Positions 1-64,000 of a DNA stretch of 64,000 nucleotides are shown one piece after another. Each line of letters starts with the position of its first letter. Position 1 is the first letter of the stretch. Both the position numbers and the translations under genes were made by a program. The stretch covers positions 36,976-100,975 of the forward strand of contig JAMJTW010000010.1 in NCBI GenBank assembly GCA_024281175.1, written 5' to 3'. The notes beneath the pieces were generated by a model. The model made no database searches, was not told the origin of the DNA, and saw only the letters and a program-made list of their open reading frames with translations. Source of the stretch: Candidatus Thiovulum imperiosus. GTDB lineage: Bacteria; Campylobacterota; Campylobacteria; Campylobacterales; Thiovulaceae.

Positions 1-614
1 TTGCTCTCGTTTTGAAAAACAAATTTATTATCAACTTCAACCAAATCTATAAATGTAGATTTTATCTGTTTTGTTAAATCATCTTCAACTAAAGAGGCAA
101 TCTCATTTGTAGTATACTCTGTTACTTCAAATTTCTCTTTTATATCATATTTTAAATTTTCAAGTTTTCGATAATTGTCAATTACAGCATCACTATCTTT
201 CTTAAAATAGAAAAGAGTTCTCTCTTTACTATTTTCCTGAATACCGTATCTTATCTCTATCTCTGTAAAACTCGCACTTTTATACTCTTTAACAAAATTC
301 GCAAATCGCTCATCTTCTAATAGAAAATCTATGTTTGCACTATCCATAGTTGAACCGTATAAATTTCCAAGAAACCCAACAAAAAATAGATTTGTCTCTT
401 TGCCTTTATATATCTCTTCTAAGCAGAGTTTTGCAACTTCTCCTCTTGCACTCTCTTCAGAAAGAATGCCCCAAATCAAATCTATATAGTCTATTGTTAT
501 ATCTGGAAATTTTTTTCTCAAGTTTGGGAAAACTCTATTTTTTAATAACTCTCGCTCCACCCCAGTCTCTCTAAAAACAGAAGAGAGAAAAACTCTAATA
601 TATCTATTTTTCAT
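1..614 (-). CDS. DUF4062-like N-terminal domain protein, partial (runs off window start)
   Basis: Reverse strand ATG at 614-612; open to the window edge; translation begins MKNRYIRVFLSSVFRETGVERELLKNRVFPNLRKKFPDITIDYIDLIWGI, resembling the DUF4062 pattern (FLSSvF..ER..L...vFP.L.......DLrWGI). Not in the ORF track because it is incomplete. Confidence 0.65.
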   Translation of the reverse strand, partial: MKNRYIRVFLSSVFRETGVERELLKNRVFPNLRKKFPDITIDYIDLIWGILSEESARGEVAKLCLEEIYKGKETNLFFVGFLGNLYGSTMDSANIDFLLEDERFANFVKEYKSASFTEIEIRYGIQENSKERTLFYFKKDSDAVIDNYRKLENLKYDIKEKFEVTEYTTNEIASLVEDDLTKQIKSTFIDLVEVDNKFVFQNES

Positions 615-883
615 GTAACATATATATCGAAAAGATTTTTTATTTTTTGTAACCACTTTGTCATTTCGAAATGAGCGAAGCGATTGAGAAATCTTTGAAT
701 AAGTATAACTAAGTAATGTGTCTTCTTCACTATTTTTCGGTAGTTTTCCTAACTCTGCTTAACTTGATGGCAATGGAGCTACTCGAGAAATATCTTTCTA
801 CTATTGAGATTTCTCCACTCCCTAACGGTCGGTCGAAATGACACTTTGGAGCTGAGAGGTTACTATTTTTTTAAAGGAGTAAA

Positions 884-2980
884 ATGGGAAATTTATTAAA
901 GTTTCTTATAAAAACTATTTTCAAGTTTCGTTATTCAATTCACCAAATTGGAGAAAAGAGAGAGAATTCGCTATATATCTCAAATCATGTTAGTTGGATA
1001 GATTGGATAATTTTAGGAAGTTTAGTTGATGGAATTTTTATTATGGATAGAAATATCTACAAAAGATTTCCATTTTTCTTTAAACTTTTCAGCGTAATTC
1101 CAATTTCTGAAAAAGATTTCAAAAGTTCTCTTCGAAAAGCTGGAGAATTTCTGAAAGAGGGTCGTAGTGTAATAATTTTTGGAGAGGGACATATAACTTA
1201 TGATGGGCAGTTGGCAAAAATTAAAAAGGGATATCTTGAAATTTTAAAAGTTCATGAAGTACCCATAGTTCCAATTTTCATTGAAGGGGTTTGGGGTAGT
1301 ATCTTTTCAAGAAGTAGCAAAGTTACAAAAAAGCTGAATTGCAAAACTTTTCGCCGAAACATTTATGTCTCTTTTGGAAAACCCCTCTCTGGAAAACCAA
1401 CGCCTTTAGAAGTTGAACTTGCAATTCGAGAAGCCTCAGTTTCTGCTTGGAAAGAGTATATTTCTCAAATGGGAACTTTGCCAAATGAGTGGATAAAAAT
1501 GGCAAAAAAGAGACCTTTTCAAACTGCGATTTTTGATGCAAATCAGAACAATTCTCTCTCAAATTTGAAACTTATGACAGCTGTATTTCTATTTGAAAAA
1601 CTTATAGAAAAAAGAAGTCCTGAAAAGAACATAGGAGTTTTGCTACCTTCAAGTTCTGCTTCCATAATTACAAATTTAGCAATTTTAAGACTTCAAAAAG
1701 TTCCTGTAAATCTAAATTTCACATTACCAGAAGAGGCATTGTTGGATACTATAAAGCAGAGTGAAATCGAAACTATTTACACTTCTAAAAAGTTTTTGGA
1801 GGTTTTGGAAAGCAAGGGAGTAAGAACAGAATTTGGAAAGAGAGTTCTCTTTTTAGAAGATTTGAAAAATGAAATAGGAAAAGTTTCTAAAATTCTTACT
1901 CTTCTAAAAGTTCTACTTCTTCCAAGTAACTTTCTAATTCGAAAAGGAGATTTAGAAGATACCGCAACTATTATCTTTTCTAGCGGTAGTGAAAGCCGAC
2001 CAAAAGGAATAGTTTTATCTCATCGAAATATTTTGACAAATATAGTTCAAGCTCAACACCTTTTCAACTTCCAAAAAGAGGATAAATTCCTTTCAACTCT
2101 ACCGATGTTTCACTCTTTCGGCTTTACAATTACAGCTCTACTTCCAATTTTGAAATCTATTCCACTGGTAGCTTTTGGAAATCCAACAGAGACCTCATCA
2201 ATAGAGAGAATTATTAAAAAGCAAAATCCAAATATCATTTTTGGAACTTCAACAATTTATAGAATTTACACAAAAAAGATTTCAAAAGAGAGTTTCAACA
2301 ATTTTAGATTTATAATTGCTGGAGCCGAAAAACTTAGTAAAAAAGTGAGATTGGATTTTGAAGAGAAGTTTGGACAAACTATCTTTGAAGGTTATGGAAC
2401 AACTGAAACTGCTCCAGCTTCTGGAGTAAATCTTCCAACTATTTTCAAACATGGTACTGTTGGAAAACCGCTTTTGGGAACTCTATATAGAATTGTAAAT
2501 CCTGATACAAAAGAGTATTTGCAAAATGGAGAAGATGGAATGATTACCATAGTTGGAAATCAAATTATGGCAGGGTATCTCAATAGAGAAGCTCCAATTT
2601 TTGAGAAAAATGGTCTTCGTCACTATATGACTGGAGACAAAGGACATCTGGATAGAGACGGCTTTCTTGTGATAGTTGATAGATATTCTCGTTTTGCAAA
2701 AGTTGGTGGCGAAATGGTAAGTTTGGGTCTTGTTGGTGATGAGGTTTCCAAAATTGTAGATGTAGAAGCTGTTGCAGTTGCAATTCCTGATGAGAAGAAA
2801 GGAGAGAAAATAGTTCTCCTTGTAGATAGAGAAATTCCAGATTTGAAACAGAAACTTCTTAAAATAAATCCTCTCCTAATTCCATCTCAAATTTTTGTAG
2901 TTTCTGAAATGCCTACTCTTGGTAGTGGAAAGATAGATTTCTCAAAAGCTAAACAGATGGCAATGGAGCTTTGTAAATGA
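884..2980 (+). CDS. aas: Acyltransferase / acyl-ACP synthetase fusion (Aas-like)
   Basis: 698 aa; N-terminal PlsC-like domain (NHVSWIDWIILG, FGEGHITYDGQ) and AMP-binding domain (IIFSSGSESRPKGIVLSHRN, YGTTETAPASG). Confidence 0.85.
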   Translation: MGNLLKFLIKTIFKFRYSIHQIGEKRENSLYISNHVSWIDWIILGSLVDGIFIMDRNIYKRFPFFFKLFSVIPISEKDFKSSLRKAGEFLKEGRSVIIFGEGHITYDGQLAKIKKGYLEILKVHEVPIVPIFIEGVWGSIFSRSSKVTKKLNCKTFRRNIYVSFGKPLSGKPTPLEVELAIREASVSAWKEYISQMGTLPNEWIKMAKKRPFQTAIFDANQNNSLSNLKLMTAVFLFEKLIEKRSPEKNIGVLLPSSSASIITNLAILRLQKVPVNLNFTLPEEALLDTIKQSEIETIYTSKKFLEVLESKGVRTEFGKRVLFLEDLKNEIGKVSKILTLLKVLLLPSNFLIRKGDLEDTATIIFSSGSESRPKGIVLSHRNILTNIVQAQHLFNFQKEDKFLSTLPMFHSFGFTITALLPILKSIPLVAFGNPTETSSIERIIKKQNPNIIFGTSTIYRIYTKKISKESFNNFRFIIAGAEKLSKKVRLDFEEKFGQTIFEGYGTTETAPASGVNLPTIFKHGTVGKPLLGTLYRIVNPDTKEYLQNGEDGMITIVGNQIMAGYLNREAPIFEKNGLRHYMTGDKGHLDRDGFLVIVDRYSRFAKVGGEMVSLGLVGDEVSKIVDVEAVAVAIPDEKKGEKIVLLVDREIPDLKQKLLKINPLLIPSQIFVVSEMPTLGSGKIDFSKAKQMAMELCK

Positions 2981-3045
2981 TATTTATTCTCATTTTCAAG
3001 AGTGTTTAAGTTTCTCTTCTATACTATTTCGAAAAAAGTGAAATA

Positions 3046-3270
3046 GTGAAAACAGTTTTTGATATGAAAAAGAATGAGAAAGGAGTTATAAGTAAAATTC
3101 ATGCAGATTCAAACTTGAAAAGTCGCTTTAACTCTTTTGGGATTGCAAAAGGGAGTGAATTTCTAATTGAAAACTGCTCTCCAAATAAGCAAAATATAGA
3201 GATAGAAGTAAGAGGAGTCCATTTGGCTCTTCGAAAAGAGGAAGCAAAACTTATCGAGGTAATAGAATGA
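3046..3270 (+). CDS. feoA: FeoA-domain protein
   Basis: 74 aa SH3-like FeoA pattern, overlaps start of feoB. Confidence 0.8.
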   Translation: MKTVFDMKKNEKGVISKIHADSNLKSRFNSFGIAKGSEFLIENCSPNKQNIEIEVRGVHLALRKEEAKLIEVIE

Positions 3271-5300
3271 AAGTAGCAGTTGTTGGACAACCAAATGTTG
3301 GTAAAAGTATGCTTATAAATTCGATTGGAAATTCGAATTTAAAAGTTGGAAATTTTGCTGGAGTAACAGTTGAGAAGAAAGAGGTCTTTGCCAAATTTGG
3401 AGAAACAGAGTTCCATTTCATTGACTTGCCTGGCTCCTACTCTTTAAAAGAGTTCTCTTTAGATGAGAGAGTTACAAAAGAGTTTCTTTTAAATGAGGAG
3501 TATGATGCAATTCTAAATGTTATCGACTCTACACAGCTTGAGAAAAACTTATATCTTACAACTCAACTTCTAGAATTACAAAAACCTCTTGTAGTTGCTC
3601 TAAATCTTACCGACGAAGCAGAAGAGAGTGGCATTTGGATAAATGATGGATATCTATCCTCTCTTCTTGGAGTTCAAACTTTTAAAGTTTCTGCAAAAGA
3701 GAAAAGAGGAATTTCAGAACTTTTAGATTCTTTAAAAAGTGTTGGAACTCCTAAAGAGAGCAAACTTATCTATTCTCAACCAGTTGAAGAGGAGATTTTG
3801 AGAATATCAAATTTTTTAGAAGAGAGAGATTTCAAATTTCAAAATCTTACAAGTCGGGCTTCAGCTCTCAAACTTCTTCAAAACTCTCCAGATATCTACT
3901 CTTACCTTCATGACACTCTACTTTGGGTAGAACTCTCTCCAATATTGCAAGATTCTCTAAATCACCTCTATATCCATTTTGAAGAGAAAAATATGGAGAA
4001 TATCTTTTCTGAAGAGAGAATCTCAATTTCAAGAGGTATTGCAAAAGAGACTTTAAATATTTTAAAAAAAGAGAATCAAACTAAAAATATTGATTCGATT
4101 CTTCTTCACAAATTTTGGGGAATTCCAATTTTTCTTTTTCTAATGTGGGGACTTTTCCAACTCACTTTTGAAGTTGGAGCAATTCCGATGGATTGGATAG
4201 ATATGGGAATTGGTGCTTTTGGAGAGTTTGTCGGTAATGGAATTGGAAATGAGGAAGTTCGCTCTCTTCTTGTAGATGGTATCATAGCTGGGGTTGGTGC
4301 AGTTCTGCTATTTCTACCAAATATTCTAATTCTCTTTTTAGGAATTGCAATTCTTGAGACAACAGGATATATGAGTCGAGTGGCTTTTCTGCTTGATGGT
4401 TTCTTTCATAAATTTGGACTTCATGGAAAAAGCTTTATTCCACTTGTAACAGGTTTTGGTTGCTCAATTCCAGCTTATATGTCAGCAAGAACTCTGAAGA
4501 GCGAAAAAGATAGACTTATCACAATGTTTATAATAGGTTTTATGAGCTGTGGAGCAAAACTTCCAGTTTATGTTCTATTTGTAAGTGCATTTTTCCCAAC
4601 AGGCTCAGCAGGAAATTGGCTATTTGCAATCTATATTACAGGAGCAATTTTTGGGCTTATTGGAGCAAAGATTTTAAGACTTTTTGTTTTTAAAGAGAGC
4701 GATGAACCGTTTGTTATGGAGTTACCAAAATATAGAATGCCATCTCTAAATCTTCTCTGGCATACAGTCTATATCCAAGCTCTGATGTATCTTAAAAAAG
4801 CTGGAACATTCATACTTTTTGCTTCTATGGTAATTTGGTTTGCAAGTAACTATCCAAAAGCAGAAATTCCTAAAGATATCTCTAGCGAAGAGGCTTTAGC
4901 TTATGAACTAGAACACTCATATCTTGGAATGGTTGGAAAGGCAACTGAACCTATCTTCGAACCTCTCGGCTTTGACTGGAAAATTACAGTTGCACTTGAA
5001 ACTGGTATCGCTGCAAAAGAGGTTATTGTTGCTACTCTTGGTGTTCTCTACTCCCTTGGTGATGAGGTAGATGAAAATAGTGAGTCTCTAATCTCCAAAC
5101 TTCGAGAAAATATACCTTTTGCTACGGCTGTTGCATTTATAATTTTTGTTATGATTTACATTCCCTGTTTTGCAGCAAGTATTGTCTTTATAAAAGAGGC
5201 TGGAAAAAAGAGATATTTTGGATACCTCATCATCTTTACAACCTTAAGTGCTTATGCACTCTCTTTTATTGGATATCAAATCGCCTCTTTTCTTACCTGA
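3267..5300 (+). CDS. feoB: Ferrous iron transport protein B
   Basis: 677 aa; G1 motif GQPNVGKS, DLPGSYSL, multi-TM C-terminus with GFGCSIPA. Confidence 0.95.
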   Translation: MKVAVVGQPNVGKSMLINSIGNSNLKVGNFAGVTVEKKEVFAKFGETEFHFIDLPGSYSLKEFSLDERVTKEFLLNEEYDAILNVIDSTQLEKNLYLTTQLLELQKPLVVALNLTDEAEESGIWINDGYLSSLLGVQTFKVSAKEKRGISELLDSLKSVGTPKESKLIYSQPVEEEILRISNFLEERDFKFQNLTSRASALKLLQNSPDIYSYLHDTLLWVELSPILQDSLNHLYIHFEEKNMENIFSEERISISRGIAKETLNILKKENQTKNIDSILLHKFWGIPIFLFLMWGLFQLTFEVGAIPMDWIDMGIGAFGEFVGNGIGNEEVRSLLVDGIIAGVGAVLLFLPNILILFLGIAILETTGYMSRVAFLLDGFFHKFGLHGKSFIPLVTGFGCSIPAYMSARTLKSEKDRLITMFIIGFMSCGAKLPVYVLFVSAFFPTGSAGNWLFAIYITGAIFGLIGAKILRLFVFKESDEPFVMELPKYRMPSLNLLWHTVYIQALMYLKKAGTFILFASMVIWFASNYPKAEIPKDISSEEALAYELEHSYLGMVGKATEPIFEPLGFDWKITVALETGIAAKEVIVATLGVLYSLGDEVDENSESLISKLRENIPFATAVAFIIFVMIYIPCFAASIVFIKEAGKKRYFGYLIIFTTLSAYALSFIGYQIASFLT

Positions 5301-5465
5301 AAGGGAGTGGCTAAATAGCTTTTTCAGGGCAAAACACTCTGAGGGAAATTCTTCCAGAACTGACCGAAGAGTCTGCAATTTAAAATAGACTCTTTCCATT
5401 TGTTCATAGTAGAAATTTAGCTTAACTTTAGAATTTGACGATGTAAATAAAAAAGGAGATAAAAT

Positions 5466-7037
5466 ATGAAACAATATTTTATAGCTTTAACACCGCTACT
5501 TTTTTGGAGTTGTGCTTCTTCTGATAGTGCTAATGATAGCGATACTTACCAATCTTATGATAGTGCTAATGATAACAATACTTACCAATCTTATCTCTCT
5601 CCAACAGTTGCCGAAACAGAAGAGAGTTTCTACTATGACGAAATAGAAGAGGATTTCTCAGGTGAAACTTATGACTCTATTGTGGAAAATAGTTTTAAAA
5701 GCGTAATTACCGACCCACTCTCAACTTTTTCTATCGATGTTGATACAGCTTCCTACTCAAATATAAGAAGATATTTAGAAGCAGACCAGTTTCCTCCAGC
5801 TGATGCTGTTCGAATAGAGGAGATGATAAATTACTTTGATTACTCTTATGAAAATAGAGATGAGACTATAAAAATATTTTCAGAAGTTGGAACTCCACTC
5901 TGGAATTTAGAAACTCGTCTTGTAAAGATAGGGTTGAAAGGAAGAGAGATAGATAGGGAACTTCTTTCAGGAAGTAACTTAGTATTTTTGGTAGATGTTT
6001 CTGGTTCTATGAGTGATGATATAGAGGTTTTAAAAACATCTTTAAAACTTTTAGTGGAAAATTTGACAGAAAAAGATTTTGTCTCTATGGTAACTTATGC
6101 AAGTTCAACTGGAGTAGTTTTAGAGTCCACTAGAGTTTCTGAAGAGAATAGAGAGAAGATTTTAAATGCGATAGAAAATCTGAACGCTGGAGGTAGTACT
6201 TACGGACAGGGTGGAATAGAGTTGGCTTATAGTGAAGCTGAAAAGAATAAGATTGATGGAAATAATAGAGTTATTCTTGTTACAGATGGTGATTTCAATT
6301 TAGGTTTAAGTTCTGTTTCTCAAATGGAGAACCTCATCACAGAAAAGAGAGATAATGGAATTTTTTTAACAGTTGCTGGAATTGGAATGGGGAACTATCG
6401 AGACAATATGGTTGAGACTCTTGCGGATAAGGGAAATGGAAACTATTTCTATATAGACTCTATACTTGAAGCTAAAAAAGTTTTTTCTGAAGATATAGTT
6501 GCAAATCTCTACACAATCGCAAAAGATACAAAAGTTCAAGTGGAATTCAATCCAAAATATGTTTCAGAATATCGACTTATTGGATATGAGAATAGAAAAC
6601 TTGAAAATGAAGATTTCGCAGATGACACAAAAGATGCTGGAGAAGTTGGAGTTGGTGATGAGGTTACAGCTTTCTATGAAATTAAACTCTCTGATGGAAA
6701 TTTGTCAGATGATTTAAAATATCAAGATATAGTCCTATCAGATAGCGAAGAACTTCTCACTATAAAAGTTAGATACAAAGAAGTTGAGGATAACACCTCT
6801 AAAGAGATAAGCCACATAGTTTTAAATTCTGAAAATAATGTCTCTGAAGATTTCAAATTTGCGATGGCAACTCTCTCTTTTGGAATGCTTTTAAGAGAGT
6901 CTGAATATAGTGGAAATCTCTCTTATAAAGATGTATATTCTCTTGCTCTTGAGTCAAAAGGTGTAGACAAAAATGGATACCGTTCTGAGTTTATACAACT
7001 TATAGAAAGAGCTGAAATTTTAGAAGCAACTGAATAG
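5466..7037 (+). CDS. VWA-domain lipoprotein (YfbK-like)
   Basis: 523 aa; signal ending FWSCASS, FSIDVDTASYSNIRR, MIDAS-like DVSGSMS. Confidence 0.85.
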   Translation: MKQYFIALTPLLFWSCASSDSANDSDTYQSYDSANDNNTYQSYLSPTVAETEESFYYDEIEEDFSGETYDSIVENSFKSVITDPLSTFSIDVDTASYSNIRRYLEADQFPPADAVRIEEMINYFDYSYENRDETIKIFSEVGTPLWNLETRLVKIGLKGREIDRELLSGSNLVFLVDVSGSMSDDIEVLKTSLKLLVENLTEKDFVSMVTYASSTGVVLESTRVSEENREKILNAIENLNAGGSTYGQGGIELAYSEAEKNKIDGNNRVILVTDGDFNLGLSSVSQMENLITEKRDNGIFLTVAGIGMGNYRDNMVETLADKGNGNYFYIDSILEAKKVFSEDIVANLYTIAKDTKVQVEFNPKYVSEYRLIGYENRKLENEDFADDTKDAGEVGVGDEVTAFYEIKLSDGNLSDDLKYQDIVLSDSEELLTIKVRYKEVEDNTSKEISHIVLNSENNVSEDFKFAMATLSFGMLLRESEYSGNLSYKDVYSLALESKGVDKNGYRSEFIQLIERAEILEATE

Positions 7038-7155
7038 AGTAAGATTTCCTCTCTGAGCGTAGTCGCAGAGTCTATCTCAAATTATAGACTCTATGGTCGC
7101 TTTGCTTTTTCAGAGTGTTTTCTCCTGAAAAAGCTATTTGGTCACTTCCCCAAAT

Positions 7156-8403
7156 TTAATAAGTTGGTTGATTGTAAATTACAAATTTCTTTGCAAGTTC
7201 TTCAAGCTCTTTTCGTATCTCTTCTTGTTTTTGACTATTTTCAATATCATCAAGAACATCAGCAATTCGAGTGGCGATAAGTTTAAACTCTGCTTCTTTC
7301 ATTCCTCGACTTGTAAGTGCTGGAGAACCAACTCGAATACCACTTGTAACAAAAGGACTTCTAGTTTCACCTGGAACTGTATTTTTGTTTACAGTAATTC
7401 CAGCATTTCCAAGAGCTAAGTCAGCATCTTTTCCAGAGAACTCTTTATTTAAGAAAGAGACAAGAACTAGATGGTTATCTGTTCCGCCAGAAACAACATC
7501 ATATCCTCGAGAGACTAAAACTTCTGCAAGAGTAGAAGCATTTTTCTTGACCTGTTTAGCATACTCTTTCCACTCTGGAGTTAAGTTGTATCGGAAACCA
7601 ACAGCTTTAGCTGCGATAACATGAACAAGAGGTCCACCTTGTAATCCAGGGAAAATTGCCTTATTTATTTTCTTTGAAAGTTCCTCGTCGTTAGTCATAA
7701 TTAGACCGCCTCTAGGACCTCCAAGAGTTTTATGAGTTGTAGTTGTTACAACATCACAATGAGGGAATGGGTGTGGATGTTCTCCAGCAACAACGAGACC
7801 AGCAATGTGAGCTATATCAGCCATTAAAATTGCTCCAACCTCATCAGCTATCTCTCTAAATTTTGCAAAATCTATCTCTCGAGAGTAAGCAGAAGCTCCA
7901 CAAACAAGAATTTTAGGTTTGACAATATTTGCAATATCTCGAACTCTATCGTAGTTTATTCTACCATCTAACTCTACGCCGTAGAAAAAACTCTGATAGT
8001 TCTGTCCAGAAAAGCTAACTTTTGCACCGTGAGTTAAATGTCCACCATGACTCAAATCCATTCCTAAGATTTTGTCTCCAGCTTTAAGTAGAGCTGAATA
8101 TACAGCACCATTTGCTTGACTTCCAGAGTGAGGTTGAACATTTACAAACTCACAATTGAAAAGCTCTTTTGCTCGGTCTATAGCAAGTTGCTCAATATCA
8201 TCAGCATTTTCACAACCTCCATAATATCGCTTTTTTGGATATCCCTCAGCATACTTATTTGTGAAAACACTTCCCATCGCTTCCATAACTTCTGGTAGTG
8301 TGAAGTTCTCACTCGCAATCATCTCTAAACCACTGTTCTGTCTCTCAAGTTCTCTCTCAATTATCCCAAATACTTCTGGGTCTCTCTCTTTTAAAAAACT
8401 CAT
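7156..8403 (-). CDS. glyA: Serine hydroxymethyltransferase
   Basis: 415 aa; [34 protein letters not shown]. Confidence 0.97.
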
Positions 8404-8587
8404 ATCTTCTCTCTAAAATTTTTGGAAATATTAACACAATTAGAAAACTAAATATAAAAGGTGGTAGCTACTTTGGGTAATTTTGATAGGTAAGTTTTTA
8501 AATCTTTTATATTTAGTAATTTTATTTTAAACTATTTATATGTCTAAAATATTGCGGTAGTCCTAAAATGATTATGATTTAATAGCT

Positions 8588-8705
8588 ATTCCAGAGATAA
8601 TAGTTTGTCCAGACTCTTCATCAGAAGTAACTCTAAAAGATGGGTCTTCTTGAGCAAGTTTTCCTAGAGCGATACCCATTTTCTCTTGGTTAGCTTTTGT
8701 TTTGA
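8588..8705 (-). pseudogene. Isolated internal fragment of fusA (copy of about 10038-10155)
   Basis: Nearly identical DNA to intact fusA over about 118 bp (attccagagatRatagtttgtccagactcttcatcag...ttctcttggtYagcttttgtttt). Confidence 0.85.
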
Positions 8706-8894
8706 GATAATTGAGTTTAAAACTTTCTAATTTTGTAAAATTTCAAAACTCGCTCTATTGAAATGCTACTTTAAAACAAGATAGTGAAGATAAAGATAAT
8801 TCTGATGATGAAACTACTTTTATGGAGACATTCACAAGTCTAAGCGACTCTTTGCAAGGTGTAGTTGTGAAAAAAGTAACTCAAGGACACTCCT

Positions 8895-9278
8895 AATGCA
8901 AATAACTTTAAATATTGATGAAAGGATATAAAAAAGGAACTTCATACTGAAAACATTGAAAATGCTATCCAACTACTTTTAGAACAATTCAAGTATCGTA
9001 AAGAAAAGAGTATTTCATTGGATATAAACAAAGCTCTTTTAGAGGTGAAAAATAGTCAAACTAAACCGATAGAAGAGTTATTGAATGAACTTTAGAACCT
9101 CATCACTCTTTGATAAACAGGCAAAAAAGTTATCTAAAAAATATCGAAATCTTAAAAATGATATTTTGGATTTTATGAAGAATTTTGAAAATATTCACAA
9201 CTCTTCATAAACTATCAAGAAAAATACTTTTAAAGTCAGACTGAAAAATAGTGATAAATCTTCAGGAAAAAAAGGTGG
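8895..9278 (+). pseudogene. Decayed RelBE-like toxin-antitoxin pair
   Basis: Antitoxin-like MQITLNIDERI*KKELHTENIENAIQLLLEQF...KPIEELLNEL* with an internal stop; toxin-like NFRTSSLFDKQAKKLSKKYRNLKNDILDFMKN... with an internal stop and truncation. Confidence 0.55.
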
Positions 9279-9290
9279 ATGAGGTTTGAT

Positions 9291-9308
9291 TTTCCCCAAA
9301 AGGGGAAA
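9291..9308. terminator. Perfect inverted repeat TTTCCCCAAAAGGGGAAA 3' of fusA
   Basis: 7-bp stem immediately downstream of fusA (minus strand). Confidence 0.5.
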
Positions 9309-9320
9309 AGAAGAGAAGTT

Positions 9321-11402
9321 TTAGCTTCTAGCCTTAATGATTTCGTCAGAAACATTTTTTGGAACTTCGTCATAGTGGTCAAACTCCATTGAGTAAGTAG
9401 CTCGACCTTGAGTGTTACTTCTTAAGTCTGTTGAGTATCCAAACATTTCAGAAAGCGGAACAAAGGCATCAACAGTTTTGTTTCCACCTCTATCACCCAT
9501 AGCATTTACTTGTCCTCGTCGTCTGTTTAAATCTCCGATAACATCACCCATATACTCTTCAGGAACTTCAACTTCAACTTTCATAAGTGGTTCAAGAATA
9601 GCAGGGTTTGCTTTTCTAGCTCCCTCTTTGAAGCCCATTGAAGCAGCAAGTTTAAATGCCATTTCAGAGGAGTCAACATCATGGTAAGAACCGAATGTAA
9701 GAGTGATTTCAACATCTTCAATTGGGTATCCAGCAAGAACACCATTTTGCATAGCTTCTTTGAAACCTTTTTCAACAGCAGGAATAAACTCTTTTGGAAT
9801 TACCCCACCTTTGATTTTGTTGTTGAAAGTGAAACCAGTTCCAGTATCACCCTTTTTCATTGTGAAGACAACATGACCATATTGACCTCGACCACCAGAC
9901 TGTTTAGCATATTTATACTCTTGCTCAACTTCTGATTTGATTGTCTCTCTGTATGCAACTTGAGGTTCACCAATGTTGGCTTCAACTTTGAATTCTCGTA
10001 GCATTCTATCAACAAGAATTTCAAGGTGTAATTCACCCATTCCAGAGATGATAGTTTGTCCAGACTCTTCATCAGATGTTACTCTGAAAGATGGGTCTTC
10101 TTGAGCAAGTTTTCCTAGAGCGATACCCATTTTCTCTTGGTCAGCTTTTGTTTTCGGTTCTACGGCTACCGAAATTACAGGGTCAGGAAACTCCATTCTC
10201 TCAAGAATTACAGGGTCTTTGTCAGAACTTAAAGTATCTCCAGTTGTTGTATCTTTTAATCCTACAACAGCACCGATTTCTCCAGCATAAAGTTCTTTAA
10301 TTTCCTCTCTCTTATTAGAGTGCATCTTAAGAATTCGACCAACTCGCTCTTTCTTACCTTTTGTTGTATTGATAGCATAAGTTCCAGCTTCAAGTTTTCC
10401 TCGATAGACTCGAATGAAAGTGAGAGTTCCAACAAATGGGTCAGTCATAATTTTGAATGCAAGAGCTGCGAATTCACCCTCATCACCAGATTTTACTGTT
10501 ACCTCTTTAGTCTCATCTTCAGCTTCTGTTCCTCGAATATCAGCAACTTCAGTTGGAGATGGTAAGTAATTTACAACAGCATCTAATAGAGTTTGAACCC
10601 CTTTATTTTTGAAAGCAGTTCCACAAGTCATTGGAATGATGTCCATGCTTAGAGTTGCTGCTTTGATACCAGCCATGATTTCTTCTTCTGAAAGGTCTCC
10701 TTCAGCGAAATACTTCTCCATAAGCTCTTCAGTAGTTTCAGCAACAGACTCAAGAAGTTTCTCTCGATACTCTTCAGCTTTCTCTACGAGATTTTCAGGA
10801 ATTTCTTCGATGTGGTAAGCAGAACCCATTTTCGCATCTTCGTCCCAAACAACAGCTTTCATTGTAACAAGGTCTACTACACCTTGGAAATTCTCTTCAG
10901 AACCGATAGGAATTTGAATTGGAACTGGATTTGCCTTGAGCTTCTCTCTAATATCATTTTCAACATTGTAGAAATCTGCACCTGTTCTATCCATCTTATT
11001 TACAAAAACCATTCGAGGAACACCATACTTATTAGCTTGTCTCCAAACAGTTTCAGATTGAGGTTGAACACCACCAACAGCACAGAAAACAGCTACTGCA
11101 CCATCAAGAACTCGCATACTTCTCTCAACTTCGATTGTAAAATCGACGTGTCCCGGAGTATCGATTATGTTGATTTGCTTCTCATTCCAGAAACAAGTAG
11201 TTGCAGCTGAAGTAATTGTAATACCTCTCTCCTGCTCTTGCTCCATCCAGTCCATTGTAGCCGCACCATCATGAACCTCACCAATTTTATGAGATACACC
11301 AGTGTAGAAAAGAATTCTCTCAGTAGTTGTAGTTTTTCCTGCATCGATGTGAGCAGCAATACCTATGTTTCTAACATCTTTTAAAGGAGTTTTTCTTGCC
11401 AT
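9321..11402 (-). CDS. fusA: Elongation factor G
   Basis: 693 aa; [31 protein letters not shown]. Confidence 0.98.
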
Positions 11403-11416
11403 TCTAAGTTCCTATA

Positions 11417-11890
<474 letters not shown>

Positions 11891-11965
11891 TTATTTAATC
11901 CTCTTCAATATCTCTATTTAGAATTCCTAAAATTTACTCAAGTGGCAAACTTGCGGATTTTAGTT

Positions 11966-12340
11966 TTAGCTTTTTGGCTTTTTAGCCCCATATTTAGACC
12001 GTGCAACTCTTCTGTTAGCAACACCTGCTGTATCTAATGCACCTCGAACGATGTGATATTTAACCCCTGGTAAATCTTTTACCCTACCACCTCTAACTAA
12101 AACGATAGAGTGTTCTTGGAGGTTGTGTCCCTCACCACCGATGTATGAAATAACTTCGATACCTGTTGTAAGTCTAACTTTTGCTACTTTTCTTAAAGCG
12201 GAGTTAGGTTTCTTTGGAGTTGTTGTATAAACTCTTGTGCAAACACCTCTTCTTTGAGGAGAACTCTTAAGAGCTGGAGATTTGGATTTTTTAATTACTC
12301 TCTTTCGCTCTTTTCTTACGAGTTGGTTTATGGTTGGCAT
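11966..12340 (-). CDS. rpsL: 30S ribosomal protein S12
   Basis: 124 aa [15 protein letters not shown]...[15 protein letters not shown]. Confidence 0.98.
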
Positions 12341-12509
12341 ATTTTACCCTCGAAAAAAATTTGCGGGATTCTATCATAACTCTTTAAATACTCTATCTGA
12401 ATTCACCTTGATAATACTTCCCGAATGAAGTCTAGCTTCTAGCAAAGTACTTGGTAAAGCCTTATCAAGACAAATTAAAAATAAAATTTACTAGAGAGAA
12501 TTTCTCACT

Positions 12510-14108
12510 TTAATTATTTCCTAAAACTCTTTCTCTAGCTTCTTCAAGAATGTCAAGTATCTTCTCTTTACTATCTTTGATTGATGCATAATCTAAATTT
12601 ATAAAAAATCCTTCTGCTTTTGCAGTTAGCATCTCTTTATCTCTATTTTGAATTACTCTATAAGTTGGTATCTGTTTACTAAAACCTTTTGCTTCAACAT
12701 CTTTAAGATGAATGGCTTCTATCTTATCTTTCACAAGAAGATATGTTTCATGAGAGATAAGAATTTCTCCTGTTTCAGCTTTAGCTTCTAATCTTGCTGT
12801 TAAATTCATATGACTTCCAATAGCTGTATATTCCATTTTCTGGTCACTACCAAAATTTCCAACAGTTACATAACCTGTATTTATACCAATCCTACTATTA
12901 AAAGGTCTAACAAAACCCTCATTATGCCATTTTGTTTGAAGCTCTTTCAGTCTATCTCGCATCTCTATCGCCATATTTACACAAGCAACAGCATCTTCTT
13001 TTATCCCTTTAGAATTTGGGTCTCCAAAAAAAGCAATAATTGCATCACCAATAAATTTATCTATTGTTGCACCATGTTTGATTGCAATATTACTCATCTC
13101 TGTAAGATAATTATTTAAAATGTATGTTAAATCTTCAGGCTCCATCTCTTCTGTAATCCCAGTAAAGTCTTGAATATCTGAAAACATAATTGTAAGTTTT
13201 CTTCTTTTTGATTCCACAACTAGCTCTTTGTCATCAAAAAGAGAAGAGTGAAGTTGAGGAGAGAGATATTTTGCAAGTTTTTTATTTATATCATTAAGTC
13301 GAGTAACATTTACTTCAAGTTGTTGAGTTAAGTTATCTTTCTCTTTTTGAAAAATTATAAGTTGAATTAGATTATCTACTTTTGTAACAACCTCTTCAAC
13401 AACAAAGGGTTTCTGAATAACATCGTTTGCACCGAGTTTCAATAGTTTTGAAGATATTTGTCTATTGTTTTCACCTGTAACAATTAGAGTTGGAATTTGA
13501 TATATAGATGGAGTTTTTCTTCGTTTTGCTAAAAATTCATCACCACCCATTTCTGGCATATATAAATCCATAATTATTAAATCTATTGGAGTACTTTTTA
13601 CTATATCTAATGCTTCAAGACCATTCTTAGCTAAAACAACTTTGTAATTTCTAGCAATAAATATCTTTTTCAACATATTCCTAAATACAATAGCATCATC
13701 TACTACTAAAATTACATATTTATCATATTTTTCAACTTGTTGAATTAGAGTTGATATTTCAAGTGCAACATTCTCAATATCACCACTTTTTAAAATAAAA
13801 TCTAATACACCAATTGTGTAGAGTTTCTCTCTCAATTTTGTATCTTCAGATGCTGTAAAAACTACATATTTAGACGAAAAGTTTTCCAATTTAGATGACC
13901 ATGTCATTAATGATTGTCCATCTCCATCTGGTAAATGCAAATCCAATATTATGTACTCATAACTATTTTCTCTTAATTCGCTTTTTGCATCTTTAAGAGT
14001 CATAACCCACTTTATAATATTTTCAGTAAAATTTTTTCTTATATATTTTAATAGAAGTTTTCCAGTTATTTTAGAATCTTCTACTATCAAAATTCTAGCC
14101 TTGCTCAC
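12510..14108 (-). CDS. Dual receiver-domain response regulator with class III adenylate/guanylate cyclase domain
   Basis: 532 aa; two REC domains (ILIVEDSKITGKLLLKYI; VILVVDDAIVFRNMLKKIF) then TIMFSDIQDFTGITEEM...FIGDAIIAFFGDP. Confidence 0.88.
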   Translation of the reverse strand: MSKARILIVEDSKITGKLLLKYIRKNFTENIIKWVMTLKDAKSELRENSYEYIILDLHLPDGDGQSLMTWSSKLENFSSKYVVFTASEDTKLREKLYTIGVLDFILKSGDIENVALEISTLIQQVEKYDKYVILVVDDAIVFRNMLKKIFIARNYKVVLAKNGLEALDIVKSTPIDLIIMDLYMPEMGGDEFLAKRRKTPSIYQIPTLIVTGENNRQISSKLLKLGANDVIQKPFVVEEVVTKVDNLIQLIIFQKEKDNLTQQLEVNVTRLNDINKKLAKYLSPQLHSSLFDDKELVVESKRRKLTIMFSDIQDFTGITEEMEPEDLTYILNNYLTEMSNIAIKHGATIDKFIGDAIIAFFGDPNSKGIKEDAVACVNMAIEMRDRLKELQTKWHNEGFVRPFNSRIGINTGYVTVGNFGSDQKMEYTAIGSHMNLTARLEAKAETGEILISHETYLLVKDKIEAIHLKDVEAKGFSKQIPTYRVIQNRDKEMLTAKAEGFFINLDYASIKDSKEKILDILEEARERVLGNN

Positions 14109-14169
14109 AATCTCTCCAATAACAATATCTTTAATTTTAACATTTCAAGACTCTTATCTCTTAAAACAA

Positions 14170-14931
14170 CTAGAATTGACAGCTACTACCATAAGTATAG
14201 CCAGAGATTGGTTCTACTGTCATACAAACCTCATCACCATCTTTGGAGAATTTGATTTGAATACTCTCTTTTAAAAGATAGTTGTATGGGTGAGTCTCTG
14301 TTGAGTCTTCAAAATTCCCTAAACTTTTACTATCTGCCGTTTTTGTTACATAAGGTCTTCCAAAAAAGTCAAAAAAGATATTTATTTTCTTGGAAATTGT
14401 TTTTCCAGTTTCTAAATAGTGAAAGGAGACTTTTTCAACTCCATATTCTAAAGTTAAATTTAACTTGCTATTTACTTCTTCTTTATCTGGATGATTATTT
14501 TGTCCTGATAACTCTTTCCAAGTTCCACTAAAATAGAGTTTAGTTTGAGGGTCTATGGCAATTTCATCAGAAGCAATTTCAAACCTATATTTACTATTTG
14601 AACTATAAGTTGGTTCATCAGAATAGATAACATAATAGTAGTTTCCTTTTGTATAGGCTAAATGAATTTGCCACATACTTTTAAACCACTCTTTAGTTCT
14701 TCTAAAGTTTTGTGAAATCTCACTGCTGTTTGTTCCACTGTCTGGAGCAACTTTATATTTACTTTCAAAAAGCGCCAAACTCTGTGTGTATCTAATATGT
14801 TGTATAAATTGGTCTCTTGCCATTTCTAAATCCATATCACTTCTATTAAAAGATGAAATTCCAATTACTGAGGCGATTAAGATAACAACTACGACTTCCA
14901 AAAGAGAAAAGCCATATTTTAATCTATTCAT
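14170..14931 (-). CDS. Type II secretion / type IV pilin-like pseudopilin
   Basis: 253 aa; prepilin N-terminus YGFSLLEVVVVILIASVIGI. Confidence 0.75.
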   Translation of the reverse strand: MNRLKYGFSLLEVVVVILIASVIGISSFNRSDMDLEMARDQFIQHIRYTQSLALFESKYKVAPDSGTNSSEISQNFRRTKEWFKSMWQIHLAYTKGNYYYVIYSDEPTYSSNSKYRFEIASDEIAIDPQTKLYFSGTWKELSGQNNHPDKEEVNSKLNLTLEYGVEKVSFHYLETGKTISKKINIFFDFFGRPYVTKTADSKSLGNFEDSTETHPYNYLLKESIQIKFSKDGDEVCMTVEPISGYTYGSSCQF

Positions 14932-15133
14932 TTGAAAAACTTTAATTTAAAAAAACTTATATCTATTGATATATAGTCAAAATATCGATATAGTTTTAAA
15001 ACTATATCTTTATAAAAATAAATTCTTTTTATTTCACTTCACAAAAAGAAACCCTTTTTTCAAACTTACCGTAATATCAGCTCTAATTTGATACTATCAT
15101 GTTGTATAAACTTATAAAATTAAGGAACCATGT

Positions 15134-15766
15134 ATGAAATTGGGTTTTTTAGTTGATTTAAATCTCTGTATGGGTTGTAAGGGGTGCGAAATCGCCTGTA
15201 AGGTGGAAAATGAAGTTCCCCTTTCATCTTGGAGATTGAGAGTCAAGTATGTAGATATGGGAACTTTCCCTGATACAAAGAGAACTTTTACACCTTTAAG
15301 ATGTAATCATTGTGAAAATGCTCCATGTGAGAGAATTTGTCCTGTTTCTGCTCTCCACTATCTTGATAACGGTATTGTAAATATTGATAAAGAGCGATGT
15401 ATCGGTTGTGCTGGTTGTATCATGGCTTGTCCTTATGGTGCTATCTATATGGACCCAGAAACAAATACAGCTGATAAATGTACATATTGTGCTCACAGAG
15501 TTTCCACTGGTTTAATGCCATCTTGTGTTGTTGCATGTCCAGTTGAAGCAAATATCTTTGGTGATGTTGAAGACTCTAGCAGTGCAATTAGTAAATATAT
15601 TATGAATAACGATATTAAAGTTAGAAAACCTGAAAAAGGAACTTTCCCTAAACACTATTACGCTGGAGGTGGTGATGTAAATCTAAATCCACTTGCATCT
15701 AAGAGAGAAGAGGGTCATCAACTATTCAACAACATTACTCACCTTAGTCATATAGGAGCTCATTAA
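15134..15766 (+). CDS. 4Fe-4S ferredoxin subunit of a molybdoenzyme complex (PsrB/TtrB-like)
   Basis: 210 aa; CMGCKGCEIACK, CNHCENAPCERICP, CIGCAGCIMACP. Confidence 0.88.
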   Translation: MKLGFLVDLNLCMGCKGCEIACKVENEVPLSSWRLRVKYVDMGTFPDTKRTFTPLRCNHCENAPCERICPVSALHYLDNGIVNIDKERCIGCAGCIMACPYGAIYMDPETNTADKCTYCAHRVSTGLMPSCVVACPVEANIFGDVEDSSSAISKYIMNNDIKVRKPEKGTFPKHYYAGGGDVNLNPLASKREEGHQLFNNITHLSHIGAH

Positions 15767-16665
15767 TGGTTGAACATACTATTCCAGCTACTCAAGCTGT
15801 TGTTACCCTAGATGTAGCCTTACCAGGTATTGTTTGGGGTTGGATTATTACTATGAATATGTGGGCGAAATCTATCGGAACAGGTGTTATTTTCGTAGGT
15901 TTCTATCTTTTTAAAAAGTACCCTGAAAAGACAGCATTCTTAAAGATGCCTGTTGTAATTCTTTCAATAGTTTTCATTCACATATTCCTACTTTTCACAG
16001 TCTTAGATTTACATCAGATGTTCCGTTTCTGGCATATTTTTGTATATCCTCACTGGACTTCTGCGATTACAGTTGGAGCTTGGATTGTTAGTGGTCTTGT
16101 AGGTGTTCTTTTCCTAATGGCACTTGCGAAATTTCTTAAAAAAGAGTCTACTTACGATAGCTTCATGGTTTTAGCAGTAATTCTTGCAATTCCTGTAACA
16201 CTCTATACAGCTGGAATTATGGCTGAAAGTAGTGCTAGAGAGTTGTGGCAGATGCCAACAGAGATGGTTCAGATGGTTCTTGCTGCAACTTTAACAGGTT
16301 CCGCTACTCTTCTTCTTGCTGGAATTGGAAGACTTGAAGATGAAGCGAAAAGAGACCTTGCAATAGTTCTCGGTATCTCAGCATTCTCTGCATTCATGAT
16401 TTATATGGGAGAGTATGTTTTCGGACCGATGAAAGCTGAAGAAGTTGCTGCTGTGTTATCTTACATTCAAGCTGGTGGTGAATACGCTTCAATGTTCTGG
16501 ATTGGACAGACATTTGCATTTATCATTCCTACTATTTTAGTTCTACTCTCAGTAGTAAATCGTTCTTATGGAATTCTGCCTCTAGCTGCAATTTCTGCAA
16601 TTGCTGGACTCTGGTTAGTTAAACATGTTTGGCTAATAATTCCACAACTTTTACCAATGAGCTAA
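15766..16665 (+). CDS. NrfD/PsrC-like membrane anchor subunit
   Basis: 299 aa multi-TM protein overlapping the Fe-S subunit gene and followed by the catalytic subunit gene. Confidence 0.8.
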   Translation: MVEHTIPATQAVVTLDVALPGIVWGWIITMNMWAKSIGTGVIFVGFYLFKKYPEKTAFLKMPVVILSIVFIHIFLLFTVLDLHQMFRFWHIFVYPHWTSAITVGAWIVSGLVGVLFLMALAKFLKKESTYDSFMVLAVILAIPVTLYTAGIMAESSARELWQMPTEMVQMVLAATLTGSATLLLAGIGRLEDEAKRDLAIVLGISAFSAFMIYMGEYVFGPMKAEEVAAVLSYIQAGGEYASMFWIGQTFAFIIPTILVLLSVVNRSYGILPLAAISAIAGLWLVKHVWLIIPQLLPMS

Positions 16666-16677
16666 GAAAGGAAATAT

Positions 16678-19600
16678 ATGTTTTTTGAAAGTAGAAGAAA
16701 CTTTTTAAAAGGAACAGCTCTTGCCGTTGGTGGTGTTGCTGTTGCAAAGGGTGTTTTTAGTGGAGTCTCTCCAGAGTTAGAAGCATCTAGTGAATTCTCA
16801 ACTACTCCTGAAAATCTCGATTTCTATCCTCCTTTTGAAGAGTGGAAAGATTTCAACGAGTTAGATGGAGATGATTGGAAACGAGGTGGTATCGACCGAA
16901 AAGGTATTCAAAGTGAAAAAAATCCTGACGGTATTAAAGTAAATAACTTTACAATCGTTCCAACAGCTTGTTCTAACTGTGAGGCTTCTTGTGGTTTAAC
17001 TGCATGGGTTGATAAAGAGACAATGACAGTTAAGAAGTATATGGGTAACCCACTTCATGCTGGTTCTCGAGGTCGAAACTGTGCTAAAGGTTATGCTACT
17101 CAATCTCAAATGTATGACCCAGACCGAATTCCTTTCCCATTAAAAAGAGCTGAAGGTTCTAAACGGGGTGAAGGAAAATGGGTTAGAACAACTTGGGATG
17201 AAGCGATGACTACCATCGGTAAGAAGATGGGAGATACACTCCGAAATGGTGACGAGCTTTCTAAGAAATCTGTAATGTTCCATGTTGGACGACCAAATGA
17301 GAATGGATTTACTGGAAAAGTTTGGCACACTCTTGGAGTAGACTCTTTCAACTCTCACACAAATATCTGTTCATCAGGTGGTAGAACTCCTACAATTCAG
17401 TGGGCGAACGATGATAGGTCTTCACCAGACTGGGCAAACGCAAAACTTATTTTTCTAAACTCTTCCCATGCAGCTGATGCTGGTCACTACTTCCAACAAT
17501 CTGCTTCTTTCATTGCTGATGCAAGAAAGAAAGGTGCGAAAATGGTTGTTATGGATCCAAGACTCTCCAACTCAGCAGGTATTGCAGATTTATGGATTGC
17601 AGCTTGGCCTGGAACAGAACCAATCATCTATCTTTACATCGCAAACCGAATTCTCCAAGAGGGGAAAGTTGATAACGCTTTTGTAAAAAATTGGGTGAAC
17701 TGGGATAGATTTATAAAAAATAAGAACTATTTAGAGTTTATTGCTGAAAAGGGATATATCTCTGAAGTTCCAACTGGAGAAACTTACGAGGATTTCATCG
17801 AAGTTCTAAAAGAGCTTTATGCACCTTATACTCTCGATTACGCTTCTGAAGAGACTCATGTTCCAAAAGAGAAGTTAGAAGCTCTTTACGATATGTTCAT
17901 CTGGGCAGGAGATGCTGTTTCAACTTACTTCTGGCGTGCAGCAGCTGCTGGAAACCGAGGTGGTTGGATGTCTGGTAGGGCTGGTTTCTTACCACTTGTT
18001 CTACGAGGTGCAATTGGTTCAGAGGGAGGAACATTCTTCCATCATTGGCATGTTATCTCTGTTGCTGGAAAAGGTGGAAAATCGACAGTTGGAAATGGTG
18101 ATGTTCCAAAAGTTGACCACTGGAACGAACTTGCTTGGCCTCCAGAATGGCCGTTAAGTACTTATGAGATGTCTTATCTTCTTCCACATCTTCTTGCTGA
18201 TGAAGAGTGGCAACAGAAATGGACAGCTCGAGGCTTAAAAGTTCCAACAAAACTTTCAGTTTGGATACCAAGAATGTACAACCCAGTTTGGATTAATCCA
18301 GATGGTTTCCGATGGATAGATGTTCTTAAAGATGAGTCTAAAATGGAACTCACTTTCAACTTATCTCCAACTTGGTCTGAAACAAACTGGTATGTAGATT
18401 ACATCTTACCTGTTGGACTTGCTGGAGAGCGACATGACCAACACTCTGAAGCTACAATGCCAGGAAGATGGACTTCATTCCGACAACCTGTTTTAAGAGT
18501 AGCAATGGAACAAGCTGGTTGGAAAGCAAAAAATCCAAATCGTGCAACTCTTGAGGCTCATATCAAAGCTGGTCTTGGTGAGATTTGGGAAGAGAATGAG
18601 TTCTGGATGGATATGGCAGTAAACTATATTGACCCAACTGGAGACCTTGGTGTTCGAAAACATTGGGAGTCCAAAAAACATGCTGGAAAACCTGTTACGA
18701 TAGCTGAGTGGTATGATGCAGCATTCTCAAAACTTCCAAACCTTGTTAAAACTGCAAAAGCTAAATATCCAGATGCTGAATATCCAGTCTACTCTTACAT
18801 GAGAGACCACGGAACTTGGCTTGAGGAAGACAAGATTTATCACGCTCAAAAACGAGAACTTCATGAAAAAGTTGAAGAGGTTTATGATGCTTCAACTGAT
18901 ACTTATATTACAAAAGAGTGTTATGTTTCTCATGGACATAAGTACAATAAGAAGTTTGTTACAAAAGATGAGTATGGAACTCTTATCTATGAGCAAGATG
19001 GACATAAAAAAGCTATCGGTGTTGAAGTTGATGGAAAATTAAGAAGTGGTTTTGCAACTCTTTCCAAAAAACTTGAGTTCTTCTCTGAATGGTTAGCAGA
19101 GTGGAAGTGGCCAGAATATGCAATTCCTTTCTACCCTCGAAATGAGGAAGAGAAAGAGAGTATGGTTCATCTAGTTTCTCATGTTCATCATAAATATATG
19201 ACAGAGAAAAACGATAGAGGTGAAAAGAACTCTTTTGCACTCAACACAGTTTTCAGACTACCTTACAATATCCATACAAGAAGTGTGAATTCTAAACACC
19301 TTATGGAAATCTCTCAAAACCACGACCCTATCTGGATTTCTACTGGAGATGCAGAGCGACTTGGATTTAAACGAGGCGACGCTGTAAAAGTTAAAATTGT
19401 AGATAGTGTTTCTGGACTTGATAGCGGATATTTCGTAGGTATGGCTGTTCCAACAGAGGGTGTTCTTCCAGGAACTCTTGCTTGTTCTCATCACGGAGGT
19501 CGATGGAGAGTTGTAAATTCAGTTGAAATTCAAAACGGAAACGAGGGCGAATTCCAACCTGAAGGCTTTACTGGACAACTCGGTGTTATGGGAATTGGTG

Positions 19601-20025
19601 CTCCACTTGCTGAACTTGAAATGGTTGAGGAAGATGGCAAAGTTGGAAAACTCCGATGGAAAGAGGGTATCAAATCTGACCGAAAACCTTGGCAGTTCGC
19701 TGAATACAATAAAGATATTGATAATATCTGGTGGGACGGACTTTCAGGTGCATGGCAAAATGCCGTAGCTGCTCCTCACCCAGACCCAATTTCTGGAATG
19801 CACTGCTGGCACCAAAAAGTTCTTCTTGAACCTGTAAGCAGAGATGAGAAAATTGGTGATGTCTATGTAAATTATGACAACAACTTAAAAGTTTATCAAG
19901 CGTGGAGAGACGAACTAACTCGACCACTAAACTCTTCAGATAAACTTAGAAGACCAATGCACATCAAACGACCATGGGTTCCTATTTCTAAAAAAGGTTA
20001 CTCAGTCGAAATCAAAGATGTTTAG
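16678..20025 (+). CDS. Molybdopterin oxidoreductase catalytic subunit, TAT-exported (CISM superfamily)
   Basis: 1115 aa; SRRNFLKG Tat motif; Fe-S motif CSNCEASCGLTAW...GRNCAKG; order FeS-NrfD-catalytic. Confidence 0.88.
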   Translation: MFFESRRNFLKGTALAVGGVAVAKGVFSGVSPELEASSEFSTTPENLDFYPPFEEWKDFNELDGDDWKRGGIDRKGIQSEKNPDGIKVNNFTIVPTACSNCEASCGLTAWVDKETMTVKKYMGNPLHAGSRGRNCAKGYATQSQMYDPDRIPFPLKRAEGSKRGEGKWVRTTWDEAMTTIGKKMGDTLRNGDELSKKSVMFHVGRPNENGFTGKVWHTLGVDSFNSHTNICSSGGRTPTIQWANDDRSSPDWANAKLIFLNSSHAADAGHYFQQSASFIADARKKGAKMVVMDPRLSNSAGIADLWIAAWPGTEPIIYLYIANRILQEGKVDNAFVKNWVNWDRFIKNKNYLEFIAEKGYISEVPTGETYEDFIEVLKELYAPYTLDYASEETHVPKEKLEALYDMFIWAGDAVSTYFWRAAAAGNRGGWMSGRAGFLPLVLRGAIGSEGGTFFHHWHVISVAGKGGKSTVGNGDVPKVDHWNELAWPPEWPLSTYEMSYLLPHLLADEEWQQKWTARGLKVPTKLSVWIPRMYNPVWINPDGFRWIDVLKDESKMELTFNLSPTWSETNWYVDYILPVGLAGERHDQHSEATMPGRWTSFRQPVLRVAMEQAGWKAKNPNRATLEAHIKAGLGEIWEENEFWMDMAVNYIDPTGDLGVRKHWESKKHAGKPVTIAEWYDAAFSKLPNLVKTAKAKYPDAEYPVYSYMRDHGTWLEEDKIYHAQKRELHEKVEEVYDASTDTYITKECYVSHGHKYNKKFVTKDEYGTLIYEQDGHKKAIGVEVDGKLRSGFATLSKKLEFFSEWLAEWKWPEYAIPFYPRNEEEKESMVHLVSHVHHKYMTEKNDRGEKNSFALNTVFRLPYNIHTRSVNSKHLMEISQNHDPIWISTGDAERLGFKRGDAVKVKIVDSVSGLDSGYFVGMAVPTEGVLPGTLACSHHGGRWRVVNSVEIQNGNEGEFQPEGFTGQLGVMGIGAPLAELEMVEEDGKVGKLRWKEGIKSDRKPWQFAEYNKDIDNIWWDGLSGAWQNAVAAPHPDPISGMHCWHQKVLLEPVSRDEKIGDVYVNYDNNLKVYQAWRDELTRPLNSSDKLRRPMHIKRPWVPISKKGYSVEIKDV

Positions 20026-20040
20026 AACTTCCTAACATCT

Positions 20041-20058
20041 TTTCCCCACTTGGGGGAG
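20041..20058. terminator. Imperfect TTTCCCCACTTGGGGGAG hairpin after the molybdoenzyme gene
   Basis: Inverted repeat, same motif as at 24720-24737 and 32717-32734. Confidence 0.45.
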
Positions 20059-20097
20059 CTTCACTTTCTTGTAAAATTTCAAAAAAGGATTTTTGAA

Positions 20098-20331
20098 ATG
20101 GAAAAAGAGGAAAATCTAGTAAAAAAAACTTGTCGAGAATTGGGGATTACTCAAAAAGAGTTAGCTGAAAGAATAGGGGTTACGGAAAAAACTATTAGCT
20201 CATGGGCTAGAGAAAAAGTTGAAATACCAAAAAACTTTCCAAGACTCATTGAGTTATTAAAAATAGAACTAAGCTACAAAGAGATATTACAAGCCATTAA
20301 CAGAACTTCAAATTTACAAATTATAATTTAA
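20098..20331 (+). CDS. XRE-family HTH regulator (HTH-Rha module copy 1)
   Basis: ATG at 20098; LVKKTCRELGITQKELAERIGVTEKTISSWAREKVEIP; near-identical N-termini at 32791 and 63141. Confidence 0.8.
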   Translation: MEKEENLVKKTCRELGITQKELAERIGVTEKTISSWAREKVEIPKNFPRLIELLKIELSYKEILQAINRTSNLQIII

Positions 20332-20362
20332 GTATTGTAAAAATTTACATTTTACTATACAA

Positions 20363-20417
20363 TTTCTCTAACCAAGTAGAAACTGCAATTTCTATTTGAA
20401 AATCTCGATTAGAGAAA
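20363..20417 (+). promoter_or_regulatory. Structured leader upstream of rha copy 1
   Basis: Outer stem TTTCTCTAA(20363-20371)/TTAGAGAAA(20409-20417); inner 10-bp hairpin CAAGTAGAAA-CTGCAA-TTTCTATTTG (20373-20398). Same architecture with a compensatory change at 63386-63434. Confidence 0.65.
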
Positions 20418-20420
20418 ATT

Positions 20421-20969
20421 ATGGAACCAAATTTTAACATACAACTTTTAGAAATTATCGATGATGAACCAAGAATTTCACATGTAATTATTGCTGAATA
20501 CACAAACAACAATCCTATTTCAGTTAGAAAACTCATTGATAAATACCATAGCAAAATGGAACTTTTTGGAAAGGTGTCATTTCAAATGACACCTATAAAA
20601 AACTCGAAAAATCGGGTTAATGAAGAAAAAACTTATTTCCTAAACGAACCTCAAGCAACTCTACTTTTAACTTTTTTGCGAAACAATGAAATTGTTGTAA
20701 AGTTCAAGGTTGATTTAGTCAAAGTGTTTTACGAAATGCGAATGAAACTTCACAACAACACTCCTGTTTCAAAACTCTCTCTTTCTGAAACTGTTTCGCA
20801 AACTCGTGAAGCTCTGGAACTCATAGACCTTTTGAAAGAGCGAAAAGGTTTTGATTTGTTACTTTTGGAAAAGATTTTGAAAGAGAATTCTCCAACAAAA
20901 CTTTTAGAAATTGACTTTTCCCAGAAATTCCAAAAGAGATTGGGAATCTCTCCAATTTGCAATCTTTAA
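20421..20969 (+). CDS. Rha-family phage regulatory/antirepressor protein (copy 1; C-terminus replaced at an LRR junction)
   Basis: 182 aa; ISHVIIAEYTNN...TYFLNEPQATLLLTFLRNNEIVVKFKVDLVKVFYEMR; usual tail (FLPTELG.LLGISPHEMNLLLEKKGF) replaced after LLEIDFSQ. Confidence 0.75.
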   Translation: MEPNFNIQLLEIIDDEPRISHVIIAEYTNNNPISVRKLIDKYHSKMELFGKVSFQMTPIKNSKNRVNEEKTYFLNEPQATLLLTFLRNNEIVVKFKVDLVKVFYEMRMKLHNNTPVSKLSLSETVSQTREALELIDLLKERKGFDLLLLEKILKENSPTKLLEIDFSQKFQKRLGISPICNL

Positions 20970-21274
20970 GTTTGGGTTCAAACCAAATCATAGAAATTCC
21001 AAAAGAGATTGGGAATCTCTCTAATTTGCAATTTTTGTGTTTGTCTCAAAACCAAATCATGGAACTTCCAAAAGAGATTGGAAATCTCACGAATTTGCAA
21101 TCTTTGAATTTGCAAGGAAGCCAAATCACGGAACTTCCCTCTTCAATTAATAACTTAAGAAGAGTTAATCGCTCTTACAGTGGAAGCAATTGGATTTCCC
21201 CCTCTTCCAACGAAACCCCTTTCCAATTTCTGAACAGAGCTTTAGGATTGCCAGAAAAGAAAAGTCTTGATTAA
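20957..21274 (+). CDS. Leucine-rich repeat protein fragment
   Basis: 105 aa; LPKEIGNLTNLQSLNLQGSQITELPSSINNL repeats; no N-terminal domain. Confidence 0.6.
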   Translation: MQSLSLGSNQIIEIPKEIGNLSNLQFLCLSQNQIMELPKEIGNLTNLQSLNLQGSQITELPSSINNLRRVNRSYSGSNWISPSSNETPFQFLNRALGLPEKKSLD

Positions 21275-22283
21275 AACTCTAAAACTCAAAAATCTTGGAG
21301 TTGTAAAAAACCTAGAAGTCTCCTCTTTTGGAAATATCAATATTTTTATCGGAAAAAATGACTCTGGTAAAACTATGATTTTAAAAGCTCTCTACACAAT
21401 TGTTAAGAGTTTAGAAAACTTCAAAAAAGGTGATGACAGTAGAAGTTTTAAAGAAATTTTGAGTGAAAAGACTTTTTGGACTTTTCAAGTTGAAAAAGTT
21501 GGTGATTTAGTCTCAAAAGATAGAGAAGATAAATCGGAACACATCCAAATAGAGATAAATTGTCATAACCAGAAAGTTGGTTTTTCATTCAGCCATTCAA
21601 CGACAAAAAATATTTCCAACACTTTGGAAAGTCCTAAAAATAGAGAGGCAAACTCAATTTTTATTCCTGCTAAAGAGGTTCTTTCTCTCTTCTCAATTAT
21701 CAGAAACTCAAGAACAGTTGATAAGGTTTTTGGATTTGATGATACTTTTCTTGACTTGGTAAATGCTCTTGAAAAAGAGCCTCAAAAAGGTCGGCAATAT
21801 CAAAGTTTTGTTTCAAGTAAGGAGAAACTAAATTCTCTTCTCTCTGGAAAAATAACTCTTAAAAATGGAAAGTGGATTTTTGACAAAAATAAGATGAAAA
21901 TCTCTATTCACTCTACTGCTGAAGGAATTAAAAAAATTGGTGTTCTTGATAGACTTATTTCAAATAGATTTTTAACTCCAGAAAGCATGGTTTTCATTGA
22001 TGAACCAGAAGCATTTTTACATCCTCAAGCAATTTTAGAGTTTTTAGATATTTTAGAAATTCTCTCTAAAAATGGGATACAGATTTTTATTGCTACTCAC
22101 TCCTATTTTGTAATTAAGAAGTTGATGATAATTGCTAAAAAATCAGATATGGATATTCCCCTTATTTCACTTTTAGAAAACGGAGAACATGAAATCTCAA
22201 ATTTAAAAACTGATGTTTTAGATAACTTAATTATTGATACTTCTATAAAATTGTATGAAGAAGAGATAGAAATTGAATGGTAG
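21267..22283 (+). CDS. AAA (SMC/OLD-like) ATPase
   Basis: 338 aa; Walker A GKNDSGKT, Walker B MVFIDEPEAFLHP, IATHSYF. Confidence 0.85.
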   Translation: MIKTLKLKNLGVVKNLEVSSFGNINIFIGKNDSGKTMILKALYTIVKSLENFKKGDDSRSFKEILSEKTFWTFQVEKVGDLVSKDREDKSEHIQIEINCHNQKVGFSFSHSTTKNISNTLESPKNREANSIFIPAKEVLSLFSIIRNSRTVDKVFGFDDTFLDLVNALEKEPQKGRQYQSFVSSKEKLNSLLSGKITLKNGKWIFDKNKMKISIHSTAEGIKKIGVLDRLISNRFLTPESMVFIDEPEAFLHPQAILEFLDILEILSKNGIQIFIATHSYFVIKKLMIIAKKSDMDIPLISLLENGEHEISNLKTDVLDNLIIDTSIKLYEEEIEIEW

Positions 22284-22633
22284 TTATTGAAGAGTCTGAA
22301 ATAAGTTTTCAATTTGAAGATGCCGATGAAGTTTATCAAATTGAAAAAGATAGCTTTTATAAAAACAGATCATCAAAATATGGTGAAAAAGATGTTGATT
22401 TCATATTTTTAAAAGATAGACAGCTCTTTTTTATTGAAGCTAAAAAGTCTGTTCATCAAGATTTAGAAAAATATATCACAGAATTATCGAAAAAACTAAT
22501 CGATAGCTTTAATATCTACTCTGCGATATTATCAAACAAATTAGAAAGTAGAGAGATTTCAACTCTTTTTGAGATTTCAATATTTGTATTTAATCAAGAA
22601 CAAGCTATTTCAAAAGGTTTAGTACAAAAATAG
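22277..22633 (+). CDS. Small protein with PD-(D/E)XK-like motif, translationally coupled to the ATPase
   Basis: 118 aa; DVDFIFLKDRQLFFIEAKKS; 7-nt overlap with the ATPase gene. Confidence 0.55.
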   Translation: MVVIEESEISFQFEDADEVYQIEKDSFYKNRSSKYGEKDVDFIFLKDRQLFFIEAKKSVHQDLEKYITELSKKLIDSFNIYSAILSNKLESREISTLFEISIFVFNQEQAISKGLVQK

Positions 22634-22670
22634 TGGAGTTTCTCCAGAAAATTTAGATTGGAAAAACTGA

Positions 22671-22676
22671 TATAAT
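22671..22676 (+). promoter_or_regulatory. Candidate -10 box (TATAAT) for the DRT RNA
   Basis: Perfect TATAAT in the intergenic region about 370 bp upstream of the RT. Confidence 0.5.
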
Positions 22677-22682
22677 TTTAGA

Positions 22683-23035
22683 ACCATGTCTATTTGAGAT
22701 GTGAGGAAACTGTTAGAATTGCTGAAAGAAGAATTCTTCTTATCAGCATCAGATGGATCGAGTGTTTCATAACATTCCTTTCAATACTTCACTAAGTATA
22801 CTAACAGTAAGCTTTGAGGCTTTAAACCCAAGAAAGGTAGTTAGCAACTACTGTAGATTTGACGAAATCTATGCCCGAATGTGGATTTTTTTGTCTCAAT
22901 AACAAAACAGCAAACCATTGATAAACTAAAGTAATCTCATATTTAAGCTCTGTGGGTTAGAGCAAGTATTACTTTGAGTTTTGAGAGGCAGGTAGTAAAG
23001 TAGAGTGAGACTGCTTTGCCACCATTTGGAAAAGA
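22683..23035 (+). ncRNA. Candidate DRT2-type template ncRNA upstream of the RT
   Basis: About 350-nt intergenic stretch with many hairpins: GCTGA-AAGAAGAATTCTTCTTA-TCAGC (22721-22747), GTAGTT-AGC-AACTAC (22837-22851), TAGATTT-GACG-AAATCTA (22854-22871), AAGTAAT...GCTCT...AGAGC...ATTACTT (22929-22974), GGCA...TGCC (22987-23020). Confidence 0.6.
22763..22891 (+). other. Putative 129-nt rolling template unit encoding a stop-free 43-aa repeat ('neo'-type frame)
   Basis: One frame has no stop from 22726 to 22899; unit bounded by TGTTTCA (22763) and TGTCTCA (22892), exactly 129 nt = 43 codons apart; translation VFHNIPFNTSLSILTVSFEALNPRKVVSNYCRFDEIYARMWIF. Confidence 0.4.
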
Positions 23036-23041
23036 GTAAGT

Positions 23042-24469
23042 ATGAAAGATAATTATATAAAGAGAGTTAAAAAGTGTGGTTGGTATGAACAGAAATCATA
23101 TTTACACTTTGACACTCCATTAAGTTTTGAAAAAGCTCTAAAAAAAGTATCTAATCCAAAATATGTTGAAAAACACCCTTTTCTTCCATTTCTTAGATTT
23201 ACTAAAGAGGAGAGAAAATTTAATCCTAAAAAATATGGAGAAGAGAGATATAAAACAAAAAATAGAGAAATTTCATATGCAAGTCATAAAGATGGCTATA
23301 TTTACAGCTACTATGCAAAAATGTTAAATGGTGGATATGAAACCTTGCTAAAAAACTATGAGCTTGAAAATAATGTTTTAGCTTTTAGAAAAATTGAAAA
23401 AGATGATGGCAAAGGAAAAAGTAATATAGATTTCGCAAAAGAGGTTTTTGAAAAAATAAAAAGTTTTGAAGAGTGTAGTGTTTTAGCAATGGATTTTTCA
23501 AAATTTTTTGATACTTTAGACCATCAGCTTCTAAAAGAGAAGTGGTCTCGAGTTTTAAATGTAGATAAGTTACCAGAAGACCATTTTAAAGTTTTTAAAT
23601 CACTAACAAAGTTCTCTTTTATTGATAGAGATAAAATATATTGTAAATTAGGCATTTCACGACACAACCCAAAACCAAAAAATAAAAATAGAGTGGCTAT
23701 CTGTGAGAAAGAAAACTTCCAAAAACTTAGAGAAATTATCAAAGAAGATAAGGAGCAAGTTCCAAATAGAGAGAAAAGATTACTTCAAGTAAATGATAAT
23801 GGTTTTGGAATTCCTCAGGGTTCAGCATTGAGTGGGCTTCTCTCAAATATTTACATGATTGATTTTGATAAAGAAGTAAAAAAATATATAGAAAGTTCAG
23901 GTGGAAAATATTATAGATATTGTGATGACATAATCATTATTGCAAAATTTGGAGAAGTTGATAAAGTAGAAAAAGTAATTTTAGATAAATTTGTTAAAGA
24001 GCTAAAAACTGTTCAGATAAATAAAGATAAAACAGAAAAGTTTCATTTTTACAATGGAAGAATACTTGGTAATAAATTATTGCAATATTTAGGTTTTATG
24101 TTTGATGGTCAAAATATATACTTTCGTTCATCTTCAATTTCTCGGTATTATCGCAAAATGAATAGAGGAATAAGAGTTGCGAAGAAAACTCAACTGACAA
24201 GAAATAGAGTTAGAAGAAAAAAAGGTTTTAAAGAGAGAGAACTTTATAAAAATAGAATCTATGAGTTATATCCATCTATGGGAAAAAGAAATTTTATAAC
24301 TTATGTAAAAAGAGCTATTAGAAATATGGATAATAGTCCTACTTTAAAAAAACAGATGAAAAAATTTCAAAAGATGTTTGATAAAAGAATGAAACAGCAT
24401 GAAAAACCACCTAAAAAGAATAATCATCCTTCAAAAAATATTTTTTGTAAAAACTTACTGAATAATTAA
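23042..24469 (+). CDS. Antiviral reverse transcriptase, UG/DRT2-like
   Basis: 475 aa; HFDTPLSFEKA...HPFLPFLRF, SNIDFAKEVFEKI, MDFSKFFDTLDH, GIPQGSALSGLLSNIYM, catalytic YCDD; no maturase or endonuclease domain recognised. Confidence 0.8.
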   Translation: MKDNYIKRVKKCGWYEQKSYLHFDTPLSFEKALKKVSNPKYVEKHPFLPFLRFTKEERKFNPKKYGEERYKTKNREISYASHKDGYIYSYYAKMLNGGYETLLKNYELENNVLAFRKIEKDDGKGKSNIDFAKEVFEKIKSFEECSVLAMDFSKFFDTLDHQLLKEKWSRVLNVDKLPEDHFKVFKSLTKFSFIDRDKIYCKLGISRHNPKPKNKNRVAICEKENFQKLREIIKEDKEQVPNREKRLLQVNDNGFGIPQGSALSGLLSNIYMIDFDKEVKKYIESSGGKYYRYCDDIIIIAKFGEVDKVEKVILDKFVKELKTVQINKDKTEKFHFYNGRILGNKLLQYLGFMFDGQNIYFRSSSISRYYRKMNRGIRVAKKTQLTRNRVRRKKGFKERELYKNRIYELYPSMGKRNFITYVKRAIRNMDNSPTLKKQMKKFQKMFDKRMKQHEKPPKKNNHPSKNIFCKNLLNN

Positions 24470-24473
24470 GAGT

Positions 24474-24704
24474 TTCTGGAACTGCTGGCACCAAAAAGTT
24501 CTTCTTGAACCTGTAAGCAGAGATGAGAAAATTGGTGATGTCTATGTAAATTACGATAATAACTTACAAGTTTATCAAGCGTGGAGAGACGAACTTACTC
24601 GACCTCTTAACTCTTCAGATAAACTTAGAAGACCAATGCATATCAAACGACCTTGGGTTCCTATTTCCAAAAAAGGTTACTCGGTCGAAATCAAAGATGT
24701 TTAG
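24474..24704 (+). pseudogene. Duplicated 3' end of the molybdoenzyme catalytic gene
   Basis: Matches about 19793-20025 plus downstream terminator, with scattered mostly synonymous differences and a small deletion at the 5' edge. Confidence 0.92.
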
Positions 24705-24719
24705 AACTTCCTAACATCT

Positions 24720-24737
24720 TTTCCCCACTTGGGGAAA
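24720..24737. terminator. Perfect hairpin TTTCCCCACTTGGGGAAA
   Basis: 8-bp inverted repeat with 2-nt centre. Confidence 0.5.
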
Positions 24738-24739
24738 CT

Positions 24740-24961
24740 TCAGTTTTGATTTTTTTCTATCTGGTTGTGAATAAAAAATAGCCTATCTTTTATATCCATT
24801 GTTTCAAGAGCATTTATTAAAACTTCAATATAAGTTGGAACTTCATCTTTCTTTTTCCAATAAGCAGATGGTGTGCTTTTGTCAATATTTAACATTAGAG
24901 CCAAATCTCTATTAGAAAGTTTTATCTCTTTTAATTTATCTCTAAATGTATTGTAATTCAA
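24740..24961 (-). CDS. Small HTH-type DNA-binding protein
   Basis: 73 aa; MNYNTFRDKLKEIKLSNRDLALMLNIDKSTPSAYWKKKDEVPTYIEVLINALE. Confidence 0.55.
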   Translation of the reverse strand: MNYNTFRDKLKEIKLSNRDLALMLNIDKSTPSAYWKKKDEVPTYIEVLINALETMDIKDRLFFIHNQIEKNQN

Positions 24962-25106
24962 AAACTTCCTTTTGAAAACACAAACTTTTTGTTTGTGATT
25001 TTATAAGAACTCTTATCTTATTAAATAACTTAAAAAATTCAATATATAATCGTTATTATTTATAATAAGATACATTCTTATTATAAATAATAAAGGATTT
25101 CACATA

Positions 25107-25322
25107 AATTTAACAGTAAAGGAAGTTTGCCAATATTTAGGTGTTAATCAAAAGGAGTTAGCACAAATTACAGGATATTCAGTTGATACTGTGTCTAAAT
25201 GGAATAGAAGTGTGAATAAAATTCCAAATAGTGCTTTAAACCACTTTAAACTCCTTATTGAAAATAATAGATATAAAAGAATAGATATTCTACTAAAACA
25301 AATAAATGATTTGACAAAATAG
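25107..25322 (+). pseudogene. XRE-type HTH remnant or non-ATG-start HTH of a module
   Basis: Frame reads NLTVKEVCQYLGVNQKELAQITGYSVDTVSKWNRSVNKIPNSALNHFKLLIENNRY...; no ATG found. Confidence 0.5.
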
Positions 25323-25347
25323 CATATATTCTATTACAATAGACAAA

Positions 25348-25371
25348 AGAGAGTTAATGTAACAACTCTCT
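25348..25371 (+). promoter_or_regulatory. Hairpin between HTH remnant and Bro-N gene
   Basis: AGAGAGTT-AATGTAAC-AACTCTCT, perfect 8-bp stem. Confidence 0.4.
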
Positions 25372-25394
25372 GTCAAACTTAAAACAAGGCAAAC

Positions 25395-26231
25395 TATGGA
25401 AATAATGCCGTTTAATTATGAAAATAAAACAATAAGAGCTTTTACAGATAAAAGAGGAAATGTTTGGTTCTCTATAAAAGACTTAGCTAAAGTTCTTGAG
25501 CTATCTAACAGTAGCCAAACTACAGTAGCCAAACTACAACAGATTTACGAAAAGAATATAAAAATATTAATATAGACAAAATTATTTCAACTCATGAAGT
25601 AAGAACTAAAGGAGGTATTCAAAACTTAACTATCATTTCAGAAATAGGAGTAAGAAAGGTTATTGCAAGAGCAAATAAGAAAACTTCAGAGTTTAAAACA
25701 AAATTTCTTAAATCTTTAGGAATAAAAGGAGAATTCTTAGTTGATACTAAAGAGACTAGATTTGGAAGTGAATTGAAAAATTTCATACAAACTATTTATA
25801 GCTTGGAGGTTGAAACTCAGTATCCCGTAAAAAATTACAAACTTGATTTTTATATTTCAGAACTAAACTTAGCTATTGAATTTGATGAAAAACACCACAA
25901 ATATCAAAAAGAAGAAGATGAAAAAAGAGAAAAAGAAATTGAAAATGTTTTGAATTGTAAATTTATTAGGGTTTCCGAAGAAAAATCTATCGGTGAGCAA
26001 TTGGGTTTAGTAATAAAAGCAATAAATGAAAAACCTAAAAAAGAGATTTCTCTCTCAAAACGACAAAAACAGATTTTAGAATATTTACAAAATCAAAAAC
26101 TTTCAACAAAAGAGCTATCTGAAAAACTTGGTTATTCAAAATCAACAATTTTAAAAGATTTAAAGTTTCTTATTGAAAATGGAAAAGTGGAAAAAATCAA
26201 AAGTGGAAGAAATATTTTCTACAAAATATAA
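25395..26231 (+). pseudogene. Bro-N / nuclease-like / HTH protein, frameshifted by a 14-bp tandem duplication
   Basis: ATG at 25395: MEIMPFNYENKTIRAFTDKRGNVWFSIKDLAKVLELSNSSQT..; removing one copy of ACAGTAGCCAAACT (25508-25535) restores the frame into YKLDFYISELNLAIEFDEKHHKYQ...; the C-terminal part is ORF 25773-26231. Confidence 0.75.
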
Positions 26232-26422
26232 ATTTTCTTCCAACAGAACTTGGAAAACTTCTTGGAATTTCTCCACATGAAATGAATTTGCTTTTGGAGA
26301 AAAAGGGTTTTCAAGAAAATGAAAATGGAATTTGGAAAATTACAGAAAGTGGAAAAAGTTTTGGAATGGAAATTGGAGGAAAGTTTTCACAACTCAAATG
26401 GAGAGTGGAAAGTATTGTATAA
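26229..26422 (+). pseudogene. Rha C-terminal tail remnant
   Basis: Frame FLPTELGKLLGISPHEMNLLLEKKGFQENENGIWKITESGKSFGMEIGGKFSQLKWRVESIV*. Confidence 0.75.
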
Positions 26423-26446
26423 TTTTGTATCTACAAAAGGGTACAA

Positions 26447-26677
26447 ATGAAGAAAGCAATAAATATCAGAATGGAAGAGGAACTTCTAAAAAATTTGGAT
26501 AGCTATGCAAAAGAGCTAGATAGAACTAGAACATACCTCATCGAAAAGGCAGTAACTCTCTATTTGGATACTTTAGATGGAATGGTTTCAGACAAAAGAA
26601 TTGATGATGTCAAAAGTGGAAAAAGTGAAGTCTATTCACTTCAAGAAGTTGCTCAAAAATTGGGACTAGATGTATAA
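26447..26677 (+). CDS. Ribbon-helix-helix (CopG/RelB-like) antitoxin
   Basis: 76 aa; INIRMEEELLKNLDSYAKELDRTRTYLIEKAV. Confidence 0.75.
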   Translation: MKKAINIRMEEELLKNLDSYAKELDRTRTYLIEKAVTLYLDTLDGMVSDKRIDDVKSGKSEVYSLQEVAQKLGLDV

Positions 26678-26921
26678 AATCATCATTCCTGAACATACTT
26701 TCAAAGAACTTTCTAAAATAGATAAACCAAATCAGCAACTTGTTTTTAACAAAATCAAAGATTTAGAAAGTGGAATTTTTACAGGAGATAAACCTTTAAA
26801 AGGAAAACATCAGGGCAAGTTCCGAAAAAGGGCTGGAAATTATCGAATTATCTATTTAAAAGAGAACAATATTCTTCTTATTACAGTTATCAGAATTACA
26901 CATAGAAAAGAGATTTATTAA
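26670..26921 (+). CDS. RelE/ParE-family toxin
   Basis: 83 aa; overlaps antitoxin; GKFRKRAGNYRIIYLKENNILLITVIRITHRKEIY. Confidence 0.8.
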   Translation: MYKIIIPEHTFKELSKIDKPNQQLVFNKIKDLESGIFTGDKPLKGKHQGKFRKRAGNYRIIYLKENNILLITVIRITHRKEIY

Positions 26922-27179
26922 GTGGAAATTAAAGAAAAAATAGATTTAAACAAAACTCTTGTCGATATTATTCACAAGAAGATTTTAATTCTTTTGGGTG
27001 CTGTTGCAGGAAGTTGGTTTTATGGTTTGGAGTTTACGAAGAATGAAAATATGGCATTTTATCTTTTTGGAGTAGTGCTATTTTTGCTTTTTATATTTTT
27101 AAGTTTTGGAATAATCATAAATTATCTAAAACTCTCAAAATTGGAAAATGAGTTAGAGGAGTTAAAAAATGGAGAGTAA
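26922..27179 (+). CDS. Small membrane protein (two predicted TM segments)
   Basis: 85 aa, GTG start abutting the toxin stop; two hydrophobic stretches. Confidence 0.5.
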   Translation: MEIKEKIDLNKTLVDIIHKKILILLGAVAGSWFYGLEFTKNENMAFYLFGVVLFLLFIFLSFGIIINYLKLSKLENELEELKNGE

Positions 27180-27276
27180 TATTTTTGAGGTTCTATTTCC
27201 AGCAGGTTTTATAGTTACTGGAATTACAGCATATTTTGCACATAAATATAATTGGAAAATTGCAAAGTGGTTTTAA
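27169..27276 (+). CDS. Very small single-TM protein
   Basis: MESNIFEVLFPAGFIVTGITAYFAHKYNWKIAKWF*; overlaps the previous ORF. Confidence 0.35.
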   Translation: MESNIFEVLFPAGFIVTGITAYFAHKYNWKIAKWF

Positions 27277-27581
27277 ATGAGATAATTTTTCGACTCCAAA
27301 AGCTAAATAGAGAGTTTGAAAAAGTTGGTTTCTATATTATTGGAGTTTTTGGAAGTTATGCGAGAGGTGAAAATAGAGAAGATAGTGATTTAGATATTCT
27401 CTATAAAATAGATAATAAGTTTGTAGAAAAATTTGGGGGTTGGAGTGCAATTATTGAGATTGAGAAGATAAAGTCAAAAATAGAGAAGAGTTTGAATATC
27501 TCAAAAGTTGATTTGGCAACATCAGATACAAATAATCAAACATTACAGAATGCTATTCAAAAGGAGCTTGTTTTTGTCTAA
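27252..27581 (+). CDS. mntA: MNT-type nucleotidyltransferase antitoxin
   Basis: 109 aa; GSYARGENREDSDLDILY. Confidence 0.85.
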   Translation: MENCKVVLNEIIFRLQKLNREFEKVGFYIIGVFGSYARGENREDSDLDILYKIDNKFVEKFGGWSAIIEIEKIKSKIEKSLNISKVDLATSDTNNQTLQNAIQKELVFV

Positions 27582-27915
27582 GAGTGATATTGAAAGATTG
27601 AGGTTTGCATTTGAAAAAGTTGAAGATGCTCTAAATTATAGAGATAGTTTTGAGAGTATTGAAAAACTTTTAAATTCAAAAATGGGCTTTGACGCAACAA
27701 CAATGTGTATTATGCAAGTTGGAGAGACTCTTAATAAATTAGATAAAAGTTTTGCAAAGAAGTATCCACAACTACCAATTAAAGAGAGTTATTTAACAAG
27801 AAACTATATAGCTCACGATTACGAAGGAGTTAGTAAGATGATAATTGAGGTGATTATTAGAGAACATTTTCCAAAATTGAAAAATGATATTTTAGATATT
27901 TTGAGAAATAGATGA
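27574..27915 (+). CDS. hepT: HEPN-domain toxin
   Basis: RNYIAHDY (RX4H) motif; likely TTG start at 27574 with AAGGAG at 27561; overlaps the MNT gene. Confidence 0.82.
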   Translation: MSKSDIERLRFAFEKVEDALNYRDSFESIEKLLNSKMGFDATTMCIMQVGETLNKLDKSFAKKYPQLPIKESYLTRNYIAHDYEGVSKMIIEVIIREHFPKLKNDILDILRNR

Positions 27916-29222
27916 AACTTGAATGGAAGAAAGATGAAAATCTTTTAGGAGGATACAGGGCAGTTTTATATGGAAATATTGATTATGGTTTAGAAGATTT
28001 TGAACTATTTATTAAAAACAAACTTGAGACAACTAACTTAACTACTAAAGATATTTATCCATATTCTGATTTAGAAGATTATTTCAGAACAATATTTGGA
28101 TTTTCAGCTTTTCAACATATAAAAGAAGATGATATACGAGTTGGACATTCGAGTATATCAATTAGAAAAATAGAACTAATTGATAGTTTGCATTTCACCT
28201 CTTTACTATTAAGAGACCATCTCAAAAAAATTTATATAGATAATTGTATTTTTCATAAATATATCATTTTTCCTCAATATCAAGATATAGAAACAGTGGA
28301 AATTAAAGAATCTAATTTTAAATTATTTCTTAATATATCAGTATTTCGTATTCTAAAAACATTGGTTTTATATAAAAATAGTGTCAATTTTCTTAGAATA
28401 GATAATTCAGTATTTAGAAAAGATTCGATTTTACATTTTCAAGATTTACAAATAAGAGATTTTGGATTTTTTCACATTGTTCAAAACTGGCATGAAGCTA
28501 TTTTTAAAAATATCATTGTTAGTAGAACTCTAAAATTAGAAAGTGTTGATTTTGCAAAAGCTAAATTTATAAATTGTGATTTTTCTCAATGTGAAATTTC
28601 AATTTCTGATTCTGTCTCTTTCAAAGATGCAATTTTCAATTCTATAAAATGGGGAGATATTTCAAGAATTAAAGCATCACGGGATATTTTCCGCCAACTA
28701 AAATTCGTAAATGATTCTCAAGGAAATATTATTGAGGCTAACCGTTTCTATGCTGAAGAGATGAGAAGATATAAAAATGAGATAGAGGAAAATCCTGAAA
28801 AATTCTCTTTTCAAGATAGAGCTATTTTCTGGTTAAATGAAAAGGTCTCTAACTTTGGACAAAACTACTTTTTACCTATTTTCTGGTTTTTTGTAATAAC
28901 AATGCTCTTTATAATTGGAACTCAAGATATAGATTTTCAAGATGATAAAGTCATAGTAGGCTCTATTCTACTACCAATCTATTTTTCAACTCTATTTCAT
29001 AAATTTACAAAAACATCTGAAGCACTGTTTTTTATAACTGCTTTAATCACAATCTACTACTTTTCTGTATTCGATATTTCTATAAATGAAATAGCAAACT
29101 TTTCAAATATAAAAAATGAAAGTTACAAAGAGTTCTATTTCCTCTGGTTTCTTCATAAAGCCATTCTCTCAGTTCTAGTTTACCACTTAACAATCACCCT
29201 CCGTCGCCAAACCAAAAGATAA
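27912..29222 (+). CDS. Pentapeptide-like repeat protein with C-terminal transmembrane segments
   Basis: 436 aa; FAKAKFINCDFSQCEISISDSVSFKDAIFNS; then IEANRFYAEEMRRYKNEIEENPEKFSF and several hydrophobic helices. Confidence 0.6.
   Translation: MKLEWKKDENLLGGYRAVLYGNIDYGLEDFELFIKNKLETTNLTTKDIYPYSDLEDYFRTIFGFSAFQHIKEDDIRVGHSSISIRKIELIDSLHFTSLLLRDHLKKIYIDNCIFHKYIIFPQYQDIETVEIKESNFKLFLNISVFRILKTLVLYKNSVNFLRIDNSVFRKDSILHFQDLQIRDFGFFHIVQNWHEAIFKNIIVSRTLKLESVDFAKAKFINCDFSQCEISISDSVSFKDAIFNSIKWGDISRIKASRDIFRQLKFVNDSQGNIIEANRFYAEEMRRYKNEIEENPEKFSFQDRAIFWLNEKVSNFGQNYFLPIFWFFVITMLFIIGTQDIDFQDDKVIVGSILLPIYFSTLFHKFTKTSEALFFITALITIYYFSVFDISINEIANFSNIKNESYKEFYFLWFLHKAILSVLVYHLTITLRRQTKR
29206..29222 (+). repeat. 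17-bp direct repeat, left copy (GCCAAACCAAAAGATAA)
   Basis: Identical to 29799-29815; flanks the RelE-type TA pair. Confidence 0.9.
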
Positions 29223-29231
29223 GGAACTAAA

Positions 29232-29486
29232 ATGCAACAAACTTATAAACTAACGATAGATGAGTCAATAGCAGATAAAATTTTGTGGTTGTTGAACAGT
29301 TTGAAAGAGAATATCAGTATTGAAAAAGTTGAAACAGAAAGAGATAATAGTTTCTTGTCTTCTCTTTCTCAAGAAAAACAGATTGAAGCAAAAGAGATAA
29401 TTTCAAGTATTCAAAATGGTTTAAATGATGTCAAAAATGGAAAAATTCACTCAATTGAAACTCTTTGGGATAAATTAGATGATTGA
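29232..29486 (+). CDS. Antitoxin of RelE-type pair
   Basis: 84 aa acidic protein overlapping the following RelE-like gene. Confidence 0.55.
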   Translation: MQQTYKLTIDESIADKILWLLNSLKENISIEKVETERDNSFLSSLSQEKQIEAKEIISSIQNGLNDVKNGKIHSIETLWDKLDD

Positions 29487-29796
29487 TTATTCGGATAATT
29501 TTCTTAAAGAGGTCAAACAACTTTCAAAGAAATTCAAACGAATAAAATTTAATTTGCAAATATCAATTAGAGAAATTGAAGAGAACATACTTGGTGCTCC
29601 TCTCAAAAATCACCTTTACAAAAAAAGAGTTCCAAACTCTTCAATTCCAACAGGAAAAAGTGGAGGTTTCAGGATTATTCTTTTTAAAAAGGTAGAAAAC
29701 AACATAACACTTTTATCAATATTTTCAAAAACTGAAAAAGAGAACTTGACAAATAAAGAGCTAGAAAAAATTCTTAGTGAAGTTAATTTTATTTAA
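29479..29796 (+). CDS. RelE-like toxin
   Basis: 105 aa; YSDNFLKEVKQLSKKFKRIKFNL...GKSGGFRIILFKKVENNITLLSIFSKTEKENLT. Confidence 0.65.
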   Translation: MIDYSDNFLKEVKQLSKKFKRIKFNLQISIREIEENILGAPLKNHLYKKRVPNSSIPTGKSGGFRIILFKKVENNITLLSIFSKTEKENLTNKELEKILSEVNFI

Positions 29797-29798
29797 TT

Positions 29799-29815
29799 GC
29801 CAAACCAAAAGATAA
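29799..29815 (+). repeat. 17-bp direct repeat, right copy (GCCAAACCAAAAGATAA)
   Basis: Identical to 29206-29222. Confidence 0.9.
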
Positions 29816-29929
29816 AAGGAGAATATCTCTAAAAGTCGAAAAAAAGGAAATCAAGAAACTCAACTGAAAAATAGAACTACCCAAATTAAAGAACTTATCA
29901 CAGATAATTTACAAGATTTTGAAGAGTTT

Positions 29930-30163
29930 GGACAGCTTCGGTTTCAAACCGAGAGTGTAAGCAATTCGGTAGGTGCAGTAAACGAACAGAAAACTTATTG
30001 GGATTTCTTCGCACGAAATGAATTTACTTTACTTTTGGAGAAAAAAGGTTTTCAGGAAAATGAGGACGGAGTTTGGAAAATTACAGAAAGTGGAAAAGAG
30101 TTTGGAATGGAGATTGGAGGAAAGTTTTCACAACTGAAATGGAGAGTAGATACAATATTGTAA
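29930..30163 (+). pseudogene. Rha remnant (internally deleted)
   Basis: FGQLRFQTESVSNSVGAVNEQKTY followed directly by the tail NEFTLLLEKKGFQENEDGVWKITESGKEFGMEIGGKFSQLKWRVDTIL*. Confidence 0.75.
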
Positions 30164-30166
30164 AAA

Positions 30167-32455
30167 ATGAAAAAAATTGAAAGACAACTACAAGGGGAAT
30201 TTCTCCATGTCTTTAAAACTCTTTTTTCTGAAGAGAAATATAGAGACTTTGAAATTATTCAAGAGGAGGAGAGAGCAGATTTAATAGTTTCTAAAAGTGG
30301 AAAAGCTCTTTTCTTTCTGGAGTTGAAAGACCCGTTGGTAGTTAAAAGTTCTGGAGATGCGGAAACTTTTAAAAGAGAAACTTTACGAGCAGTTAGAATT
30401 GGTATTCCACATTTTGGAATTACAAATTTTGTGGAGGCAAGTATCTACTCTTTGCAAGTAGAAACCAAGGAAAACTACGAAAACAGAGATTTTCCAAAAC
30501 TTTCAGATATAGAGAGATACCGAAATAGTAAAACAGTTTCAAAAGATTTAAATAGAAAGCTCCAAAATTTAGCAATTTGGTATCTCAAAAAAGCAGAAGC
30601 GATTTTCTTAAAAGGTGACATTCCAGAACAAGCTCCAGATGAAATTTTTATTTTGAAACTTCAAAGAGGAATTGAGCGATTTGGATTTAAAATTTCAGAA
30701 AGAGTTTTTGAAAAGTATCAGAAGAGTAGAGATTTTGCAATAGAGATACAGAACTACTTTCAATCTCAACAGTGGAGTATTCCAACAGAAGAAGCTGATT
30801 TCGACAATTTTTCACACATTGCTGTTTTACAATTTGTCTCAAAAATCATTTTTTACAACTCTATAAAAGATTTTGGAAAGTATGGATTAGGTGAAATTGA
30901 TAAAGATGATATTTGGAACTCTTTTGAGGAATTGAAAGAGAAGACTGGAAATTTTGAACTTCTGATTGGAGAGAATAGTTTTCTTGAAAGTAAGGTAGTA
31001 GAAGATTTTTCAAAAGAGATAGCTGATGAGGTTCTGGAAAATTCAGAGAAGTATAACTTTTCCAAAATGAAAGAGGACATCATCGGGCGAATTTTTGAGG
31101 AACTAATAAAACCGAATGAGAGACACAAATTAGGACAGTACTTCACCTCATCAGCAGTTGTAAAAACTGTAAATGCTTTTTGTATTCGAGAAGCGAACCT
31201 TAAAGTTCTTGACCCAAGTTGCGGTTCAGGTGCATTTCTTACAGAGGTTTATGAGAGGAAAAAAAGTTTAGGAGAGAAAGACCACACCAAACTTTTAGAA
31301 GAGATATATGGAGTTGATATTTCAAGCTACCCATCTTATTTAGCAACTCTCAATCTAGCAATTCGGAATTTAGGCGAAAAGTCCTATCCTCGAATTGTTC
31401 AGAAAGATTTCTTCCAAGTTGCGAAGAGTTTGGAAAAGTCTGTTTCAAAAGAGAAAATTCATGATAGCGATGGGGTAGAGCAAGAAGTCGAATTTACACA
31501 ATTTGATGCAATTGTTGGAAATCCTCCATACACTCGACAAGAGGATATTGATGCCTACAATCCAAATCAGAAAGAGCAAATTTTAGAGACTCTAGCTTCA
31601 GAGTTGGGAGGTTTTACAAAACATATTTCAAAACGAACTTCAATTTATGCCTATTTCTTCTATCGAGCAAAACGACTTTTAAAAGATGGTGGATACCTCG
31701 GTTTTATAACTTCAAACTCTTGGCTTGATGTCGATTTTGGCGAAACTCTTCAAAAACATCTTCTTAAAAACTTTCATGTCGTCGCAATCATCGATAGCAA
31801 AGTTGAACGATTTTTTGAAAGTGCTGATGTCAATACAAATATCACTATTTTGAAAAAAGGGAAAGGGAAAAGAACTAAATTTGTCTATCTAAAAAAACCT
31901 CTTTCGGAAGTTCTAAAAAAGTTTGGTGGTGAAATTGGATTTAGGGATTTTATAGAAGAGCAGAACACTCTTTTTGAAGATGAGTTCTTAAGAGTAAATC
32001 CAGTTTCTCAATGCCGACTCTCCAAAGATACGAAATGGAGCAAATACCTAAAAGCCCCTAAAGTCTATTGGGAAATCTTGAAAAAAGGTAAAGGGAAATG
32101 GAAGAGATTGGGGGATATTGCAAATGTAAGATTTGGAGTAAAAACAGGTGCAAATGAGTTTTTCTATTTAGAGAAATTGGAAGAAAAAGGAGACTCCTAT
32201 CTTCTAAAAAATGGAATTGGTGAAGAAGTTCTAATTGAGAAAAGGTTTATAAAACCTGTCATCAAATCTCCTCGAGAAATTAAAGGTTTTGTTGTAAAAC
32301 CTGAAGAACTTAAATATTCGGTTCTTATGGTTTCGGGTCTTGAACGAGAAGAGATTTCAAAGAAATTTCCAAATCTTGAAAGATACTTGAAAAGAGGTGA
32401 AGAACGAAACTACCATGAGAGAAGCTCACTTAAAAGTAGGCGAAAAGAGTTCTAA
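30167..32455 (+). CDS. Eco57I-like type IIG restriction-modification enzyme, apparently truncated
   Basis: 762 aa; nuclease-like ADLIVSKSGKALFFLELKDP; methylase LDPSCGSGAFL and NPPY; ends at NYHERSSLKSRRKEF* where a target-recognition domain would normally follow. Confidence 0.8.
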   Translation: MKKIERQLQGEFLHVFKTLFSEEKYRDFEIIQEEERADLIVSKSGKALFFLELKDPLVVKSSGDAETFKRETLRAVRIGIPHFGITNFVEASIYSLQVETKENYENRDFPKLSDIERYRNSKTVSKDLNRKLQNLAIWYLKKAEAIFLKGDIPEQAPDEIFILKLQRGIERFGFKISERVFEKYQKSRDFAIEIQNYFQSQQWSIPTEEADFDNFSHIAVLQFVSKIIFYNSIKDFGKYGLGEIDKDDIWNSFEELKEKTGNFELLIGENSFLESKVVEDFSKEIADEVLENSEKYNFSKMKEDIIGRIFEELIKPNERHKLGQYFTSSAVVKTVNAFCIREANLKVLDPSCGSGAFLTEVYERKKSLGEKDHTKLLEEIYGVDISSYPSYLATLNLAIRNLGEKSYPRIVQKDFFQVAKSLEKSVSKEKIHDSDGVEQEVEFTQFDAIVGNPPYTRQEDIDAYNPNQKEQILETLASELGGFTKHISKRTSIYAYFFYRAKRLLKDGGYLGFITSNSWLDVDFGETLQKHLLKNFHVVAIIDSKVERFFESADVNTNITILKKGKGKRTKFVYLKKPLSEVLKKFGGEIGFRDFIEEQNTLFEDEFLRVNPVSQCRLSKDTKWSKYLKAPKVYWEILKKGKGKWKRLGDIANVRFGVKTGANEFFYLEKLEEKGDSYLLKNGIGEEVLIEKRFIKPVIKSPREIKGFVVKPEELKYSVLMVSGLEREEISKKFPNLERYLKRGEERNYHERSSLKSRRKEF

Positions 32456-32702
32456 AAATCGGAAAAAAGCAGATATTGAACTTCTAACTTCCGAGTTCTT
32501 GAAACTTGTTGAAAAGAGTCCTGAAAAGAGTTCTAAGTTTCTAAAATACCTATCTGATGAGGTTCAGAAAATCACACCAGATAAAAAAGAGCAAAAATCT
32601 ATTCTTTCAAATTTCTGGAAAAAGAAATTTTCAGAAAACTTACCAACTTTGAAAGCTCTTCAAAAAGTTGAAAAAGAGAGTAAGCAAAGAGAACTTTTTT
32701 AA
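32397..32702 (+). CDS. Lysine-rich ORF, possible C-terminal remnant of the RM protein
   Basis: 101 aa ORF overlapping the RM stop in another frame. Confidence 0.3.
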   Translation: MKNETTMREAHLKVGEKSSKNRKKADIELLTSEFLKLVEKSPEKSSKFLKYLSDEVQKITPDKKEQKSILSNFWKKKFSENLPTLKALQKVEKESKQRELF

Positions 32703-32716
32703 AAAAAGGAAACTCT

Positions 32717-32734
32717 TTTCCCCACTTGGGGAAA
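32717..32734. terminator. Perfect hairpin TTTCCCCACTTGGGGAAA
   Basis: Same motif as 24720-24737. Confidence 0.5.
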
Positions 32735-32790
32735 CTTCACTTTCAAACACATTTTTCTGATAGAATTTTTTCAAAAATAGGGTTTATCGA

Positions 32791-33015
32791 ATGGAAAATA
32801 CTAATGAAAACTTAGTTAAAAAGACCTGCCGAGAACTCGGTATAACTCAAAAGGAGTTGGCAAATTTTTTCGGTGTATCTCAAAATACTATAACAACTTG
32901 GGGAAAAGGAAACTTAAATAAAGTTCAAGAAACAGCTTTAAATGGTTTAATATTCCAACACAGATATAACAACACGAAAAAATTACTAAGCGGTATTGTA
33001 AATCAAAATTATTGA
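32791..33015 (+). CDS. XRE-family HTH regulator (HTH-Rha module copy 2)
   Basis: NLVKKTCRELGITQKELANFFGVSQNTITTWGKGN. Confidence 0.8.
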   Translation: MENTNENLVKKTCRELGITQKELANFFGVSQNTITTWGKGNLNKVQETALNGLIFQHRYNNTKKLLSGIVNQNY

Positions 33016-33670
33016 CGACGAACCAAGAATTTCACATCGTGTAATTGCTGAACATACAAATAATCAGCAGAAAAATGTTGTCGAGCTTATTCAAAAATAC
33101 ATCGATAAATTCGAGCTTTTTGGAGCGGTTCCGTTTAAAACGGAAGTGCTAAAAGCTGGAAGGGGAACAACAAAAGCTAAAACTTATTTCCTAAACGAAC
33201 CTCAAGCCACTTTACTTTTAACCTTTTTACGAAACAATGAAATTGTTGTAGAGTTCAAAGTTGATTTAGTCAAAGTGTTTTACGAAATGCGAATGAAACT
33301 TCAAAACCATACCCCTTCTCAAAAACTCTCTCTTTCTGAAACTGTTGCCGAAACTGAAATTGCCTTAAAACTCATAGACCTTTTAAAAGAGAGCAAAGGT
33401 TTCGATTTGCTACTTTTGGAAAAGGTTTTGAAAGAGAGTTCACCAACAAAACTTTTAGAAATAGACTTTTCTCAAACCTACTTTCTTCCAACAGAACTCG
33501 GACAACTTCTTGGAATTTCTCCGCATGAAATGAACTTGCTTTTGGAGAAAAAAGGCTTCCAAGTTTCTAAGAACGGAGTTTGGAAAATTACAGAGAGTGG
33601 AAAAAGTTTTGGAATGGAGATTGGAGGAAAGTTTTCACAACTGAAATGGAGAGTAGATACAATTTTGTAA
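33009..33670 (+). pseudogene. Rha-family protein copy 2, start region deleted (first ATG 33146)
   Basis: Frame reads KIIDDEPRISHRVIAEHTNNQQKN...TYFLNEPQATLLLTFLRNNEIVVEFKVDLVKVFYEMR...FLPTELGQLLGISPHEMNLLLEKKGF; no start codon for the conserved N-terminus. Confidence 0.65.
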
Positions 33671-33677
33671 AAAATAT

Positions 33678-33693
33678 GGAAGTGACCAAATAG
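33678..33693. repeat. MITE-type terminal repeat (GGAAGTGACCAAATAG), solo end
   Basis: Matches ends at 5303, 7134, 57169, 57328, 60255, 62647. Confidence 0.6.
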
Positions 33694-33757
33694 CTTTTTC
33701 AGGGTAAAACAGTTTTACTTTTAAATTGGAGAAATCTCAAAGAGATCTCTCCTAAAT

Positions 33758-36136
33758 TTAATTAAAAATATCTAAATATTCAGAGCTAAGTTTTCCCCAA
33801 ACATTTGTGGGTGATGCTTTTGAACTCTTCTCAAAACTATCTTTTGCTTTTGAGTCATTTCCAAGTTCAATATAAGCAATACCGAGTTCATAATATGCTC
33901 TTGCAACATCGTCAGGCTCTAGTGCTGGTTCTCTTGTTAAAAGTCCATTCATAATTTGGATACTTCTCTGGTGTTTCCCTTGCTCTTTTAAAGCTACATT
34001 TAGAAGGAACTCTATATCTGGAGACTCAACAAAACTATTCAACTTGTTCTGAATTTCAATTACTCTTGAAGCATATCTCTCAATTAGAAGATTGTCTCTT
34101 CGCTTTTTTCCAATCTCAACAGCACTCTTGAAAGGTTGTAGATTTCGGTAAGTATCTTTAAAGTGTTTCTCTAATTTATCAACAGTTTGCAGAACCTCAT
34201 CATCTCTTTTTAAGATATTGAATGCTTTAAATCTGTCAAAGTAGATATCAAGATGCTTGTCACTCTTATCATTCTCCATTAAAGAGAGAACCTCATCAGA
34301 AACAGGAATGAATTCGTGGTATCTACCGCTTCGAATTAGAACTTGAGAGTATCTGTAAACCCAATCAAGAGTATCTTTTCCAATCTGAATATTCCGTCTT
34401 GCTATCTCTTCCGCAAGAGGATATTTTCCACCTTCTACTGCACAATAATAAACTTCTGTATCAACGCTTTCTGGTAGAGTTAGTGTATATTTATCAACAA
34501 GCTCTATACTCTCTTCACATCGACTTGTCTGAACAAATGAAGTTGCCAACTCTTTTGCAGAGTCCACAATAATATCTCCAATTTCTGGATATTTTGGTTC
34601 AGCCACTCTCATATCTTTCTCAATTTGAAGAACCATCTGGAACTCTTTCAATTTATGAAGCAACTTCCCTTTCTCATAAATCGCCTGTTTTCCAATATCA
34701 GAATCGAGACCATAAGTTTTTATAAGAGTTGTATAATTTTCAAATATTTTTGTCTGATTTGCTTCATCTCTTTTGAAGAGAAGTTTGTCTTGATTTTCTC
34801 GAATTAAAGAGTCGTAAGTACCGTAATTGTAAATACCTAAATATTTGCTGTAAGCAAAATAAGCGTCTTCAACTTCTTCAGCTTCATCAAGCCAAACCCC
34901 CATATCTTTTAACATCACTTCATATCTATCAGTTTCATGAGGGTCTCTATCTTTTAAGAGAATTTTCATAATATCAGAAGCTACTTTATACTCTTCAAAA
35001 CTTGCAAGTCTTTCTGCTAATTCGTAGTTTCGAGGTACTGACAAATTGAAATATTTTGGATTTCCTGTAACAACTTTTGCAAAATATTTGGCAGACTCTT
35101 CAGGTTTCAAATCTTCAAGATAGAGGTTTCCAAGTCGATAAGCAGCTTTTGTTGCAATAAGTCTATCTTTTGTATTGAATAAAGCTCTTTTATAATATCG
35201 AATTCCTTCAGCTTTTTTCCCAACATGAATTCTTGCATCTCCATAGTAGACAAATCCCATATTTCGATATTCGCTATCTAAATGTTCATTAAAGAGTCTT
35301 TCAAAGTAGTATTTTGCATAAGCAATAAAACCGAGTTTACTATGGACATAAGCGGTGTAGAGAAGAACTTCAGGAACAGCTACATCAGAAGAGAAGTTTC
35401 GTAAAAACTCTTTAGAGATATTTACAATTTTCTTATACGCTTTCAATTTAAATAAGGCACGAATTTGATGTAAAACAATTTCGGAAACAAAGAGGGTATT
35501 TGGAAATCTTTGAAGTATCTCATTTGAGAGATTTATAACATCTCTATACTTTCCATCTTCATAGAGAGTTCGTAACTCCATATACATCTCAACATCTTCA
35601 GTAGTTCCATCTGGAATTGGCTGACCATTGATATCTAAAGCACCAATAAATGGGACTTTCTTATAGCTAAGTTCTACTGGAAAATTTATTCTTCTTGGAG
35701 TGTATCGATTTAATCCCTCGAGGAAAGGGATTTTCTCAGAATTATACCCAACAACTAACCAATGTCTAGCAAACTCTTTTTCTGTTCTTCTAACAAACTG
35801 CTCTATGGTGATGAGGTCGTGGTCAGAAGAGAAGAGAACAGATTTAAATCTTGGTCTAATAATTAGGTCTGTAATTTTTCCCTGTCTCTTTACCTCAACA
35901 TCAAAAAAGGAGTTACTAAACTCTTTGACTCTTTTTCCATAAGGAGTTGGAAAACGGCAAACTATTTCAGAAATTCGTTCAAAATCATCAAATTTCTTAA
36001 CACAATTTACAAGTTCTCTACTCTTTAAATTTAGAGTAGAGTAGACTTGACCTTTCTCTTTTCCCTCTCTTAAATCGATTTCAATACCGAAAAGAAGTAG
36101 AGGAAAGAGGAGAAGTAGTAAACTTCTCTTATGCAC
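33758..36136 (-). CDS. TPR-repeat exported protein
   Basis: 792 aa; signal peptide and TPR-like helices (ARAYYELGIAYIELGNDSKAKDSFEKS). Confidence 0.75.
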   Translation of the reverse strand: MHKRSLLLLLFPLLLFGIEIDLREGKEKGQVYSTLNLKSRELVNCVKKFDDFERISEIVCRFPTPYGKRVKEFSNSFFDVEVKRQGKITDLIIRPRFKSVLFSSDHDLITIEQFVRRTEKEFARHWLVVGYNSEKIPFLEGLNRYTPRRINFPVELSYKKVPFIGALDINGQPIPDGTTEDVEMYMELRTLYEDGKYRDVINLSNEILQRFPNTLFVSEIVLHQIRALFKLKAYKKIVNISKEFLRNFSSDVAVPEVLLYTAYVHSKLGFIAYAKYYFERLFNEHLDSEYRNMGFVYYGDARIHVGKKAEGIRYYKRALFNTKDRLIATKAAYRLGNLYLEDLKPEESAKYFAKVVTGNPKYFNLSVPRNYELAERLASFEEYKVASDIMKILLKDRDPHETDRYEVMLKDMGVWLDEAEEVEDAYFAYSKYLGIYNYGTYDSLIRENQDKLLFKRDEANQTKIFENYTTLIKTYGLDSDIGKQAIYEKGKLLHKLKEFQMVLQIEKDMRVAEPKYPEIGDIIVDSAKELATSFVQTSRCEESIELVDKYTLTLPESVDTEVYYCAVEGGKYPLAEEIARRNIQIGKDTLDWVYRYSQVLIRSGRYHEFIPVSDEVLSLMENDKSDKHLDIYFDRFKAFNILKRDDEVLQTVDKLEKHFKDTYRNLQPFKSAVEIGKKRRDNLLIERYASRVIEIQNKLNSFVESPDIEFLLNVALKEQGKHQRSIQIMNGLLTREPALEPDDVARAYYELGIAYIELGNDSKAKDSFEKSSKASPTNVWGKLSSEYLDIFN

Positions 36137-37562
36137 TTACTCTCTCCGTAACATCTATCTCAAAAAGTTGTTGAAGTTCATCTTTTGTCTCTTCATCTAA
36201 ATTATCTCTCTGCTGTTCTCTATATCCAGATTGACCATTTTTTCCATCTTCATTGAATTTGAAAGAGGCATTTTCAAGTCCAACACTCATAAGTTGGTTT
36301 CGAAGTTCAAACTGGTTTGCTGAAAGAATTCCCATAGTTTGGCTATTTCCAGAAAGTGAAATTTTTACACTATTTCCTCTTTTGAAAATATCAACTTCAA
36401 TCTCTCCCAATTTTTCAGGTTGAAGAATTAGACTCATTTTTGAAAATGGGTGTTTGTAGTTTTCAACTTGCTGTTGTAGGGTAGAAGCTAGGTGTCGAGT
36501 CATAATTTTTGCCTCTCCAATTTTGAGCTGTATTCCCTCTTTCTTTTCAACTCCAGAGATTTGAGACTCTTCTAAATTTGCAACTTCTCCAAGACCACTC
36601 ACCATCTTTTCACCACCAAAAATATCTTTTATCTCCTCTTTTGTAAAGAGAGTTGATACAAATTCACCTGACATATTTAGAGGTTTCCCAACTTTTTCAG
36701 CCATTGCAATATTTTTTGGAGCAACTTTCTCTTCACTCATCTCTGCCGCTTTTAAAATATCTCCTAAACTTTTACTTTCACTACTTAAATTTAGAGTCTG
36801 CTTCTCACTACTCTTTTCAGAAACTTTAGTTTTAGGAGTATCTCCAGCAAGAATTGCCTCAAGAGAGAAACCATTTTTCGGAGTAGAAACTTCTGCTGTT
36901 TCAGTTTTTGTAAGATTTTGAGGAGTCATATCAGTAGGATTTGCTTTTATAACTCTACTACTCTGTCGAAGAAGAGCTTCTGTTGAGTGTTTGTTTATCA
37001 CAGCTTTTGCTCCTGTATCTGTCTGTATGATATTTAAAGCACCACTTTTAGGAGAAGTTTCACTGCTTACACTTTTTGTAGATTTCTCACTCAAATCAAA
37101 TTTGATATCTTTGAGTTTTATCCCCTTACTTTCAGCAAGTTGTGTAAGTCCTTTTAGTGTTTGAGGAAGTTCAGTTTCAACACCACCTTTTTTTAGAAGT
37201 TCATGTTTTAAAAACTCTTTCGCTTTATTGATAATTACCTTAAAATCTTTATCTTCAATGGCAGAATTTGCTCCACCAAAATTGAGACCAAGAACAATAT
37301 TTGGCTTGGAACTACTCTCTCCAGTTTGAAGAGGAGTATCCCCTTTTAAAAGCTGAAAACTCTCTTTTAGAAACTCTTTATCATCTTGAAAGAGGTCTTG
37401 AAGAGTATCAAAAACTTCACCACCTTTTACTTTCGGTTCACCCTTGTCAAGAGATGCTAAAATTTTTGAGAACTGGGAAGAGGAGTCTCCAGAAACCTCT
37501 CCACCCTTGCCGACTTGCCCTTTGACTTTTATACTATCTGATGACAATATCTGTTGTAGCAT
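36129..37562 (-). CDS. fliK: Flagellar hook-length control protein-like (FliK C-terminal domain)
   Basis: 477 aa; C-terminal MSLILQPEKLGEIEVDIFKRGNSVKISLSG...LRNQLMSVGLENASFKF. Confidence 0.7.
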   Translation of the reverse strand: MLQQILSSDSIKVKGQVGKGGEVSGDSSSQFSKILASLDKGEPKVKGGEVFDTLQDLFQDDKEFLKESFQLLKGDTPLQTGESSSKPNIVLGLNFGGANSAIEDKDFKVIINKAKEFLKHELLKKGGVETELPQTLKGLTQLAESKGIKLKDIKFDLSEKSTKSVSSETSPKSGALNIIQTDTGAKAVINKHSTEALLRQSSRVIKANPTDMTPQNLTKTETAEVSTPKNGFSLEAILAGDTPKTKVSEKSSEKQTLNLSSESKSLGDILKAAEMSEEKVAPKNIAMAEKVGKPLNMSGEFVSTLFTKEEIKDIFGGEKMVSGLGEVANLEESQISGVEKKEGIQLKIGEAKIMTRHLASTLQQQVENYKHPFSKMSLILQPEKLGEIEVDIFKRGNSVKISLSGNSQTMGILSANQFELRNQLMSVGLENASFKFNEDGKNGQSGYREQQRDNLDEETKDELQQLFEIDVTERVSA

Positions 37563-37679
37563 AACTAGTAACCCTTTTCTATTTTTCTAATAAAAAAGTA
37601 TAGCAACTGTTGTTCCGTAAAAGATGCTTCAAAACAAAGATGTAAAGTAGATACAATTTTATAAAAAATTGGAGGACAG

Positions 37680-40196
37680 ATGAGGTATTTTTTATTTTTA
37701 TTACTGTTTTTAGGGTGTGGAGGAAATCCAAACTCAGGAAATTCTGGAGTTTACACCAGAGAGGTTACATATCGAGCTGAGGAAGAAGAGAGTGAAAGTG
37801 AAGCTCGAAAAAAGGCAGAACTCAAACTCAAAAATCTTGTCTCTAAAAAGGCAAGGATTTTTATATCTTCATATTATAAACAGTCTCAAAATGGACAAGT
37901 TAGCAAATCTCTTGAACAAGCTCTCATTACTAAACCCGAACATTTTATGGAACTTGAAACTTTAGACCACTCTTGGAAAGATAGAATTTATACTCTTAAA
38001 GCCAAAGTTACAATCGTTAAAGAGAAAATTGATGATGAGGTTAAAAACTTAGATAAATCTTATATATGGAACGGAAAAGATTTCAAATTTCCACATCTTT
38101 CTAAAGAGAGCAGTTTTCAAAACGCAATTTCAAAAAGTGAAATTCCCTCAATTTCAAAAGGAGAATATGAATCTGATGATGATTTTCAGAAAAGAAGAGT
38201 TGAAACTTATAAAGATATTCTAAACTCTTGGCTCGGAAAACAGGATTTTGAAATGGAATATGATGTTAATGAAGAGATTTTCACTATTGTCGAAAATCGA
38301 ACTGACATCTCTTTTGAAATGAGAGTTCCAAGAAGAGAGGCCAAAAACTTTGAAAAGAGTACAAAAAGTATGGAAATTTTCATTGAAGAGAGAAAAGATG
38401 GACTTTTTGTTACAGGAATTCGGAAAGATGGATATTTTGTAAAAACTGAGCAGAGATTAGATTTATGGCATTTTGAAATAGAAAAATGGAGTGATGAATT
38501 TGAATTGAGTCTTCCAAAAGGAAAAAAGGAACTTTTAAAAGTTGAGGGAATAATTGCAAAGGGTAACTCTCCAGATACAAAGGAAAAGTTTGCAAAAAGG
38601 AAAAAGAATAGAGGTAAAAATTTAGACAACTACTATTTTGCACATACAAAAAAGAATAAGATTACTTATCTTCCAAACTCTATTGGGAAGCTCACCAATT
38701 TGGAAACTTTGAACTTGTTTGACAATCAACTAACGACACTTCCAAACTCTATTGAGAAGCTCACCAATTTGGAAACTTTGAATTTGTGGAAGAACCAACT
38801 GATGATACTTCCAAACTTCATTGGGAAACTCACTAATTTGAAAACTTTGAATTTGCGGAATAACCAACTAATGAGACTTCCAAACTCTATTGAGAAGCTC
38901 ACAAACTTGGAAACTTTGAATTTGGGAGAGAATTCAAATTTGGATTTTGATTCTACATTCAAGATTCTGACTCAAATTCCGAATTTGAAATATCTGTTTT
39001 TAAAAGGAAATAAACTAACAGAACTTCCAAACTCTTTTGGGAAGCTCACAAATTTGAAAACCTTAAGTTTGCAAAATAATCCAAATTTGAATTTTGATTC
39101 TACATTCAAGATTCTGACTCAAATTCCAAATTTGGAATCTCTGTTTTTAGGACAAAATGAACTAACAGAACTTCCAAACTCTTTTGGGAAGCTCACCAAT
39201 TTGAAAACCTTGAGTTTGCAAAATAATCCAAATTTGAATTTTGATTCTACATTCAAGATTCTGACTCAAATTCCAAATTTGAAAATTTTGAACTTGCAGA
39301 AAAACGAACTAAAAGAACTTCCAGACTTCTTTGGAAATCTTACCAATTTGAAAACTTTGAATTTGCGAGACAACAAACTAACGACACTTCCAAACTCTTT
39401 TGGAAATCTCACCAATTTGAAAACTTTGAACTTGGAGAATAATAAGCTAACGATACTTCCAGACTCCTTTGAAAATCTCTCCAATTTGGAAAAATTATTG
39501 TTGAATTTAAATCAACTAAAAAAACTTCCAAACTTCTTTGGAAATCTCACTAATTTGAAAGAATTATCGTTGAGTTCAAACCAACTAATGATACTTCCAG
39601 ACTCTTTTGGGAATCTCACTAATTTAGCATCTTTATTGTTGAATTCAAACCAACTAACAACACTACCAGACTCCTTTGGGAATCTCACAAGTTTGCAAAC
39701 ATTAGACTTGTATTCAAACCAACTAACAACACTACCAGACTCTTTTGGAAATCTCTCCAATTTGCAAGAACTGTATTTATATTTAAACCAACTAACAACA
39801 CTACCAGACTCTTTTGGAAATCTCAAGAACTTGCAAGAACTATATTTCTATTCAAACCAATTAACAACACTTCCAGACTCCTTTGGAAATCTCACTAATT
39901 TGAAAAATCTGTTTTTGTTTTATAATGAACTACAAGAACTTCCAAGTTCCATTGGAAATCTCACCAATTTGCAAACATTGGATTTGAATTCAAATGAACT
40001 AACAACACTTCCAAATTCCATTGGGAAGCTAACCAATTTACAAACATTGGATTTGAATTCAAATCAACTAATGACACTTCCAAGTTCAATAAATTCGCTT
40101 TCAAAACTGAAAGAAGCGAAATGTTGTGGTGAAAAAAGAGACACAAACAATGAAACCCCTCTCCAATTCTTGAACAGAGTTTTAGAATTGAAGTAA
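37680..40196 (+). CDS. Leucine-rich repeat lipoprotein
   Basis: 838 aa; lipobox-like LLFLGCGG; about 20 LRRs of 23 aa (LPNSIGKLTNLETLNLFDNQLTT). Confidence 0.85.
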   Translation: MRYFLFLLLFLGCGGNPNSGNSGVYTREVTYRAEEEESESEARKKAELKLKNLVSKKARIFISSYYKQSQNGQVSKSLEQALITKPEHFMELETLDHSWKDRIYTLKAKVTIVKEKIDDEVKNLDKSYIWNGKDFKFPHLSKESSFQNAISKSEIPSISKGEYESDDDFQKRRVETYKDILNSWLGKQDFEMEYDVNEEIFTIVENRTDISFEMRVPRREAKNFEKSTKSMEIFIEERKDGLFVTGIRKDGYFVKTEQRLDLWHFEIEKWSDEFELSLPKGKKELLKVEGIIAKGNSPDTKEKFAKRKKNRGKNLDNYYFAHTKKNKITYLPNSIGKLTNLETLNLFDNQLTTLPNSIEKLTNLETLNLWKNQLMILPNFIGKLTNLKTLNLRNNQLMRLPNSIEKLTNLETLNLGENSNLDFDSTFKILTQIPNLKYLFLKGNKLTELPNSFGKLTNLKTLSLQNNPNLNFDSTFKILTQIPNLESLFLGQNELTELPNSFGKLTNLKTLSLQNNPNLNFDSTFKILTQIPNLKILNLQKNELKELPDFFGNLTNLKTLNLRDNKLTTLPNSFGNLTNLKTLNLENNKLTILPDSFENLSNLEKLLLNLNQLKKLPNFFGNLTNLKELSLSSNQLMILPDSFGNLTNLASLLLNSNQLTTLPDSFGNLTSLQTLDLYSNQLTTLPDSFGNLSNLQELYLYLNQLTTLPDSFGNLKNLQELYFYSNQLTTLPDSFGNLTNLKNLFLFYNELQELPSSIGNLTNLQTLDLNSNELTTLPNSIGKLTNLQTLDLNSNQLMTLPSSINSLSKLKEAKCCGEKRDTNNETPLQFLNRVLELK

Positions 40197-40255
40197 CTTT
40201 TTCCATCACCTTGAATGGAGAAATCTCAAAAAAGAGACTTCTCCACTCCCTCTTT

Positions 40256-40504
40256 TTAGATGACCATTTGGATTTCTGTTCTACTTTTCAAATTTCCAAA
40301 AATAGTGTATCTCTCCTCTTCTGAAGAGACTACCAAAGATATTTCAAAAGAGAGATACTTTCCACTTCTACTACTTTTTGAGAAGCGGAATGAATACTCT
40401 TTCTCTTTTAAAACCTCATCAACTGCTTTTCTAATTTGGATTTCATCAACTCCAACAACTTTATATTTCCAAGCTGTTGGATATTCGATTTCAGGTTTAT
40501 CCAC
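40256..40504 (-). CDS. DUF493 family protein
   Basis: VDKPEIEYPTAWKYKVVGVDEIQIRKAVDEVL (GTG start at 40504). Confidence 0.7.
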   Translation of the reverse strand: MDKPEIEYPTAWKYKVVGVDEIQIRKAVDEVLKEKEYSFRFSKSSRSGKYLSFEISLVVSSEEERYTIFGNLKSRTEIQMVI

Positions 40505-42090
40505 TAAACAATCCGAATTGTAGAAACTGAGATACAACTTTCTAAAGTTTCTAGTTTAGCAAGAGTCTCTTTTGTAACTTTCTGGTCAGTGTGAATTACT
40601 GCCATAGCTTTTCCAGTTCTATTTCTTCCAAGTCGGAAATCGGCAATATTTGTTCCAACGCTACCAAGAATTGTCCCAACTTCTCCAATCACTCCTGGAA
40701 CATCACTATTTTCAAAAAGAACTATATTTCCTTCAGGTTTGATATCAAACTCAAAACCATCAATTTCAATAACTCTCTCATCATCTTCTCCAAAAAGAGT
40801 TCCTGCAACTCGAATTGTTCGATTGTCTGTTGTAACTTTTACACCAACACGATTTCGGTATCCAGCTGTTTTGTTAAATTTTCCATTTGAAATTGTAATA
40901 CCTTGTTCCTGTGCGATTTCAAGATAGTTATCAAAATTTACACTATCTCCTAAACTCTCTTTTAAAACACCAACTGTTGCAAATTTCTGAAGAACTTGAG
41001 AATATCCATTTACATCTTTTCCTTCAGCATAAAGTTTTATAGATTGGATATCACCTCGATTTAATTGTGCTGAGATGAAACCAAGTTTCTGAACAAGGTG
41101 AAGATATGGTCTAGCTTCATACTCAACATCTTTATCATCAATTGGTAGATTTAAAGCATTTGGATATCCAACTCCTTTTACAGCTTCAAGAGCTTGTTGC
41201 GCTGCTTGAGTTCCAATATTTCTCTGAGACTCAAAAGTGTTTGCTCCGAGATGAGGTGTAACCGTAACATTCTCTAAATCTAATAGAGGGTGGTCAGTTG
41301 CTGGTTCTTTTGAAAAGACATCAATTCCTGCTGAACGAATTTTTCCAGATTTGAGTCCCTCAAGTAGAGCCTCTTCATTGTAGAGTCCACCTCTAGCACA
41401 ATTTATTAGAACAACTCCATCTCTCATTTTAGAAATCTCTTCAGTAGAAATCATATCTATTGTCTCTTCATTTTTTGGAGTGTGAATTGTAATTACATCA
41501 CAATCTAAAATCTCTCCAAAATCTTTAGTAAAATTGATGCCTAAATCGGTTGCTTTTGAAGCTGAAATATATGGGTCAAAAGCTAAAACTTCCATCTCAA
41601 AAGATTTTGCTCGAATTCCAACTCGACTACCAATATTTCCAAAACCGATAATACCAAGTTTCTTCCCTTTCAATTCATGTCCATACCACTTCTCTCTTTT
41701 CCAAACTCTATCCTGTTTTAGGTGGTTATGAGCATAAGGGAAAAATCGCATATTGCTTAAGATATGAGCCATTGTGAGTTCCACAGCTGCGATAGTGTTT
41801 GCTGTTGGAACATTCATAACTATCACACCTCTATTACTACACGCATCTATATCAACATTGTCTACACCAACTCCAGCTCGAACTATCGCTTTTAAATTTG
41901 GAGAACTATTTAAAAGTTTCTCATCAACATCAGTAGAACTTCGAGTTATGATAACAGTTGCATCATGCAGGGAGGCGTAAAACTCTTCACCTTTTCCCAA
42001 ATCAGCTATGTTTTCAAATGCTACCTCTTTTTCACTCTCTAAAATTTCTAATCCGCTACTGTGAATATGGTCACAAACTACTATTTTCAT
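40504..42090 (-). CDS. serA: D-3-phosphoglycerate dehydrogenase
   Basis: 528 aa; KLGIIGFGNIGSRVG, ACT-like C-terminus. Confidence 0.96.
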   Translation of the reverse strand: MKIVVCDHIHSSGLEILESEKEVAFENIADLGKGEEFYASLHDATVIITRSSTDVDEKLLNSSPNLKAIVRAGVGVDNVDIDACSNRGVIVMNVPTANTIAAVELTMAHILSNMRFFPYAHNHLKQDRVWKREKWYGHELKGKKLGIIGFGNIGSRVGIRAKSFEMEVLAFDPYISASKATDLGINFTKDFGEILDCDVITIHTPKNEETIDMISTEEISKMRDGVVLINCARGGLYNEEALLEGLKSGKIRSAGIDVFSKEPATDHPLLDLENVTVTPHLGANTFESQRNIGTQAAQQALEAVKGVGYPNALNLPIDDKDVEYEARPYLHLVQKLGFISAQLNRGDIQSIKLYAEGKDVNGYSQVLQKFATVGVLKESLGDSVNFDNYLEIAQEQGITISNGKFNKTAGYRNRVGVKVTTDNRTIRVAGTLFGEDDERVIEIDGFEFDIKPEGNIVLFENSDVPGVIGEVGTILGSVGTNIADFRLGRNRTGKAMAVIHTDQKVTKETLAKLETLESCISVSTIRIV

Positions 42091-42214
42091 ATTTCTCTTT
42101 TTTTGAAATTATAGTTTCTTTTCAATCTTTCCCAATTTGAAAATTTCTAACTTCAAATTTTGAAAGATATTTTTAAAGCAGATAAAATTCCCAAATTATA
42201 TTTTTGAGGTAAAA

Positions 42215-42703
42215 ATGGAGAGTGGAGATAGTCTATATTTAGAAATTATATTGAAAGAGAGCGGGAAAATAGAAGAGCGATTTTCAAATGGTGAAACGCT
42301 AACCTATAATGATTTACACATACTAGCTTTAAAAAGCCAATATGCCCATATTAGCAATTTAGATACAAAATTGAGAAGTTTACAAGAGAAATCGGAAGAG
42401 TTAGAGAAGAAATTAGAAACTATTCAAAATGGTGTAAATAAAGAGAGAGAGAACTGTTTTATTAAAATTAGTGCTGAAAATGAGGGTAGGCTTAGAGAAG
42501 TTGATAAAAATTTCATAGGGATAAAAAGTGATATTGATAAAAGATATGGAGAGATAGATATTCGTATCTCAAAATTAGAAGCAAAAATTGAAAATAGCCA
42601 AAAAGAGATTGGAAAAGAGTTGGCAAATACTATAAAGTGGTATATCGGAGGAACTGGTCTTATCCTAATTTTTATGAAAAGTTTAGAAGTTTTCGGCTCG
42701 TGA
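42215..42703 (+). CDS. Coiled-coil protein with C-terminal TM
   Basis: 162 aa; heptad-rich region then YIGGTGLILIFM. Confidence 0.5.
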   Translation: MESGDSLYLEIILKESGKIEERFSNGETLTYNDLHILALKSQYAHISNLDTKLRSLQEKSEELEKKLETIQNGVNKERENCFIKISAENEGRLREVDKNFIGIKSDIDKRYGEIDIRISKLEAKIENSQKEIGKELANTIKWYIGGTGLILIFMKSLEVFGS

Positions 42704-42747
42704 AAACTATTTGGAATCTGAACTTTTTGCAGTTTTGATTCCAAATT

Positions 42748-43467
42748 TCAGATTCCTCTCTTTTTATCCCAAATTCTAACTTGGATTCTATCGCTGAAAA
42801 TAAATCCATTTTGGATAGAGAAGTTTGCTACGGCTTCACTATTCTCTTCTAGCTTTTGACGATTTTCGCCAAGAGGCATACAGTAGATAGGAGTCTCTGG
42901 AAAAAGTTTTTGGTACTCTAAAACCTCCTCGCCAAGACCATTTTGAAGAGATTTCTTATCTAAAACAAATTTGAAAAAGCTATTTCTGTTTTGAAGAGAT
43001 TGTAGAGCTTTAAAATTAAATCTCTTTTGAAATTTCTCTTTAGAGTTTGAGAGTTTTGGAGATATTGCAAAAACAGTATTTGAAAAGTGACCTATCTCTA
43101 TTGTACCATTTGTCTCAATAGTTACTCTTTTACTTTTATGCAACTCTTTCAAAATAGTTTGAAAAATAGGATTTTTCCAATATAGTAGAGGCTCTCCACC
43201 TGTGATTACAACATCATAAACATCATATCTACTAACAATTTCCAAAATAGTTTCTGGTCTCTCTACTTTTTTCCACTCTTTTTGAAAATATCTATCAACA
43301 GAGTAGAAAGAGTCACAACTATATCTCTGTTCATCTCCAATTTTGTATGGAACTCCAAAACCACTGCACTCTAAATTACAACCTCCAAAACGGAGAAAAA
43401 GAGAGCGATGACCTGAAAAAGCCCCCTCTCCCTGCAAAGAGAGAAAATATTCAGAAAGGTAAATCAA
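42748..43467 (-). CDS. queE: 7-carboxy-7-deazaguanine synthase-like radical SAM protein
   Basis: 239 aa; YLSEYFLSLQGEGAFSGHRSLFLRFGGCNLECSGFG, VVITGGEPLLY. Confidence 0.85.
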   Translation of the reverse strand: MIYLSEYFLSLQGEGAFSGHRSLFLRFGGCNLECSGFGVPYKIGDEQRYSCDSFYSVDRYFQKEWKKVERPETILEIVSRYDVYDVVITGGEPLLYWKNPIFQTILKELHKSKRVTIETNGTIEIGHFSNTVFAISPKLSNSKEKFQKRFNFKALQSLQNRNSFFKFVLDKKSLQNGLGEEVLEYQKLFPETPIYCMPLGENRQKLEENSEAVANFSIQNGFIFSDRIQVRIWDKKRGI

Positions 43468-44621
43468 ATTGAGTGAAATGCCTTCCAGATTTCAATCATC
43501 TGTTTATGCTCTTTAACATCATGAACTCTTAAGATAGAAGCACCATTTTCAAGAGCTTTTTGATGCAAAGCAAGAGTTCCTGGAAGTCTCTCTTCAATTG
43601 GAGTAGGTATCACTTTGTCTATCACCGATTTTCGACTCACTCCAATTAGAAGCTCTTTGCCAAAAGTTGCAAAAGTTTTTAGACTTTGAAGTAACTCTAT
43701 GTTGTGTTTCAAGCTCTTTCCAAAACCTATTCCAACATCTAAAATTATCTTCTTCTCATCTATTCCAACTCTCTTTGCTTTATCAATTCTCTCTACAAAA
43801 AAGTTATACACTTCTCGAACTACATCATCATACTGTGGGTTTTCTTGCATCGTTTTTGGAGTACCTTGCATATGCATAATTACAACTTCAGCATCATACT
43901 TTGCAACAAGTTTAGCAACCTCATCATTTTGAAGACCAGTAATATCATTTACAATAGAGAAACCCTTATCTAAAGCATATTTTATAACTTTTGGAGAGTA
44001 ACTATCTAAACTTAGTTTTGCTTTTTCCCAAATTCTATTTTCATAAAGAGCATCTATAACTTCAGAAATTCTCTTAAACTCCTCTTCTTCAGAAACAGCC
44101 TCGCTATTTGGACGACTTGATACAGCACCAACATCAAGAATTGATGCTCCATCTTCTATCATTTTTTCACTATTTTCTATCACATCTTTTAATGAAAAGC
44201 GACTTCCAGAGTAGAAGCTATCACTATTTATATTCAACACTCCCATAATTTCTGGTTGAAAATTCTGCTGTTTAAAAGATTTTAAAAATTTTTTAAACTC
44301 TTTAGCTACCTCTTTTAATCCAAATGGTTGTGCCAACTCTTTTTTTGCAAGAGTCTCAAGCTGTCTATAAGTTGCAATCAGAACAGCATCAACTTCTCTA
44401 TCTGAACAAGTTATAGTTCCTTTTGGAACTGCCAAATCGGCTCCAATAGAGAGAGCATCTTGTTTCAAAATATTTGCTCCATAAACATTCAAATTTGAGA
44501 TGTATAATAAATAAGTTTTCATTTTCCGATTTAAAATCGTCTGTCCACCTTTCTCAACATCTATCTTTTTTAAAATATTTAAGGAGTTCTTTTCAAGTTC
44601 TGTAATATCACGAATAAACAT
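43464..44621 (-). CDS. folP: Dihydropteroate synthase
   Basis: 385 aa; GVLNINSDSFYSGSRF, DVGAVSSRPNS, IVNDITG. Confidence 0.92.
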   Translation of the reverse strand: MFIRDITELEKNSLNILKKIDVEKGGQTILNRKMKTYLLYISNLNVYGANILKQDALSIGADLAVPKGTITCSDREVDAVLIATYRQLETLAKKELAQPFGLKEVAKEFKKFLKSFKQQNFQPEIMGVLNINSDSFYSGSRFSLKDVIENSEKMIEDGASILDVGAVSSRPNSEAVSEEEEFKRISEVIDALYENRIWEKAKLSLDSYSPKVIKYALDKGFSIVNDITGLQNDEVAKLVAKYDAEVVIMHMQGTPKTMQENPQYDDVVREVYNFFVERIDKAKRVGIDEKKIILDVGIGFGKSLKHNIELLQSLKTFATFGKELLIGVSRKSVIDKVIPTPIEERLPGTLALHQKALENGASILRVHDVKEHKQMIEIWKAFHSI

Positions 44622-44731
44622 TTTTCTCTTTCTATAAAAGCCGTATTCTATTGTTTACAAAATTATATTTTTCTTAAGAGTGAATTTTATTTGTCACAAA
44701 ATAGAGCTATATTTTTTGATAAAATTATTAA

Positions 44732-45094
44732 ATGAAAATATACTTTTTAATCTATCTATTTGTTGAAATAGTTCTCTCTGTTGAAATAGCTTCTCAACTT
44801 GGAGGTTTAATAACTTTTTTAGAAGTTATAGTAACTGCTATTATCGGTTTCTTTATATTTAGAAGTGGTGGTTTTATAGTGCTTTCAAACTTATCAAGAG
44901 TTGCTCGTGGCAATTCAGATTTAAACAGTTTTGAAAAAGATACTCTCTTTCCATTTCTTGGAGCAATTCTTCTTATAATTCCAGGTTTTCTTACTGATAT
45001 TATTGGAATTCTTTTACAATTTGGCTTTATTAAAAATAGTCTTAAAGAGAAATTGTTGCCTAAAAAAGATGATTTTACAATAGACATGAAGTAA
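44732..45094 (+). CDS. fxsA: FxsA family membrane protein
   Basis: 120 aa; LLIIPGFLTDIIGILL. Confidence 0.8.
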   Translation: MKIYFLIYLFVEIVLSVEIASQLGGLITFLEVIVTAIIGFFIFRSGGFIVLSNLSRVARGNSDLNSFEKDTLFPFLGAILLIIPGFLTDIIGILLQFGFIKNSLKEKLLPKKDDFTIDMK

Positions 45095-45141
45095 TGATAG
45101 AATACTTACCATTATATTTGATAAGATAGAGGTTTGGAAAG

Positions 45142-46491
45142 ATGAAGATTTTGCTCTTTAATCAAAATCCCGTAGTGGAAAAACTTGTTGTTTTAAGTGC
45201 TCAAAAAACTAAAGATGAATTAATCATAGCTGGTAGCACAGATGAGCTTATTAACGAGAACTTTGATTTACTTCTTTTAGATGATGACTCATTTATTACA
45301 GATAACGAAGTTTTAGAGGAGATAAAAGAGAGGGTAACTTTTACAAAAAGCTGTCTTATCACATCTCAAGATAGTACCATAGAAGATAGAGAGTTTGATG
45401 AGACTCTTCAAAAACCATTTCTTCCAACAGATTTAGTTGAAATTTTAGATAAATTTCACAAAAATTTAAATATTCGTCAAGAAGATGATTTAGAAATCTC
45501 TCCTATTGATGGCTTGGATTTAGAAGAGTTAAGTAAATTGGAAGATGATAAAAAAGAAGATGATGATTTTGAAACTATTATAAATAACGAAAAGAGTGAA
45601 CTGAAAAAAAGTTTAGGCATTGAAGAGATAAATGAAGATGACTTTCTCTCTGAAGATGAGTTTTTAGAAATTGAGAGCTTAGAAAATAATAGAGAAGATG
45701 AGTTAAAAGAGAGTCTTGCAAAAATAGATACTGCAATTCCAGATGATAGTACAGAATTACAAGATTTATCATTTTTAGATGATATTGATAAAGAAGAGAA
45801 AGTTACAGATTTGGATTTGGAACTTTCTAAAATGGAAGAGAAGCCAAAAGCAGAAGAGAAAATAGATGACTTGGATTTGGAACTTTCTAAAATGGAAGAG
45901 AAACCAAAAGAAGAGAAAGTTACAGATTTAGATTTTGAACTTTCTAAAATGGAAGATTTAGGAGAGAAGCCAAAAGCAGAAGAGAAAATAGATGATTTGG
46001 ATTTGGAACTTTCTAAAATGGAAGATTTAGGAGAGAAGCCAAAAGCAGAAGAGAAAATAGATGACTTGGATTTTGAACTTTCTAAAATGGAAGATTTAGG
46101 AGAGAAGCCAAAAGAAGAGAAAATAGATGACTTGGATTTTGAACTTTCTAAAATGGAAGATTTAGGAGAGAAGCCAAAAGCAGAAGAGAAAATAGAGGAC
46201 TTGGATTTTGAACTTTCCAAGATGGAAGATTTAGGAGAGACCATAAAAGTTGGAGAACCAGAGAGTATAGATGATATTACTGAAGATGATTTAAATGCAC
46301 TATTTGTAAATCGTACTTCTTCAAAAGGTAGTGTGGAAGAGGTAGAGAGCATGGAAGAGGAGAAAGTTTCAGTAAATAGTAGTGGAGACCTTGAAACTAT
46401 TATGGCTCTTTTAAAACAGCTTGATACAGTTGGACTTAAAAAAGTGCTTGATGGAATGGAAGTAAATATCTCAATATCATTTAAAAGTTGA
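45142..46491 (+). CDS. Acidic receiver-like protein with tandem repeats
   Basis: 449 aa; tandem EEKIDDLDLELSKMEDLGEKPKA units at about 45800-46240. Confidence 0.7.
   Translation: MKILLFNQNPVVEKLVVLSAQKTKDELIIAGSTDELINENFDLLLLDDDSFITDNEVLEEIKERVTFTKSCLITSQDSTIEDREFDETLQKPFLPTDLVEILDKFHKNLNIRQEDDLEISPIDGLDLEELSKLEDDKKEDDDFETIINNEKSELKKSLGIEEINEDDFLSEDEFLEIESLENNREDELKESLAKIDTAIPDDSTELQDLSFLDDIDKEEKVTDLDLELSKMEEKPKAEEKIDDLDLELSKMEEKPKEEKVTDLDFELSKMEDLGEKPKAEEKIDDLDLELSKMEDLGEKPKAEEKIDDLDFELSKMEDLGEKPKEEKIDDLDFELSKMEDLGEKPKAEEKIEDLDFELSKMEDLGETIKVGEPESIDDITEDDLNALFVNRTSSKGSVEEVESMEEEKVSVNSSGDLETIMALLKQLDTVGLKKVLDGMEVNISISFKS
45800..46240 (+). repeat. In-frame tandem repeats (about 54-72 bp units)
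   Basis: Six or more copies of gatgacttggattTgaactttctaaaatggaa(gatttagga)gagaagccaaaag. Confidence 0.9.
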
Positions 46492-47045
46492 TGAACTCTA
46501 TTCAGATAAATGGAGGAAAGTATCGAGGTAAAAAGATATACTTTCCTGATACTCAAAATACCAGACCTTCAAAATCTATTGTTAGAAATTCTATCTTTGA
46601 CACTCTTCAAAACCAGATATTGCATAAAACTTTTTTAGAGCTTTTTGCTGGTAGTGGTTCTGTTGGTTTTGAAGCAATAAGTAGAGGTGCTGATGAGGTT
46701 CTTTTTTTTGAAAAAGGGAGAGAAGCAATTTCTACTCTATTTAAAAATAGAGATAGTTTCTCAGAAAAGATAAATGTAATTGAGGGTGATACATTTAAAA
46801 ATTTTAGTGTGGTTTTAAATTTAGAAAATAGAATTTTCTATGTAGACCCACCATTCAATATTAGAGATGGAATGGTAGATATATACCAGAAAAGCATAAA
46901 TCTTTTTGAAAATATAGAGAAAAAAGATGGTGATATCCTCATATTTGAACATATCTCTACTGAAAAATTTCCAGATAAAATTGGAGATTTTGAAAAATAT
47001 AAATTTAAAAAGTTTGGAAAAACTTCTTTAAGCTATTACTTATAG
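46488..47045 (+). CDS. rsmD: 16S rRNA (guanine966-N2)-methyltransferase RsmD
   Basis: 185 aa; LELFAGSGSVGFEAISRGA, FYVDPPF. Confidence 0.88.
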   Translation: MMNSIQINGGKYRGKKIYFPDTQNTRPSKSIVRNSIFDTLQNQILHKTFLELFAGSGSVGFEAISRGADEVLFFEKGREAISTLFKNRDSFSEKINVIEGDTFKNFSVVLNLENRIFYVDPPFNIRDGMVDIYQKSINLFENIEKKDGDILIFEHISTEKFPDKIGDFEKYKFKKFGKTSLSYYL

Positions 47046-47053
47046 GAAAACAG

Positions 47054-47584
47054 ATGAACCCAAATTCAGATTTCAATTTAGCAAACCTCATCACTTTTGG
47101 AAATATTGGTGCTGGTTTAGTTGCTATCTATTTTATATCTCATGGAATGTATGAGTACGCTGTAATTTCAGCTTGGATTGGTGGAGCTTTAGATATTTTA
47201 GATGGTAAAGTAGCTCGAAAGTTTGGACTCTCTACCCAGTTTGGTATCCAATTAGACTCTTTTGCTGACTTTCTCTCTTTTGTCCTTGTCCCTCTACTTC
47301 TTCTCTACTTTGCAATTTTTAAAGAGGCTTCTCCACTTTTTGGATTTGTATTCCTCTTTTATACAGTAGCTGGTCTTCGAAGACTTATAAATTTCAATTT
47401 AAACTCTTCTGAAGGTAGTGTTCAAAAGTTCTTTGTTGGTGTTCCAACTCCACTTGGAGCAATTCTTCTCTGGTTTGGATTTCTAAGTTGGAGTTTTGGA
47501 TTTGCCAATGAGATAGGAATTGGAATTTATATTCTACTAATTGGATATCTCCTAAATTCGAAAATTAAAATCCCTCACCCATGA
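47054..47584 (+). CDS. pssA: CDP-diacylglycerol-serine O-phosphatidyltransferase-like
   Basis: 176 aa; CDP-OH motif DILDGKVARKFGLSTQFGIQLDSFADF. Confidence 0.82.
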   Translation: MNPNSDFNLANLITFGNIGAGLVAIYFISHGMYEYAVISAWIGGALDILDGKVARKFGLSTQFGIQLDSFADFLSFVLVPLLLLYFAIFKEASPLFGFVFLFYTVAGLRRLINFNLNSSEGSVQKFFVGVPTPLGAILLWFGFLSWSFGFANEIGIGIYILLIGYLLNSKIKIPHP

Positions 47585-48522
47585 AAATCTTAGTTGAAAC
47601 ACCAACTTGGCTTGGAGATAGCGTTATGGCTACTCCAATGCTTCAAAATTTAAGAAAGCTCTATCCAAATTCTGAAATATCTCTTATTGGTTCACCAGTC
47701 TCTATTCAAATTCTTCAAGGTTTTGCAGATAGATATTTTATTCTGCAAAGAGAGAAAAATCGCTTTAAAGAGATTTTAGAAATTTCAAAATCTATTGGAA
47801 AAGTAGATATTGCATTCTCTCTCAGAACTTCTATTTACTCTGGTCTTCTCCAACTTCTTACAGCAAAACAGAGAGTTGGAATCTCAAAAACTTCAAATAG
47901 ATTCTTTCTTACAGATAAAATATTTCCAAAAAATGGAATCCACCAAGTTGAAAAATATCTCTCTCTTTTAGAAAATAGTAAAGAAAGTGATTTACATCTC
48001 TACTTCTCTCCAAAAAAGTTTTCAAAAGAGACATTGGGAATTAATGCAGGAGCAACTTATGGTAGTGCGAAAAGATGGTATCCAGAGAGATTTGCTAAAG
48101 TTATTGAAAATCTCTCAAGTAGATATGAGACAATTCTTTTTGGTGGAAAAGGTGAAATTGATATAAATAGAGATATTGAGAATATCTTAAAAGAGAGAAG
48201 AGTTTCAAATTTTACAAATCTTGCTGGAAAGACTTCTATTCAAGAACTTGCTGAAAATATAGGAGGACTATCTCTTTTTATAACAAATGATAGCGGTCCA
48301 ATGCACATTGCTGGAGCTTATAAAATTCCAACAATTACTATTTTTGGTTCTACAAATCATACTGAAACAGACCAGTGGAAAAATGAAAAAAGTTTCATTG
48401 TTAGAAAAGAGATGGAATGTTCTCCTTGTATGAAAAGGGAGTGTCCTCTAAAACACCACAACTGCATGAAAGAGATATATCCAGAAGATATTTTAAAAGT
48501 TATTTCAGAATTCAAACTATAA
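47581..48522 (+). CDS. waaF: Lipopolysaccharide heptosyltransferase (WaaF-like)
   Basis: 313 aa; PTWLGDSVMATPMLQNLRKLYP, ITNDSGPMHIAGA. Confidence 0.85.
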   Translation: MKILVETPTWLGDSVMATPMLQNLRKLYPNSEISLIGSPVSIQILQGFADRYFILQREKNRFKEILEISKSIGKVDIAFSLRTSIYSGLLQLLTAKQRVGISKTSNRFFLTDKIFPKNGIHQVEKYLSLLENSKESDLHLYFSPKKFSKETLGINAGATYGSAKRWYPERFAKVIENLSSRYETILFGGKGEIDINRDIENILKERRVSNFTNLAGKTSIQELAENIGGLSLFITNDSGPMHIAGAYKIPTITIFGSTNHTETDQWKNEKSFIVRKEMECSPCMKRECPLKHHNCMKEIYPEDILKVISEFKL

Positions 48523-48820
48523 AAACTGCTAACCAAATTGTGGGATTTTCAGTATAAGTTACTTTGTGTTTCTGATGAGCTTTGATGTAGAGAAAATCGC
48601 CTTTTGCAAGGTAGAAAATTTCACCATTCTCATATTTTATAATAGCACTTCCACTTAGAATTACTACAAATTCATCTTCGTCTTGGTCATACCAAAAATC
48701 TTCAGGTGTGGTTTGACCATAAGAAACTATTCTCTCTACTTTTACTTTTTCGTTTTGAAATACTGTTTGAAAAAACTCTTCTCTACTATTTTCTGGAATA
48801 TTTTGGAGGAAATTGAACAT
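48512..48820 (-). CDS. Cupin-domain protein
   Basis: 102 aa; EDEFVVILSGSAIIKYENGEIFYLAKGDFLYIKAHQKH. Confidence 0.75.
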   Translation of the reverse strand: MFNFLQNIPENSREEFFQTVFQNEKVKVERIVSYGQTTPEDFWYDQDEDEFVVILSGSAIIKYENGEIFYLAKGDFLYIKAHQKHKVTYTENPTIWLAVFIV

Positions 48821-48892
48821 ATAATTCTTTTTTGTATAATTTTATGTTTCTTGACTTAAAAGTAGAAAGGAGGTAATTATAAGGAATAGAAA

Positions 48893-49375
48893 TTGAGAAA
48901 AATTAAGTTTAGCAAAGATAGATTAGAAGAGAAAAAGTTACTTCTTGAAATAGAGAAGATAAAATCAGAAACAGCTAAAAACAGGTCAGAAATTCAGAAA
49001 AACCTTTCTACTGTAAAGAAAGATGAGTTTGAAATTGAAATGAGACTTTTAGAAGCAAAAGACCATCGTGGTATAATATCTACATTCTTAGGTTCTGCTG
49101 TTGTTGTGCTTTTGGCATTAGTAAAACTAGATTTACACTACTTGTTTATACAAGCCGACTTGTATGTAATTGTTGTGTTATTTGGGTCAGTAGCAATAAG
49201 AACTTTAAAGAAAAATAAAGAGATAAAAAAACTAACTCTTAAATATAAACAAGAAGATATTCGACAAAGGTCAAAAATAATGAGTTTATTAGCAATAGCT
49301 ACACCAATTATTTTAGGAATAATGACTGTTGTTGCTGTTTATTGGGAAGATATTCAATATCTAATTAAAGAATAA
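48893..49375 (+). CDS. Hypothetical coiled-coil membrane protein
   Basis: 160 aa, TTG start, hydrophobic segments. Confidence 0.45.
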   Translation: MRKIKFSKDRLEEKKLLLEIEKIKSETAKNRSEIQKNLSTVKKDEFEIEMRLLEAKDHRGIISTFLGSAVVVLLALVKLDLHYLFIQADLYVIVVLFGSVAIRTLKKNKEIKKLTLKYKQEDIRQRSKIMSLLAIATPIILGIMTVVAVYWEDIQYLIKE

Positions 49376-49422
49376 ATGATTTTTTAAGTTAAGAAACAAA
49401 TTTGAACCTCTTTTCTACTTTT

Positions 49423-49438
49423 GGGGACTTTTGTCCCC
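49423..49438. terminator. GGGGAC-TTTT-GTCCCC hairpin 3' of sucD
   Basis: Perfect 6-bp stem. Confidence 0.55.
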
Positions 49439-49443
49439 GTAAG

Positions 49444-50316
49444 TTATTTAGATAAAACTTCTCTAACAGCTTTTCCAATATCAGCAGGAGAAACAACAAC
49501 TTTAACTCCAGCCTCTTCGAGAGCAGCCATTTTCTCAGCAGCAGTTCCAGCTGAACCAGAAATAATAGCTCCAGCATGTCCCATTCTCTTACCTTTTGGT
49601 GCTGTTTGACCAGCAATAAATGCAACAACAGGTTTTGTGATGTTCTCTTTAATAAACTTTGCAGCTTGAATCTCAAGATCTCCACCAATCTCACCAATCA
49701 TAACAATCGCTTCTGTTTCAGGGTCATTTTCAAACATTGGAAGAAGTTGTTTGTAAGAGAGTCCAATAATTGGGTCTCCACCAATTCCAACTGCTGTTGT
49801 AATTCCATAACCCTCTTTTACAACTTGGTTAGCTGACTCATAAGTTAGAGTTCCAGATTTAGAGATAAGTCCAACATTTCCTTTTTTGAAAATGAACCCT
49901 GGCATAATTCCGATTTTACACTCTTCAGCAGTAATGATACCTGGACAGTTTGGTCCAATTGTGTTCATTCCATGTTTTGTAGCGTAAGCCTTAGCCATAC
50001 CCATATCTTTAACTGGAGCACCCTCTGTAATGATTACAGCAAGTTCAATTCCAGCATCAGCAGCTTCCATAACAGCGTCAGCAACAAATGCAGGTGGAAC
50101 AAAAATCATAGAGACAGTTGCTCCTGTATTTTGAACAGCTTCAGAAACTGTATTGAAAACAGGTTTTCCTAAATGCTCTTGACCACCTTTGTTTGGAGTA
50201 ACACCCCCAACAATTTGAGTTCCATAATCAAGACATTGACTAGCGTGAAAAGTTCCCTCTTTTCCTGTGAAACCTTGAACTATAACTTTTGTATCTTTAT
50301 TTACTAAAATACTCAT
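49444..50316 (-). CDS. sucD: Succinate-CoA ligase alpha subunit
   Basis: 290 aa; [25 protein letters not shown]. Confidence 0.95.
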
Positions 50317-50334
50317 TCTTATCCTTTTAAATTT

Positions 50335-50670
50335 TTATTCTTGAACTCCATAGCACTTTTCTATTTCCAAACTTTTTAAGTTTTCCAACCTGCTATTAGA
50401 ATAGTCATGTTCAATTCCACTTATAAGAATAAATGGAAGTAACAGTAAATCAAACTCACTATAAGTAACAGGAGTCCTATTTCTTCTAGCAATTTCTAAC
50501 TCAATTTCAATCTTCCTCTTTTTTTCACGAACCTCATCGCAACTCAAAACAGAGTCATAATAGAATTCGCTTTTATAGGGTAGGCTAGGTGAAGTTGGAG
50601 AACTTGAAAGCTCTCGTTCATAAAATTCAGCGAAAAGAAAAATAGGAAATAGAAGAAGTGCTATTTTCAT
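50335..50670 (-). CDS. Hypothetical exported protein
   Basis: 111 aa with signal-like N-terminus. Confidence 0.4.
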   Translation of the reverse strand: MKIALLLFPIFLFAEFYERELSSSPTSPSLPYKSEFYYDSVLSCDEVREKKRKIEIELEIARRNRTPVTYSEFDLLLLPFILISGIEHDYSNSRLENLKSLEIEKCYGVQE

Positions 50671-51110
50671 GATATTAATGGCTTTATAGAATTAACTCGA
50701 CATTTGATGAGGTCTAGGAAATCTGGAAATTTTGAAATATCTAACTCAGGTTTATTTCCTGGTAAATACTTTATCTTTCCCCAAATATTTTCAAGTTCAT
50801 CATTTGTAACTGGTTTATTCAATACTTGAATATCTTTTAAATGATACTCTCCAAAATGTCCATCATCAGATTCTTCGTATTTTTTAACATTAACAAGTTC
50901 AGCAAGAGCTATTAAATGCTTTTTGTATCTAAATAATAAAAGAGTTTTTTTACTAGAGTCAAACTTTATTCCTCTCTTTTTATAACGGAAAAATTGATTC
51001 TCTCTTTTTGGATAAGTATTTACATAATATTCCTCTTGAACTTCTTCAATAGACTTATTATTAAACTCTTCTTCTGTTGTAGGAACAATTAAAATTCTCG
51101 AATAAACCAC
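50667..51110 (-). CDS. Hypothetical protein
   Basis: 147 aa ORF between sucC and sucD. Confidence 0.5.
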   Translation of the reverse strand: MVYSRILIVPTTEEEFNNKSIEEVQEEYYVNTYPKRENQFFRYKKRGIKFDSSKKTLLLFRYKKHLIALAELVNVKKYEESDDGHFGEYHLKDIQVLNKPVTNDELENIWGKIKYLPGNKPELDISKFPDFLDLIKCRVNSIKPLIS

Positions 51111-51116
51111 TTGACT

Positions 51117-52280
51117 CTATTTACTAGCTTCGACTACTTTTTTTGCACCATCAACTAGATTATCAGCAGAGATGATATTTTCAATTTGTGAATTTCTTAA
51201 AATCTCAGCAGCCTCTTCAGCATTTGTTCCATCAAGTCTAACAACAACTGGAACATCAACTTTTGTTATTTTTGTAGCTTCAAGAATACCGTTAGCAACT
51301 CTATCACATCGAACAATTCCACCAAAAATATTTACAAAGATAGCTTTAACATTTGGGTCTTGGAGAATGATTTCAAAACCTTTTGCAACTGTTTGAGGGT
51401 TAGCTCCTCCACCCACATCAAGGAAGTTCGCAGGTTGTCCGCCCTCATGTTTAATGATGTCCATTGTAGCCATAGCAAGACCAGCACCATTAACCATACA
51501 ACCAACTTGTCCATCAAGTTTTATATAGCTAAGTCCAAACTGTTTTGCTTCTGTCTCCGTAGGCTCCTCTTCTGAAAGGTCTCTCATCGCTTCAATATCA
51601 GCTTGTCTTCCAAGAGCATTATCATCAAAGCCCATTTTCCCGTCAAGAGCGATAAATTTGCTTTCTCCTGTTTTAATTAGAGGATTAATTTCCACCATTT
51701 CAGCGTCAGTATCCATATAAGCGTTGTAAAGTGCGAAAACAAGTTTTCCAAAATGCTTCTGCTCCTCTTTTGATAGTCCAAGACCAAAAGCTAATTCTCT
51801 AGCATGAAAACCTTGAATTCCAATTGCTGGGTCTACCGCAACTGTTACGATTTTTTCAGGAGTCTCTTCAGCAACAGTCTCAATATCCATACCACCTTCA
51901 GTTGAAGCCATAAAAATAGGCATCTCTTTAGCTCTATCTAAAACTACGGAAAGGTAGTATTCAGATTGGATATCAGCACCCTCTTCGATATAAACTTTCT
52001 GAACAAGTTTTCCTTCAGGTCCAGTTTGGTGTGTAACAAGTTGCATTCCAAGAATAGCAGTTGCGTGTTCTCGAACCTCATCGAGAGATTTAGCTAGTTT
52101 TACACCACCGCCAAGACCTCGACCTCCAGCATGAATTTGAGCTTTTACAACCCAGATATTTCCACCTAACTCTTCAGCATTCTTTACTGCTTCATCTACT
52201 GTATTAGCGATAATTCCCCGTGGAGTTGGAACACCATACTTTTTGAAAATCTCTTTTGCTTGATATTCGTGAATATTCAA
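51117..52280 (-). CDS. sucC: Succinate-CoA ligase beta subunit
   Basis: 387 aa; MNIHEYQAKEIFKKYGVPTPRG. Confidence 0.97.
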   Translation of the reverse strand: MNIHEYQAKEIFKKYGVPTPRGIIANTVDEAVKNAEELGGNIWVVKAQIHAGGRGLGGGVKLAKSLDEVREHATAILGMQLVTHQTGPEGKLVQKVYIEEGADIQSEYYLSVVLDRAKEMPIFMASTEGGMDIETVAEETPEKIVTVAVDPAIGIQGFHARELAFGLGLSKEEQKHFGKLVFALYNAYMDTDAEMVEINPLIKTGESKFIALDGKMGFDDNALGRQADIEAMRDLSEEEPTETEAKQFGLSYIKLDGQVGCMVNGAGLAMATMDIIKHEGGQPANFLDVGGGANPQTVAKGFEIILQDPNVKAIFVNIFGGIVRCDRVANGILEATKITKVDVPVVVRLDGTNAEEAAEILRNSQIENIISADNLVDGAKKVVEASK

Positions 52281-52375
52281 GTTTTTCCTTTTCCATAAGA
52301 TTTATTTTTTTCATTTTATCAAATCTAACCAAAAGGAAAACTTTTTATGTTTAGAAGAAAGAGTAGAAATATAAA

Positions 52376-53593
52376 CTATATCATTTTATTATCATCTTCT
52401 ACTGCTTTTTGGAACTCTTCAGAAAATTCTGGAAATACTGAACGAACAGCAGTCCATGCTGGAAGAACACTAACACCCATTGGGTCTTCAAGAAATGTTT
52501 GGTGAGCAATTTCAAGAGTCTCTTCAAAAGCAGAAATTGCTTCAAATTCCATTTGACGAAGATAGGAGAGACCATTTATTTTAGAAAGAGCATTATATTT
52601 TGCTATGGCAAGTCTGGACTCTCTATGATAAGCTGAAGTTATAGTTTTTAAATTTGATGGAGTAAATATAACACCTTGTTGGCTCATCTCTCTAAAAATA
52701 GCTTGAGCTATTTCACTAGCCATTTTTAAAATCCCTTGGTCAATATACTCTTTTGTCATATTCTGATGTTTATGTTCATAAGACTCCATAATTTCAGTTT
52801 GACAAATTCTATTTGTAGAGGTGTTGTTATAGACTTCGCTCAGAGTAGAAACTTCTAAACCCCAAGTTGGTGAAATTCGAATACCTCTAGCAAGAGAGCG
52901 GATAAATGCAAATTCACCAGAAAGAGAGTATCTAAAACTATCCATATACTCTAAATAGTCGCTTTTTCCAAGAGTTCTCTCAATAGCCTTAATTAGAGGA
53001 GTGAAAAACAACCTCATCACTCTACCATGAAGTTTTCCAGTAACTCTTGCATAATACCCTTTATTGAATTCAAAATCGAGAGCTGGGTGAACAACAGGAT
53101 AGAGCAATCTAGCAGGAATTTCTCGAGTGTAATTTATAATATCAGCATCATGAAAAGCTATTGCATAAGCATTGACATCTGTAAGAACATATCCAGTTGA
53201 GAGCCAAACATTTCGCCCTTTTCCTGAATAGTCTATTCCTCTAAAACCTGCATCATCTAACTTTTGAAGTAGAGCTTTAATTCTATCTCCATCATTCCAG
53301 ATAACATCAACTTTTGTTGGAAAGTTGGCAACTAAACTTTTAACATATAGAAACTCCTCTTTTGAAGCCTTGTCAAGACCTATCACTATCTTGTACAGAT
53401 AGTTCACTTTCTTCAACTCATCAAGGATTTTGAAAATAGGCTTGTTTTGGAATTCAGAGTATAGTGCAGGAATGATTAGAGTCATAGTTCTTCTTTTGGA
53501 AAACTCGGAAAGTTCCTCTTCCATCGCCTCTAAACTTCTATTTCCAACATTATGTAGAGTTGTTATCACTCCATTTTGAAAAAAGTCTGCCAA
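52376..53593 (-). CDS. Glycosyltransferase (glucosyl-3-phosphoglycerate synthase-like)
   Basis: 405 aa; GNRSLEAMEEELSEFSKRRTMTLIIPALYSE, FHDADIINY. Confidence 0.65.
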   Translation of the reverse strand: MADFFQNGVITTLHNVGNRSLEAMEEELSEFSKRRTMTLIIPALYSEFQNKPIFKILDELKKVNYLYKIVIGLDKASKEEFLYVKSLVANFPTKVDVIWNDGDRIKALLQKLDDAGFRGIDYSGKGRNVWLSTGYVLTDVNAYAIAFHDADIINYTREIPARLLYPVVHPALDFEFNKGYYARVTGKLHGRVMRLFFTPLIKAIERTLGKSDYLEYMDSFRYSLSGEFAFIRSLARGIRISPTWGLEVSTLSEVYNNTSTNRICQTEIMESYEHKHQNMTKEYIDQGILKMASEIAQAIFREMSQQGVIFTPSNLKTITSAYHRESRLAIAKYNALSKINGLSYLRQMEFEAISAFEETLEIAHQTFLEDPMGVSVLPAWTAVRSVFPEFSEEFQKAVEDDNKMI

Positions 53594-53606
53594 CTTTACC
53601 TCCTTA

Positions 53607-53816
53607 CTATCTGTTTAAAGCAACAGCTATCATCAATTCTGTATCACTCTTTTCAACAAGTGAGAAACTATGTTTTTTACAAAAAGTCTCATTCATCTCT
53701 TCAACTAACTCATTCGCTTCTGCAAGAGCTGCCTCTTTTGTTTCAAAGTTTTGAGTTTGTGGAATTTCAGCTCTTTTAGCACAGCCACAAAGTTTCTCAA
53801 CTGTAAGATTTACCAT
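53607..53816 (-). CDS. Small hypothetical protein
   Basis: 69 aa ORF just upstream of the glycosyltransferase gene, same strand. Confidence 0.45.
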   Translation of the reverse strand: MVNLTVEKLCGCAKRAEIPQTQNFETKEAALAEANELVEEMNETFCKKHSFSLVEKSDTELMIAVALNR

Positions 53817-53877
53817 ATATATTTCCTTTTTCCTGAAATGGTATCAGATTTTTTACTTTTAGAATGGAAATCAGGCT

Positions 53878-54969
53878 TCAACTCTCTTTTTTATAAGTTG
53901 GTAGTGGAATTCCGCTACCTTGAGTAGCTTTCTCTATAAATCTTGGAATTGTTTTTAGTTGTCCTTTTTGAAGTTTTTTAAGTCTATCGATGAGGTGAAA
54001 TTCCCAATCTTCTTTTGTCTTGTCAGCTCTCTCCAGTAGAAAACTATTTATCTCTTCATTGTAAGATTTATGAACAGAAGCAATTCCAGAGATGATAGAG
54101 AGAATTACAAGAGAGTAGTTTGGAGAGACCTGTAAAACCTGTTTTATAGCCTCTTCTGGTTGAGAATATCCAAATATAACTTCCAAAACTTCTTCCTCTT
54201 TATGGTATATCTGTTGAAATTCTAAATCTAAGGAGCGAAGAAGCTCTTTTGGTAACTCATCACCTTTCTGTTTATTCATTAAAAATTTAAGAGATTTAGC
54301 TAAATTTTCCCAAATATCTCCCCAAGATTTGGAAATAGTTCCTGTTGGATTTTTTATTCCTTTATAATAGATGTGTCCTTTCAAAGTTTTAGTTCTTTTT
54401 ACCAAATCTCCAACCACCTCTTTATGAGTTTTATTTATTATCTCTTTATCAAAATCAACAATAAGTTTTTTAGGTTCAAGGTCAGCCAATACAGGAGGTG
54501 GTTTCTCAATTATCTCTACACAAGTATAGGCATCATCTCTGTTGCTATCTTTAAACTCTACTGAAGAGAGATACTCAACTCTTCTAAAATCTGTTTTATC
54601 AAGTTTGCAATTGTGGAAGATAGAGCCTCTTAAGGCACTATCTCGAAAATCAAATTGAGTTAAATTGCAATTTCTAAAAGTTGTATTTTGAAAATTTGTT
54701 TGAGATATAGTTACTGTATTGAGTTTGCTATTTATAATAATACACTCTCGAAAAGTTGTATTTGAGAAATTTGAGTCTGAAAAATCTGTATTGTTAAATA
54801 TAAAGCCAACGAGCTTTTTACTTCGTAAATCTATATTTTTACAGTTTATCGCTTTTGAAGAGTTTTTTATAATATATTTATTCCAGAACGCTTTTCCATT
54901 TTCAATAGACCATTTTAAAAATCTATGAATTTCATGCTGTGTATTCTTTTTAGGATATGGAATATTCAT
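53878..54969 (-). CDS. Pentapeptide-repeat protein
   Basis: 363 aa; NNTDFSDSNFSNTTFRECIIINSKLNTVTISQTNFQNTTFRNCNLTQFDFRDSALRGS. Confidence 0.75.
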   Translation of the reverse strand: MNIPYPKKNTQHEIHRFLKWSIENGKAFWNKYIIKNSSKAINCKNIDLRSKKLVGFIFNNTDFSDSNFSNTTFRECIIINSKLNTVTISQTNFQNTTFRNCNLTQFDFRDSALRGSIFHNCKLDKTDFRRVEYLSSVEFKDSNRDDAYTCVEIIEKPPPVLADLEPKKLIVDFDKEIINKTHKEVVGDLVKRTKTLKGHIYYKGIKNPTGTISKSWGDIWENLAKSLKFLMNKQKGDELPKELLRSLDLEFQQIYHKEEEVLEVIFGYSQPEEAIKQVLQVSPNYSLVILSIISGIASVHKSYNEEINSFLLERADKTKEDWEFHLIDRLKKLQKGQLKTIPRFIEKATQGSGIPLPTYKKES

Positions 54970-55529
54970 CTTAAATCCAATAGAATATGTTCTAAAATTT
55001 CTCTACTTAACTTTTTAATACTCTCATCTTTTCCATCTTCAGAAATTTCAAGAAAAATATCTTTTGCTGTCTCAAAATCTTCCAATCGGAAGTGACAAAT
55101 TGCAATTTGATATTTGACTTTATCACTTTTATAAGGTAGTTTTGCAAACTTTTGTAGAGCATCTTTAAAATTTTCCATATTGAAAAGAGAGAGAGCCTCT
55201 TCATAAATCTTATATGTATCATCTCGAAGAAGAAAGTTGTTCCACTCTTCTACTTGCCCCTTTCGAAATATTTCTATTTCATCTTTTATAAAATCATCAC
55301 TCTCTTGAACATATCCATACTCAAAAATTTGCCTTGGAAGAATGAACTTCTGAGAAAATTTATCTACGGCACTTTGTGGAAAGTCTCTTTTCGCATTTTT
55401 CCAATTCTTCCCAACTTTTACTTCTAAAATTTGCTCTACAAATGATTTAAAACCTGCAACTGACAAATAGTTATCTGTTGGCTGACCAACTAAAGTCTGA
55501 TTTTTCTGAAGATATGTGTATATAGTCAT
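54966..55529 (-). CDS. Hypothetical protein with TPR-like C-terminus
   Basis: 187 aa; overlaps start of the pentapeptide gene. Confidence 0.5.
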   Translation of the reverse strand: MTIYTYLQKNQTLVGQPTDNYLSVAGFKSFVEQILEVKVGKNWKNAKRDFPQSAVDKFSQKFILPRQIFEYGYVQESDDFIKDEIEIFRKGQVEEWNNFLLRDDTYKIYEEALSLFNMENFKDALQKFAKLPYKSDKVKYQIAICHFRLEDFETAKDIFLEISEDGKDESIKKLSREILEHILLDLR

Positions 55530-55693
55530 AACTCTCCGCTTTTCAATAAATTGAAAGTTGTAAAAAAAAAGTGAAAAGTTGAAGACTCTACAAAAACATC
55601 TTGGCGGATAAATTTTAAAAAGAATCTTCTATAAAATTTTACCAAATACAATTTTGAAATTTTAGATAAAATTTAATTTTTACAGGAATTTAT

Positions 55694-56647
55694 ATGATAA
55701 ATATCAAACAGATTCAATATTTTCCAGTTACTCTTTTTGCTGTTGTAATGGGAATGAGTGGATTGTCAATTGCATATGAGAAAGCATACCATCTTTTAGA
55801 GTTGCCAAAGTTTCCATTTGAGATACTCCTTTTCAGTTCTGTAATACTTTTCTTTAACCACATTATTGTTTATGGAATCAAAGCGGTAAAATTTCCAGAA
55901 GAGATAAAAGCTGAATTTATGCACCCTATTAGAATAAATTTCTTTCCAGCTATATCAGTTTCACTTCTTTTGCTAAGCATCGCTTTTTACAGCTACTTTC
56001 CAGTTGTATCAATACCATTGTGGTTTTTAGGAACAATACTCCATACGATTTTTACATTCTACATATTGAGTTTCTGGATAAGACACAACTTTGAGATAAG
56101 TCACTTTAATCCAGCTTGGTTTATTCCAATTGTAGGAAATATAATAATTCCAATTGTTGGAGTTGATATTTTGGGTAGTGAAGTGATGATATTCTACTTT
56201 ACAATAGGAATATTTTTCTGGATAGTTCTTTTTACAATTATTTTGTATAGAATTATTTTTCATAATGCTTTAGTGGAGAAATTTTTACCAACAATGTTTA
56301 TTCTAATAGCACCTCCTGCGGTTGGATTTATCTCATATATAAGAATAACTTTGAGTTTCGATTTCTTTGCTCATATTTTGCTATTTATAGCACTATTTTT
56401 CACTCTTCTTCTATTTTTTATGGGAAAGAGTTTTCTAAAAATTAGATATTTTGTCTCTTGGTGGGCATACACATTTCCACTAGATGCTATAACAATCGCA
56501 TCAATGGTAGCTTATCAAATTACAGGCTCACTATTTTATATGACTCTCTCTTATACTTTACTATTTATAACAACAGTAGTTATTTTAGCTGTTGGAGTTC
56601 AAACATTAATTTTTACAAACAAAAAAGAAGTTTGTATCAAGGAGTAA
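55694..56647 (+). CDS. TehA/SLAC1-family transporter
   Basis: 317 aa; FPVTLFAVVMGMSGLSIAYEKA, about 10 TM. Confidence 0.78.
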   Translation: MINIKQIQYFPVTLFAVVMGMSGLSIAYEKAYHLLELPKFPFEILLFSSVILFFNHIIVYGIKAVKFPEEIKAEFMHPIRINFFPAISVSLLLLSIAFYSYFPVVSIPLWFLGTILHTIFTFYILSFWIRHNFEISHFNPAWFIPIVGNIIIPIVGVDILGSEVMIFYFTIGIFFWIVLFTIILYRIIFHNALVEKFLPTMFILIAPPAVGFISYIRITLSFDFFAHILLFIALFFTLLLFFMGKSFLKIRYFVSWWAYTFPLDAITIASMVAYQITGSLFYMTLSYTLLFITTVVILAVGVQTLIFTNKKEVCIKE

Positions 56648-56651
56648 ATTT

Positions 56652-57155
56652 ATGAATAAAATTTTAATTTTAGTAGTAACAGCAATTGCATTTCTGTTAG
56701 GTTCAATCTTTACAGCACTTTTGCTAAACATATCAGCACCAAATATGCTAATTAAAGAGGTAACAAGTCCTTACGATTTTGAAAAGACTGTTCGAATTAT
56801 AGAAGAGAGAATAAATAAAAAAGAGGGTTGGCATGTTGTAACAACTTATGACCAAAATCATGAAGTTATTCAGCACGGAGGAGAACCGATTGGAAAGATG
56901 GCAATTATAAAATATTGTAATGGAAAACAGGCTTCAAATATGCTTATCTCTGATGATAGGAAAAAGCTATCTCCAATGATGCCAAAAGGAATATCTGTTT
57001 ATGAAGATAGTAGAGGAACAGTTCACATTGCAATGTCAAATGGTAAAGTGATGGGCAAACTTTTTGGAGGAGAAGTTGAAAAGATAATTGAAGAAGTTTC
57101 ATTGGAAGTTGAAGAGATAATGAGTTTTATGCACTTCAAATTTACAATTTTTTAA
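56652..57155 (+). CDS. DUF302-domain protein
   Basis: 167 aa; EKTVRIIEERINKKEGWHVVTTYDQ, membrane-anchored. Confidence 0.65.
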   Translation: MNKILILVVTAIAFLLGSIFTALLLNISAPNMLIKEVTSPYDFEKTVRIIEERINKKEGWHVVTTYDQNHEVIQHGGEPIGKMAIIKYCNGKQASNMLISDDRKKLSPMMPKGISVYEDSRGTVHIAMSNGKVMGKLFGGEVEKIIEEVSLEVEEIMSFMHFKFTIF

Positions 57156-57168
57156 GAGTGAAGCATTC

Positions 57169-57343
57169 GGGAGTGACCAAATAGGCTTCTGCCTCTCTTG
57201 TCATTTCGATATGAGCGTAGCGATTGAGAAATCTTGTAAACTTATCGTTTTACTCAAAGTGACGTAAAAGATTTCTCACCCAAAAGGGTTCGAAATGACA
57301 TATAAGTTATTCAAGCATAAAAATACTCTATTTGGTCAGTCCC
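57169..57343. mobile_element. MITE-like element with TIRs and 8-bp TSD
   Basis: TIRs GGGAGTGACCAAATAG / CTATTTGGTCAGTCCC (15 of 16 match as inverted repeat); flanked by AAGCATTC at 57161-57168 and 57344-57351. Confidence 0.82.
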
Positions 57344-57425
57344 AAGCATTCGCCTTACTCTAAAATCTAGGAAATCTTCTTCCTAGATTTTTTAATTGGT
57401 AAAATTAAAAAAAAGATTTCACAAT

Positions 57426-59003
57426 ATGAGAAAAATAGTTGAAGAGATATTAGAAGAGAAGTTTCAAAAAAGTGTGGTTGTAGAAATTCCCAAAGAGAGT
57501 AAATTTGGTGAATTTTCAACTCCAGTAGCTTTCTCTCTTGCAAAAGAGCTTCGGAAATCACCAATGATAATTGCTGAAGAGTTGGCAAAAGAGTTTACAG
57601 AATTTAATGAGTTTTCAAAAGTAGAAGCAGTTAAAGGATATTTAAATTTCTATTTAAGTGAAGATTTTTTAAATAGCTATTCAGATGGTGCTTTAGTTGA
57701 TGGTGATAGATTTGGAGAGGGTAATGAGAGTGGGAAAATTCTTTTAGAATTTGTTAGTGCAAATCCAACTGGACCACTTCACATTGGACATAGCAGAGGT
57801 GCTATTTATGGAGATACTCTACTAAAAATTGGAAAATATTTGGGTTATGAAATTGAAGCCGAATACTATATCAATGATGCTGGTAGACAGATAGATTTGT
57901 TGGGACTTTCAATATATCTTTCAGGAAAAGAGCTTTTAGGAAAAACTGTAACTTATCCTGAAGAGTATTATCGAGGTGACTACATTGTAGATATGGCAAA
58001 AGAGGCTCTGACAGAATTTGGAGAAAAGATATTTCGAGAAGAGAGTATTGGTGATTTAGCTTCTTGGGGCAAAGAGAAGATGATGGTAGAGATAGTTCAA
58101 AATCTTGATAGTGTTGGGATAAAATTTGATGTTTTTGTTTCAGAAAGAGATATCTTTAGAGAGTGGGAAGACTCTTTAAAAGAGCTAGAAAGTAGAGGTG
58201 GAGTTTATAAAGAAGATGGAAAACTTTGGCTGAAATCTACTCAATTTGGAGATGAGAAAGATAGAGTTATTGTAAGAGAAAACTCCGTACCTACCTATTT
58301 AGCTGGAGATATAGCGTATCATCACAATAAATATAATAGAGATTATGACAAGTATATAAATATTTGGGGTGCTGACCATCATGGATACATAAAAAGAGTA
58401 GAGTCAGCAATCGAATTTTTGGGATATAACTCAAAACAGTTAGAGGTAATTCTAACTCAAATGGTAGCTTTATTAAAAGATGGTGAGCCATATAAAATGA
58501 GCAAAAGAGCTGGAAACTTTGTTTTAATGAGAGATGTTGTTGATGAGGTTGGAGCTGACGCTTTAAGATACACATTTGCGAGTAAAACTCCAGATACTTC
58601 ATTACAATTTGATGTTGCTGAACTTACAAAACAGGATAACTCAAATCCCATTTACTATATAAATTATGCTCATGCAAGAATTCACTCTCTTTTAAGAAAA
58701 AGTTCTCTTTTAGAAAAAGATATTTTACAAAGTAGAATAGAACTTGATGCGAAGAGAAAAGAGCTTCTCTTTTTAGCACTTCGACTTCCAGAGATAGTGA
58801 GAGATAGTTTTGAGAGTCGTCAAACTCAAAAACTTACAGATTACTTACACTCTCTCGCTTCAAACTTCCACAGTTTTTATAATAGTAATAAAATTGTCGA
58901 AACTGAAAGTGAAGCACAACTACTGAAATTATCACTTGTTGTTGCAAATTCAATAAAAATTGGACTCTCACTTCTTGGAATTGAAGCAAAAGAGAGTATG
59001 TAG
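57426..59003 (+). CDS. argS: Arginyl-tRNA synthetase
   Basis: LLEFVSANPTGPLHIGHSRGAIYGD; likely ATG at 57426. Confidence 0.96.
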   Translation: MRKIVEEILEEKFQKSVVVEIPKESKFGEFSTPVAFSLAKELRKSPMIIAEELAKEFTEFNEFSKVEAVKGYLNFYLSEDFLNSYSDGALVDGDRFGEGNESGKILLEFVSANPTGPLHIGHSRGAIYGDTLLKIGKYLGYEIEAEYYINDAGRQIDLLGLSIYLSGKELLGKTVTYPEEYYRGDYIVDMAKEALTEFGEKIFREESIGDLASWGKEKMMVEIVQNLDSVGIKFDVFVSERDIFREWEDSLKELESRGGVYKEDGKLWLKSTQFGDEKDRVIVRENSVPTYLAGDIAYHHNKYNRDYDKYINIWGADHHGYIKRVESAIEFLGYNSKQLEVILTQMVALLKDGEPYKMSKRAGNFVLMRDVVDEVGADALRYTFASKTPDTSLQFDVAELTKQDNSNPIYYINYAHARIHSLLRKSSLLEKDILQSRIELDAKRKELLFLALRLPEIVRDSFESRQTQKLTDYLHSLASNFHSFYNSNKIVETESEAQLLKLSLVVANSIKIGLSLLGIEAKESM

Positions 59004-59011
59004 GAATTAAA

Positions 59012-60247
59012 ATGGTAGATTTTTTAGAAAAAGCGAAAGAGAGCAGTAGGGTTGTATCCCAACTTGATGGTGCAAAAAAGAGTGAAATCTTAAATAGAAT
59101 GGCTGATGTTCTTTTAGAAAATATAGAACCTATCGTCTTTGAAAACCAGAAAGATTTGGAGTATGCTGGAACAGAGGGACTCTCTCCAGCAATGGTAGAC
59201 CGACTCTTTTTAGATGAAAAGAGAATTGGAGATATGGCAACTTCACTTCGAGAAATTGCATCTTTAAAAGAGCCTGTTGGTAGAGTTTTAGATGGCTGGA
59301 TAAATGATATTGGACTCAGAATTGAGAAAGTTTCAGTTCCAATTGGAGTGATTGGTATCATCTACGAGTCTCGACCAAATGTTACAAGTGATACAGCTGG
59401 ACTCTGTTTCAAAAGTGGAAATGTAGCAATTTTAAAAGGTGGAAAAGAGGCTGAAAACTCAAATAAAATCATTGCTCTAATTTTACAAAGTGTTCTTGAA
59501 GAGTTTGGTATTCCAAAAGAGGCAATTTCTCTACTTCCAGATAGTAGTCGAGAGGGAGTAGCAAAGATGATAAAAGAGGACGCTTTTATCGACCTCATCA
59601 TTCCAAGAGGTGGAGAGGGACTCATTCGATATGTAAATTCAAATGCTACTGTTCCAGTTGTCAAACATGATAAAGGTCTCTGTCATGTCTATATCGATAA
59701 AGATGCTGATATTGAAAAAGCTCTCGATATTGCAATAAATTCCAAAACTCAGAGAGTTGGAGTTTGTAATGCTATGGAAACTCTCCTTGTTGATTTCTCT
59801 ATTGCTGATGAGGTTCTTCCAAAACTGAAAGAGCGATTTGATGAAAAGGGAACTGAAATCAAAGGGTGTGGAACAACTGAAAATATCATAGAAGTTTCAG
59901 CACACGCTACTGATGAGGATTTCAATACAGAGTATCTTGCAAATATTTTAAATGTGAAAGTTGTTAGTGGAGTTTTTGAGGCGATAAATCATATCTCTCG
60001 ATACGGTTCTGGACACTCTGAAGCTATCGTTACGGAAAACTATACAACTGCTGAACAGTTTATGAATGAGATAGACGCTTCAACTATCTACCTCAACGCT
60101 TCTACTCGTTTTACAGATGGTGCTGTTTTTGGATTTGGTGCTGAAGTTGGAATTTCAACAAATAAACTTCATGCAAGAGGTCCAATGGGAATAAATGAAC
60201 TCACAACTTACAAATATAAAGTCTATGGAAATGGACAGATAAAGTAA
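59012..60247 (+). CDS. proA: Gamma-glutamyl phosphate reductase
   Basis: 411 aa; IYESRPNVTSDTAGLCFKSGN. Confidence 0.96.
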   Translation: MVDFLEKAKESSRVVSQLDGAKKSEILNRMADVLLENIEPIVFENQKDLEYAGTEGLSPAMVDRLFLDEKRIGDMATSLREIASLKEPVGRVLDGWINDIGLRIEKVSVPIGVIGIIYESRPNVTSDTAGLCFKSGNVAILKGGKEAENSNKIIALILQSVLEEFGIPKEAISLLPDSSREGVAKMIKEDAFIDLIIPRGGEGLIRYVNSNATVPVVKHDKGLCHVYIDKDADIEKALDIAINSKTQRVGVCNAMETLLVDFSIADEVLPKLKERFDEKGTEIKGCGTTENIIEVSAHATDEDFNTEYLANILNVKVVSGVFEAINHISRYGSGHSEAIVTENYTTAEQFMNEIDASTIYLNASTRFTDGAVFGFGAEVGISTNKLHARGPMGINELTTYKYKVYGNGQIK

Positions 60248-60254
60248 ATTTTAT

Positions 60255-60427
60255 GGAGTGGCTAAATAGCCACTTTGCCTCTTCTCTCATTTAGTAAAAC
60301 TTTGTTCTTGATATAAGCCAAGCGATTGAGAAATCTTGGAAACTTATCATTTTACTTGAAGTAATATAACAGACTTCTTACCCTAAAGGGTTTTTTGAAA
60401 TGTAAAAATACCATATTGAGTCACTTT
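60255..60427. mobile_element. Degenerate MITE-like copy
   Basis: Left end GGAGTGGCTAAATAG; interior homologous to 57186-57300 (agcgattgagaaatcttg.aaacttatc.ttttact). Confidence 0.6.
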
Positions 60428-60502
60428 AAAACTATACAGCGGACATTTTAAAATTTGTATTTCTTATAAGTTGTGTTAAAATTAATCAAATAAGGATATT
60501 TA

Positions 60503-62654
60503 ATGAATGGTTTTAATTATAAGACAAATGATTTCAATATAAATAATGCCTACTGGTTAGGTGTTTTAGCTAATGAAGTTTATGATGTAAATGATGAAAA
60601 TATTTCTGAGAAACTCTCAAAGTTTGGGTTTTCAGAACTAAAATTTTTTAGTAAAAGAAGCTCACAAGCTTGTATATGTGGAAATAAGTCATCACTTATT
60701 CTCTCATTCAGAGGAACTGAAGGAAGATTAAATGATTGGCTAACAGATGCAACTGTTAGACATAGCAAGGTTTGGTGGACTCGTTCATGCTGGTTTTTAC
60801 AATGCACTTCACTATATATATGATGAAATCCTAGATTATATTCAAGCCAACCTAAAAGATAGAAAACTTTTGATTACAGGACATAGTTTAGGTGGTGCTC
60901 TTGCAGCTTTAGCTGGCATACAACTTAAAGTAGATAGAGATATTGAAATTAGTGGTATTTACACTTTTGGTGAACCAAAAGTTGGCGATGATAAATTTGC
61001 TCATAACTTTGAAATTCTATTAGGTAAAAAGCTATTTAGGTTTGTAAACAATAATGATATTGTTCCTCGTGTGCCTTTCTCTATTCCCCACATTTTCAAA
61101 TATGTTCAAATTGGTCAAATCAAATATTTTGATAGTGATGGTATCTTAAATGATGATATTAATCGTATGGACTCAACTTGGGAAACATTTGAGGGGAGTT
61201 TTGTTAATAAAACTGAATTAATAGCTCGTGGAAAAAAAGACCATGCTATGGTGAAGTACCTTAAACTTTTAGATAATGCTAGAGGAGTTGATAATAAATC
61301 TGAAATTGAACAACTTTTAATTCAAGCTGTAAGTCAATTACAAAGTGTTGTTAAAACAGGATATAAAAATATTCCTATTTTAGACCCTTATAAAATTGAT
61401 AAAGAGCTTAAATTTTCAAAAGGTGATATAAAACTAGAATTAGAAAACCCTACTATAAAAGGTTTTTCAACTATTCAAATATCGGAATTACCACATTTTA
61501 GTTTAAAAAACAAGGAACTCTCTTTTGGTATATCTTTTGATAGATTAGTTTTAGAGAGTATGGATTATAGTGCTTCTTACAAAATTATCTCAAGAAGTGG
61601 TAATTTTGAACTTGAAGCGAAAGGTGTGAAGGCAAATTTCACATTGGAGTTAGATTTTCAAAATCATCTACCAGTTGTTGCAACAAAAAATAGTAATTTT
61701 GAAATAGATAGTCTCGATTTGGAGATGGAGAATATCTATATTCTTGATTTAATTGCTCCACTATTTAAAAATAGTTTTGAGGAGATGATTGCAAAGCGTT
61801 TGCAAGGTTTTATAAATGAATTTTTAACTCGCAAGATACAAACTTTCTATCTCTCTCAAAAAGATACTTTACTCAAACTTAAAAAGTTATATGATATGAA
61901 ATTAAAACAGAGCGGAGGTAAAATAGATGAGAAGCCTCGAATATTAGAGGGGTTTAATGGAGTTGGAGAGTTACCACTTCCTCTATTTTGGGAGTTACCT
62001 AGTGTAGATGTTGAAAACTCAAAATCTATATCAATCGATGAGGTTGTTCAGAATGCAAAAACAGGAGACATTATTCTTTTTGCTGGTTCTTATCCATCAA
62101 GTAAAAGAATTAGAAGATTAACACAGAGTTGTTTCTCTCATGTTGTATTTGTTGTAAAAGAACCAGATATAGCAGATGGAAAAGCGTGTGTATGGCAAGC
62201 AACTTCTAGTGTTCATAGAGGGGTTCTACGAAATATGGAACATAAATCTGGAATTCAACTTAACTACTTAGATGAAATGGTTCAAGATTATAGAGATGAA
62301 GACTCTGGTGCAATTATCTGTTGGAGACAACTCAATCGAGAGAGTAGAGATGATAAACTAGAGCAAGAGAGTCTTGCTAAGGTGAAAGAATTTATTAAAG
62401 AGATGGATGGTAAACCATACACAAATGATATGGACGGTCTCTATATTATGGGATTGATGGAAGTTGATAATCCAAATAAAGAAGATTACTTTTGTGCTGG
62501 TATAGTTGCAGAGTCTCAAATGAGGTTTAACATCTTAAAAGATACTTTTTATCAATATCAATATGCTCCTAGGGACTTTTCAGAGAGACAAGATAGACTA
62601 CCTTTTAAGAATGGAAATAGTAGTTTTGGAGAACAAATAGTTATTAGGGACTGA
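60503..62654 (+). pseudogene. Lipase (class 3)-like + NlpC/YiiX-like papain-fold protein, interrupted by a frameshift near 60765
   Basis: ORF 60503-60823 carries LSFRGTEGRLNDWLTDATVRHSK; ORF 60747-62654 continues RFGGLVHAGFYNAL...ITGHSLGGALAALAG and TGDIILFAGSYPSSKRIRRLTQSCFSHVVFV. Confidence 0.7.
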
Positions 62655-62762
62655 CGAAATAGCTTTTTCAGGTAAAACACTTTAAGGAAGCAAAGCGACC
62701 GAAGAGTCCACCTGACTCTTCGCATTCGCTCAGAGATGAAAATCTTCTATTTGGTCAGTTCC
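62647..62762. mobile_element. MITE-like element (116 bp)
   Basis: Ends GGGACTGACGAAATAG / CTATTTGGTCAGTTCC; no TSD visible. Confidence 0.7.
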
Positions 62763-62879
62763 AAAATTTATCGTCATTAGTAAAAGCGGAAATCAATAAT
62801 TACAAGGGACTTGGACACATCAAAAACTTGTAATTAATTTTGATGGCTCTCTCCTGAATTTACGGTTTGATGCGATTTA

Positions 62880-63110
62880 ACAATTGAAGAAACTTTGCAA
62901 ATAGGAAGCTACTCCCTTTCAGAACTTCTAAACTTTTCAGAAATCATTTTTGTAAATGAAGAAACTCTAAAGTTGTAGAACTTTTCAAGAACTGGAAAAC
63001 TTCACGGTCTTTCTCCAGTTGAAACAAATTTGGAACTCCAAAAGCAAGGTTTTCAAGAAAAGGAAAATGGAAGTTGGAAACTCTATTTCGAAACTAAAGT
63101 TCCGACTTCT
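62880..63110 (+). pseudogene. Decayed Rha-like C-terminal remnant
   Basis: Contains TGGAAAACTTCACGGTCTTTCTCCAGTTGAAAC, also present at 63967-64000 in rha copy 3, then LQKQGFQEKENGSWKLYFET. Confidence 0.6.
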
Positions 63111-63140
63111 ATTTTTGTAAAATTTCAGAAAAGGATTTTT

Positions 63141-63365
63141 GTGGAGAAAGAAGAGAATTTAGTAAAGAAAACTTGCCGAGAATTGGGAATTACACAAAAA
63201 GAGTTGGCTGAAAAAACTGGATTTTCAGAAGATAGTATTTCTAAATGGAATAAAGGTGCAAAAATTCCTAAAAGTGCTGAAAATTTCTTTCATACTTTAA
63301 TAAGAATGGATAAATTTCAGCAAATGGAAAATCTGGTTAATCAGATTAAAACCTTGACTTTATAG
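63141..63365 (+). CDS. XRE-family HTH regulator (HTH-Rha module copy 3)
   Basis: GTG start; NLVKKTCRELGITQKELAEKTGFSEDSISKWNKGAKIP. Confidence 0.8.
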   Translation: MEKEENLVKKTCRELGITQKELAEKTGFSEDSISKWNKGAKIPKSAENFFHTLIRMDKFQQMENLVNQIKTLTL

Positions 63366-63385
63366 TATATATAAGATTATAATAG

Positions 63386-63434
63386 CTCCAAACAAGTAGA
63401 AACGGCTATTTCTATTTGTAAATCTTGATTGGAG
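63386..63434 (+). promoter_or_regulatory. Structured leader upstream of rha copy 3
   Basis: Outer stem CTCCAA(63386-63391)/TTGGAG(63429-63434); inner hairpin CAAGTAGAAA-CGGCTA-TTTCTATTTG (63393-63418). Confidence 0.65.
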
Positions 63435-63443
63435 ACTAATTAA

Positions 63444-64000
63444 ATGAACAAAAATTCTAACATATCTCTGTTGGAAATCATCGATGATAAGCCAAAAGTA
63501 TCACATAGAATTATTGCTTTACATACAGATAATAAAGAAGAAACTGTTTCAAGACTTATTAGAAGATATCTTGATAAATTAGAGCTTTTTGGACAGGTCG
63601 GATTTAAAATCCAGACTGTAACAAACTCGGCAGGTGCGGTAAATGAGGAAAAAACTTTTTATCTAAATGAACCTCAAGCTACTCTTCTTTTAACTTTTCT
63701 ACGAAACAATGACATTGTTGTAATTTTCAAAGTTGAACTTGTCAAACAGTTTTTTGAAATGAGAGAAAAACTTCAAAATCCAATTTTACAATTTCCAAAC
63801 TTTTCAGAAATTCTTTCTGTAAATGAAGAAGCTCTAAAAGTTGTAGAACTTTTCAAGTCCTCTTCCTCTTTCGATTTGCTACTTCTCCAAAAGCTCCTAA
63901 AAGAGAAAAGTATTTCCTCTCTCTTCCAACTCGACTTTTCCCAAACCTATTTTCTTCCAACAGAAATTGGAAAACTTCACGGTCTTTCTCCAGTTGAAAC
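63444..64000 (+). CDS. Rha-family phage regulatory protein (copy 3, runs off window)
   Basis: MNKNSNISLLEIIDDKPKVSHRIIALHTDNKEETVSRLIRRYLDKLELFGQVGF...TFYLNEPQATLLLTFLRNNDIVVIFKVELVKQFFEMR. Confidence 0.8.
   Translation, partial: MNKNSNISLLEIIDDKPKVSHRIIALHTDNKEETVSRLIRRYLDKLELFGQVGFKIQTVTNSAGAVNEEKTFYLNEPQATLLLTFLRNNDIVVIFKVELVKQFFEMREKLQNPILQFPNFSEILSVNEEALKVVELFKSSSSFDLLLLQKLLKEKSISSLFQLDFSQTYFLPTEIGKLHGLSPVE

Follow-up and report, generated by a model that had tools for sequence, protein, structure and literature searches.

The window, i.e. the whole stretch of 64,000 nucleotides analysed here, holds an intact gene for the large subunit of a molybdoenzyme, followed by an island of 13.7 kb in total with its right end at about 33,700. 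The left 4.7 kb of this island are bracketed by two copies of the gene's 3′ end. The features are listed below with their coordinates in the window, strand and supporting evidence.

16678–20025, + strand: molybdoenzyme large-subunit gene, intact, with its 3′ end duplicated (1115-aa ORF)
19790–20067, + strand: repeat copy 1, the last 78 codons, stop codon and terminator of the molybdoenzyme gene (alignment)
20066–20331, + strand: head of an HTH unit, a dispersed-repeat leader and an XRE-like HTH gene (HTH_3, 6e-8)
20421–20969, + strand: Rha antirepressor gene, its C-tail missing from about 20923 (Phage_pRha, 5e-14; intact relative at 33006–33670)
20957–21274, + strand: leucine-rich-repeat gene fragment (LRR_14, 1e-20; three 69-nt repeats)
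21267–22283, + strand: HEC-02A-like ATPase, candidate defence gene (PADLOC HEC-02A, E 4e-130; AAA_21, 2e-20)
22277–22633, + strand: HEC-02B-like partner (PADLOC HEC-02B, E 3e-18; 7-nt overlap with the HEC-02A-like gene)
22640–23041, + strand: non-coding stretch 5′ of the reverse transcriptase (RT), putative DRT2 ncRNA (by position; no ORF of at least 60 aa among those listed)
23042–24469, + strand: DRT2-type RT (PADLOC Drt2, E 5e-152, residues 10–451; YCDD motif)
24470–24480, no strand assigned: novel joint, made up of the 3 nt that follow the RT stop codon, of TTTCTGGA common to copy 1, and of the 4-nt deletion
24473–24746, + strand: repeat copy 2, the displaced 3′ end, which includes the stop codon and terminator and lacks a start codon (alignment)
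25115–26422, + strand: second HTH unit, with HTH, Bro-N-like remnant, DUF559-wHTH gene and Rha C-tail
26447–29796, + strand: toxin-antitoxin block, with RHH/ParE, nucleotidyltransferase/HepT, an unknown gene and a RelE pair
29989–30168, + strand: Rha C-tail remnant (85.6% to 33501–33675)
30167–32455, + strand: Eco57I-like restriction-methylase (PF07669, 5e-28; PADLOC REase_MTase_IIG, 2e-47)
32714–32744, + strand: third copy, terminator only, 31 bp with 29 identical (genome match, E 2e-6, and hairpin core)
32752–33670, + strand: last HTH-Rha unit, the right end of the island

An earlier sequence-only reading of this DNA had reported that 19802–20056 recurs at 24481–24736 with an offset of 4679, and this proved true. 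The ungapped core pairs 19802–20067 with 24481–24746 at 95% identity over 266 nt, and a gapped alignment lengthens the repeat to 19790 and 24473 with one 4-nt gap, the deletion in copy 2 that had been noticed at the 5′ edge (copy 1, TTTCTGGAATGCACTGC; copy 2, TTTCTGGA----ACTGC). Where about a dozen substitutions, mainly at third positions, had been claimed, we counted 14, comprising 11 in 74 codons and three past the terminator hairpin. Ten of the 11 coding differences are synonymous third-position changes and one replaces K by Q; the copies are identical over their first 73 nt. The stop codon and terminator hairpin lie inside the repeat, as had also been read, and the terminator is even found a third time at 32714. 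A whole-genome search with the repeat returned three matches, namely itself, a copy at 94% (E 2e-118) and the 31-bp match, and the hairpin core CCCCACTTGGGG was found in three places only (both copies and the third terminator) in 448 kb of the genome. At the joint, the alignment of the two copies showed no long homology.

The cargo between the copies is as first described (HTH-Rha, LRR fragment, ATPase-nuclease pair and RT), with matches to HTH_3, to Phage_pRha in a cut-off ORF, and to LRR, HEC-02A/HEC-02B and Drt2. The bracketed segment of about 4.7 kb stands as stated, but it is only part of a larger island that extends to about 33,700. The HTH unit has 53 matches across this genome. The HEC-02 A and B genes are adjacent, and the match of the B gene spans about its first 93 residues. 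The DRT2-type RT was very probably imported, given its rarity in the order (2 of 399 genomes); in genome contigs, the search for its relatives returned one distant match, which was uninformative. A tRNA-associated island was rejected, as the window has no tRNA, and so was a diversity-generating retroelement, as the substitutions are mixed and mainly at third codon positions, not adenine-directed.

The molybdoenzyme gene has 80–89% identity to its orthologues in four family members, each of which carries one full copy. We found no empty site or donor haplotype for it in the relatives compared: three of these genomes (G002, G003 and G004) have a single 3′ end each, with differing downstream DNA, and the contig of the sister species (G001), too short for this check, breaks off within another HTH unit some 200 bp downstream of the gene. 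In relatives, the gene on the far side of the island does not neighbour the molybdoenzyme gene. Since the downstream DNA differs in relatives and the gene past the island is not adjacent there, no clean ancestral junction can be drawn. In the comparison with relatives the two copies were each other's nearest (about 95%, versus 75–82% to relatives, in a set without other strains of the species), and the relatives do not indicate which copy is ancestral.

The host is a giant sulfur bacterium, and the same trace is present at several genes of its genome. Our survey was confined to the surroundings of HTH arrays, taken in pieces of at most 20 kb, in this genome (G000) and in the one-contig relative G004; each ORF of at least 150 aa outside the HTH units was compared with its own piece, giving 488 ORFs, this window included. 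Downstream cut-off copies were detected for the molybdoenzyme gene, isocitrate dehydrogenase (idh), atpD and fusA in this genome and for kdsD in G004. The idh copy comprises the last 220 residues at 87% DNA identity and the kdsD copy 136 bp at 99.3%; for atpD, the final 219 bp recur at 99.5%, together with a 60-bp piece from within the gene. The fusA copy lies within the window:

8588–8703, − strand: displaced internal fusA fragment (cds 1249–1364, 116 bp; 95.7%, with 4 of 5 changes synonymous)

This fragment follows fusA at a distance of 618 bp, with degenerate RelE-like and HTH-leader sequence next to it. All displaced copies lie downstream of their gene and on the same strand, and all reach the C-terminus or stop codon, fusA excepted. 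Their lengths range from 31 to 664 bp, and their 5′ edges vary within prfA and between genes. The one-sidedness may be due to selection, with cargo tolerated behind a gene and not between promoter and gene. The remaining matches of the survey were antirepressor or lipoprotein/caspase genes, which are themselves cargo, and one inverted repeat. In relatives, idh, atpD and kdsD have one 3′ end each, as far as found. The gene after atpD reads by eye as atpC in G002–G004, and other genes follow in this genome and in G001; atpC was not located in this genome. In relatives, glyA was not found beside fusA within the flanks examined.

At prfA, up to three extra 3′ ends were found beside HTH arrays in this genome. 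Contig C1 ends within the resident prfA. Contig C32 (6 kb), both ends of which overlap in prfA sequence, has a 534-bp 3′ copy at 95.9% and a decayed copy, and contig C31 has a copy at 7697–7932 with about 95% identity over the 185 bp that are comparable with the resident gene. The copies start at cds 519, 835 and 869, and between them are toxin-antitoxin, caspase-domain and HTH-unit genes, the order of C1, C32 and C31 not being given by the assembly. The sister species has one prfA copy, with a convergent gene no more than about 75 bp behind it; the orthologue of that gene (48.7%) is the gene directly past the last prfA copy of this genome. Since the most distal copy adjoins the orthologue of the prfA neighbour in the sister species, it is the displaced ancestral 3′ end, and the intact prfA carries a later one. 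Of the loci studied, prfA alone allows this check. By analogy with prfA, copy 1 may be the import at the molybdoenzyme locus, the opposite of the sequence-only reading, which had assumed that the second copy was the foreign one.

The differences between the copies are mostly silent. When the molybdoenzyme gene, two prfA copies (P1 and P3) and fusA were pooled, 38 of 47 coding differences were synonymous, against a neutral expectation of 21–27%, and the excess holds even with half of the differences placed on an unconstrained copy (P 0.002–0.008); the count for P3 (7 of 9) was made by eye on the alignment. Because this excess persists, the copies must have been alleles in working genes until recently, which is what DNA from another lineage would show, and the 10 of 11 synonymous coding differences at the molybdoenzyme gene support two functional alleles, as against drift in a local duplicate. 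The idh copy has 48 synonymous and 35 non-synonymous differences (35 of 83 non-synonymous) and looks older from these counts. The atpD and kdsD copies, at about 99% identity, show no sign of another lineage.

We consider it likely that the 4.7-kb segment represents a single step in an accretion that proceeds without an integrase. DNA from another strain, carrying a molybdoenzyme 3′ end and defence cargo, would recombine into the resident gene, on the left side by RecA-type homologous exchange in the core gene and on the right side through a joint without substantial homology inside the 3′ region of the resident gene. This could take place by homology-facilitated illegitimate recombination of linear DNA, or a circle that included part of the gene end could integrate by a single crossover. 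A complete 3′ end would stay on the gene with the new cargo right behind it, and the other 3′ end would be shifted downstream together with the older cargo. Repeated rounds would then give tandem cargo blocks set apart by ever shorter 3′-end remnants. At the molybdoenzyme locus, the longer copy lies far closer to the gene than the short terminator remnant does, which may reflect successive rounds with the newest beside the gene. The 266-bp repeat at 95% is the homologous anchor that flanks the insert on one side, and similar anchors are present at prfA, idh, atpD and kdsD; the joint positions differ between events, as with the three starts at prfA. We infer that the donor was another strain, and likewise the order of events, natural transformation as the route and the identity of the original copy at the molybdoenzyme locus. 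Uptake of free DNA is possible, since genes for ComEC and DprA are present in the genome.

The sequence-only reading had already proposed that the cargo entered by recombination through a homologous 3′ end and that the resident gene was thereby kept intact, and the repeat, the synonymous divergence and the recurrence at other genes largely support this. Its picture of an insertion with a duplicated end holds as well, but not as a single event, as there are three terminators here and the same trace at prfA, idh, atpD and fusA and, in a relative, at kdsD.

Among the alternatives, we regard as unlikely a site-specific integrative element of the e14 or phage 21 type, one that targets gene 3′ ends, arrived with a 3′ end of its own and either has lost its integrase or is mobilised in trans. 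Where e14 and phage 21 have integrated in icd of Escherichia coli, the element supplies an alternative 3′ end that keeps the gene intact, and the original end is left at the far side. The anatomy here matches, with an intact gene, an alternative 3′ end with synonymous changes and a displaced original end, and the identical first 73 nt of the molybdoenzyme copies resemble a shared core. However, no recombinase was matched among the island ORFs scanned, either at the molybdoenzyme gene or at prfA (short ORFs were outside the scan), which accords with the earlier remark that no integrase is visible. Moreover, the copies of the one prfA end have three different starts, the lengths across all genes vary from 31 to 664 bp, and several unrelated genes are targeted, with fusA hit internally. 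As the 5′ edges vary, one attachment core is disfavoured.

We also give little credence to an artefact, in which the joint would be a chimera from amplification or assembly. Known products of multiple displacement amplification include short-overlap chimeras spanning a few kb. The present genome (36 contigs, 2.20 Mb) matches in size and contig number the Ca. Thiovulum imperiosus genome that was obtained from a single cell by this type of amplification (PMC9938260), an identification that we infer from the numbers and that makes a chimera an alternative to be taken seriously. Yet amplifying one genome cannot yield 14 substitutions that are nearly all synonymous, for which two haplotypes are required, and the distal prfA copy sits at its ancestral neighbour. 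A chimera is thus disfavoured, as amplification does not make such substitutions and as the pattern recurs, at kdsD, in G004, which is one contig and is taken to be nanopore-assembled.

Equally doubtful is a local duplication of the 3′ end in this strain, by unequal crossing over or replication slippage around the cargo, followed by divergence. It would suit the molybdoenzyme copies, which are nearest to each other, and the 99% identity of the atpD and kdsD copies. A dead copy should, however, gain non-synonymous changes, yet the differences are synonymous in 10 of 11 cases here and in 38 of 47 when pooled, and foreign cargo such as DRT2 means that an import took place anyway. The last alternative, that the adjacent RT wrote the 3′ end of the mRNA back into DNA, is extremely improbable: copy 2 covers the mRNA 3′ end with its terminator and starts 3 nt past the RT stop codon, but it is a diverged allele and not a copy of the resident mRNA, the scanned ORFs of the prfA locus, where the anatomy is the same, include no RT, and DRT2 has been reported to copy its own ncRNA (PMC12039810). 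DRT2 is cargo and not the cause of the repeat.

Accretion by homologous recombination at the core gene, the reading we prefer, bears on a wider question. Many defence islands show no integrase, which leaves the way in which they acquire cargo to be explained. Here, blocks of anti-virus genes sit behind essential genes, each followed by a spare tail of that gene, and these tails suggest that the blocks entered by recombination with the DNA of other strains. A displaced allelic 3′ end of a core gene is a readable record of each acquisition, which tells where the cargo was inserted, with what polarity and roughly how old it is relative to others. Should the pattern hold, cut-off 3′ ends downstream of core genes would allow acquisitions to be counted and ordered in any genome, and it could be tested whether homologous recombination at core genes, and not dedicated mobile elements, drives the turnover of islands. 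Going further, we would suggest only speculatively, and with low confidence, that Thiovulaceae have an active, integrase-free transfer of defence genes, in which cargo blocks pass between strains, perhaps as circles, each with an allele of a core-gene 3′ end, and in which the conserved HTH-antirepressor units provide further joints. The prfA contig C32 could be such a circle.

Parts of this arrangement are known from other systems. The RT resembles DRT2 in being a Drt2-family enzyme with a non-coding stretch upstream (PMC11100668, PMC12039810). In DRT2 systems a structured upstream ncRNA templates a repetitive gene; here a stretch of about 400 nt without long ORFs lies 5′ of the RT and is, by its position, a putative ncRNA. 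Unlike e14 and phage 21, which have a site-specific integrase and a fixed attachment site, neither was seen here. After E. coli conjugation, DNA that entered by single crossover of truncated circles is flanked by a duplicated target gene end of 109–950 bp (PMC3240628). The gene-end duplication flanking the insert is alike, but that work used a laboratory plasmid, whereas the present trace is natural, repeated at several genes and made of diverged alleles.

In the literature on core-gene 3′ ends displaced by defence cargo, we found nothing nearer than the work on Vibrio T6SS arrays, in which displaced 3′ ends are kept and for which, as for immunity arrays, homology-facilitated illegitimate recombination was invoked (PMC5361080). 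The probable course is alike in both cases: a module enters beside a conserved anchor, the displaced 3′ end and the older genes move downstream so that arrays form, and no integrase takes part. Unlike in Vibrio, where the displaced gene is itself the variable effector, the anchor here is a conserved housekeeping gene that stays intact, several unrelated sites are involved, and the cargo consists of genes against phages and of toxin-antitoxin genes. That defence cargo has repeatedly displaced the 3′ ends of core genes in Thiovulaceae is a new form of a known type of event.

A family of HTH-antirepressor cassettes is present in the window and elsewhere. The features referred to here are the following:

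20066-20923, window: HTH-antirepressor cassette
25115-26422, window: HTH-antirepressor cassette
32752-33670, window: HTH-antirepressor cassette
62985-64000, window: HTH-antirepressor cassette
L060-L092, loci beyond the window: HTH-antirepressor cassettes
37680-40196, window: LRR gene with numerous similar internal repeats
L119, Ca. T. imperiosus (G000) contig C32: 6037 bp
L164, G000 C28:80000-99900: atpD locus

DNA matches of the cassette numbered approximately 40-50 per genome in G000, the sister species G001 and the relative G004, and the cassettes were frequently arranged in tandem with a spacing of 1.1-1.25 kb. Adjacent cassettes have in common a head (the leader and EENLVKKTCRELGITQKELAE) and a C-tail that are both near-identical, but they vary in the recognition helix of the HTH, and their second gene carries an N-domain that is exchanged among Rha, KilA-N and Bro-N. 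The family looks like a putative repertoire of repressor-antirepressor pairs.

The LRR fragment within the island showed only ~70% similarity to the LRR gene of the window and, judged from sequence, therefore probably originated elsewhere.

Contig C32 is either a circle or the middle piece of the prfA island (cargo and extra prfA 3′ ends spread over G000 contigs), since its two ends, both within prfA, overlap by 53 bp. Downstream of atpD, cargo was detected in G000 and G001; in G002, G003 and G004 this position is occupied by a gene that reads as atpC.

A further island was identified in G001 (L082, C25:17500-24884), and the leader of its HTH unit is the same as that of the unit behind the G001 molybdoenzyme gene. 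Its toxin-antitoxin pair resembles the one at 29232-29796 of the window, and an OmpA-like gene with a fused Bro-N start adjoins a MotA-like membrane gene, a pair which, by eye, appears Zorya-like.

What the first reader, a model, noticed from the sequence alone, without database searches (positions are those of the whole stretch)
20363..20420. Covarying RNA leader that buries the rha ribosome-binding site
Seen: between HTH and rha, two copies share an inner 10-bp hairpin (CAAGTAGAAA-N6-TTTCTATTTG) enclosed by an outer stem. In copy 1 the outer stem contains CTCTAA/TTAGAG; in copy 3 (63386-63434) it is CTCCAA/TTGGAG. The U-A to C-G change is compensatory. The 3' strand of the outer stem is the purine-rich SD-like segment (TTAGAGAAA 4 nt before the copy 1 ATG; TTGGAG 10 nt before the copy 3 ATG). 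Inference: a translational switch controlling the antirepressor-like protein, possibly released by HTH or Rha binding.
Basis: partly seen in the sequence, partly recalled or inferred. Interest (0 to 1): 0.75.

Follow-up and report, generated by a model that had tools for sequence, protein, structure and literature searches.

The report
Promoter-straddling ribosome-site clamp on rha genes
In the sulfur bacterium Thiovulum, at least 22 copies of a small phage-regulator-type gene carry the same folding RNA switch, which seems to let the gene be translated only from messages that start at its own promoter and not from messages that run in from the gene upstream.

Summary
The structure is real and there are more than two copies. 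I found 22 members in three Thiovulum genomes: ten in the window's own genome, twelve in two relatives. Each has an almost invariant inner hairpin and an outer stem whose 3' strand is the Shine-Dalgarno (SD) sequence. The outer stem covaries at 7 of 9 pairs, so 'covarying RNA leader that buries the SD' is supported. The proposed trigger (HTH or Rha binding) is not: HTH recognition helices diverge while the hairpin does not, four members have no adjacent HTH, and one precedes an AntA protein instead of Rha. New point: the 5' strand of the masking stem (CTCC) lies between the -10 box and the predicted transcription start (A at the 7th base after the -10 in 21 of 22). RNA from the rha promoter should lack CUCC and leave the SD more open; RNA reading in from HTH carries it and is clamped. 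Computed SD-opening cost falls from 5.9 to 2.9 kcal/mol as the 5' end moves from -6 to -1. This is the logic of T4 gene e and I-TevI (PMC3014915, PMC2988022), here as a multicopy chromosomal family not in Rfam. The start site is predicted, not measured.

The parts
20098..20331 (+). HTH (Cro/CI-type) gene upstream of copy 1; its transcript can run on into rha
   Evidence: Pfam HTH_3 E 5.8e-08; stop codon 26 nt before the -10; no terminator-like site between HTH and rha
20335..20363 (+). rha promoter, copy 1: TTGTAA-17-TACAAT (-10 at 20358-20363)
   Evidence: aligned with 21 other members
20366..20371 (+). 5' strand of outer stem (CTCTAA); CTCT lies at -4 to -1, predicted start of transcription is A20370
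20373..20398 (+). inner hairpin CAAGTAGAAA-CTGCAA-TTTCTATTTG (10 pairs, one G-U)
20409..20417 (+). 3' strand of outer stem TTAGAG plus AAA: the SD segment of rha copy 1
20421..20969 (+). rha copy 1 (182 aa)
   Evidence: Pfam Phage_pRha E 4.6e-14
63141..63365 (+). HTH gene upstream of copy 3
   Evidence: Pfam HTH_3 E 2e-06
63354..63383 (+). rha promoter, copy 3: TTGACT-18-TATAAT, 11 of 12 consensus matches
63386..63434 (+). leader of copy 3: CTCCAA 63386-63391, inner hairpin 63393-63418, TTGGAG (SD) 63429-63434; predicted start of transcription A63390
63444..64000 (+). rha copy 3, runs to the window and contig end
   Evidence: Pfam Phage_pRha E 1.6e-13

Best explanation
A promoter-straddling SD clamp. 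The outer stem pairs the promoter's discriminator bases (CTCC, -4 to -1) with the SD of the same gene (GGAG). Messages that begin upstream, at the HTH promoter or beyond, contain both strands: the inner hairpin brings them together, the SD is paired and rha is poorly translated. Messages that begin at the rha promoter start at the A after CTCC, lack the 5' strand and leave the SD more open. Rha/Ant regulators are thus made only when their own promoter fires, probably when the local HTH repressor lets go, and not by read-through. Shown here: structure, covariation, fixed promoter geometry, no terminator-like site between HTH and rha in copies 1 and 3, computed unmasking. Inferred: the transcription start, the read-through, weak translation of read-through RNA, and HTH as repressor of the rha promoter.
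For: 22 members with A at the 7th base after the -10 in 21. Outer stem: 7 of 9 pairs changed on both sides, covariation score 0.298 against 0.119 shuffled and at most 0.149 when slid; the pairs inside the discriminator covary (CTCC/GGAG, CTCT/AGAG, CCTT/AAGG types). The discriminator pairs better with its own SD block than with those of other loci (2 of 20,000 permutations reach it). SD-opening cost about 5.9 kcal/mol with the 5' arm, 2.9 without; the drop lies between 5' ends -6 and -1 and is flat from -1 to +4; paired test p 4e-5. Replacing the discriminator with those of other loci or random hexamers lowers masking (6.3 to 4.9 and 3.5 kcal/mol). HTH gene directly upstream in 18 of 22, stop 8-37 nt before the -10. 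The same arrangement is established for T4 gene e and I-TevI.
Against: No start site is mapped; if RNA began 4-6 nt earlier, own-promoter RNA would be clamped too. No read-through RNA has been seen. A few members (G001:C49, G000:C2, G000:C10d) mask poorly, and in G000:C14a and G004:890k the computed own-promoter RNA is no more open than the read-through RNA. Four members have no adjacent HTH gene. The model does not explain why the inner hairpin sequence is nearly invariant. Shuffle and permutation tests do not fully correct for relatedness, and alignment A2 was laid out by hand on the structure.
Confidence: 0.68

Rival explanations
1. The whole leader, CUCC included, is in the rha mRNA and is a conventional switch: a protein (Rha, HTH or a host RNA-binding protein), a small RNA or temperature opens or closes the outer stem. 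The invariant inner hairpin would be the recognition site.
For: Covariation and SD burial; inner hairpin sequence conserved beyond what pairing needs, 91-92%; strong fold in the full leader.
Against: The -10 is only 2-3 nt before CTCC in most members, so RNA made from this promoter should start after it. HTH recognition helices diverge; one member precedes AntA without a Rha domain.
Confidence: 0.18
2. DNA operator: the inverted repeats around the start site are bound as duplex DNA by the HTH protein or Rha, repressing the promoter.
For: Lies at about -6 to +45, where repressors act; an HTH gene is next door in 18 of 22.
Against: Arm-to-arm length varies from 45 to 53 nt; the inner repeat keeps a G-T mismatch in 19 of 21 distinct members, harmless in RNA but a broken palindrome in DNA; HTH recognition helices diverge while the repeat does not; four members lack an adjacent HTH; the 3' arm coincides with the SD in nearly all.
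Confidence: 0.08
3. 5'-terminal stabiliser: in own-promoter RNA the hairpin starts within a few bases of +1 and shields the 5' end from decay; SD overlap is secondary.
For: Hairpin begins within about 4 nt of the predicted start; several rha copies without this leader have other hairpins near their predicted start.
Against: Does not explain covariation of bases upstream of the predicted start. It could act together with the clamp.
Confidence: 0.06

Closest known systems
Phage T4 gene e (lysozyme) and soc leaders
   Same: Long upstream-initiated RNA folds over the RBS; RNA from the promoter next to the gene lacks the 5' strand and is translated (PMC3014915; soc named in PMC2988022).
   Different: T4 uses a late promoter (TATAAATA) and a hairpin in a lytic phage; here a sigma-70 type -10, a two-tier stem with an invariant inner hairpin, and at least 22 chromosomal copies before Rha/Ant genes. 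T4 start sites are mapped, these are not.
T4 I-TevI, I-TevII, I-TevIII, segB and Aeh1 mobE leaders
   Same: RBS hidden in read-through RNA of a gene whose own promoter is placed so that its RNA lacks part of the hairpin (PMC2988022).
   Different: Homing endonucleases in phages; I-TevI also represses its own promoter. No sequence relation seen.
IS10/IS50 protection against transcription from outside
   Same: From my own knowledge: the inverted repeat at the element end hides the transposase RBS only in RNA entering from outside.
   Different: Transposons with terminal repeats; no paper on this was found in the library.
P22 sar and P1/P7 c4 control of ant
   Same: RNA-level block of antirepressor translation (PMC12197685).
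   Different: Antisense RNAs acting on ant mRNA; here the pairing partner is in the same RNA. The Rfam scan of the window gave no match.

Membership tests
Promoter-dependent SD masking (T4 gene e / I-TevI type) | RNA stem pairs the SD in upstream-initiated RNA | tested here: met
   Computed: mean P(SD unpaired) 0.10, opening cost about 5.9 kcal/mol; stem supported by covariation
Promoter-dependent SD masking (T4 gene e / I-TevI type) | The gene's own promoter lies so that its RNA lacks the 5' strand of the stem | tested here: inconclusive
   -10 and A at the 7th base in 21 of 22 predict it; start not mapped
Promoter-dependent SD masking (T4 gene e / I-TevI type) | Upstream same-strand transcription unit without terminator in between | tested here: met
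   HTH gene 8-37 nt before the -10 in 18 of 22; no terminator-like site in copies 1 and 3; not met as regards HTH for the four T5orf172-type members
Promoter-dependent SD masking (T4 gene e / I-TevI type) | Read-through RNA is poorly translated, own-promoter RNA well | not testable with these tools
   needs reporter or ribosome data
Known RNA family (Rfam 15) | Match above a family's gathering score | tested here: not met
   no match in the window
HTH-bound DNA operator | Repeat sequence follows the recognition helix of the neighbouring HTH | tested here: not met
   recognition helix 27% pairwise identity, inner repeat 91-92%

The most novel reading that the evidence does not exclude
A chromosomal multicopy regulatory RNA family in which promoter discriminator and SD co-evolve by base pairing, locus by locus, so that the many Rha/Ant regulators of Thiovulum are insulated from read-through, with the invariant inner hairpin read by a shared trans factor that adds a second, common control over all copies.
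Probability: 0.25. Interest if true: 0.75.

Novelty: new variant of a known kind. Interest (0 to 1): 0.52.

Why it matters
It would extend a mechanism known from a few T4-type phage genes to a dispersed family in a bacterial chromosome, show discriminator bases of a promoter under selection for pairing with the ribosome site of the same gene, and explain how tandem HTH-rha modules can multiply without being switched on by neighbouring transcription. It also hints that the little-studied Rha proteins need to be kept tightly off.

Tried and rejected
Rfam scan of the window: nothing. Exact 26-nt pattern in 2.9 million viral contigs: none; in GTDB contigs: Ca. Thiovulum stygium and one Fischerella hit without the outer stem or a gene directly behind it. 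Covariance model over 398 genomes of the order: strong hits only in three Thiovulum genomes; the six hits in other genomes (E 0.0009-0.01) lie in coding or unrelated sequence and were set aside as chance. The G170/G192 'GTAGAAACTGCC' sites are the same stretch of a repeated, apparently coding element, not leaders. Viral Rha loci (38 of the 80 fetched) searched with the model: none. Terminator reading rejected: no T run after the hairpin. MAFFT alignment A1 put the outer arms out of register, so RNAalifold saw only the inner stem; a gap-free, structure-based layout (A2) was used for the counts. No paper on Rha in Thiovulum was found.

Full report
What was checked. The two leaders are in the sequence as described and fold better than shuffled sequence (z -4.2 and -3.3). 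The window is part of contig C10 of a 2.2-Mb assembly.

How many. The pattern and a Pfam Rha search found leaders upstream of many rha paralogues. A covariance model built from 19 of them added three more in the window's genome, E 1.6e-11 to 4.8e-8. Total 22: ten in G000, six in G001 and six in G004. Among 398 genomes of the order there is no other strong match, none in viral contigs by exact pattern, and none among 38 viral Rha loci. Most members precede a Rha protein; four precede a Rha-T5orf172/MUG113 type protein, one an AntA protein and one a broken gene.

Anatomy. Reading 5' to 3': a -10 hexamer (TATAAT or close), usually 2-3 variable bases, CTCC, AATC, inner hairpin CAAGTAGAAA-loop-TTTCTATTTG, a spacer of about 8-12 bases, ATTGGAG, a short gap, start codon. 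Upstream of the -10, conservation falls to 0.34-0.37 pairwise identity, against 0.86 in the -10 itself. Some promoters have a TTGACT -35 (433k, C10c, C17), others a TG one base before the -10; the -35 signal over all members is modest.

Covariation. In a gap-free layout of the arms (A2) the outer stem forms standard pairs in 83.6% of cells, 7 of 9 pairs show changes on both sides, and the covariation score is 0.298 against 0.119 in shuffles and 0.149 or less when the partner strand is slid. The inner stem has 3 pairs with changes on both sides, among them A-U to G-C in two members, and a G-U pair kept in 19 of 21. Types of outer stem include CTCCAA/TTGGAG, CTCTAA/TTAGAG, CCTTAAATC/GAATTAAGG (9 of 9 pairs), TCAGTC/GACTGA and CTCCAAAC/GTTTGGAG. 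Duplex energies are better for a locus's own two arms than for arms of different loci (0 of 20,000 permutations for the full arm, 2 of 20,000 for the six bases before the predicted start). These tests do not remove relatedness, but the changes fall in several distinct lineages of the gene.

The promoter point. In 21 of 22 members the 7th base after the -10 is A, and CTCC or its covarying counterpart is just before it. By established sigma-70 rules RNA should start there. The covarying bases of the outer stem are thus upstream of the predicted start; selection for their pairing makes most sense in RNA that comes from further upstream. An HTH gene on the same strand ends 8-37 nt before the -10 in 18 of 22, and in copies 1 and 3 nothing like a terminator lies between HTH and rha. 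Presence of this leader and of an adjacent HTH gene go together (18 of 22 against 4 of 12 rha copies without the leader, Fisher p 0.008; not corrected for relatedness).

Computed effect. Mean SD-opening cost is 5.9-6.7 kcal/mol for RNAs that begin at -60 to -6, falls stepwise to 2.96 at -1, and stays at 2.93 through +3. Mean P(SD unpaired) goes from 0.10 to 0.40. Swapping in the discriminators of other loci or random hexamers weakens the mask (6.3 to 4.9 and 3.5 kcal/mol). The effect is an average: it is absent or reversed in C14a and 890k, and masking is weak in C49, C2 and C10d.

Interpretation. This matches the established T4 cases: gene e, where longer early RNAs hide the RBS and late RNAs lack the 5' strand (PMC3014915), and I-TevI and its like (PMC2988022). 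I therefore take the leader as a promoter-straddling SD clamp that insulates Rha/Ant regulators from read-through. Shown: anatomy, covariation, geometry, computed unmasking. Inferred: start site, read-through, translational effect, HTH as repressor of the rha promoter.

Against HTH or Rha as the ligand. HTH helix 1 and helix 2 average 52-58% pairwise identity but the recognition helix 27%, whereas the inner hairpin arms stay at 91-92%: proteins with different reading heads are unlikely to read one fixed site. Four members lack an adjacent HTH, and AntA replaces Rha in one. What keeps the inner hairpin sequence fixed is open: a shared factor, exchange between copies, or the need for CAAG to pair with both UUUG (inner) and CUUG (outer) are possible.

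Noticed in passing
window about 33000-33300: Copy 2 of HTH-rha has no leader and no rha start codon: the HTH stop lies 16 nt before the Rha domain, as if promoter, leader and start had been deleted.
   Followed up: partly
L098 2707-2900 (G004:C1:301.7k): The leader precedes an AntA-domain protein of 83 aa instead of Rha, with a similar N-terminal stretch (MDSNITTNLIEL).
   Followed up: partly
L132, L138, L144, L096: Four paralogues in the window's genome are Rha-T5orf172/MUG113 (GIY-YIG-like) type proteins with TTCC/GGAA-type or CTCCAAAC/GTTTGGAG outer stems and no HTH directly upstream.
   Followed up: partly
L076, L081, L095, L071, L066: rha copies without this leader have other, unrelated hairpins beginning near the predicted transcription start, some with short stems over their SD.
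   Followed up: no
window 20421-21274: rha copy 1 stops at 182 aa and a leucine-rich-repeat ORF follows in another frame (20957-21274), perhaps a frameshifted tail.
   Followed up: no
window 20065-20100 and 63115-63145: HTH genes share a conserved upstream stretch TGTAAAATTTCA followed by AAAAGGA, likely their own promoter and SD.
   Followed up: no
L111 4102-5360 (G004:C1:288k-289k): Two tandem HTH-leader-rha modules share nearly identical HTH and promoter DNA but carry different rha genes, which suggests recombination between modules.
   Followed up: no
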